Of a stretch of DNA of 30,999 bases, positions 1 through 30,999 are shown piece after piece. The notes under the pieces are model-generated. The model was not told the DNA's origin. It saw only the letters and a program-made list of their open reading frames with translations, and did no database searches. Position 1 is the first letter of the stretch. Each line of letters starts with the position of its first letter. A program made the position numbers and the translations under genes. Source of the stretch: a virus; IMG/VR virus record IMGVR_UViG_3300037847_002182, positions 1 to 30,999 of that record; one strand, given 5' to 3'.

Positions 1-738
1 ACCGCCCATTGATGGGGTGTTAAGGAAGCTTGATGAGAAATCAAGTTGAGGTAATGTTGTTTCGCCAAATATATTTTGTTGAGCTTTGTTTAGCAATGAA
101 TCTGTAAGTCTAATAGAATTCCCAGAGGATGCGAACAGATTTGCACCACTATTATCTCTATTTCTGCCTCCAAACAATCCACTGAATAAACCACCTCCAT
201 ATAATGAGTCTGGGTCATCTGGGTTAAATTTAGTTAGACCTCCTAAAAAGTTCATACCTAAATCCAAAGCAGAAGACTTAAGTTCATTTTCAGCTTTTCT
301 TGCTTCAGCAGCAGCTACCTGCGCCCCTTGAGCTTGCATAAGCTGTACTTCTGCCGTAGCTAAATCAGCTGCAGATTCTTTATCCTGTTCATACTTTTCT
401 ATATTAAACAAAGCTTCTTCTTGCGCCGATTGTAATCCCTGAAAAGCTTCAACTCCAGCCGCTTGTATCTTTGGTATTTGCGCAACGCCACGAGGGCCAG
501 CCTCTCTAGCTGCCTCTGTTGCTTGTCTTGTTTGTTGCTCTATCTGTCTTGTCAACATTTCGTATTGCTTTGTGGGCAATGCTATGTCAACAATACCAGA
601 TTTTTCGATTGCTTTTAATGCGCTTTGAGTAGCTATATCAGCCTCTCTTTGTGCTTTTGCAGCTATTGCTCTCTGTCTTGCAGCGCCTTGAAGGTTTAAA
701 GCAGTACCTACAAAAGAAGTAATAAGTGATATTGCCAT
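1..738 (-). CDS. Ala/Gln-rich virion protein, 3' end cut by window edge
   Basis: An open frame starts with MAISLITSFVGTALN and runs 246 codons without a stop to the left edge, so the C-terminus is missing. Residues 15-170 are rich in Ala, Gln, Glu and Arg and look like one long helical region (AARQRAIAAKAQREAD, then QLMQAQGAQVAAAEARKAE). A Gly-rich stretch follows (LYGGGLFSGLFGGRNR). A short hydrophobic N-terminus followed by Ala/Gln-rich helices at the end of a tail operon is typical of internal or ejected virion proteins of short-tailed phages, such as T7 gp14-like proteins. That role is inferred from position and composition; I recognise no domain. A TATCTTTG promoter-like element lies 16 nt upstream of the start, so the gene may begin its own transcript. 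Confidence 0.75.
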   Translation of the reverse strand, partial: MAISLITSFVGTALNLQGAARQRAIAAKAQREADIATQSALKAIEKSGIVDIALPTKQYEMLTRQIEQQTRQATEAAREAGPRGVAQIPKIQAAGVEAFQGLQSAQEEALFNIEKYEQDKESAADLATAEVQLMQAQGAQVAAAEARKAENELKSSALDLGMNFLGGLTKFNPDDPDSLYGGGLFSGLFGGRNRDNSGANLFASSGNSIRLTDSLLNKAQQNIFGETTLPQLDFSSSFLNTPSMGG

Positions 739-754
739 GTTTATACTATTTTTG

Positions 755-762
755 CAAAGATA
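755..762 (-). promoter_or_regulatory. TATCTTTG promoter -7 element
   Basis: Read on the minus strand this is TATCTTTG, matching the Bacteroidetes -7 consensus TAnnTTTG. It sits 16 nt before the ATG at 738, in the short gap after the 254-aa gene. No clear -33 TTTG is seen at the usual spacing. The same octamer recurs before several other genes here. Confidence 0.5.
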
Positions 763-768
763 ATAAAA

Positions 769-1533
769 TTAAGGGAAGCTCCTGAAAATACTTGAGCCAA
801 CCGAAAATAATTCAACAGGAGATGTAGAGTTATTTTTCAACTCAAACTCCATATAATAACCTCTAACGCCATAGGATTCAGCTATGCTATTTTTAGCGTA
901 GAGTATAAAATCATTATTAGACGGAACGCTACCACCAAAATCAGGTGATGGTTCAGTGTCTATTGTAATTGTAAAGCCTGTTTTTGATGTTATCAATCCC
1001 AACTTTTTCAAACTTCCATTGTCGTTTTTGTACAGCGTATCGTTAATACTCATCATCCCTGGCATGTCGATTGTAGTCGGGAAGGTAAGTACGACAGCTC
1101 TTGTGTTAGATGACTCAACGGATGTTACTGTTCCTATACCACCTACATTTCTAAGGTTAGCATCAACAGTCTCTGTGTTGGCTCGTATAAATGCGTGGTA
1201 TCTACCTTCTTTGTTATCAAAGAATCCAGAGTTTACATTTCCTGTAGAAAGGTTTGTGGATATACTTGCACTCCATGATGCATCACCCTCAAGCTCAATA
1301 GTTTTAAAAAGCTTAACTGTAGTTGGTTCTAAATTAAATGAACTTTTTATAGAGCTTGAGAATTGCTTTGCATAAAAATTATTTCTAACTTCATTTGTAT
1401 TGTGTCTGTACAGACTACCATTCTTAAATGTATAAAAATAATTATTCATACCTATCATGCAATCTGGTATAAATGAGTAGAATGAAGGCCATCCTTTTGC
1501 TCCCGAGCTATATGTTAATGTTTGACTTGCCAT
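769..1533 (-). CDS. Tail structural protein, terminal-domain type
   Basis: A 254-aa protein, beta-rich, with no signal peptide or membrane segment. The N-terminus reads GWPSFYSFIPDCMIGMNNYF and then YTFKNGSLYRHN, a motif I associate with tail or nozzle proteins of Bacteroidetes podoviruses, where it often forms part of a much larger protein. Residues about 130-215 form a small beta domain (IGTVTSV, SINDTLYK, FTITIDTEP, NDFILYAKN) laid out like the GDVIY module of the 2548-aa gene. It starts 5 nt after the stop of the 476-aa gene, so the two are almost certainly co-transcribed. Role as a tail component is inferred from context; the exact position in the tail is unknown. Confidence 0.7.
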   Translation of the reverse strand: MASQTLTYSSGAKGWPSFYSFIPDCMIGMNNYFYTFKNGSLYRHNTNEVRNNFYAKQFSSSIKSSFNLEPTTVKLFKTIELEGDASWSASISTNLSTGNVNSGFFDNKEGRYHAFIRANTETVDANLRNVGGIGTVTSVESSNTRAVVLTFPTTIDMPGMMSINDTLYKNDNGSLKKLGLITSKTGFTITIDTEPSPDFGGSVPSNNDFILYAKNSIAESYGVRGYYMEFELKNNSTSPVELFSVGSSIFRSFP

Positions 1534-1538
1534 ATTTA

Positions 1539-2969
1539 TTATTCTGTACCGTTGTGTGAAAATGATGCTGCACCTCCACCAGTTGTGTTTGGAGGAGTAA
1601 GTGAAAGAGAACCGCTCAATGTTAATACATGTGTTCCCACAGGAACTGTAATAGAGCCACTACTTTCAGCACCTGTTCGTGACGATGTTGTAACTGTAGC
1701 TGTACCTAAGGACCCTATTGATATTGTAGATGTAATTTGGTTATTGTTGAATCCGTCATTACTAGCTATTGCTTTAAATACTACAGGTGCTCCACCAACT
1801 ATTATGTTAATCTGTACGCTGTTACTCGATAAATCTTCACTTAATCCTAGTGTTTTTAGAACTCCTCTTGAATTTTCATAAGATACAGTTCCAATTAAAA
1901 TCTCATCAACACATCTTATTGCCTCTAAAACAACACCACTTCCATTTATTTTTATTGCATACCATTCGGCACTAGCAGAATTAGCTAATCTTAATGGAAC
2001 ATATTTGTTGTTTCCATTGTATTCAGTTCCACCTGTAAGAGTAGAAGTTGTATACAACACATCACCAACTCTAGGTGCATTTATTGGGAATGAAGCTCTA
2101 TACAACTGAAGTGTTTCAGCTTTGTTTTGACAGGCTGAAAGCGGACCATCGTTTGCTGTATTATATTGAACGCTATTTCCAACAAATGTATCATAAAGCA
2201 CAGGCCCTGACCCACAACCGTCACACTTGGTTCTTGGTTGTAATATTTTTACTGACGAAACAGTGTCAAGTTCTCTATAAAAACCTCCATCATCAGTTCC
2301 TTCATTGTAGAAACCATCAGCTGATTTAGTAAGAAGAGCAGCGTCATCGTAAATCATTGTGGCTGACAAGAAACTTGGAGAGTCTATATAATAAGTCGCT
2401 CCACTAGCAGTACAACATGCAGTTGATGCGGATGATGCGTCATAGTTAAGAGTTACTTGCTGAGAATATCTTAAATCCCAAACAAGATATAAGTAGTCGT
2501 GATTACTTGCATTAGTGTAATTAAATGAAACCTGGTTTAAACCAGCCACTGGACTTTCTATAGGAGTTGCTGTGTTCAATAATGGAAGCAATGTGTTTAT
2601 GTCACTTGATGTATATTCAGTATTCGATATTAAATACTTAAAGGAATGTTTTTGTGGGTTGAAAATAAAACTATCATTTACTATTCCAAATGTTACATCA
2701 GCACCCTCAGCTGGTATAGAGCCTTCAGATTCTACACCTGATTCTTTTCTAAAAAACGGGTTGCCATCAGAACTCATGATAATTTCTCTGGTAAATTCAG
2801 GACTAACAAAATCATCATTAGACCACCTTTGACGTATGGTAGCAGCTAAACCTTCCGCATTAACAGCATTTACGCTACTATATATAGGAGAGTTCAAAAC
2901 AACATACACTATGTTCAAGCTTTCAGCTGTCACACAATTAAACGTCACGGTATAATTAGCACATCCCAT
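1539..2969 (-). CDS. Beta-rich multidomain tail protein
   Basis: A 476-aa protein with several small beta domains. Residues 156-167 (HDYLYLVWDLRY) resemble a segment near residues 1968-1985 of the upstream giant protein (DAIYLIWNYRD), suggesting a repeated Ig-like domain. A Cys-rich part follows with CC at 185-186 and KCDGCG at 248-253, then a small domain with VGDVLY at 301-306. The C-terminal 110 residues are Ser/Thr/Gly-rich beta strands (IGSLGTATVTTSSRTG). The gene starts 5 nt after the 2548-aa gene and is followed 5 nt later by the 254-aa gene. The three probably encode one tail substructure, either the nozzle/muzzle or its adhesive decoration. No enzymatic motif is visible. Confidence 0.7.
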   Translation of the reverse strand: MGCANYTVTFNCVTAESLNIVYVVLNSPIYSSVNAVNAEGLAATIRQRWSNDDFVSPEFTREIIMSSDGNPFFRKESGVESEGSIPAEGADVTFGIVNDSFIFNPQKHSFKYLISNTEYTSSDINTLLPLLNTATPIESPVAGLNQVSFNYTNASNHDYLYLVWDLRYSQQVTLNYDASSASTACCTASGATYYIDSPSFLSATMIYDDAALLTKSADGFYNEGTDDGGFYRELDTVSSVKILQPRTKCDGCGSGPVLYDTFVGNSVQYNTANDGPLSACQNKAETLQLYRASFPINAPRVGDVLYTTSTLTGGTEYNGNNKYVPLRLANSASAEWYAIKINGSGVVLEAIRCVDEILIGTVSYENSRGVLKTLGLSEDLSSNSVQINIIVGGAPVVFKAIASNDGFNNNQITSTISIGSLGTATVTTSSRTGAESSGSITVPVGTHVLTLSGSLSLTPPNTTGGGAASFSHNGTE

Positions 2970-2974
2970 ATCAA

Positions 2975-5900
2975 TTAATTAACTACAGGCCATCCACCTG
3001 GATTTGCAAATCCTAAATCTAATAAGGATTTTGTTATTTTAAATAAATAATAATCATCCCAACTGCTAAATCGTTGTCCTTCCGAAGTGCTATACTGAGC
3101 TGGAACTAATGGAGCTTCAACTAACTCAAGTAACACATTACCATTTGAAAATCTCGTAACTTGTCTTGTAGCAGATTTACGTGTATCATAATCAATATTA
3201 AAAACTGAAGATAAATCACTCAAACCATTATCACCAGAATATATTCCAGTTCCATTCTGAACGGCTTGAAGATATTCTTTAAACATTTTATCATCACTTT
3301 TTGGTATTCCGTCATGGTTAGGGCTCATGAAAAATATGTTTGCTTTATAAAAATTAGGATTGTTTTGATTTAAAAGCTCAACTCTTCTTCTTAAGTTTTT
3401 AATATCTCCAGAGTGATTAGGTGAATTTGCTGCGGTATCAAAAAATGTTCTTTGGCCGCCTCTTATTGAAAAATATGGGTAATCAGCAGTAATATACGGA
3501 AATTCTGATGTAGACTTACCACTTGTTTCACCCATTTGTTGGGTCGTGTTTGTGGTTGCTTCATCCTGAAAAACAAACATAACAACATTATCTGGTTTAT
3601 CTGATGGTGAAGCACCTTCTTCAGTTCCTAAAAGAGGAGTCCAAGTTGTAGATTCAAATCCATCTTCTGGTAAATAAAAACTTTCTTCAAAAGCAGTTCC
3701 TTTATTTTCATTGATTTGATTTCTATATAATAAGCTTTGCTGCTTATGGTCTTGTAAAACAAGCCAAGTTCTTTCATTCCCCCATGCTCCTAATCTATCC
3801 AATGGCGGGTCTCCATCTAAACTATCTACATATATTAATTGGTCAAACGGGTTAGAAGAACCTGTTCTTTTAAGAGCATCGGGTTCAGCCTCAGGAACCG
3901 TTGTGTCAACAGTATATACGCCATAATTACCGTATTGAATTGCCGTTATCTTACCAATGACTTTATGTGTCGCTGGCAAAGAACGCTCGCTGCTTATCAA
4001 AAATCCGCCAACTTTAGATGTAGTTAATATTTCTTGAGGGTCTCCTATAAATCCACCTTCAAGTTGTTGATTAGTTCCAAACGTAAAGTCTCTTACAACT
4101 GTTCTATTTACAAGCTGAATTTTAACTGCAGACGGGTCTGATTTAGATAGGAATTTATAATTACTATAAATCTGATAATTTGTACCTGGGTATACATACA
4201 CCTTTTTGTCGTATTCATCAGAGTCATTATTATAAAATGGAAGTAAAGCTTCTTTTAATTTACCATTTCTAACTAAATTTGTCAATATTGTTTGTTCTAA
4301 TATTATAGAACCACTTTGGTCAAAATTAAAATACAAATAAGTGTTTTCTGTAATAGCAATAGATTCAGTATTAACTACATTTGACGCTGAACAAGTTCCT
4401 CCAGAAGATATTGTATATCCAAATGTGTCTACTAAGTTTGAGCTCCCATCCTGAGTGTATTTTACAACAGCCTCTCCTTCATTTACAGCAACAAATCCTC
4501 CAGATGGTATGGGGTCTCCATTTGTTTTTGTTACAGTTCCATAAGATGGCGATGGTGTAATTGATATTGTAACTGGGTATGTAACATTAGTTACAGTGGA
4601 GCTATTTATTAGCGGTATATTTATATTACCACCTTGAGTTATTCCCTGTACATCTATTTCTTGAAGTACATTTGGCAGGTTGTCTCTATAGTTCCAAATT
4701 AAATATATAGCATCTGGGTTTTCACCTTCGTCTTGTGATGTAACTGTAAATGTTGTTTCGTTTGTTTCTGTTCCATCTGCAGCTGTAGTAGAAGTGATAG
4801 TTCCAAATGTTGCGTTGTTTAATAAAAAATCAGGACTAAGGTCTTGTTCTGGTCCAACGTAAAGTCCAATAGAATTACACGGATTGAAATCACCTGTTTG
4901 CCCTGGAACTTTAGTTGATGTTATAGTTACTGTGTTTCCGTTTAAAGGTATGTTTAGATTAGAACCATCAGTAAAACCTGATACGCTTGACTCTTCACTA
5001 ACACCATCCGCATCAAAAACAGTATCAACAGAATACGGTGTGTTAGAATTTACTTTGTAACTATTGGTGATAGTTTCTCCAGCTTGATTAGCGTCATTTA
5101 AAACTACTAGATATACTTTTCTTTCAGGCGGAAGAACTGGACAAGTGTGAGTTATACTTACTCCTGTTTGATTTGTGTCGCTTGTAAGAGTTACGGTGGC
5201 TATAGAAGTTGTTGCTAAGCTTTGCGTTGTTACAGGTATTTCTACTTGACCACTAACATTTGGCCCTCCAGTGTATGTTGTTCCGTTATATTCTACACTT
5301 ACTGACATTGGATTAGCAGAGCTAAAATTAACAAACGCACTACCCGTGGTATTGCCAAGGTCTAATTTATATGTGTATGTGCTAATTGAAGACAATGCAA
5401 GTGAGCTTATGTTTTGGTCACATCTGTATGATGGTATTGTTCTCTCTGCGCCACAAGTACTTTCAATAGCTGAAAGAACTGAGCCAGATGCAAAGCTATT
5501 AATTCTGACACCATTTGTAATTGATGCAGCATCTGTATATACATTTGTGTTTGCCTCATATGGGTTTTCATTTGGACCTATGATATTAAGAACTATTCCC
5601 AAATCATTACATATTGAAGCCAATCTTAAAAACTCATCCGCATCTACTTGATTATGGAATGCGTTTTCACCTCCAGGTTTGGTGTTTGTGTATAGAATAA
5701 TTTGTTTGTTTACATTGTTTCTAAATGCTCCAGCTAAATTGTGCTCAACAATTCTACTCAAAGCAACCCCAGATGGCTGGCTTTTAAATATAATTGGAGT
5801 AGTCCCTCTCACTGCATCTGTTCCAACTGTAGTGCCAAATATATATTTATGACCAGAACCAGATGATGTAAATATATCTGCATCTAAAGTAAGCTGAGTT

Positions 5901-8900
5901 TCGCTGTCTACAGAAACAACTGTAGCAGAAACACCAGCGGACCAAACACTTGGATTTGAAGCATATTTGTATATAACATCCCCAGGTCTAATTCCGTTGG
6001 TTATAAATGTTGCGCTTGAATCAATAAGTTTGTTTGCAGAAACAGAAGTAACTTGTCCGATTGTAAGGCTATTTGGTTCTATAGATATAGACCTTAAATA
6101 CCTATTAAACGAATCCTTGTTTCCAGTCGAAAACTTTTCAAAGCACGTAACATATTGACTATATGATGAATCCGTATTAATGTATTTTTGTGCAGAAGGT
6201 AGATAATGATAATCACCCTGAACTGTATATTTTGGCCAGCTCCCTGCATTTGTTACTTCAGGTCCAGCAGCATATGGAAGACCAACGGCATTAAATAATC
6301 CACTTGCTACCATTTCAAGCTCTGTGCTGCTTATTTTAGAATTAACATTACTTCCATCAAATGGGTTAAGTCCCCTTGCTGGGTCTCCAGATATAGAGTT
6401 TGGAAAATTAGCGTTTGAATCAATCAGCCTGTCTGCACCACCAACAGTAGTAACTGAACCAGTAGCGGTTGGAACATCAGTGTTATCAACAGCTTCATAA
6501 GTGACAAGCCCTAATCTATAATCTCCTCCAGATTGCTGCTCTATTGTAGTTATGATACTACTCATGTCGTTCTTTAAAGTCTGAATATTCTCTGGCATCC
6601 ATGTTGAGGGGACTCCAGGCGGAGTACCATCTAACGAACTATAATCTAAAAGGAATAATACATCCATTCCAGCATTACATGGTTGAACATCTAGTCCTGG
6701 GCAGCTAATAGTTACGGTGGCAGTGTCTGGATAGTTTTTTGTTTTTGTAAAACTCACACTTCCTGTTCCACTAATAACGCTATTCACAACTTGAGTGTTG
6801 TCCCAAACAACTTGCATGATAGTTTGATTAACACTTTGAACTGTGTAGTCTATCTCAACTGTACCGATAAATGGGTCAAACTCAACCTCATATATATCTT
6901 GGTTAATTAATTCTGTTGTGAATTCATTATCTGCAGAACATTCTACTTCTTCTATTATTTCTGTTACAACGTCTTGCTCATCTTCATTTATCGTAAGAAC
7001 ATATTCATTCATATATGGGTCAAAGCCACCGAGCTTGTATGACCTGAATGATTCTATAAATGTATCTCTAAAGAAAGACCGCATTCCTAATTCAGATATA
7101 GGTACAAGCTTGTCTTGTTTAAAACTACCACCTACCAAATTAAGCACCGCACCTCTTTTGGAGTCTGTAAAATATACTTCGTTTCCGAAATGAACGAATG
7201 TTTCTGCATCAGATGATATGCCATACTCTTCATTCCTTGCAATCTGAGTTCCTAAAACTTCAGGGACAGATGTTATCGCACCTCCACCAACCGAATCAGA
7301 TAATAAGTTTTTACCTTGAAGCACATAAGAAACTCTATCTTCTTGAAGAACAAGTAAGTCTGTTTCTCTGGCGTGCAATATACCAATGTTGCCAAAGGAC
7401 TTCTCTAAATCACTAAAGTTTGCAAGTGATAAGTTAAACTGGTTGAGCTTGTTTAAGTTTGTTTCTGCATTATAAACTCCTGAATAAGTTATAGATGCAA
7501 ATCTATGTGCCTTCTTGTAGTCTTGCTCAGATACAGCGGTTGTTCTTTGCCCTATAACTACTGAGTCTCCACCAATAAGGTCCTCTACCTTATAGCTTTC
7601 TACACCGTTTCCAAAAGTATAACAGTCATGAAAATCTAATAATGATACAGCAGGAGTGTTTTGTAATTGGTTTTGTTGATTCCCCTTGTGTAATCCATTT
7701 TCTATTAAGAATGTTTCCGAAGATTCAAAATAAATATCATTATCAATAGACACTGGTTTTGTTTCAAAAACAAACCCCCCAACACCATTGCCAGAAGCAG
7801 CGCTTCTTTGAAGTTGAAAGTCAATAAAAGTAAAAGAATAAAGGCTAAGTATATCTGGGTCTACTCTTCCGTTTGTAGCCTGCCATGCTTCTGAAATAGT
7901 TGCACCACTTATTGACCTAAGGAAAAGCTCACCAGTGCTAGTGTTTTGATAAAAATCTATTCTATTTTCTCCTTCTGGAGGATTAGAACCTGCGGCCTCT
8001 ACTGGCGGCGTTGTACCTGTGTATAAGGTATTATCTTGCGTAACTGGATAACATTCTAAAATGCTTGATTGATTATAATAAATCATGCCCTCTGCAAAAT
8101 CTATTTGTTGAGCAATAACCATTTCCCTAAAGTCAGTATAATCTCTTTCAGCAACATACTGAGCTGTAGGACCATTAGTGTCGGCATTAATCGCAACGCA
8201 CCCTACAGCCCTCGACCATCCAGTTTGTATTAGAAGAGTTACCACGCTACCTTGAGGTATAGGGACTGGTACATGTGTCCCCGTGCCATCGTCCTCAGAC
8301 AGCAACGCTGTCTCCATACCTCTATCTGATATAGAAGAATTTTTATCGTCTACTATTAATCCATTATGAAATTCAGTAATGGCGTTAAAAACTAAATCTT
8401 CACTATCAGTATATATATTAGAGTCTACAGAAAAATTAGTTGGTCTTAATTTCATGTAAACTCCAGCTGGTTGTTGAATATCAGAAACTGCCCCCCCTGG
8501 AATTAAAAAATTTCTTTCTTTTGCTTCAACCTCTAACACTGTTGTTTCAACAAGATTTTGAGTAGGTCCACCAGAATCTACTTTTACAATAAGTTTGTCA
8601 CCTTCATTTACTTTTTTAGAATTCTCTCCTTCTAAAAGAAAATATGCAAACCCGCTGTTTTCAAAAATATTATTAAAGCAATATATCGTTTCATACGTGC
8701 CATAACTTGGCTTTATAACAGGTCTGTATGCAGTAGCCCAATATGGAGGTTCACTATTTATTTTAAATTCAATTTGATTTTTTTTCGAAGAACTATAAGC
8801 AGGTGTATAAACACTATTGCCTGTTGAAGTAAATACTGTAGATTGTCTTCCATATTCATCTAGGTAAACAATTCCAAGCTCGTAATTTCTATTACTATGT

Positions 8901-10621
8901 AAAGTTTGAAATCCATCTGGGCTTGTAACTGTTACCGCAAATACATTAAAAGAAAAATACTCATATATATCAGGGTCTGTAGCATGAGTATACTTCATTG
9001 CGTTGCAGGTTATCAAAATAATATTTGGTCCTGCAGAATTGTAATCAAATCCTTGACCAATGGCTGTAAGACCACTCCCTGCTTTTGAATACCCCGCTGG
9101 TATAGAGCTTGTGGATACGTTTGAATTAAATATATCTGTTAAAGTTCCACCGTCATCTGCACTAGCTATAGGCTGTATATTATTTGTTGTTCCTATAAAT
9201 GAAGCAAACTCAGGAGATGAAACTAATTCATTTGCACTCGTATAATTTTTGCCAAGTACAAAAGATGAACTTATATTAAAAGATTTCTGAAAATCAGTTG
9301 GTGCTGTACCTGTAGTTGTATAGCTATCATGAGATATATTAATTAAAAAGTTAATTATAGAACCTTTCTTTAATTTATCTGAAGATAAAAAACTAGAAAA
9401 ATCAATATCACTTCTAGCATCAGTAACCGTATAATTTTGATTTGCTGGGTCAATATCATATCTTGATGAATCAGATTGTGAAGTTAAAACAGGCTTTGTA
9501 AATGTTTCAAAAGAAACTAAATTTGCATCAATGTCAACTTCAACCGATTGCTGTCCCTCAACAACATCCATGTCATAACCATCAACATAGTTTCCATACA
9601 TAATCCTATTGCCCATAATCGTCTGAGCTTTAGCAAATCTTGGAACATTATCATATAATCTAAACAGCTCATCCTGAGGAAGTACCGTATATATTTTGCT
9701 ATTATCAAAGTTTATATTAAACGTTGAGTTGCTATCAATACTTAAATTTTCTTTATTGTAATTGTCTATAACATAAACATTATTATTGCCACTTCTCTTA
9801 AAACAAATTTGAATCTCTTCAACCCTATCGCTTCCTGTCTCAACTTCTACTACAGCATTATTTATTCTGTTTTTCATACCGCCATTAAAGGCTCCGTCAA
9901 CATTTATAAAAAATGGACTTGGTTCAAACGCCGCTTCTGAAAAAGGAGACAGTGCACTGTACTCTCCATCTTGATATCTCCATCTATATGAGAATGTTAT
10001 AACCTTATCCTCAAGATAGTTACCTCTTTTCTCAGAAGTAAAAGATGATATTACAGGAGAATTAAATGGAGGCTTTACAATCACAGATAAATCATCTTCT
10101 GTAATTAAGTCGACATCATTTTGTGGCTCTCCATATGAGCGTGTTACGTTTATCTTTCTTGGTTGGTTGTAGTTGTCCGTAAAAAACAAAAGGTCATCTA
10201 CCTTGTTTATACCTACAATTCTGTTTTGTTTGTTAAAGTTAAGTACAGATGTACTAATAACATGATATCTAATAGAACCGCTAACACCATCTTCAGCTAC
10301 AGTCCAAGATGCAATGATGTCTACAATATTACTTGTTACAAAGAAGTATATGGTTTCGTTAGCTCCGTCTTCATAAGCTCCGATACACATAGCTCCATTA
10401 CTTTCATCAAGAGCAGTACCATTGTACTCAAGAGTTGTAATGCCACCAGGTATATTTGTTAAGAGCTCATTTCCTTTTGAGTTTTCTATAGCACCAATCT
10501 CACTATCCTCAGTAGAGCCAGCCCTAACATTAAGTGCATCAATGTATTCCCCTTGAGGTAGCAAGCGTTCGTCGACGCTCTTATTCATCACGCCTTTTAC
10601 AAAAGTAGTTTTTGTAATCAT
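2975..10621 (-). CDS. Giant tail nozzle/muzzle-like protein with two vWA-like domains
   Basis: At 2548 aa this is by far the largest gene. The N-terminus (KGVMNKSVDERLLPQGEY, then IDALNVRAG) and a segment near residues 1140-1240 (YFTDSKRGAVLNLVGG, ELGMRSFFRDTF, LGGFDPYMNEYVLTI) match the conserved ends of the nozzle or 'stabilization' protein of crAss-like and related podoviruses, which I recall as roughly 1000-1300 residues. The extra half contains an Ig-like stretch, a von Willebrand A-like domain from about 1315 (VLFLLDYSSL, D1326) to 1730 (QIILYTNTKPGGE inside), more Ig-like repeats, and a second vWA-like domain with a canonical MIDAS DxSxS at D2101 (FNFDQSGSI), later VVMFVFQDEA. A small beta module (about 1522-1592) is inserted in the first vWA. 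The N-terminal role is to close the tail tube; adhesion by the C-terminal half is inference. Confidence 0.8.
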   Translation of the reverse strand: MITKTTFVKGVMNKSVDERLLPQGEYIDALNVRAGSTEDSEIGAIENSKGNELLTNIPGGITTLEYNGTALDESNGAMCIGAYEDGANETIYFFVTSNIVDIIASWTVAEDGVSGSIRYHVISTSVLNFNKQNRIVGINKVDDLLFFTDNYNQPRKINVTRSYGEPQNDVDLITEDDLSVIVKPPFNSPVISSFTSEKRGNYLEDKVITFSYRWRYQDGEYSALSPFSEAAFEPSPFFINVDGAFNGGMKNRINNAVVEVETGSDRVEEIQICFKRSGNNNVYVIDNYNKENLSIDSNSTFNINFDNSKIYTVLPQDELFRLYDNVPRFAKAQTIMGNRIMYGNYVDGYDMDVVEGQQSVEVDIDANLVSFETFTKPVLTSQSDSSRYDIDPANQNYTVTDARSDIDFSSFLSSDKLKKGSIINFLINISHDSYTTTGTAPTDFQKSFNISSSFVLGKNYTSANELVSSPEFASFIGTTNNIQPIASADDGGTLTDIFNSNVSTSSIPAGYSKAGSGLTAIGQGFDYNSAGPNIILITCNAMKYTHATDPDIYEYFSFNVFAVTVTSPDGFQTLHSNRNYELGIVYLDEYGRQSTVFTSTGNSVYTPAYSSSKKNQIEFKINSEPPYWATAYRPVIKPSYGTYETIYCFNNIFENSGFAYFLLEGENSKKVNEGDKLIVKVDSGGPTQNLVETTVLEVEAKERNFLIPGGAVSDIQQPAGVYMKLRPTNFSVDSNIYTDSEDLVFNAITEFHNGLIVDDKNSSISDRGMETALLSEDDGTGTHVPVPIPQGSVVTLLIQTGWSRAVGCVAINADTNGPTAQYVAERDYTDFREMVIAQQIDFAEGMIYYNQSSILECYPVTQDNTLYTGTTPPVEAAGSNPPEGENRIDFYQNTSTGELFLRSISGATISEAWQATNGRVDPDILSLYSFTFIDFQLQRSAASGNGVGGFVFETKPVSIDNDIYFESSETFLIENGLHKGNQQNQLQNTPAVSLLDFHDCYTFGNGVESYKVEDLIGGDSVVIGQRTTAVSEQDYKKAHRFASITYSGVYNAETNLNKLNQFNLSLANFSDLEKSFGNIGILHARETDLLVLQEDRVSYVLQGKNLLSDSVGGGAITSVPEVLGTQIARNEEYGISSDAETFVHFGNEVYFTDSKRGAVLNLVGGSFKQDKLVPISELGMRSFFRDTFIESFRSYKLGGFDPYMNEYVLTINEDEQDVVTEIIEEVECSADNEFTTELINQDIYEVEFDPFIGTVEIDYTVQSVNQTIMQVVWDNTQVVNSVISGTGSVSFTKTKNYPDTATVTISCPGLDVQPCNAGMDVLFLLDYSSLDGTPPGVPSTWMPENIQTLKNDMSSIITTIEQQSGGDYRLGLVTYEAVDNTDVPTATGSVTTVGGADRLIDSNANFPNSISGDPARGLNPFDGSNVNSKISSTELEMVASGLFNAVGLPYAAGPEVTNAGSWPKYTVQGDYHYLPSAQKYINTDSSYSQYVTCFEKFSTGNKDSFNRYLRSISIEPNSLTIGQVTSVSANKLIDSSATFITNGIRPGDVIYKYASNPSVWSAGVSATVVSVDSETQLTLDADIFTSSGSGHKYIFGTTVGTDAVRGTTPIIFKSQPSGVALSRIVEHNLAGAFRNNVNKQIILYTNTKPGGENAFHNQVDADEFLRLASICNDLGIVLNIIGPNENPYEANTNVYTDAASITNGVRINSFASGSVLSAIESTCGAERTIPSYRCDQNISSLALSSISTYTYKLDLGNTTGSAFVNFSSANPMSVSVEYNGTTYTGGPNVSGQVEIPVTTQSLATTSIATVTLTSDTNQTGVSITHTCPVLPPERKVYLVVLNDANQAGETITNSYKVNSNTPYSVDTVFDADGVSEESSVSGFTDGSNLNIPLNGNTVTITSTKVPGQTGDFNPCNSIGLYVGPEQDLSPDFLLNNATFGTITSTTAADGTETNETTFTVTSQDEGENPDAIYLIWNYRDNLPNVLQEIDVQGITQGGNINIPLINSSTVTNVTYPVTISITPSPSYGTVTKTNGDPIPSGGFVAVNEGEAVVKYTQDGSSNLVDTFGYTISSGGTCSASNVVNTESIAITENTYLYFNFDQSGSIILEQTILTNLVRNGKLKEALLPFYNNDSDEYDKKVYVYPGTNYQIYSNYKFLSKSDPSAVKIQLVNRTVVRDFTFGTNQQLEGGFIGDPQEILTTSKVGGFLISSERSLPATHKVIGKITAIQYGNYGVYTVDTTVPEAEPDALKRTGSSNPFDQLIYVDSLDGDPPLDRLGAWGNERTWLVLQDHKQQSLLYRNQINENKGTAFEESFYLPEDGFESTTWTPLLGTEEGASPSDKPDNVVMFVFQDEATTNTTQQMGETSGKSTSEFPYITADYPYFSIRGGQRTFFDTAANSPNHSGDIKNLRRRVELLNQNNPNFYKANIFFMSPNHDGIPKSDDKMFKEYLQAVQNGTGIYSGDNGLSDLSSVFNIDYDTRKSATRQVTRFSNGNVLLELVEAPLVPAQYSTSEGQRFSSWDDYYLFKITKSLLDLGFANPGGWPVVN
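5874..5913 (-). repeat. DNA copy 1 of a shared beta module
   Basis: This 40-nt stretch matches 28326-28365 at 34 of 40 positions by hand alignment. It encodes the strand segment VDSETQLTLDADI of the 2548-aa protein. The partner encodes VDSDTQLTLNGDI in the 154-aa protein. Confidence 0.6.
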
Positions 10622-10622
10622 A

Positions 10623-11531
10623 TTACTTTATCCACTTATACTGACCCCGTAGACTCATAAGAAGTCTGCTTGGGTGTAGATTACTCATTCTTAATTTAGC
10701 ATTTCGATACAAAGCTGTCTTCTCTTTTTGTGCTCTTCGAACAATGTATTCCTGAACGCCTAGCTTTGTGCTCAATATCATATACCTAATGTAAGCATAT
10801 ATAAATTCTTCAGCAAGTTTGTTTACAACAACCTGACTATCTTCACCCTTTTCTAATCCATCTGATATATATTCGATAACAATCTTCTGTCCCTCTACCA
10901 CTTCTGAGCTAAAATTAATAACTCCTGAGCGATTATCTATCCTAAAGGTAGGGTTGATGTTAGCTGTCTCCGTATTAAGGCCGTAGCGAGCTCCTATGAA
11001 TCTATCAAAATACCAGTTTGTTCCGTCATAATATCCCAACTTACCGTTCATTATGCCATCTCCTGGGTATAAACTCTTCTGCAACTTATGTATTCTATCG
11101 TAATCTAGTTCAGATAATCCCTCTAAAACTCTACCATTATTATCAAATAATATCTTATCGTTGTTGTCTTTTAGGTATGCTTTAGAATAATTTGTTTGCA
11201 TATTCTCAACAAGAGGAAACAAAACATCATCTCTATACATTGATATGCGAACATAATTTACATAGTCACTTGGCAATATAACTTGAAGCCTGTCTGTAAC
11301 TGATTGCTCAAGAACCTTTACATCCTTCATTGCATCGTAGTGGAGCTCTTGAATAGCACGCTTTGCATGAAACAAAACTTTGTACCTTGGTATGTTGTTG
11401 ATAATCTCGTGGTTTCCAACATACATCAACATAAAATTGTTTACAATCTCAGATAACTTTATATACTGAGACGAACCAAAGTTTTCTCCGTTGTCCTCTT
11501 CGTAATATTTAAAATCAGATATATAAGCCAT
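10623..11531 (-). CDS. Tail tubular/ring adaptor protein
   Basis: A 302-aa protein with no signal peptide. The N-terminal half is helical (VNNFMLMYVGNHEIINNIPR, FHAKRAIQELHYDAM), then beta strands with LPSDYVNYVRISMYRDDVLF, and a helical C-terminus (LAEEFIYAYIRYMILSTKLG, then RRAQKEKTALYRNAKLRMS). This helix-beta-helix plan, the LPxDYV motif, the length and the position between head and nozzle genes fit the ring or tail-tubular adaptor proteins of crAss-like podoviruses (functional counterparts of T7 gp11 and P22 gp4). It starts 1 nt after the 234-aa gene stop and ends 1 nt before the giant tail gene. It should form a ring under the portal that joins head and tail. Assignment rests on motif memory and context. 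Confidence 0.7.
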   Translation of the reverse strand: MAYISDFKYYEEDNGENFGSSQYIKLSEIVNNFMLMYVGNHEIINNIPRYKVLFHAKRAIQELHYDAMKDVKVLEQSVTDRLQVILPSDYVNYVRISMYRDDVLFPLVENMQTNYSKAYLKDNNDKILFDNNGRVLEGLSELDYDRIHKLQKSLYPGDGIMNGKLGYYDGTNWYFDRFIGARYGLNTETANINPTFRIDNRSGVINFSSEVVEGQKIVIEYISDGLEKGEDSQVVVNKLAEEFIYAYIRYMILSTKLGVQEYIVRRAQKEKTALYRNAKLRMSNLHPSRLLMSLRGQYKWIK

Positions 11532-11532
11532 C

Positions 11533-12237
11533 TTATTGTTCTTGTTGTTGTTCTTTTAGTTCTTCATTGTTTCCAAAAGTCACGAGGTCTTTTTCTCTTA
11601 TCGACACGCCAGCGTACTGAAGTATCTTCATAACAAGAGATGGTTCATCAGAAGCTGGTAACTCAAAGTCCTGATAGTCAGATGCAGTTGCATCAAACAC
11701 AGGTTCTCCAGAAGCAATGTCAATGTATGTCCATTTAGGGTCTTTTGGATATCTCACATATGTTATATTAACAGAAACCCCACCATCTAAAGCTGGATAA
11801 ATAGTAATAGATTGATTTTGTAAAACATAAGCTGGGTATTCTAAGGTTGGCGATGTTAAGTTTGAACTATTTAACATTAATATTTTGCTATGATTTACTC
11901 TTTCAGCTTCCACTCCACCCACGACTACATTATTTATTAAATAATAATCTGAAGGTGTTTGTCTTAAAGATGGGTCTCCCGATGGCATTGCAGGAGAATT
12001 GTAAGAAGTATAAAAAGAATCAATGACTTCCGCTAAACCTTTTGTAATATCAGCATATCCAGTTCCTGATTGCCTTGTGTTTTCTTTTCTTATCTGTGCA
12101 TTGTATGCATAGAAATAGTCCTCAAACAAATCAAGTTGAGCCTGCTTTGCATAGAGGTTGAAATCATTCGGTGATATATAGCCAAAGTTATTCTTATTAG
12201 CTATGGCCAATACTGTTGTTCTTACAGAGTTTATCAT
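11533..12237 (-). CDS. Head-tail adaptor/ring protein
   Basis: A 234-aa protein. It starts with MINSVRTTVLAIANKNNFGY and ISPNDFNLYAKQAQLDLFED, a pattern common at the N-terminus of ring/adaptor proteins in Bacteroidetes podoviruses. A beta section follows (LEYPAYVLQNQSITIYPALD, VNITYVRYPKDPKW), then a short helix with LPASDEPSLVMKILQYAGVS and a Gln/Glu-rich tail. It is the first gene after an intrinsic terminator and has TATCTTTG 14 nt before its ATG, so it probably opens the tail transcript. Together with the 302-aa protein it likely builds the collar below the portal. The fold assignment is inferred, not shown. Confidence 0.65.
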   Translation of the reverse strand: MINSVRTTVLAIANKNNFGYISPNDFNLYAKQAQLDLFEDYFYAYNAQIRKENTRQSGTGYADITKGLAEVIDSFYTSYNSPAMPSGDPSLRQTPSDYYLINNVVVGGVEAERVNHSKILMLNSSNLTSPTLEYPAYVLQNQSITIYPALDGGVSVNITYVRYPKDPKWTYIDIASGEPVFDATASDYQDFELPASDEPSLVMKILQYAGVSIREKDLVTFGNNEELKEQQQEQ

Positions 12238-12251
12238 CGTAAAAATTTACA

Positions 12252-12259
12252 CAAAGATA
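12252..12259 (-). promoter_or_regulatory. TATCTTTG promoter -7 element for tail genes
   Basis: Minus-strand TATCTTTG, 14 nt before the ATG at 12237. It lies directly downstream of the T-run of the terminator at 12261-12294, giving a compact stop-and-restart junction between head and tail genes. Confidence 0.6.
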
Positions 12260-12260
12260 A

Positions 12261-12294
12261 GCAAAAAAAGAAAGGGCTCTAAAATTAGAGCCCT
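12261..12294 (-). terminator. Intrinsic terminator after the 251-aa gene
   Basis: Positions 12273-12282 and 12285-12294 are perfectly complementary (AGGGCTCTAA with TTAGAGCCCT). On the minus strand the hairpin is followed by TTTCTTTTTTTGC. It is placed 22 nt after the stop of the 251-aa gene, as expected for a Rho-independent terminator. Confidence 0.85.
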
Positions 12295-12315
12295 CATTAC
12301 AATGTTTATAATCTT

Positions 12316-13071
12316 TTAATCTTCTAAATTTTCTAGCTTGGTTTGGAGTATCTTCATTACTTCAATACCATCGTCTGTTTGAAAATAAGATGCCAACATA
12401 AAAGCTGGGTCTTCACCAAAAGGAACTGTCATTATTTTCTTTTTGTTAGACTTTAGATTATAGTATATATCCCGATTGTTATTTTTTAAAGAAATAAGAC
12501 CTTCGTCAAATAACTTGTAACAGATGTCTTGAATCTTTAACATAGGGTCGTTAAGTGCATCTAAAAACTCAAGTGGGTTTTCTTTTGCGAACAATCTAAT
12601 GTCTCTTTTTATTTCAGCACTTGTCATCTTACTTACGTTTAGCCCAAGTAAAACTCTACATAAAGTTTCTGAAAGTTCTAAGTTTAATTCACGAGCCTGT
12701 ATCTGAGCTTCAAGCTGATGGTCTAAACTTTCCACTTCAACCGAAGCGTCTTTTTCATTGTCAACTAATTCAAAAACTCCACCATTACCAGGATGATAAG
12801 ATAAAAACTCTTGAAGAACTGGATTTGATTTAGGAACAAGTAATAATCCTGATTCAAAAATAATTGGTTCAAGAACCGCATTTCCATCTTGCTCTTCTAA
12901 GAAGGGTGACTTTTGATTTCGTGCATACCGAAGCTCCCTATTGGTTTGTCCATCAAAATAAAGGAGTGGTTTTTTTCTAGTACTTTTAGATTGAATCATA
13001 TAACTAAGAGGTGTTATTCTTCTTTTCAATCTATAAACTTTGTCCGTTAGGACGGCTTGTTTCTTTGCCAT
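12316..13071 (-). CDS. Conserved head-module protein of unknown function
   Basis: A 251-aa soluble protein. The N-terminus is basic (MAKKQAVLTDKVYRLKRRIT). It is followed by RYARNQKSPFLEEQDG, PIIFESGLLLVPKSNPVLQ and FLSYHPGNGGVFELVD, motifs I recall from marine Bacteroidetes phage proteins encoded next to the capsid gene. A charged helical middle (about 110-150) and a C-terminal helical region (FAKENPLEFLDALNDPMLKI) follow. I know no function; head completion, capsid decoration or internal scaffold are possible. It stands alone between two intrinsic terminators, with only a weak TAACTTTA element upstream, so its expression seems set apart from both capsid and tail genes. Confidence 0.8.
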   Translation of the reverse strand: MAKKQAVLTDKVYRLKRRITPLSYMIQSKSTRKKPLLYFDGQTNRELRYARNQKSPFLEEQDGNAVLEPIIFESGLLLVPKSNPVLQEFLSYHPGNGGVFELVDNEKDASVEVESLDHQLEAQIQARELNLELSETLCRVLLGLNVSKMTSAEIKRDIRLFAKENPLEFLDALNDPMLKIQDICYKLFDEGLISLKNNNRDIYYNLKSNKKKIMTVPFGEDPAFMLASYFQTDDGIEVMKILQTKLENLED

Positions 13072-13088
13072 TGTATTAAAATTTTAAT

Positions 13089-13096
13089 TAAAGTTA
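13089..13096 (-). promoter_or_regulatory. Weak -7-like element TAACTTTA
   Basis: Minus-strand TAACTTTA lies 17 nt before the ATG at 13071, the same spacing as the TATCTTTG elements, but it has A in place of the final G. It overlaps the T-run of the capsid-gene terminator. It could let the 251-aa gene restart transcription; the mismatch makes this uncertain. Confidence 0.3.
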
Positions 13097-13126
13097 AAAA
13101 AAGGGGGAGAGAAATTCCCTCCCCCA
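13094..13126 (-). terminator. Intrinsic terminator after the major capsid gene
   Basis: GGGGGAG at 13103-13109 pairs with CTCCCCC at 13119-13125, with an extended stem containing one mismatch. On the minus strand the hairpin is followed by seven T residues. It starts 7 nt after the capsid gene stop. Confidence 0.85.
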
Positions 13127-13132
13127 TAATTA

Positions 13133-14566
13133 TTAGTCTTCGAATAAGAAGAAGTTGTTAGCACCAAGAACACATAATGCACGCTCAGTTAAATAATTAA
13201 CTGTCATTGCATCAAGAGATGAACTCATTCCTGCAGAACCTGCAGAACCAGTCACCCATGTCTTATACTTACGGTCTTCAGTTTCAGAAGCTCTATAACG
13301 AACATGCAAGAAAGGTCGTTTTGCGTTTTTACCAAGAACTTGGTCATAAACAGTTGTAGAGCCAGCAGGTACAAGTACCCCATTTATAGCTCCAGCAACA
13401 ATACCACCTCGCATAGTAGCGTCATTTAGGTATTTCCAGTCAGACTTGTAGAAATCATAACCTCTACGGAATCCAGAGAATCCAAGATTTAAGGCCATGT
13501 CTTCGTCGTTGTCAAACAACCCATAAGAAGTACCACCTGTACCATAAGAGTTTTGAGCAGCCAACATATCGTCAATGCTAAAGCTCAACTCACGGTTAAG
13601 GAAAAGAACATTCTCTTCAATAGCACCTTCTTTATCAAGACGCTTAACAACATTATCAAAGTCTGCAAGGTTATCTAAAGAACCAGCTGCAACATTTCCT
13701 CGTTGTTCAATTTGATGGAAAAGTCCGTCAGTACCTTTATTACCAGTAATAACTGAATTGTCTAAAGCAATAACTCCTGAAGCAGCCTCAGCTGGTACAG
13801 CTTCAACAAGTGCAGTCTCCATATAGTCTTCAAATCTTAAGCGAGTTTCATGCTCAGACTTGATATACCATAGGTATCCAGTTGCACCATTTTCAGTAGT
13901 TACTTCAATCCATCCAATTTGAGCCATATCAGAACCGCTAACTTCATATTTTTCTTTGATAATAATTGGGCTATTTTCAAAGATGTTGTCATCAGCGTCT
14001 GCAGACGTAAGTGTAGTTGTATCAGTTCCTTTTTGATACTCAGAACCATAAACAAAAACAGTCAACGTCTCACTTGTAGCAAAAGTAGCTCCGCCCGCTT
14101 CATAAAAAGCAACGTCAAACTCATTAGCAGTTGTACTAACTGACGTAATGATAGCTTTGTTTTGCTTTACAGAAGCAGCTTGGTTGTCTGAAATCATAAC
14201 TGTCTGTCCAATTTTCAAAGGAAGCGACCCAGCAGCAGGAGCACCAGCATCAGAAACTACAATTGTTGCAGTGTCATCTCCAAGAGTAGTCCCAGCTTTA
14301 CCAGCACAGTTGATATATTTAATGTGTAATCTTCCTTGCTCAGCCCACTTAATAAGGTCAGAGTTGGAAGGCATCTCAGCACCTACCATTCGAAGGAATG
14401 AAGATACAGAGCGGTTTCCATAACGCTCAAATTCCTTCTCCATTAAATCAGGAAGGTATTGTTGCGTGAAAACAAAAGCATCATTACCAAGATAGTTTGC
14501 CTGTGTAGGCACTCTCTCGGCAGATGGTTGTAATGCCGTACTTGTCGGCGTAATAGTAAAAGCCAT
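13133..14566 (-). CDS. Major capsid protein
   Basis: A 477-aa protein, probably of the HK97 fold, forming the icosahedral shell. The N-terminal arm has FVFTQQYLPDLMEKEFERYG. The core has ENSPIIIKEKYEVSG, SDMAQIGWIEVTTENGATGY and HETRLRFEDYMETALVEAVP, and the end has SGSAGMSSSLDAMTVNYLTE. These segments resemble capsid proteins of marine Bacteroidetes and crAss-like podoviruses as I recall them, and the length fits. Residues about 100-180 (PLKIGQTVMISD, KAIITSVSTTANEFDVAFYE, SETLTVFVYG) look like an inserted small beta domain. The order portal, acidic scaffold, capsid supports the call. An intrinsic terminator follows immediately, and the leader is A-rich with no Shine-Dalgarno sequence. I see no TAnnTTTG directly upstream, so it is probably read from the scaffold promoter. 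Confidence 0.9.
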   Translation of the reverse strand: MAFTITPTSTALQPSAERVPTQANYLGNDAFVFTQQYLPDLMEKEFERYGNRSVSSFLRMVGAEMPSNSDLIKWAEQGRLHIKYINCAGKAGTTLGDDTATIVVSDAGAPAAGSLPLKIGQTVMISDNQAASVKQNKAIITSVSTTANEFDVAFYEAGGATFATSETLTVFVYGSEYQKGTDTTTLTSADADDNIFENSPIIIKEKYEVSGSDMAQIGWIEVTTENGATGYLWYIKSEHETRLRFEDYMETALVEAVPAEAASGVIALDNSVITGNKGTDGLFHQIEQRGNVAAGSLDNLADFDNVVKRLDKEGAIEENVLFLNRELSFSIDDMLAAQNSYGTGGTSYGLFDNDEDMALNLGFSGFRRGYDFYKSDWKYLNDATMRGGIVAGAINGVLVPAGSTTVYDQVLGKNAKRPFLHVRYRASETEDRKYKTWVTGSAGSAGMSSSLDAMTVNYLTERALCVLGANNFFLFED

Positions 14567-14589
14567 TATTTATTTTTTTAAATGATTTG

Positions 14590-15720
14590 TTATTTTTTAT
14601 TACTCTTTATTTTGAGTCCTCTTCCACTACTATCATCTAATGCTCTAACACTGAAACCTTTGTTGTTCATATCTTTAGGTGTCTCTCTAACACCCATGTC
14701 AATGTTTTTAGCTTTTTTAGCCGCATCATCAATTGCATTTGCTTGACCTTGCTCATAAAAAAACTTAGCAAATTTATCAGGGTTCATAGCTACAGCGATA
14801 GCTTTGTGGTATCCACTAGCGTCCGATATCATACCATTCTTATCTACAAACTTAGATATAAAATTGTTTATATCTGATTGAGTAGCCTTAAGCTCCTTTG
14901 CATCTCCAGGAAGATAAGATAAGTTTTCTTCACCAATACTAAAATCAAAACCTTTGAATTCATTGGAGAAGACTTCATCTGTCTTCTTTTGAAAATACTC
15001 AGAGCGCTTAACAGTTTCCTCTTCAACACTCTTAGACTCTTGGATATATTTCTTGTAAGCTTCATAGTCACTCTTTTCTTCTTCAGAAACAAGACCACCG
15101 CTTGACTCAAGTGGTGTCTTATACGTTTCCTTCAAATCATTGAAGTACTTCTTAGCTTTAGCAAGCTCTCTTTTTTTAGCTATCTGCTTCTGCTTAATTT
15201 CCTTTTCATCGTCAACCTCAGTATCATATGCAAACTTTTCGTTAAGCAAATAACTAATGTCTTCTCTGTCTAGGTCTGATTCTGTTGCAGAATAATATTC
15301 AGCTAAAATCTGGTCAGCATCCATTTCATCATAATCTCTATTGATTCTCATGAAGTCCTGGATACCCCTACCAGTTTCTTTCTTGTACTTTAAGAAAGCT
15401 GATACATCCTCAGGAAGTTCTTCTGCCTGAACTCTTTCTTCAAAAAGTTCTTCAACAGAATTAATTTCCTTATTGTACCTGTCTCTAATATATGAAAGAA
15501 CGTCTTCTTCTCCGAGCTCGGGAGCTGGGCTCTCTTGCTCTTCTTGTTCTACTGGTTGCTCTTCAGCAACTTCTGTAGAATTTTCTTTTACTTCCTGAGC
15601 TTCTTCTTGCTCATTTTCTTTTTGCTCCTGTTCATGCTTGTCTAACAATTCTTGTTCTACTTCTTGAACAGACTTCTCTTCTACGGTGTCATCCAACACC
15701 CTTACTTTTATTTCTGACAT
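14590..15720 (-). CDS. Capsid scaffolding protein
   Basis: A 376-aa, highly charged protein. Residues 1-75 are extremely acidic (EQELLDKHEQEQKENEQEEA), followed by mixed helical segments and coiled-coil-like stretches near 180-250 (KQKQIAKKRELAKAKKYFND). The C-terminus is basic (SGRGLKIKSNKK), as in scaffolds that bind the inner capsid surface through a basic tail. Its place between portal and major capsid protein is the classic site of a scaffold. No protease motif is visible, so whether it is cleaved or ejected is unknown. TAACTTTG lies 17 nt upstream, and the leader is nearly identical to that of the 78-aa gene at 22301. Confidence 0.8.
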   Translation of the reverse strand: MSEIKVRVLDDTVEEKSVQEVEQELLDKHEQEQKENEQEEAQEVKENSTEVAEEQPVEQEEQESPAPELGEEDVLSYIRDRYNKEINSVEELFEERVQAEELPEDVSAFLKYKKETGRGIQDFMRINRDYDEMDADQILAEYYSATESDLDREDISYLLNEKFAYDTEVDDEKEIKQKQIAKKRELAKAKKYFNDLKETYKTPLESSGGLVSEEEKSDYEAYKKYIQESKSVEEETVKRSEYFQKKTDEVFSNEFKGFDFSIGEENLSYLPGDAKELKATQSDINNFISKFVDKNGMISDASGYHKAIAVAMNPDKFAKFFYEQGQANAIDDAAKKAKNIDMGVRETPKDMNNKGFSVRALDDSSGRGLKIKSNKK

Positions 15721-15737
15721 TTGATTAAATTTTTATG

Positions 15738-15745
15738 CAAAGTTA
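15738..15745 (-). promoter_or_regulatory. TAACTTTG promoter -7 element for scaffold/capsid
   Basis: Minus-strand TAACTTTG fits TAnnTTTG exactly and sits 17 nt before the scaffold ATG at 15720. It lies in the 42-nt gap after the portal gene. It could drive the scaffold and capsid genes up to the terminator at 13094. Confidence 0.55.
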
Positions 15746-15762
15746 ATTAAAAAAATATATTC

Positions 15763-18198
15763 TTATCTTGGCTCAAATTCTGCCAAGTCAAAGCCATCTA
15801 AACTATCCTCATTTGATTCAAAACTCATAGGAGGTAGATTGTTTTTACGCTGGTCTATTAGTTTAGATTGCTGTGTGTTTTGCTGACTAATTCTATCAGC
15901 TTTAGCCTTCTCTCTGTTGTTCTCTCTTTTCTGCAAAGAATTAGCCTCAATACCTTTGAGTTGCATGTTCATGTCAAACTCAAGTTGCATAAGCTGTGAT
16001 TTAAGAGCAGCTTCATTCTTCATCTTTTCAATATCAAATGCAATCTCAGCTTGCTTAAGCTCCATCTTAGAACGCTTCTCAGCTTCAATCTTAGCCAGTG
16101 CGGCTTCTGCAGCCATAGCTTGTGATTGCTGATTTACTTGCGCTTGAGTCTGTTGTTGCATCATACTTTTCTGAATGTCGTTTTCTTCTTTCTTCTTTCT
16201 TTTTAATTTAAGAAGTTGATTAGCAACCTTCAGGTTCTTAACATCTCGAATATCAATTGCATCTTCCAGATGTATCTGGTCTCTTGACAGGGCGGTTTGT
16301 ATATTCGCTTCTAACTGAGCCTTTTCTTCTTCATCTGGAGAAAGCTCAATAAATATTCCAAAGTCGTACAGATATAAATCTTTAGTATCTTCAAGTGTGG
16401 CTACATTATACTTCCCTATCTGCATTGCAAACTCTTCCTTGAACTCAGAGTATTCCAATATATCTGATATTCTACAAGACAGACCTTCTGCAAGTGCCTT
16501 AGTTATTTGTAAGCTAGCATCTAATACATGTCTTGTTGCTGTATTCGAGTTTGCTGCTGCAAGTTTTTGTAAACCAACCAATGAATCTGGGTCAATCTTA
16601 CTTCCATCTCTAGCCTCATTAAGCCCTGTTACATCACGCATCATGTTGAGATAGTGATTGTAACTACCAATTAAACTAGCAATCTTTGCTTGACCAGAGT
16701 TACTTGTAAGCTGCTGAATTGGAACTCTTGCGTTGTTAAACTCTCCATCTTGAGTATAGCTTCTTCCTACAACAGAACCTGTTTGAAAGTAAAGTCTTAA
16801 TGCATCTTCTGGATTATAGACTCCACCATTACCAAGGTCAACCTCACTAAGTCCATCGGCATCTATAAACACACCATCTGGAACTACCTTAGATATAACT
16901 TGCTGTAACTTTAAATGCGTAATCTGAATCAGGTCAGCAAATGTAATCATTCTTCTAACCAAAGATTCAATTACACCCTTGTACATTCTTGGAGCATTAA
17001 CAATATATGGAGACGAAACGTGCTGTGAAGCTGACTTTGGTCTAACCATATTCTTAGCCATCTCCCATTTAAGCATAATGTTTGTACCCATAACCATTAC
17101 GCCTTCATACCATACTTCAATTTTCTTTTCAATTCTTTCGAAGTTTCCGTCAGCCATCATTTCTTCTGGAGGATTGAACGAATCATCTTTTTCAATCATA
17201 CGCTGCCCACCATTGTCAAGCATTTTCTTTTTGTAAACAAAGCTTTTGTCTGTTTTGTAGCTAAAGTAAAGTAGTGTGGCTGTGTCTCTATTAAACATAG
17301 AGTTTTCATAAAACCTTGAAACATTGTAGTAATCGTACCAGCTCTGGCTGTATTTAGATATATTTTCTAAATCTTCGTTTGTTAATGTGGGGTCAATCTT
17401 TCTAAGCTCTGTTGTTGGAACAGTCTTTACTTCTCCCCAATAAAAACAATCTCTAAAGTTATTATCTTCAGTGTAACTATAAACTAAGTTAGCTGGGTCT
17501 ACATAGTCAACCTTAACTCCAGCGCCAGGTAAAAAGCTATGTTTCGCAGCTCCTATACCTATAGTTGTCAAATCATAGTTTATTCTCTTTTTGATTTCAT
17601 CATAATGATTTTCACCAAGCACTGTGTTAATTGCTTGCTCCTGAGCTATCTCAATAGATGGCTTATACTTTAGCTGCATGTGCAGAGCTAACTCTTCATC
17701 ACTTTCTGGAATGTCTTGTTGTGGTACAGCAAATGCATCTATACCAAAGCTTTCGTTCATTTGCTCCAAGAAATCTTTTGCAACCATATCGGTTTCAATC
17801 ATGTCCTGATAGGCAATTCTTTTTTCTGCAGACATAGCGTCTTGTGCATATGTGTTGATAGAAAACAATCTATCAGACATTCCATTTACAACTATGTCTA
17901 CAAACTTTGGTATAATTGGTATCGGAGTCCAATCTAAGTTTAGATAAGACAAATCTCCGTCTACTGCTAATTCGTTTTTGTATTTTCCTACAGACTGCTC
18001 CCCTCGAGAATATAATCTCAACCTGTGGAAATCATCTAATTGTCTGTAGAACTTACAGTCACCATTACCACGTCTGAACCATTCATATTGAATAGCTTGA
18101 CCAACTTGGAGACCGAACTCCATAGAAGCCTTCTCTGAGTCGCTAACAAATTGACCTGGAAACGATGCGCTATTAACTGATATGGTTACTTCCTTCAT
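15763..18198 (-). CDS. Portal protein
   Basis: An 811-aa protein that should form the dodecameric portal at one capsid vertex, through which DNA enters and leaves. The main body spans about residues 30-640 and includes LDWTPIPIIPKFVDIVVNGM, DYVDPANLVYSYTEDN and a helical region with RDVTGLNEARDGSKIDPDSL, a typical portal feature (MRDVTGxNE). From about 640 to 780 the protein is a long charged and Gln-rich helix or coiled coil (KKEENDIQKSMMQQQTQAQV, AAEAALAKIEAEKRSKMELK), likely the barrel or an internal extension. The start overlaps the terminase stop by 4 nt (ATGA). It is longer than the 500-600 residues of many siphophage portals but near what I recall for crAss-like phages. Confidence 0.88.
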   Translation of the reverse strand: MKEVTISVNSASFPGQFVSDSEKASMEFGLQVGQAIQYEWFRRGNGDCKFYRQLDDFHRLRLYSRGEQSVGKYKNELAVDGDLSYLNLDWTPIPIIPKFVDIVVNGMSDRLFSINTYAQDAMSAEKRIAYQDMIETDMVAKDFLEQMNESFGIDAFAVPQQDIPESDEELALHMQLKYKPSIEIAQEQAINTVLGENHYDEIKKRINYDLTTIGIGAAKHSFLPGAGVKVDYVDPANLVYSYTEDNNFRDCFYWGEVKTVPTTELRKIDPTLTNEDLENISKYSQSWYDYYNVSRFYENSMFNRDTATLLYFSYKTDKSFVYKKKMLDNGGQRMIEKDDSFNPPEEMMADGNFERIEKKIEVWYEGVMVMGTNIMLKWEMAKNMVRPKSASQHVSSPYIVNAPRMYKGVIESLVRRMITFADLIQITHLKLQQVISKVVPDGVFIDADGLSEVDLGNGGVYNPEDALRLYFQTGSVVGRSYTQDGEFNNARVPIQQLTSNSGQAKIASLIGSYNHYLNMMRDVTGLNEARDGSKIDPDSLVGLQKLAAANSNTATRHVLDASLQITKALAEGLSCRISDILEYSEFKEEFAMQIGKYNVATLEDTKDLYLYDFGIFIELSPDEEEKAQLEANIQTALSRDQIHLEDAIDIRDVKNLKVANQLLKLKRKKKEENDIQKSMMQQQTQAQVNQQSQAMAAEAALAKIEAEKRSKMELKQAEIAFDIEKMKNEAALKSQLMQLEFDMNMQLKGIEANSLQKRENNREKAKADRISQQNTQQSKLIDQRKNNLPPMSFESNEDSLDGFDLAEFEPR

Positions 18199-20441
18199 GT
18201 TATTATTTCGCTGTAAATTCCCTTATTATTATATCTTGCAAATTTAATGTTTATTTTTGACTGTCTTTTCTGGGGGGTATATTTACTTCTCTGGTTAGCC
18301 ATAATAGCTAAACCTGAACTAATTGCTGCATCAAACTTTGTTCTATTTGTTATATCAAACTTGGCCCAATCTTCCAATGTTCTTGTAAAATACATAGCAC
18401 CCATATCGCCAGCATCCCTGTAATCACCATTAAAATCTATCCCAACATACTTTTCTATATAAGATTCAATAGCTGAGGCGTGAGCTTGCTTTACATCTTC
18501 AGATGAGTTGGGTATACCTCCAATTTCTTTTTCTGCCTTAGAGAGCTTGTTAAACGCCTTATCTGGCCTGTTCATTGAAAATCCTCTATATCCTCTGTTC
18601 TTCATGTGATACAAAAGTCTTGGCTTATTATTCTCAACTAAAACAGGCATACCATAAAACACACAAGCCATAAGCACCTCTTCGAAAAATATCTCTGCTG
18701 TTTGCGGCCTTGCTATATACTCAAGAAAAAACTCATTACTTGGAGCTTCATCCATATTAAATTTAGTCAATCCATGTAAAGCTCCATTAGAACCCCTGCC
18801 AACAACTGTACCTGATATATCATAGGAGTCACAACCAAAAGAACCTATGTGTTCATTGCCAGGATACTTAGCTCCATTTTTAATAATAACTTTATTTTGT
18901 AAAGACTTGTTCGGTATCCAAGATAATAAAAATCTTCCCCTTGGGTCTGGAGTCCATATTACTTGAGAATCCTCAACCCCATCTTTCCAATGAAAAGAAC
19001 CCTTGGTTAGATACTTTTCTTTTATAATAGAATCATTATAGTCTACCTGTTGATATATTTTTGTTAGATTAAATATAGATGATTTGGTTTCATCTCTGAA
19101 TGCATGCGACTCTGTTCTTGGAAACTGTCTATAAAATTCATTCAAAGCATCAGGGTCGTTCTTCAAACTATCAACCTCATTCTCCCAATATTCTACAGCC
19201 CCCTGGGGAATGTAATCACCGTAAGAATCCAACAGTGGTTTTTTTGGGGTATCCAAAACAGGCATGCCATATCTATCAATAAAACCTTCCATATTCCATT
19301 CCATGGGTATAAACAAACTATACATTCCACTCTTTGTTTGTCCGTTAGAATTTCTTTTTGTTATGTCAGAATCATAGTACAACTTCTTAAAGTTATCACC
19401 ACCTTTGTCCAAAGCATTTGAAGTAGACCCCATCATACATTTACCTATAATCCTTCTACCCAGTCTAAGACAGGTTTTTGTTACACGCCAGTTATTAAGA
19501 ATATTATCTGGTTTGTCCCATTTACCACTTTCATCGTGAACAAGAAGCAAAAGCTTTTCACCATCATAAGAGTTATCTCCTGTATTCTTCCAGTCAATAG
19601 TTGTATCTAATCCTTCAAACACAATGTCAGACACCGAGTTCATGTTCTTCTTTGTAATCTTAGAAGCTGGAACACGGTATGCAAGCTCAGTCTTTGGTTT
19701 GTCCATACCATCCTGTATGGGCTTGAAAAAAAATGGATAGTTATTTGATATAGGCACTACCTTATCTGTAAACATTTTCTTTGCATCAGAACCTGTCTTT
19801 GATAATATCCCAACCCTTGCATCTTTGGCAAGCGTTCCAGTATTTACGCATTCAGAGGAAGACATAAACGAAAATCCAGAACGACGTATCTTCAAATACA
19901 CCATCCCAAAACTTCTTTGGTCTGCCTTACAAGCTTCCCAAAATATAAAAAACAATCTGTTTGCCTCACGAAACTCTGGGTTTCCAACATCTATTTTAGT
20001 CCACTGAAGATACATATAGTGAGTTCCCGTTATGTATGTTGGCTTTCCATTGTTCATAAACCAAAGCCCATCCTCTCTTCTGTTGAACTCTTCTTCTATA
20101 TAATCAACCCACTTGTCCTTGAACTCCTGAGCAGACTCATGCCACTGGAATATACTTGGTATTCTTGAAAGCTCTTTGGGATACTCTTGAACTTCCCAGT
20201 ATTGCTCAGAAGAATCTTTGTGTCGTGAAAAAACTTTTCGTGGTTTTTTGGGTAGGGCTATATTCAGCCCACTGATAGATATTACAGAATCAATAGTTCC
20301 GTTTTTAGATATAACAACCATATCATATTTATCGTCATATCCATACTTCCAGCTCTTAGCCCTATTCTTGTTTGAAATTACATTCTTAGGAACATGACCA
20401 TGAAGCTCTTTATACAAATTATTTTGACCTTCTTTCTGCAA
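18195..20441 (-). CDS. terL: Terminase large subunit
   Basis: A 748-aa DNA-packaging motor with ATPase and nuclease domains. The Walker A position is occupied by KIRRSGFSF (184-192), a form without the usual GKT/S. Walker B is LLLLVHDE (297-304, D303 and E304). The coupling motif is GSTSN (338-342). The C-terminal RNase H-like nuclease shows SFGCDSYD (D538), PVLVENN (E603) and KFDAAISSGLA (D704) as the acidic triad. The N-terminal 100 residues are an extension before the ATPase core. The start overlaps the upstream 95-aa gene by 23 nt and the stop overlaps the portal start by 4 nt. The sequence type is that of Bacteroidetes podovirus and crAss-like terminases. No TerS is identifiable with confidence. 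Confidence 0.92.
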   Translation of the reverse strand: MQKEGQNNLYKELHGHVPKNVISNKNRAKSWKYGYDDKYDMVVISKNGTIDSVISISGLNIALPKKPRKVFSRHKDSSEQYWEVQEYPKELSRIPSIFQWHESAQEFKDKWVDYIEEEFNRREDGLWFMNNGKPTYITGTHYMYLQWTKIDVGNPEFREANRLFFIFWEACKADQRSFGMVYLKIRRSGFSFMSSSECVNTGTLAKDARVGILSKTGSDAKKMFTDKVVPISNNYPFFFKPIQDGMDKPKTELAYRVPASKITKKNMNSVSDIVFEGLDTTIDWKNTGDNSYDGEKLLLLVHDESGKWDKPDNILNNWRVTKTCLRLGRRIIGKCMMGSTSNALDKGGDNFKKLYYDSDITKRNSNGQTKSGMYSLFIPMEWNMEGFIDRYGMPVLDTPKKPLLDSYGDYIPQGAVEYWENEVDSLKNDPDALNEFYRQFPRTESHAFRDETKSSIFNLTKIYQQVDYNDSIIKEKYLTKGSFHWKDGVEDSQVIWTPDPRGRFLLSWIPNKSLQNKVIIKNGAKYPGNEHIGSFGCDSYDISGTVVGRGSNGALHGLTKFNMDEAPSNEFFLEYIARPQTAEIFFEEVLMACVFYGMPVLVENNKPRLLYHMKNRGYRGFSMNRPDKAFNKLSKAEKEIGGIPNSSEDVKQAHASAIESYIEKYVGIDFNGDYRDAGDMGAMYFTRTLEDWAKFDITNRTKFDAAISSGLAIMANQRSKYTPQKRQSKINIKFARYNNKGIYSEIIT

Positions 20442-20706
20442 ACCCCTGTAGTTTTTGTTCTGTTTTTTCTGTAGTTTTTCCAGCTAACATATTCTTCTCA
20501 TTTTCTATTCTTGTTAAGATTTCAAATGCATCGAATATAGCTAGCTTCTTTGTAGCAGCTGCATTCTTTAATCTATCAGCAGCTAACTCTGGAGACAAAT
20601 CATCTAGTCCCTTTTTAATAATATCTTCCTTAGCAACCTTAATCAGCTCCTTTACAGCTGACTCTCCAGCTTTTATAATATCTTCCTTTAACTTTCTAAC
20701 TTCCAT
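20419..20706 (-). CDS. Small helical protein before terL, possible small terminase
   Basis: A 95-aa protein predicted to be nearly all helix (LKEDIIKAGESAVKELIKVA; ATKKLAIFDAFEILTRIENE), ending with QGFAERRSK. It overlaps the terL start by 23 nt and the GroES-like gene by 11 nt. The size and position immediately before terL fit a small terminase subunit, but I see no clear helix-turn-helix, so this is inference. It could equally be a terminase-associated or head-assembly factor. Confidence 0.7.
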   Translation of the reverse strand: MEVRKLKEDIIKAGESAVKELIKVAKEDIIKKGLDDLSPELAADRLKNAAATKKLAIFDAFEILTRIENEKNMLAGKTTEKTEQKLQGFAERRSK

Positions 20707-21229
20707 CTACAACAAGAGCTATATCATTAGACTTCATCCTATAAAGAACCTCGCCATCAACATCAAATTCATATTCGCTCTCTGGCGTAAAACATATTCT
20801 ATCCCCAACATTCACACCAGAATCCTCAAGAAATTTATTGCTGTATCTAATATAACCAATTAAATCTTCATCTGGTTTTACAAAACAAAAATCACCCAGA
20901 GTATGCCAACCATCTTTGTTTTTATACATAAAGAATTGATTGCGCTCTAAGAAAAACGTTTTATCTTTTAAGAAACTAAATCCACTTCTTTCCTTCCCAC
21001 TCATGTCATAGTAAACCTTGAATACATTGTGATGAACAAGAAGTGTATCTCCTTTTTCAATAGGTCCAGTGTATCCAGAGGGGCACTCTATAACTTTAGC
21101 GTAACGATTAGATGCTTTGTGGTCTTCTTGGGAAGTACTTGTTATGAAATCTATATCTCCAATTTTTTTCACATTATCATACCGCCTGCCACCAACAGGT
21201 TCAACGATAAAATAAAAAGGAGATTTCAT
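20696..21229 (-). CDS. GroES-like co-chaperonin-fold protein
   Basis: A 177-aa soluble protein. Residues 43-80 (YAKVIECPSGYTGPIEKGDT, then LLVHHNVFKVYYDMSG) resemble the GroES core, where a strand is followed by a Gly-Asp turn and another strand. Residues 138-175 (GVNVGDRICFTPESEYEFDV, then GEVLYRMKSNDIALVV) match the GroES C-terminal pattern 'vkvGD.V.f......v..dgeeyl.m...dIla.v'. The protein is almost twice a normal GroES (about 95 aa), so it may hold an insertion or two related halves. Phage co-chaperonins such as T4 gp31 help host GroEL fold the capsid protein, and the location before terL, portal and capsid fits such a role. Function is inferred from sequence pattern only. Confidence 0.65.
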   Translation of the reverse strand: MKSPFYFIVEPVGGRRYDNVKKIGDIDFITSTSQEDHKASNRYAKVIECPSGYTGPIEKGDTLLVHHNVFKVYYDMSGKERSGFSFLKDKTFFLERNQFFMYKNKDGWHTLGDFCFVKPDEDLIGYIRYSNKFLEDSGVNVGDRICFTPESEYEFDVDGEVLYRMKSNDIALVVDGS

Positions 21230-21453
21230 TCAAAGTTGATATTATATTCAATAGATATAGGCATGGTTTCATTGAACTCTTTCCAAAGAAACACTTCGTC
21301 TTGGCGTTCAATCCAAACCTTTATACTACCTGTATCTTTATCTTGTTGAATTAAATGTATCGAGTGGCTGTCATTAAGAATGTTTTGACCCACTATATAA
21401 TGCATAGCACCCGACTTATAGTCAGGCCCTATGGATATTTTTCTTATATCCAT
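21226..21453 (-). CDS. Conserved 75-aa phage protein, unknown function
   Basis: Starts MDIRKISIGPDYKSGAMHYI, then VGQNILNDSHSI, and ends EVFLWKEFNETMPISIEYNI before NFE. It looks like a compact alpha/beta protein without membrane segment. I recall similar short proteins next to terminase genes of marine Bacteroidetes phages but know no role. The stop overlaps the GroES-like start by 4 nt (ATGA), so expression is probably coupled. Confidence 0.75.
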   Translation of the reverse strand: MDIRKISIGPDYKSGAMHYIVGQNILNDSHSIHLIQQDKDTGSIKVWIERQDEVFLWKEFNETMPISIEYNINFE

Positions 21454-21469
21454 TTTATTTTATTTTAAT

Positions 21470-22081
21470 TTAGCCGAGCTTTGAAATCTCAAGACTGGCT
21501 GATGGTACATTTGCAAAAGAACTAGATGTAGTTATTTCTTTTAATCCACCATCGTCTTCTCCAGAGCTATCTCTTAGTACTTGAAACTTAAGAGTTGTAG
21601 AAGGTGCGGTTATTGAAATCGTAAAAGTTTCATCATAAGGAATCAAAGTTTGGTTATCAGGAATTTGTATTCCTTTAACAAATCCAGATGCAGTATCATT
21701 CACTAATTTTCTTAAAAGAATAACAGCATCATTTGTATTTGTACTTCTTCCAAATCCTCCACAAAATTTTACAAAATACAAACCTGTTTGATTAAAAGTA
21801 ACTGTTCCAGCTGCATCAATTTGAACAGCATCACTAGATGTTCCTTGAGCAGCACCAAACTCTACCTGCAATATTGTGTCCGTTGTAGATGGATTTTGAC
21901 TGCTTGTAGAAGATGCGCTCAATGAAGAACTAACAGACAATTCTCCTCCGATATATGTTTTAATATCTGAAAACAAAAATGTTTTTGTTGCACTAGCATC
22001 GCTTACATCTGTTCCAATAACAAAATCTCCATCCACTGGAGTTACTGCTGGATAATACGTTTGGTTACTTATCTTCGACAT
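21470..22081 (-). CDS. Virion-associated protein with C1q-like beta domain
   Basis: A 203-aa protein. Residues 1-50 carry an N-terminal segment typical of phage structural proteins (YYPAVTPVDGDFVIGTDVSD, then KTFLFSDIKTYIGG). A Ser-rich linker follows, then from about 65 a beta-sandwich domain resembling C1q/TNF-like jelly rolls (TVTFNQTGLYFVKFCGGFGR; FTISITAPSTTLKFQVLRDS). C1q-like heads occur in trimeric phage fibres and head decorations, so a surface or adhesive role is plausible. It overlaps the 78-aa gene by 17 nt. The fold is inferred from the strand pattern and the TGLYFV motif. Confidence 0.7.
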   Translation of the reverse strand: MSKISNQTYYPAVTPVDGDFVIGTDVSDASATKTFLFSDIKTYIGGELSVSSSLSASSTSSQNPSTTDTILQVEFGAAQGTSSDAVQIDAAGTVTFNQTGLYFVKFCGGFGRSTNTNDAVILLRKLVNDTASGFVKGIQIPDNQTLIPYDETFTISITAPSTTLKFQVLRDSSGEDDGGLKEITTSSSFANVPSASLEISKLG

Positions 22082-22301
22082 TTTCTTTTATTTCTCCTGT
22101 TTCTAGGTTAATTGTTACGTTATCTCCATACTTCTTTACAAGCTCAGCTTCTAATTCTTTGAACTCTGATTGAAGTGATGATATCTTGTGTAAGGCAACA
22201 TGTTTTTGAAGCTCTGCATCTGCAACAGATGCTTTGAGAGACATAAACTCTTTATTAATTTCATTTACCTTTTCAAGTTCTTTTGTTTCTAATTTTTTCA
22301 T
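22065..22301 (-). CDS. Small coiled-coil protein
   Basis: A 78-aa protein, almost entirely charged helix (KKLETKELEKVNEINKEFMS; KISSLQSEFKELEAELVKKY), ending in GDNVTINLETGEIKENVEDK. The heptad-like pattern suggests a coiled coil. It opens a unit after a TATCTTTG element, and its leader is nearly identical to that of the scaffold gene. Function unknown; an assembly chaperone or a cytoplasmic regulator of the next genes are both possible. Confidence 0.75.
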   Translation of the reverse strand: MKKLETKELEKVNEINKEFMSLKASVADAELQKHVALHKISSLQSEFKELEAELVKKYGDNVTINLETGEIKENVEDK

Positions 22302-22316
22302 TTGATTAAATTTTTA

Positions 22317-22324
22317 CAAAGATA
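22317..22324 (-). promoter_or_regulatory. TATCTTTG promoter -7 element
   Basis: Minus-strand TATCTTTG, 15 nt before the ATG at 22301 and just after the stop of the 41-aa gene (22336). It probably drives the 78-aa, C1q-like, 75-aa and GroES-like genes, and perhaps terL and portal. Confidence 0.6.
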
Positions 22325-22335
22325 TACATTTTATT

Positions 22336-22461
22336 TTATCTACCCTGACCTCTATATTTTTGTTTGTATGATGACTGCCCTCTTGAAGCATTCTTAGAAT
22401 GAACCCCTGGTCTTTTCTTTTTTTGAGAAATTCTAGGCCCATCAAACGTCGCTCTTGCCAT
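22336..22461 (-). CDS. 41-aa basic phage protein
   Basis: Translation of the minus strand from the ATG at 22461 gives a 41-aa protein with MARATFDGPRISQKKKRPGV, HSKNASRGQSSYK and a C-terminal KYRGQGR, followed by TAA. The start overlaps the last 20 nt of the holin gene. It is strongly basic, with no acidic cluster or membrane segment. I recall very similar short GP-I-KK-RPGVH proteins in marine phages, which supports a real gene. Role unknown; nucleic-acid binding is a guess from charge. Confidence 0.75.
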   Translation of the reverse strand: MARATFDGPRISQKKKRPGVHSKNASRGQSSYKQKYRGQGR

Positions 22462-22843
22462 TCTTTTTATTTTTTTCCCATGTGCGCCCTACAAAATACG
22501 CTCCATAGACTGTGATTAATAATGATTGAAAAATTGGTATGTAGTCTTTTTGAACCTGGAAACCACCTATGTTTCCATCCGTAAACGCTAACAAAGTAAA
22601 CATGGTTGTAAGAAACACCATGACAAGTGGCCGTATGTTCTTAGACAAAAAGCTATCGCTTTGCATGTCATACTTCCATCTTTCTGTAACTTGTGACTGA
22701 GCGTCATTATCTGCTTTCTCTAAAAGCTCCTGTATTTTATGTTTAGCATCTAGTCTTTCTTCTTCTGTTGTTGTTACCTTATCAATAACATCCCCAATAT
22801 CTTTTACAAGACCGCCTGTTAAAAGTGAAATTAATTTCTTCAT
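22442..22843 (-). CDS. Holin
   Basis: A 133-aa membrane protein. A short N-terminal hydrophobic/amphipathic segment (LISLLTGGLVKDIGDVI) is followed by a charged helix (residues 25-60) and two membrane segments, about 71-88 (RPLVMVFLTTMFTLLAF) and 101-119 (IPIFQSLLITVYGAYFVG). SFLSKNIRPLVMVFLT is characteristic of the family described as '3TM holin for gene-transfer-agent release'. The C-terminus is basic and cytoplasmic. It overlaps the endolysin gene by 4 nt. A holin permeabilises the inner membrane at lysis so that the endolysin reaches peptidoglycan, and the pairing supports the call. Confidence 0.82.
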   Translation of the reverse strand: MKKLISLLTGGLVKDIGDVIDKVTTTEEERLDAKHKIQELLEKADNDAQSQVTERWKYDMQSDSFLSKNIRPLVMVFLTTMFTLLAFTDGNIGGFQVQKDYIPIFQSLLITVYGAYFVGRTWEKNKKNGKSDV

Positions 22844-23301
22844 ATCACTCTGTATTTTGTTTTACCATCAATCCTTTCGGCTCTTAAGCATCTTCCTCTA
22901 TTTCTGTCTGGCGAAACATAAGATACATGCACCCAGTCTGGGTTATCATCATCACCAAACTCCCATATCATTTGGTCAAAGTCTAAATGCTTTTTTATGT
23001 ATTCAAACATTTCAGCGTTTGTTTTGTGACCATAGCTATCGTCAATATCAATTGCTCTACCCTGACAATGCTGGCTTGAAGAACTTCCGCCAACAGCCTT
23101 ATTTAAATCTGGAACTCTTAGAAAAGAATTTATTTTTATAGGACCTCTTGTCCATTTTCTTAATGGCTCAAAAATGTTTTCAGCCACAACTTGCATGTTT
23201 GTAAATTGATATGTATCTGGAATATTATCAATACCAAGTCTTAGAGCAGTAACAGAACGAGTACCCTCTTGATAGCTTATATGTTCGCTAATTCTTTCCA
23301 T
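22840..23301 (-). CDS. M15-type peptidase endolysin
   Basis: A 153-aa zinc peptidase that should cut peptidoglycan peptide bonds. Zinc ligands fit H78 and D85 in SSSQHCQGRAID and H125 in DWVHVS, the SxHxxGxAxD and HVS motifs of M15 (D-Ala-D-Ala carboxypeptidase-like) enzymes. Three residues before the second His stands D122, where Ply500-type enzymes have the catalytic Glu. PIKINSFLRVPDLNKAVGG before the site is also typical. There is no signal peptide, so release depends on the holin encoded next. There is no separate cell-wall-binding domain, as usual for phages of Gram-negative hosts. Confidence 0.88.
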   Translation of the reverse strand: MERISEHISYQEGTRSVTALRLGIDNIPDTYQFTNMQVVAENIFEPLRKWTRGPIKINSFLRVPDLNKAVGGSSSSQHCQGRAIDIDDSYGHKTNAEMFEYIKKHLDFDQMIWEFGDDDNPDWVHVSYVSPDRNRGRCLRAERIDGKTKYRVI

Positions 23302-23340
23302 TTAGCAAAGTCCGCCGCAAAACAAACAAATCTCGCACAT
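23302..23340 (-). CDS. Possible 12-aa four-cysteine microprotein
   Basis: The 41-nt gap between the beta-barrel gene and the endolysin gene is filled by a frame encoding MCEICLFCGGLC and TAA. The start lies 2 nt after the upstream stop and its stop abuts the endolysin ATG. Cys at 2, 5, 8 and 12 is far from random for so short a peptide, and the spacing matches that of real genes here. It could be a metal-binding or membrane microprotein, or a leader peptide for endolysin translation. Length alone gives no statistical support. Confidence 0.35.
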   Translation of the reverse strand: MCEICLFCGGLC

Positions 23341-23342
23341 AA

Positions 23343-24557
23343 TTATAATCTTAAGTTTATTCCAAACCTAGTGTCATGTATTTCAGTGTCCCAAAATCTA
23401 GTATACTCACTCTCTATAAATACACCTAAACGATTTGTAATTTTCCATCCAAGGATTAATCCTGCTTGCCAATCTTCCCATTGCTCTCCCTCAAGTAAAT
23501 CATTATGACCTCCTTTACCCCAAGAGTTTCTGTGAAGATAAGAAAAATCTTCGTTGCCTTTTACATACTTATGATGAGGGAGTATGTAGTTTGCGTAAGC
23601 ATGAGTCCAAAAATTATTGCTGTAATGATAAAAATCAAATCCAACTATAGGAGCTATTTCTCCAAAACTATCTAGTTCTGCCCACTTTTCCCTATTATAT
23701 CTATTCATTAATCTACCAAAGATTCTATTTCTAAAATCTAAATCAGTATAAGCAACAGTTCTTCCTTGGTCATCAACCCAAACATAATCAAAAACCTGGG
23801 ATGTTGTCCCATCTGCATTGTATATAGTTGACACATATGGCTTGTCTTGATATCCATACAAATATCCTAAAGTATACCATGGATTCACTGGAACTTCGAC
23901 TTGCTGAACATCATTAGGAGTGTCGTCATTAAAAACATCTATAATTTCAGTTTCATTTAACCATATTTCTATCGGATTATACCCATAAGGAGTTTGATGA
24001 GTACGATAAATACCACCAGCTGATATGCTAAACTTTTTACCAATAGGCAATCGTAATCTTACCTCTGCCGATTGATATTCGAAACCCACGTTTCCCTGCT
24101 CTCTTTGCTCTAACTTTACGATGTGGTATTTCCCTGTGTGTCTTAAAAAATATCTTGTGTTTACAAACTCTTCCCCTCTTTCTCTCTCTTGCTCATAGTG
24201 AAACAAATATTCAAATCCCTTTACTGCAGCAGTTGGTGCAGATAAAGCTTTGTTCATTTCAGTTCCATCGTAAAAGTTTGGTTTAACTTCGTAGTCAAAT
24301 CGAGCTAGTTTTCTAATTCCGAATCCAACTCTGTAGTCATTTGGATAGTATTCGGTAACATCTATAACTTTCGGAATCCCATACAAATCTCCATCAGCAG
24401 GTTTATCTACAAAGTAATCTTTAGTAGTTTTTTCGTATGCGTTTGACACATTACCTGCTACATAAATAGATGAGTATTTGAAAAACTCATCATAAGCTTT
24501 TTTAAATATTTGCCCCTGTGCTACAAAGCACCATAGTAAAAGTATTAAGTATTTCAT
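23343..24557 (-). CDS. Exported outer-membrane beta-barrel-like protein
   Basis: A 404-aa protein with a signal peptide (MKYLILLLWCFVAQGQ). The rest shows many short amphipathic strands with alternating aromatic residues (DYRVGFGIRKLARFDYEV; EVRLRLPIGKKFSISAGGIY; WQAGLILGWKITNRLGVFIE) and ends with a strand-like RFGINLRL, as in outer-membrane barrels. Between strands lie longer loops (for example QQVEVPVNPWYTLGYLYGYQ). Its place just before the endolysin suggests a role in late infection at the outer membrane: disruption, superinfection exclusion or receptor masking. I recall similar proteins in marine Bacteroidetes phages but no tested function. No lipobox, no TonB plug and no firmly recognisable catalytic motif. 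Confidence 0.75.
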   Translation of the reverse strand: MKYLILLLWCFVAQGQIFKKAYDEFFKYSSIYVAGNVSNAYEKTTKDYFVDKPADGDLYGIPKVIDVTEYYPNDYRVGFGIRKLARFDYEVKPNFYDGTEMNKALSAPTAAVKGFEYLFHYEQERERGEEFVNTRYFLRHTGKYHIVKLEQREQGNVGFEYQSAEVRLRLPIGKKFSISAGGIYRTHQTPYGYNPIEIWLNETEIIDVFNDDTPNDVQQVEVPVNPWYTLGYLYGYQDKPYVSTIYNADGTTSQVFDYVWVDDQGRTVAYTDLDFRNRIFGRLMNRYNREKWAELDSFGEIAPIVGFDFYHYSNNFWTHAYANYILPHHKYVKGNEDFSYLHRNSWGKGGHNDLLEGEQWEDWQAGLILGWKITNRLGVFIESEYTRFWDTEIHDTRFGINLRL

Positions 24558-24904
24558 TAAAATTTATTTTCTATTAATTTATCAATCTCCTTCTGTAGGT
24601 CCTCTAACTTACACTTAAGTTTTAGTGTAATGTCAGCTTCCCATCTTTCAACCTCATTACCATTTTCAAATAGTATGATGGTGGGTAAATATACAATATT
24701 ATTTTCTTCAAAAAAATCTTTGTGCTTTCCTATGTCGTAATTAAACACATTTACATCGTCTAATTTTTTGATATTTAAATTAGCTTCTTTCGTAAATTCA
24801 GCAGACGCTTGTACAATACTTATCCCGTTCTCATGCTGGGCTTGCACAAAAACAAAACATAGAATAAATATGTATTTAACGAGCTTCATACAATCTGTCT
24901 TCAA
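24557..24904 (-). CDS. Exported thioredoxin-like protein lacking CxxC
   Basis: A 115-aa protein. The likely functional start is M6 (position 24889), giving the signal peptide MKLVKYIFILCFVFVQAQ. Using M1 would put five extra polar residues before it. The mature part has the thioredoxin strand-helix order, including the cis-Pro segment NNIVYLPTIILFENGNEVER (P74) with the following strand pair and a C-terminal helix. The active-site CxxC expected near residues 30-40 is absent (ISIVQASAEFTKE). A redox role is therefore unlikely; a binding or chaperone role in the periplasm fits better. It overlaps the upstream 97-aa gene and shares its stop/start base with the beta-barrel gene, so the three are translated together. 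Confidence 0.75.
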   Translation of the reverse strand: MKTDCMKLVKYIFILCFVFVQAQHENGISIVQASAEFTKEANLNIKKLDDVNVFNYDIGKHKDFFEENNIVYLPTIILFENGNEVERWEADITLKLKCKLEDLQKEIDKLIENKF

Positions 24905-25169
24905 TTTTATTTAAAGACTCTTTAATTTCTTGCACATCAACTTTAATCCCATCAACATCTTGTTGAGTAAGCATTATGGTTTTACGAACTAATTCATCTT
25001 TGTATTGAAACTCTTGCTGTGTGATAATTGGTTTTGGCTCCTGCATTGCTAAAGCTATATCTGCTTTCAGGGTAAAGTATACGGTCAACAAGGAACTTAT
25101 GCCAAAACCTAATGCGATTAACTCCTTAATGGTTAGTGAAAACTTCGAGCTTGGGGTTAAATCTGACAT
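24876..25169 (-). CDS. Inner-membrane coiled-coil protein, lysis-associated
   Basis: A 97-aa protein starting MSDLTPSSKFSLTIKELIAL. It has one membrane segment (about 15-34, LIALGFGISSLLTVYF) and then a charged helix (about 50-95, QDVDGIKVDVQEIKESLNKI) with coiled-coil character. A single N-terminal TM followed by a coiled coil resembles inner-membrane spanins (Rz-like) and some small holin-like proteins, and the position upstream of exported and lysis genes fits. No outer-membrane spanin lipoprotein is seen. The topology is not determined, so the spanin reading is a guess. Confidence 0.7.
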   Translation of the reverse strand: MSDLTPSSKFSLTIKELIALGFGISSLLTVYFTLKADIALAMQEPKPIITQQEFQYKDELVRKTIMLTQQDVDGIKVDVQEIKESLNKIEDRLYEAR

Positions 25170-25183
25170 AGTTATTTATTTTT

Positions 25184-25483
25184 TTATGATTCTAAAGATG
25201 CTATATAAGAAGCTACAAGCTCATCTGTCCATACACCAGTGACATAAGGGACTAAATTTTCTGGAAGAGCTGGAGAAAGAAGGTCATTGCCATCATCATC
25301 TTGACCTATAACTCTAGGGTTTAATGTGTCTGGATTGTATAAACTTCTATGATAGTCACTAGAAACAACTTTTTCAACTCCATCAATAGTTTCTACTATA
25401 TCTGTACGCTCTCTCACTTGTAATATTTGAAAGTCACCTACAAACTCTACTTTATCTAAAACTGTAATTTTACTTAAACTCAT
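25184..25483 (-). CDS. Fibre-associated 99-aa protein, unknown function
   Basis: A 99-aa acidic protein: MSLSKITVLDKVEFVGDFQI, LQVRERTDIVETIDG, SSDYHRSLYNPD and C-terminal PYVTGVWTDELVASYIASLE. A strand-rich first half is followed by a helical end. I recall similar short proteins with a xxxYHRxxxxP...VWTxE pattern after tail-fibre genes of marine phages, but know no function. It starts 9 nt after the 805-aa fibre stop, so it may be a fibre cofactor or chaperone. No membrane segment. Confidence 0.7.
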   Translation of the reverse strand: MSLSKITVLDKVEFVGDFQILQVRERTDIVETIDGVEKVVSSDYHRSLYNPDTLNPRVIGQDDDGNDLLSPALPENLVPYVTGVWTDELVASYIASLES

Positions 25484-25492
25484 TTTTTTATT

Positions 25493-27910
25493 TTATGTTG
25501 TTGTTAAATATGTCATTGTTAAACGCAATCTGTTGTTATTTGTACCTGTCCCCAATCCACTGGCTGGATATTGTGTTGTAACATTGCGTAAGTATATGTT
25601 TATTTTGCTCCCCCCATCATTAATTGAAAACGTATAATTTGCTAACGAAGTGCCAAATGAATAATTTAAACCAACGGTAGCAGCAGCATCTACGTCAGCA
25701 GATACAAAAGGTAATCCATGTATTTCTAAATTACCACTAGCATAAGTTACAGCATCACTACCTAATTCTATAAAAGCATGAACCGCTCTACCAACCTTTA
25801 CATATCTACCTACTTGCGAGTCGTATGTAATAGCTAAACCGCTAGTTCCATAAAAAGTAGGAGTAAACGACCCTTCTTCGTAATCGTCTAAATGGTGTGG
25901 GGCTGAATTTTGATTACCTGAGGCGCCTATATAAACACCTTCCTTGGCTACTATAGGCTTATGTGCTTGGATGTTTACAAGGGAGGTAGTTGCAGTGCTA
26001 TACTGAAACGTCATGTATTCGTTAGTATTATAACTCTGAGGCTGAGTAAGCTTGAATATCATCTTATTATCCCGATACGTTCCAGTGCTATCTTCATAAA
26101 ACTCAATAGCTGATTGCATTCCACCGCTTCCGCTTCTAGCAATATAAAGACTAGTGTCAACTGAGCCACTATCTGCTTGAACATATGCGAAATGAGTTTT
26201 TGAGCCTATATAATTCAAATGAGTATTTATACTTCCATCTTGTACTACAAGCTTCTTTGGAGCATAAAATCCACCGTCAAATGTTTGAAAAACTATGTTC
26301 TGGCTGTTATCATAAATCTGAGTTTGAAAATCATTTCCATCCCAATCACCTAAAGATAAATTACCTGTCGTGCCCAGAAGCATACAAGCTTTTCCATTTT
26401 GGAATATTCCATCCCCCGCCCCTCCAGAAGTTGCAGAAACATCAAGCTCTCCAACAACTTGAAGTTTAGCACCTGGCGAAGTCGTTCCAATTCCAACAAA
26501 GCCACCTGTGGTTACAGTTATCGCTGCATCACTATCTAAATCTGTAGTTGATGCTAACTTAAACTTATCGGAATCACTATTATCTACTCCAAGAACCCAT
26601 CTTCTTGTTCCCGTAAGTAAAAAACTTGCAATAGCATCACCAGCACCATCTTGTTCAATAGTTAAACCTGTTGAAGTACCAGTTCCAGTAGTATTTTCTT
26701 TAATATGTAGTATAGAAGCAGGGGCTGTGTGTCCAATACCGACGTTACCTGTATTAGCCAATATGGTCATCTTAGCCGTTTGAACACTTCCTGTATCTCC
26801 TGTAATAAATTGAAGAGGCTGTTCAAATACAGTTCCTAAATATGTCGCATTAGCTAATGAGTTAGAATAAGTATTCCCTGCTTCTCCCTCAATTCCAAGC
26901 TTTGCTTTTATACTTGCTCCGTCCTGACGTAACTCTAAATGTGGGTTGTCGTTTTCCGACCCTGTATTGTCTGCGTCTGCCTCAATAATAACAACAGCGT
27001 CACCTGTGTCTCCTGCAGAAACATGAAGCAATCCACCAGGCGAAGTAGTTCCAATACCAACATTGCCGTTTAAATCTAAAGCAAATGCGTCTGAATCGGT
27101 TGACGGTCCCATTAAAAAAATGCCGCCTGCATTTTTATACATTCTGTGTGAAATGGAGTTTGAGCTTGTTAAAGCAATACCGTCGTTTGAAGTGTCACCA
27201 TCTTGTCGCACTATTAATGTACCTCCCGATGTAGCCACCCCAGTTCCACCATTTACTTCTAATTTGCCCCCTGGCGCAGTCGTTCCGATTCCGACATCCC
27301 CTGCTGACGTGATAATCATTTGGTCAGTAGAGTTCGTAATAAAATTAATAGTTCCAGCTGCAGAAATTGAAGCTATATCTAACCCTGCACTACCATCATC
27401 TTTTAGGTATTGTCCATTTGCAAATGTAAATTTTGATGTCAAAGATACACGCACATCGCCATCTACATCAAGTTTAACGCCTGGCGAAGTTGTCCCTATT
27501 CCAACATTATCTCCAGTGGTAGCATTTAAAATTAAATCATAACCATCATTCGCTCTGAGTGTAACATCTCCATCATTTACCGCTTTAAATCTATTTGCAT
27601 AAATAGTGTTTGTGTTGTTGCCAACCCTTATGTGCCCAACAACATGCAGCTTTTGATTTGGCGTAGTTGTCCCGATTCCAACATCTCCAGTAATATGAAG
27701 TTGAGTTGCTGAAGCATCTTGAGCAACAATTGAATCTCCAAGAGTATTTGCTGTAGTAAAAACAGGAAGAGTGTGTGTAGTTCCGTTTATAAATCCGCTT
27801 ACAAGGTCGGACGAAAGTATTTTGATGTTCTGGTTGCCATCAAATCCAACTATAGTTGTTCCAGCTGTAGTACTTGTTCTGTTGGTAAATTGTGAAAACT
27901 TAATCGGCAT
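25493..27910 (-). CDS. Tail fibre with VGIGTT repeats
   Basis: An 805-aa fibre-type protein. The N-terminus (MPIKFSQFTNRTSTTAGTTI, VGFDGNQNIKI) is an attachment-type segment. Six copies of a VGIGTTxPGxKLxV motif follow, near residues 75, 133, 203, 283, 388 and 470 (variants TTPNQKLHV, TSPGVKLDVDG, TAPGGKLEVNG, HTAPASILHI), a repeat known from phage and Bacteroidetes adhesive fibres. The C-terminal domain begins near LDDYEEGSFTPTFYG (about 670-685), seen at the ends of many trimeric fibres. It probably binds the host surface. The 63-aa gene ends 11 nt before its start. Expected to be trimeric; not shown here. Confidence 0.82.
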   Translation of the reverse strand: MPIKFSQFTNRTSTTAGTTIVGFDGNQNIKILSSDLVSGFINGTTHTLPVFTTANTLGDSIVAQDASATQLHITGDVGIGTTTPNQKLHVVGHIRVGNNTNTIYANRFKAVNDGDVTLRANDGYDLILNATTGDNVGIGTTSPGVKLDVDGDVRVSLTSKFTFANGQYLKDDGSAGLDIASISAAGTINFITNSTDQMIITSAGDVGIGTTAPGGKLEVNGGTGVATSGGTLIVRQDGDTSNDGIALTSSNSISHRMYKNAGGIFLMGPSTDSDAFALDLNGNVGIGTTSPGGLLHVSAGDTGDAVVIIEADADNTGSENDNPHLELRQDGASIKAKLGIEGEAGNTYSNSLANATYLGTVFEQPLQFITGDTGSVQTAKMTILANTGNVGIGHTAPASILHIKENTTGTGTSTGLTIEQDGAGDAIASFLLTGTRRWVLGVDNSDSDKFKLASTTDLDSDAAITVTTGGFVGIGTTSPGAKLQVVGELDVSATSGGAGDGIFQNGKACMLLGTTGNLSLGDWDGNDFQTQIYDNSQNIVFQTFDGGFYAPKKLVVQDGSINTHLNYIGSKTHFAYVQADSGSVDTSLYIARSGSGGMQSAIEFYEDSTGTYRDNKMIFKLTQPQSYNTNEYMTFQYSTATTSLVNIQAHKPIVAKEGVYIGASGNQNSAPHHLDDYEEGSFTPTFYGTSGLAITYDSQVGRYVKVGRAVHAFIELGSDAVTYASGNLEIHGLPFVSADVDAAATVGLNYSFGTSLANYTFSINDGGSKINIYLRNVTTQYPASGLGTGTNNNRLRLTMTYLTTT

Positions 27911-27921
27911 AATCTATTTTT

Positions 27922-28113
27922 TTATGGGAACAAATATGTTTCTGTTATCATTGTGGCTTGTGGGTCTCCAGGCGGCTCAGAGCCTGACTCAGCTATAATT
28001 TCTATCTCTGGGTCAGCAGTTCCAATCTCAGTAATCATCTCCAGTGACTCTATAGTACCGTGGTCGTATAGGTCATGGTCAATAAAAAGTCCTACTGAAG
28101 ATGATAATGCCAT
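27922..28113 (-). CDS. Small acidic protein between virion genes
   Basis: A 63-aa acidic protein: MALSSSVGLFIDHDLYDHGT, IESLEMITEIGTADPEIEII and C-terminal PPGDPQATMITETYLFP. It fits the gap between the 154-aa gene (1 nt before its start) and the 805-aa fibre gene (11 nt after its stop) in tandem. The tight spacing is the main evidence for a real gene. No known motif or function. Confidence 0.55.
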   Translation of the reverse strand: MALSSSVGLFIDHDLYDHGTIESLEMITEIGTADPEIEIIAESGSEPPGDPQATMITETYLFP

Positions 28114-28114
28114 T

Positions 28115-28579
28115 TTACCAGAGTGCTATTAGGTTAGTTGCAGTTGTCCCTGTTGCAAATACCTTTTTAACATTTACTGGCACAAACTGTCCATTGTTTA
28201 GATTGTAAAAAGTAACTGTGTCTCCTCCCGAAGTTGTTACTTTAACTTGTCCTCCAACTCCCACATACAACACACATCCGCTTTGGTCTCCTCTATAAAT
28301 AGTATAAGCTTCTCCAGAAGTCATAATATCTCCATTTAAGGTAAGTTGAGTGTCGCTATCTACAGCTGTAACAGTTGCTGCTGTAGCATCAGATGTATTG
28401 TAAACAATATCACCAACTCTAACTTTTGACTCGAATGTTTCTCCTGAATCTACAAGTTTGTTTGTAGTAGTTCCAGTAGTAGTTCCACTTGCTGGAACAC
28501 TTGATTTGTTTGGTATGTCGGCATTATCACTTGTGTGAACTTCTAATGCACCTTGTACTTGTAATTTTTGATAAGCCAT
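28115..28579 (-). CDS. Small virion accessory/decoration-type protein
   Basis: A 154-aa protein. The N-terminus MAYQKLQVQGALEVHTSDNA followed by DIPN is typical of short structural proteins of marine phages. Residues about 38-95 form a small beta domain (NKLVDSGETFESKVRVGDIV, then VTAVDSDTQLTLNGDI) that clearly matches a segment of the 2548-aa tail protein. The C-terminal part (VLYVGVGGQVKVTTSGGDTV; VNVKKVFATGTTATNLIALW) is another beta strand block. It likely decorates the capsid or tail, or tips a fibre. TATCTTTG lies 19 nt upstream. Function is inferred from context and motifs. Confidence 0.75.
   Translation of the reverse strand: MAYQKLQVQGALEVHTSDNADIPNKSSVPASGTTTGTTTNKLVDSGETFESKVRVGDIVYNTSDATAATVTAVDSDTQLTLNGDIMTSGEAYTIYRGDQSGCVLYVGVGGQVKVTTSGGDTVTFYNLNNGQFVPVNVKKVFATGTTATNLIALW
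28326..28365 (-). repeat. DNA copy 2 of a shared beta module
   Basis: This 40-nt segment of the 154-aa gene matches 5874-5913 in the 2548-aa gene at 34 of 40 bases, in the same reading frame. The encoded peptides are VDSDTQLTLNGDI and VDSETQLTLDADI. Confidence 0.6.
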
Positions 28580-28598
28580 TTTATTTTTTTTATTTATG

Positions 28599-28606
28599 CA
28601 AAGATA
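28599..28606 (-). promoter_or_regulatory. TATCTTTG promoter -7 element
   Basis: Minus-strand TATCTTTG directly after the stop of the 52-aa gene (28607), 19 nt before the ATG at 28579. It likely starts transcription of the 154-aa gene and the fibre genes that follow. Confidence 0.6.
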
Positions 28607-28765
28607 TTATTTTTTGTCAAAAGGAAACATTCGATTTAGAGTGTCACGTCTTCTACCGCATCCGCAGTCTTTACCAACGGCTTTAGCCGTTTTTTCCACA
28701 ACGGTTTTAATGCCTGTTTTAACTGTGATATTTTCTATAACATCACCTAATCCCCTTGCTTTCAT
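28607..28765 (-). CDS. 52-aa CGC-motif phage protein
   Basis: Translation of the minus strand from the ATG at 28765 gives 52 residues: MKARGLGDVIENITVKTGIK, then KAVGKDCGCGRRRDTLNRMF and PFDKK. It begins 1 nt after the stop of the S74 fibre gene. A basic amphipathic helix precedes a CGCxRR-x3-LNxxFP motif that I recall from many phages of marine bacteria and Bacteroidetes. The two close cysteines might bind metal or link to another chain. Function unknown. Confidence 0.8.
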   Translation of the reverse strand: MKARGLGDVIENITVKTGIKTVVEKTAKAVGKDCGCGRRRDTLNRMFPFDKK

Positions 28766-28766
28766 A

Positions 28767-29981
28767 TTAATTTGCTTCTAAAGCTTTTACTTTTTCAGAT
28801 AATTCTTTTACTGCTTTAACTAGAATTGGCACTAGCTTTCCGTAGCTCATCTCTAGTTTGTCTGGGTTTTCATCATACACCAAACGAAGAACATCATTAT
28901 CTAACGGCTGAACATCTTGTGCTATGAATCCAAAATCTTTTTTACCCTTGTTGGCACTTTCAATTTCTTTTTCAACTTGATTTCCTTCTTCATCAAAACC
29001 AGTTGATGTTTCTGGTCTATTGTCCCAAGTAAACTGCTTTGGTTGTAAAGACTCTATAAAGTCTAATCCATATTCTAAATCAACAATATCTTTTTTATCT
29101 CTTTCATCTGACAAAGAAGTGATAGAAGTTACAGCACATCTAAGAGTTGCAACGCTAGAGTTACCTAAAGTAAACTCGTTGCTAACAGTTGCGGTACTAG
29201 ACTGAGCACCATACCCAAGAATTGTATTGTTTGTTCCAGTTGAAAGTGTAGTTCCAGCCTCAGACCCAACAATAGTATTATGAACTGTGCCTTGTTGTTG
29301 TGTTCCAGAACCTCCCCCTACGATAGTCGTGTAACTCATTGTAGTTGGGCCACCTGTAGGACCTGACTCTTCTCCAACAACTACGTTTTTAATTGAGGTA
29401 ATAAACCCTCCAGCCATACTAGAGTTGCTAAACCCACCACTACAAGAGTTATACCCTATAACGACACTGCTGGTAAGAGCACCTAAAATTTTACCTGATT
29501 TAGTACCTATAATAACAGACTTAGTACCTCCACTTCCTAAATTAAAAGGAGAACCAGGGACTCCTCCATTACCAGCTTCGTTACCTATAACAACCATGTC
29601 TGCAGCTAGACCATTTTTTCCAGCGTCCATACCAATAACAACAGAATGAAAACCTCCAAAAGAGGTATAACCTGCATTGCTATCTGGGTTACCTATATAA
29701 ATTAGTCCATCGCCAATAGTACCTAAGCCTGAAGAATAACCCCCTAGCATTAACTTATCGTTTTTCGGGTTTGAACTTCCTCCGCTTGTATTATCTCTTA
29801 ATACATCCGTTAAATCATTAAGGTCTTCTATGCTTGGACCAGCGCCTGCATTCACAGTGTCGGTTATGTCCTGCATAGTATATACATGGGTTTTGGCATT
29901 TAGCTGTGCGGACTTTCTTTCTGTCATATCTACACTTGCAGATGTAAATATTAGTTTATCTCCTGATGGTATTGTTGGCAT
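28767..29981 (-). CDS. Tail fibre/spike with S74 autoproteolytic chaperone domain
   Basis: A 404-aa fibre protein. Residues about 90-270 are short repeats of the type VVIGNEAG, SVIIGTKSG, VVVGEESG, NTIVGSEAG and NTILGYGAQ, resembling trimeric YadA-like head repeats. From 291 the C-terminal domain has SDERDKKDI, LDFIESLQPKQFTW, FGFIAQDV and SYGKLVPILVKAVKEL, the signature of the intramolecular chaperone S74 (endosialidase type). The Ser-Lys dyad fits S291 and K296, five residues apart as in the family, so the chaperone should trim itself after the trimer folds, leaving a fibre of about 290 residues. The final helix is a coiled coil. TATCTTTG lies 15 nt upstream. Confidence 0.88.
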   Translation of the reverse strand: MPTIPSGDKLIFTSASVDMTERKSAQLNAKTHVYTMQDITDTVNAGAGPSIEDLNDLTDVLRDNTSGGSSNPKNDKLMLGGYSSGLGTIGDGLIYIGNPDSNAGYTSFGGFHSVVIGMDAGKNGLAADMVVIGNEAGNGGVPGSPFNLGSGGTKSVIIGTKSGKILGALTSSVVIGYNSCSGGFSNSSMAGGFITSIKNVVVGEESGPTGGPTTMSYTTIVGGGSGTQQQGTVHNTIVGSEAGTTLSTGTNNTILGYGAQSSTATVSNEFTLGNSSVATLRCAVTSITSLSDERDKKDIVDLEYGLDFIESLQPKQFTWDNRPETSTGFDEEGNQVEKEIESANKGKKDFGFIAQDVQPLDNDVLRLVYDENPDKLEMSYGKLVPILVKAVKELSEKVKALEAN

Positions 29982-29996
29982 GGTTTTATTTTTTTA

Positions 29997-30004
29997 CAAA
30001 GATA
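29997..30004 (-). promoter_or_regulatory. TATCTTTG promoter -7 element for S74 fibre
   Basis: Minus-strand TATCTTTG in the 28-nt gap after the 96-aa gene, 15 nt before the ATG at 29981. It fits the Bacteroidetes -7 consensus TAnnTTTG. Confidence 0.6.
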
Positions 30005-30009
30005 GTTAT

Positions 30010-30300
30010 TTAATATTTTCCTTTTCTTGTTTTGGGTGAACTTGCTTTGCTACCACCAGGCCCAGCCCATAAGTGCTTACATGCCCAGTATCTAGCGGTC
30101 ATTTTATCTTTAGCAGTAGAACATTTATGTCTAGCTCTGAAAGAACTTCTTGCTGCCTTAGAATAGTTATGGCCATAACCCTTAGCTCCAAAGTGGATAA
30201 GCTTTTCCTTACCACCTGAGCAGGCCTTGACCATTTTTTTCTTTCCAGCCCTGTCGCTTTTCACAACGACATTGCATTTCATTTTTGCTTTGTTAGCCAT
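30010..30300 (-). CDS. Small Lys/Cys-rich basic phage protein
   Basis: A 96-aa, strongly basic protein (MANKAKMKCNVVVKSDRAGK; FGAKGYGHNYSKAARSSFRA; RHKCSTAKDKMTARYWACKH). Four Cys (9, 27, 60 and 74) and nearby His could form a zinc site, although the spacing is not a standard finger. RHxC...KxTxxYWAC..LW is a motif I recall in short proteins of marine phages. No membrane segment or signal peptide. It starts 1 nt after the 47-aa gene stop. It may be a DNA- or RNA-binding virion or regulatory protein; that is inferred from charge. Confidence 0.75.
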   Translation of the reverse strand: MANKAKMKCNVVVKSDRAGKKKMVKACSGGKEKLIHFGAKGYGHNYSKAARSSFRARHKCSTAKDKMTARYWACKHLWAGPGGSKASSPKTRKGKY

Positions 30301-30301
30301 A

Positions 30302-30445
30302 TTACTTTTGCATCTTTTTCATCTTAGCTTCAATGATTGTTCTTTGAAGGTCAGATGGTAGTGTTTTTTGTTCTGCACTTAAATACATATCAACAACACT
30401 ATCCTTGAATCCCACGTCGCCATGTTTTACTGTATTAGGTTTCAT
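30302..30445 (-). CDS. 47-aa phage protein, unknown function
   Basis: Translation from the ATG at 30445 gives MKPNTVKHGDVGFKDSVVDM, then YLSAEQKTLPSDLQRTIIEA and KMKKMQK before TAA. The start follows the 81-aa gene stop by 2 nt and its stop is 1 nt before the 96-aa start, so it fills a tandem slot exactly. The YLSxxxxxLPxxLQxxII pattern, a likely helical hairpin, is familiar from short marine phage proteins. Function unknown. Confidence 0.75.
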   Translation of the reverse strand: MKPNTVKHGDVGFKDSVVDMYLSAEQKTLPSDLQRTIIEAKMKKMQK

Positions 30446-30447
30446 CT

Positions 30448-30693
30448 TTATGTGTATCTTTTAGTTACTCTTGCTGCGGGGGTGTTTGCAACAAACTGTC
30501 GGTTTTTCCCCTGTCTTTTTTTCTTGCGAGCAGTAGCAGCTCTTTGTGATTTGCTCATGCTCTTTGCCTTCTTTAATGGAAGACATCTGTCTGGGTTCTT
30601 CTTGTTCTTGCTTGTACCACAAGCCCCAAGGATTGAACCGTCTGTTCCAATTCTTACCCACTTCTCGTTCACCCATTTTTTTAATTCACCCAT
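30448..30693 (-). CDS. Lys-rich protein of the DUF6321-like type
   Basis: An 81-aa basic protein: GELKKWVNEKWVRIGTDGSI, LGACGTSKNKKNPDRCLPLK, KAKSMSKSQRAATARKKKRQ and a basic tail. The motif GACGTSKxxKNPDRCLPxxKAxSM is one I associate with a widespread family found in phages and large DNA viruses (DUF6321; named from memory). Two Cys (25 and 37) flank the loop. Function unknown; nucleic-acid binding is plausible from the charge. The start overlaps the 49-aa gene stop by one base (TAATG). A second frame across the same stretch is ignored because this frame has the family motif. Confidence 0.78.
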   Translation of the reverse strand: MGELKKWVNEKWVRIGTDGSILGACGTSKNKKNPDRCLPLKKAKSMSKSQRAATARKKKRQGKNRQFVANTPAARVTKRYT

Positions 30694-30842
30694 TATTTTT
30701 TATGAATTTTTTGAATCTTAAAATTAAATGATTGACTAGCTCCCTTGTGGGGCTTGTAACCGCCTGGTGGGTTTTTCATTAACTTAGGAGCTCCACTTCC
30801 AGACTTCATCCAGTGGTATCCTTTAGGTGCTTTTATTTTCAT
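30693..30842 (-). CDS. 49-aa phage protein with GYKPHKGAS motif
   Basis: Translation from the ATG at 30842 gives MKIKAPKGYHWMKSGSGAPK, then LMKNPPGGYKPHKGASQSFN and a basic end (FKIQKIHKK). It has an ATGA overlap with the gene before and a TAATG overlap with the gene after, which argues strongly for translation. APKGYHWMKSG...GYKPHKGAS resembles short basic proteins seen in many phages. Function unknown. Confidence 0.8.
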   Translation of the reverse strand: MKIKAPKGYHWMKSGSGAPKLMKNPPGGYKPHKGASQSFNFKIQKIHKK

Positions 30843-30999
30843 TTCTTACTTTTTCCGTATATAAAATTTTCTCCAGACACAGAAAGCTTGTCAATTACCT
30901 CTGTTTGTAGGTCTCTAAGTAGCTTTTCGAGCTTATCTTTCTCGACAACCATCTGATTTACCTTGTCCTCAAGAGCTTCGTTTTTAGCCTTCAATGACT
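30839..30999 (-). CDS. Coiled-coil protein, 5' end cut by window edge
   Basis: The last 52 codons of a gene entering from the right edge: SLKAKNEALEDKVNQMVVEK, DKLEKLLRDLQTEVIDKLSV and SGENFIYGKSKK before TGA. The heptad-like Leu/Val pattern indicates a coiled coil. It overlaps the 49-aa gene by 4 nt (ATGA). The N-terminal part is outside the window, so function cannot be told. Confidence 0.7.
   Translation of the reverse strand, partial: SLKAKNEALEDKVNQMVVEKDKLEKLLRDLQTEVIDKLSVSGENFIYGKSKK

Follow-up and report, generated by a model that had tools for sequence, protein, structure and literature searches.

A split crAss-type muzzle gene that probably carries an exchangeable receptor-binding tip on its insertion

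We analyzed a stretch of viral DNA of 30,999 nucleotides (positions 1 to 30,999 of IMG/VR record IMGVR_UViG_3300037847_002182), here called the window, from a marine bacterial virus, and conclude that it encodes a split crAss-type nozzle ("muzzle"), probably with an exchangeable receptor-binding tip on its insertion. The nozzle bears a long arm whose terminal domain is of a putative adhesion type resembling those of animal integrins. Related viruses keep the nozzle and swap the tip for unrelated domains, so the tip probably serves as a replaceable means of gripping the host cell. Host range in podoviruses is usually explained by side fibres and spikes. In this phage, the exchangeable specificity module appears to be carried by the nozzle itself, at one defined loop where the gene is cut.

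The muzzle gene is split

The initial annotation had described a 2548-aa protein with a nozzle-type first half, and both points were confirmed. The ORF (P0001) is single and uninterrupted at 2975-10621 on the minus strand, and residues 1-1209 represent the crAss-type muzzle protein (phrog_14478, E 1.8e-216). The first half shares 32-38% identity with structural proteins from the virions of podoviruses that belong to Cellulophaga and Flavobacterium. P0001 itself gave no match in direct Pfam or PDB sequence searches; a relative of the same phrog, L236, matched the N-terminal Pfam crAss_MUZ domain with 57 bits (cut-off 27). Gene order and phrog assignments (P0004, P0005, P0007, P0009, P0010) place the muzzle gene beside ring and tail-tube genes, downstream of TerL-portal-MCP. 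The muzzle components in the window are:

6995-10621, minus strand: N-terminal part of the muzzle (P0001 aa 1-1209), last strand FDPYMNEYVL; phrog_14478, homologues in Cellulophaga, Flavobacterium and Manatee Spring phages
1539-2969, minus strand: P0002, a free-standing arm-type protein inside the split; matches the extensions of muzzle ORFs L163 and L151
769-1533, minus strand: P0003, C-terminal part of the muzzle (MUZ_C) in an ORF of its own; PF25729, E 2.4e-12

The FDPYMNEYVL strand motif is conserved among relatives. The end of the nozzle had been placed near residue 1250, a position that we reject: the muzzle C-terminus is located in P0003, which matched PF25729 (crAss_MUZ_C) with 47.5 bits (cut-off 27) and aligned to residues 1196-1283 of crAss001 gp44 with an hhalign probability of 93%. 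The residues beyond the N-terminal part are thus an insertion between two muzzle parts, and the span 2975-7000 highlighted initially covers this extension (P0001 aa ~1210-2548) rather than the whole ORF.

Between the two muzzle pieces lie the 1339-aa extension and P0002, which begins 5 nt past the P0001 stop codon; P0003 in turn begins 5 nt past the stop codon of P0002. Residues 4-354 of P0002 resemble residues 97-418 of the L163 extension (33% identity, E 1e-47). Since MUZ_C is encoded in a separate ORF, with the extension and P0002 between the pieces, we conclude from the sequence that the muzzle gene is split at a defined insertion point and that the extension is located in one loop.

A separate downstream MUZ_C was found for 138 of the 147 non-redundant muzzle ORFs, and a fused one for a single ORF. 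All split relatives in the sample carry an extension, with lengths from 99 to 1339 aa. The description of the protein as "doubled in size" is thus relative: the extension is not peculiar to this phage but belongs to a feature that is widespread and variable, and the window has the longest one sampled.

Domain composition of the extension

The extension consists of the following segments, listed from the nozzle towards the C-terminus:

6674-6994, minus strand: first Ig-like domain (Ig1), aa 1210-1316; identity to L006, strands in the AF2 model
5450-6670, minus strand: vWA1, aa 1318-1724; aligned family A3/A6, Pfam in relatives, AF2, Foldseek
5849-6061, minus strand: small module inserted in vWA1, aa 1521-1591 (GDVIY...ATVVSVDS.TQLTLDADIF); copies elsewhere
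4652-5434, minus strand: second Ig-like and arm domain, aa 1730-1990, ending ..IYLIWNYRDNLP; match to phi18:3 gp114
4346-4654, minus strand: Big_9/cadherin-like domain, aa ~1990-2092; AF2, Foldseek, Pfam in homologues
2978-4342, minus strand: vWA2, the C-terminal tip, aa 2094-2548; MIDAS-type motif

The several Ig-like repeats expected from the initial annotation were recovered as Ig- or cadherin-like domains. Ig1 is 91.5% identical to its counterpart in relative L006, with a dN/dS of about 0.09, and was modelled as strands at low to moderate confidence. Residues 1749-2074 of P0001 resemble residues 1136-1442 of phi18:3 gp114 (E 2e-17). The domain at aa ~1990-2092 was modelled with pLDDT of about 80-94 and gave Foldseek matches of Ig/cadherin type; Pfam Big_9 is present in the homologues L236 and phi18:3 gp114, and Big_9/Cadherin in relatives.

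Two vWA-like domains had been proposed, around D1326 and D2101. The first was identified by homology and predicted fold, the second tentatively by its motif. For vWA1, all 17 relatives in A9 matched Pfam VWA (limit E<=1; best 1.6e-8), with homologues scoring above or near the cut-off. The window segment alone had no Pfam VWA match. PDB sequence searches gave no match for vWA1 and, with profiles A1, A2, A5 and A6, no significant match; the vWA assignment was reached solely through relatives and fold. The AF2 core has a pLDDT of about 85-94, and its best Foldseek matches are to integrin beta (4g1e_B, E 2.8e-5), along with the pilus protein PitA. A virus protein named VWFA, with a matching fold, is present in BFVD.

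The putative metal site of vWA1 comprises D1326-Y-S1328 and candidate T1492, with N1646 where the loop-3 Asp is expected and Leu in the fifth MIDAS position, ahead of a loop insertion. The complete MIDAS (DxSxS, T, D) is thus absent from vWA1 of the window; L016 and L024 do have the loop-3 Asp, and DxTxS. The module inserted in vWA1 is missing from these two relatives. It has a 48% identical copy in ORF 28115-28579, and relatives also encode it in ORFs that lie upstream of their muzzle gene. Homology and predicted fold together firmly identify vWA1 as a vWA domain with a degenerate MIDAS and an internal position.

In vWA2 the motif DxSGS...D is intact (D2101-Q-S2103-G-S2105, candidate T2285, D2353), so that both DxSxS and a downstream Asp are present. 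DxSGS and FQDE are invariant throughout the aligned family, which is terminal on the muzzle ORFs of relatives too. The AF2 model of the window domain is poor in its mid-region and displays strand-helix alternation in the confident parts. There was no vWA among the Foldseek matches listed for this domain, and the family is unrecognised by Pfam. By its motif, vWA2 is a putative vWA domain. A profile comparison of the two families gave a weak match, at the motif only, and the domains are not equivalent: vWA1 is internal and degenerate, whereas vWA2 is terminal with an intact motif. A search of 50,697 records of isolates yielded no match to either family at E<=1e-3.

Tip exchange among related phages

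Comparison of L027 with L024 revealed identities of 98% for the blade, 92% for Ig1 and 90% for MUZ_C, as compared to 4% for the tip; nucleotide identity was 88% as far as the breakpoint and 91% beyond. Among the 356 pairs whose blades are at least 75% identical, 114 have tips with less than 30% identity. Near-identical phages carry tips of unrelated kinds (vWA1-type, vWA2-type or no vWA), and the alternative tips of another group include TSP1 repeats. A gene for a vWA-tipped muzzle is also present in the genome of Leeuwenhoekiella aequorea LMG 22550. Tips have evidently been exchanged between close relatives.

Identity between the window and L006 is 96% in P0003, 92% in Ig1, 78% in vWA1 and 41% in vWA2, where dS is about 1.6, so that the dN/dS of vWA2 is unreliable. 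The faster divergence of vWA2 could also reflect relaxed constraint. The distal end displays the rapid, modular divergence expected of phage receptor-binding proteins.

vWA2-type domains outside phages

The vWA2 family was also found at or near the C-terminus of Flavobacteriia lipoproteins and of proteins in a contractile-injection (eCIS-type) baseplate operon. This operon contains PAAR, gp25 and baseplate-V genes as well, indicating a system of the cell-puncturing type. PKD-containing proteins in the Chryseobacterium baseplate-type operon carry the family near their C-terminus, as does a Dokdonia homologue. Sequence similarity thus indicates that the family is common to phage muzzles, the eCIS-type operon and lipoproteins. 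The occurrence of vWA in eCIS fibres has already been reported: fibres of the eBAP4 group contain PKD/VWA domains, and C-terminal binding modules are exchanged between systems (PMC12923769). A literature search found no description of a muzzle that bears vWA or TSP1 modules.

Proposed function of the tip

We propose that P0001 aa 1-1209 and P0003 jointly form the conserved nozzle body. The insertion (P0001 1210-2548, to which P0002 adds a further arm) would form a chain in which vWA1 lies among Ig-like spacers and vWA2 occupies the free end. We infer that this chain projects outward from the nozzle and acts as an exchangeable receptor-binding tip, where vWA2 is expected to bind a surface ligand through a divalent metal at the intact DxSGS...D. 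vWA1, with its degenerate site, would more likely be part of the stalk. A swap of the 3' end of the gene would supply a new tip and leave the nozzle unchanged. By analogy with gp44, six copies may be present at the tail tip.

An alternative is that the vWA and Ig-like domains serve as assembly or stabilising contacts at the tail tip, such as an enlarged muzzle skirt or metal bridges between subunits. The 78% conservation of vWA1 without a full MIDAS is what a structural part would show, and the muzzle body of gp44 is itself built partly by Ig-like and extra domains (PMC10172136). However, an assembly contact would not easily tolerate tips that are swapped or missing while the nozzle body and MUZ_C are little changed, nor does it fit well with a MIDAS-type motif kept throughout vWA2 and with free C-termini in non-phage proteins. 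We consider this explanation unlikely.

It is also improbable that the tip binds a non-receptor target, such as an environmental polysaccharide, or aids extracellular attachment that precedes infection, while other, separate fibres determine the host range. Fibre-like ORFs are present at 25493-27910 and 28767-29981, one of which ends, as judged by eye, like a tail-spike chaperone, and comparable roles have been proposed for the head fibres of crAss001 (PMC10172136). At the tail tip, however, the domain would be located where the virion meets the envelope, and the vWA2-type module also occurs in the operon of the cell-puncturing type. A chimeric or artefactual assembly as the source of the long ORF and its domain order, as might be feared for a metagenomic virus record, is rejected as extremely improbable, with the same domain order in L006 (complete, 2450 aa), L007 and L008 (both partial) and purifying selection along P0001.

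A vWA adhesin module on the nozzle as specificity determinant is thus the best-supported reading, because tips are exchanged wholesale and the domain family also ends contractile-injection proteins and lipoproteins. The idea of an adhesin built into the tail as a host-range determinant therefore survives in modified form, with a split gene and two unequal vWA domains. More tentatively, many Flavobacteriia podoviruses might have a split nozzle with one loop displaying interchangeable metal-dependent integrin-like (vWA) or thrombospondin-type modules, the vWA2-type module circulating among phage tails, contractile injection systems and host lipoproteins as a form of integrin-style adhesion in phage entry. 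If the nozzle does carry the specificity module, the specificity of the tail tip could be read at a precise site in flavophages that are uncultured and in their crAss-like relatives. A candidate module for metal-dependent adhesion would then also be common to phages, to an eCIS-type system and to surface proteins of the host.

Comparison with known systems

Adhesion by integrins is metal-dependent. The integrin beta I domain is located in an Ig-like hybrid domain, an arrangement that resembles the vWA fold next to Ig-like domains in the window, but the metal site of vWA1 in the window is incomplete.

The muzzle of crAss001, gp44, is a hexameric tail-tip nozzle (PMC10172136; reference structures PDB 7qok, 7qol and 8ckb, Pfam crAss_MUZ/crAss_MUZ_C). 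It shares with the window a homologous body, a conserved C-terminal domain and a position beside ring-type tail genes. However, gp44 is one chain of 1371 aa in which no vWA has been reported, and its IG1, IG2 and crass fold are placed elsewhere than the extension. In gp44, a short connection takes the place of the roughly 1339 aa and the extra ORF of the window.

Cellulophaga phage phi18:3 (Pachyviridae) has a similarly split muzzle, gp114 and gp115, with an extension that contains Ig/Big_9 domains; both halves are virion proteins according to the MS/MS notes in the record. Its extension comprises 502 aa and, unlike that of the window, no vWA or TSP1 domain was detected in it. The unsplit arrangement is represented by gp25 of Flavobacterium phage elemoA (Elemovirus), a member of the same muzzle family in which MUZ_C is fused without an insertion. 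The eCIS fibres of the eBAP4 group share modular C-terminal binding domains, including VWA, with the muzzle of the window, but these fibres sit on the baseplate of a contractile system, whereas the vWA domains described here would sit on the nozzle of a podovirus.

Gene content and nearest phages

The structural genes of this 30,999-base virus record are listed below; the names of the scaffold-like, capsid-type and tail-ring proteins are based on position and our own reading.

Structural genes of the window
18195-20441, minus strand, terminase
15763-18198, minus strand, portal
minus strand, scaffold-like protein
13133-14566, minus strand, capsid-type structural protein (MCP)
11533-12237, minus strand, structural protein in a tail-ring place
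10623-11531, minus strand, structural protein in a tail-ring place
2975-10621, minus strand, P0001, the 2548-aa ORF
1539-2969, minus strand, P0002
769-1533, minus strand, P0003

The closest annotated records were Manatee Spring podovirus, the Cellulophaga phages phi18:3 (classified in its record under Pachyviridae), phi46:3, phi19:3 and phi13:2, and the Flavobacterium elemo phages. The ORF at 28767-29981 likely encodes a separate fibre. By eye, its end resembles a tail-spike intramolecular chaperone (SDERDKKDI...).

Organization of the muzzle genes

P0001 matched phrog_14478 (E 1.8e-216), confirming the initial annotation of its first half as a protein of the nozzle/muzzle type. The proposed end of the nozzle near residue 1250 was not retained, as the crassvirus muzzle C-terminal domain (Pfam crAss_MUZ_C; MUZ_C) is located in P0003, two genes downstream (E 2.4e-12). 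The P0001 core ends in the strand FDPYMNEYVL at residue 1209, and is followed by 1339 residues, a stop, P0002 and P0003, the latter with the N-terminus TLTYSSGAKGWPSFYSF. The three ORFs are separated by 5-nt gaps and each has its own ATG. Both muzzle pieces are contained in one 1470-aa protein in Flavobacterium phage elemoA and in one chain in crAss001 gp44, whereas they are separate ORFs in the window. The P0003 profile aligned to gp44 at residues 1196-1283 with 93% probability, where the connection in gp44 is short (NDVYFTYKDHCLCYSEL), and the profile of the end of the P0001 core gave a weak match to gp44 residues 1049-1167, in the expected position. The window muzzle is therefore split, and the insertion lies at a single connection. 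The phi18:3 record lists the two muzzle halves (gp114 and gp115) as virion proteins on the basis of mass spectrometry.

Two profile scans for the muzzle family in IMG/VR, supplemented by scans directed at the extension and at the vWA domains within it, yielded 147 non-redundant muzzle ORFs with both ends complete. In this sample, which is biased towards the best 80 matches per family scan and by several vWA-targeted scans, MUZ_C was separate and downstream in 138 cases and fused in one; for eight ORFs it was not found within the fetched stretch. The extensions ranged from 99 to 1339 aa, the longest being that of the window. In one contig (L155, 10631-13324), the extension contains small cysteine-containing domains joined by long PTPTPT linkers. 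In a Cytophagaceae MAG (L258), the muzzle core and a vWA2-type tip are two separate ORFs (5932-9516 and 9956-10600).

The two vWA domains

The first domain, vWA1 (residues 1318-1724 of P0001), aligns with two kinds of C-terminal domains in relatives: some are muzzle tips (L016, L024, L204), others lie at the C-terminus of ~740-aa proteins on other phage contigs. The latter (L173-L212, for example L206 8510-10735), often on larger contigs, showed no isolate-phage match and no clear PHROG. Pfam VWA was matched by all 17 vWA1 relatives in the alignment at the reporting limit of E<=1 (best 1.6e-8), and L016 and L024 exceeded the curated cut-off. For window residues 1215-1880, the AlphaFold2 model displayed a vWA core with pLDDT of ~85-94. 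Integrin beta chains accounted for nearly all of its best PDB fold matches, which also included the pilus protein PitA. These results confirm the vWA domain initially annotated around D1326. The relatives keep the metal-site residues D, S/T, S, T and D. In the window, D1326 and S1328 are kept; the motif residue at the fifth position is missing next to a loop insertion, and Asn1646 takes the place of the loop-3 Asp. This degenerate metal site (MIDAS) suggests that vWA1 has a structural role in the stalk. A small module inserted in vWA1 (aa 1521-1591) has a 48% identical copy in the window ORF 28115-28579; in relatives, similar modules were observed in ORFs upstream of the muzzle.

The second domain, vWA2 (residues 2094-2548), carries D2101-Q-S2103-G-S2105 and D2353. 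Across 23 aligned members, both DxSGS and the FQDE strand were invariant, as was DxSGSM in the 18 members of another alignment (window not included). In relatives, the vWA2-type domain forms the C-terminus of the muzzle ORF, with MUZ_C directly after in most cases. Of the vWA domain annotated around D2101, the intact, invariant MIDAS-type motif was thus confirmed; for the fold, the structure model was confident in parts only, the Foldseek matches listed were mostly to the neighbouring Ig-like domain, and the Pfam search did not recognize the family. The intact motif suggests metal-dependent binding by this putative vWA domain.

Exchange of the tips

Two related contigs, L027 and L024, share 98% identity over the last 230 muzzle-core residues, 92% across the first Ig domain and 90% across MUZ_C, but only 4% over the last 200 extension residues, one tip being vWA2 and the other vWA1. 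Their DNA identity is 88% before the breakpoint and 91% beyond it. The tip of L054, from the same group, is neither vWA1 nor vWA2. A second group combines L016 (vWA1), L017 and L018 (no vWA) and L020 (IMGVR_UViG_3300046318_000098; muzzle ORF 2763-9446). Eight thrombospondin type 1 repeats (Pfam TSP1_spondin, E 1.8e-103) make up most of the L020 extension (6216-9443); this type of repeat is most familiar from animals and from adhesins of apicomplexans. Among 356 non-independent pairs whose blades shared 75% identity or more, 114 had tips less than 30% identical. Comparison of the window with L006, the closest of its complete relatives, gave an identity of 96% in P0003, 92% in the first Ig domain, 78% in vWA1 and 41% in vWA2, with vWA2 dN/dS near saturation. 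Since P0002 is similar to the arm domain that other muzzles carry after their first Ig domain, the window probably represents a stacked arrangement of two arms.

vWA2-type domains outside phage muzzles

Bacterial genomes were scanned once for the vWA2 family. This identified lipoprotein-like host proteins of ~520-555 aa with a vWA2-type domain at or near the C-terminus in Salegentibacter (L251, L252, L254, L257) and Gillisia (L259). PKD proteins of ~1050 aa with a vWA2-type C-terminal region were found in Dokdonia pacifica (L262, 7376-10645) and Chryseobacterium sediminis (L265, 7469-10591). The Chryseobacterium gene adjoins PAAR, gp25 and baseplate-V (Phage_base_V) genes, which identifies the neighbourhood as a contractile injection system operon. 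In Leeuwenhoekiella aequorea LMG 22550 (L255, NZ_QOVM01000006), a lone muzzle gene with a vWA2 tip (2771-11313) adjoins genes for a tyrosine integrase and for a helix-turn-helix protein; nearby ORFs look chromosomal rather than like a full prophage, and the locus is possibly a phage satellite with an alternative tail tip.

A putative receptor-binding tip

All vWA-bearing muzzles identified were from metagenomic contigs or bacterial genome records, and the phage collection (50,697 isolate records) gave no match to either vWA family at E<=1e-3. The conserved body, single insertion point, Ig-like spacers and variable free end, together with the wholesale swapping of tips and the reuse of vWA2 in surface and injection proteins, form the pattern expected of an exchangeable receptor-binding tip. 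The conserved nozzle body would carry Ig-like spacers to a variable free end acting as the tip. This fit supports in outline the initial suggestion of a nozzle-borne adhesin, with a revised anatomy of a split gene and an inserted extension. We infer that the extension points outwards, that the tip binds metal and that its target is a host receptor.

As gp44 is present in six copies (PMC10172136), the window muzzle may by analogy also be present in six. According to a published eCIS catalogue (PMC12923769), VWA and PKD domains occur in one class of eCIS fibres; the Chryseobacterium and Dokdonia proteins, which combine PKD with vWA2-type regions, may belong to this class.
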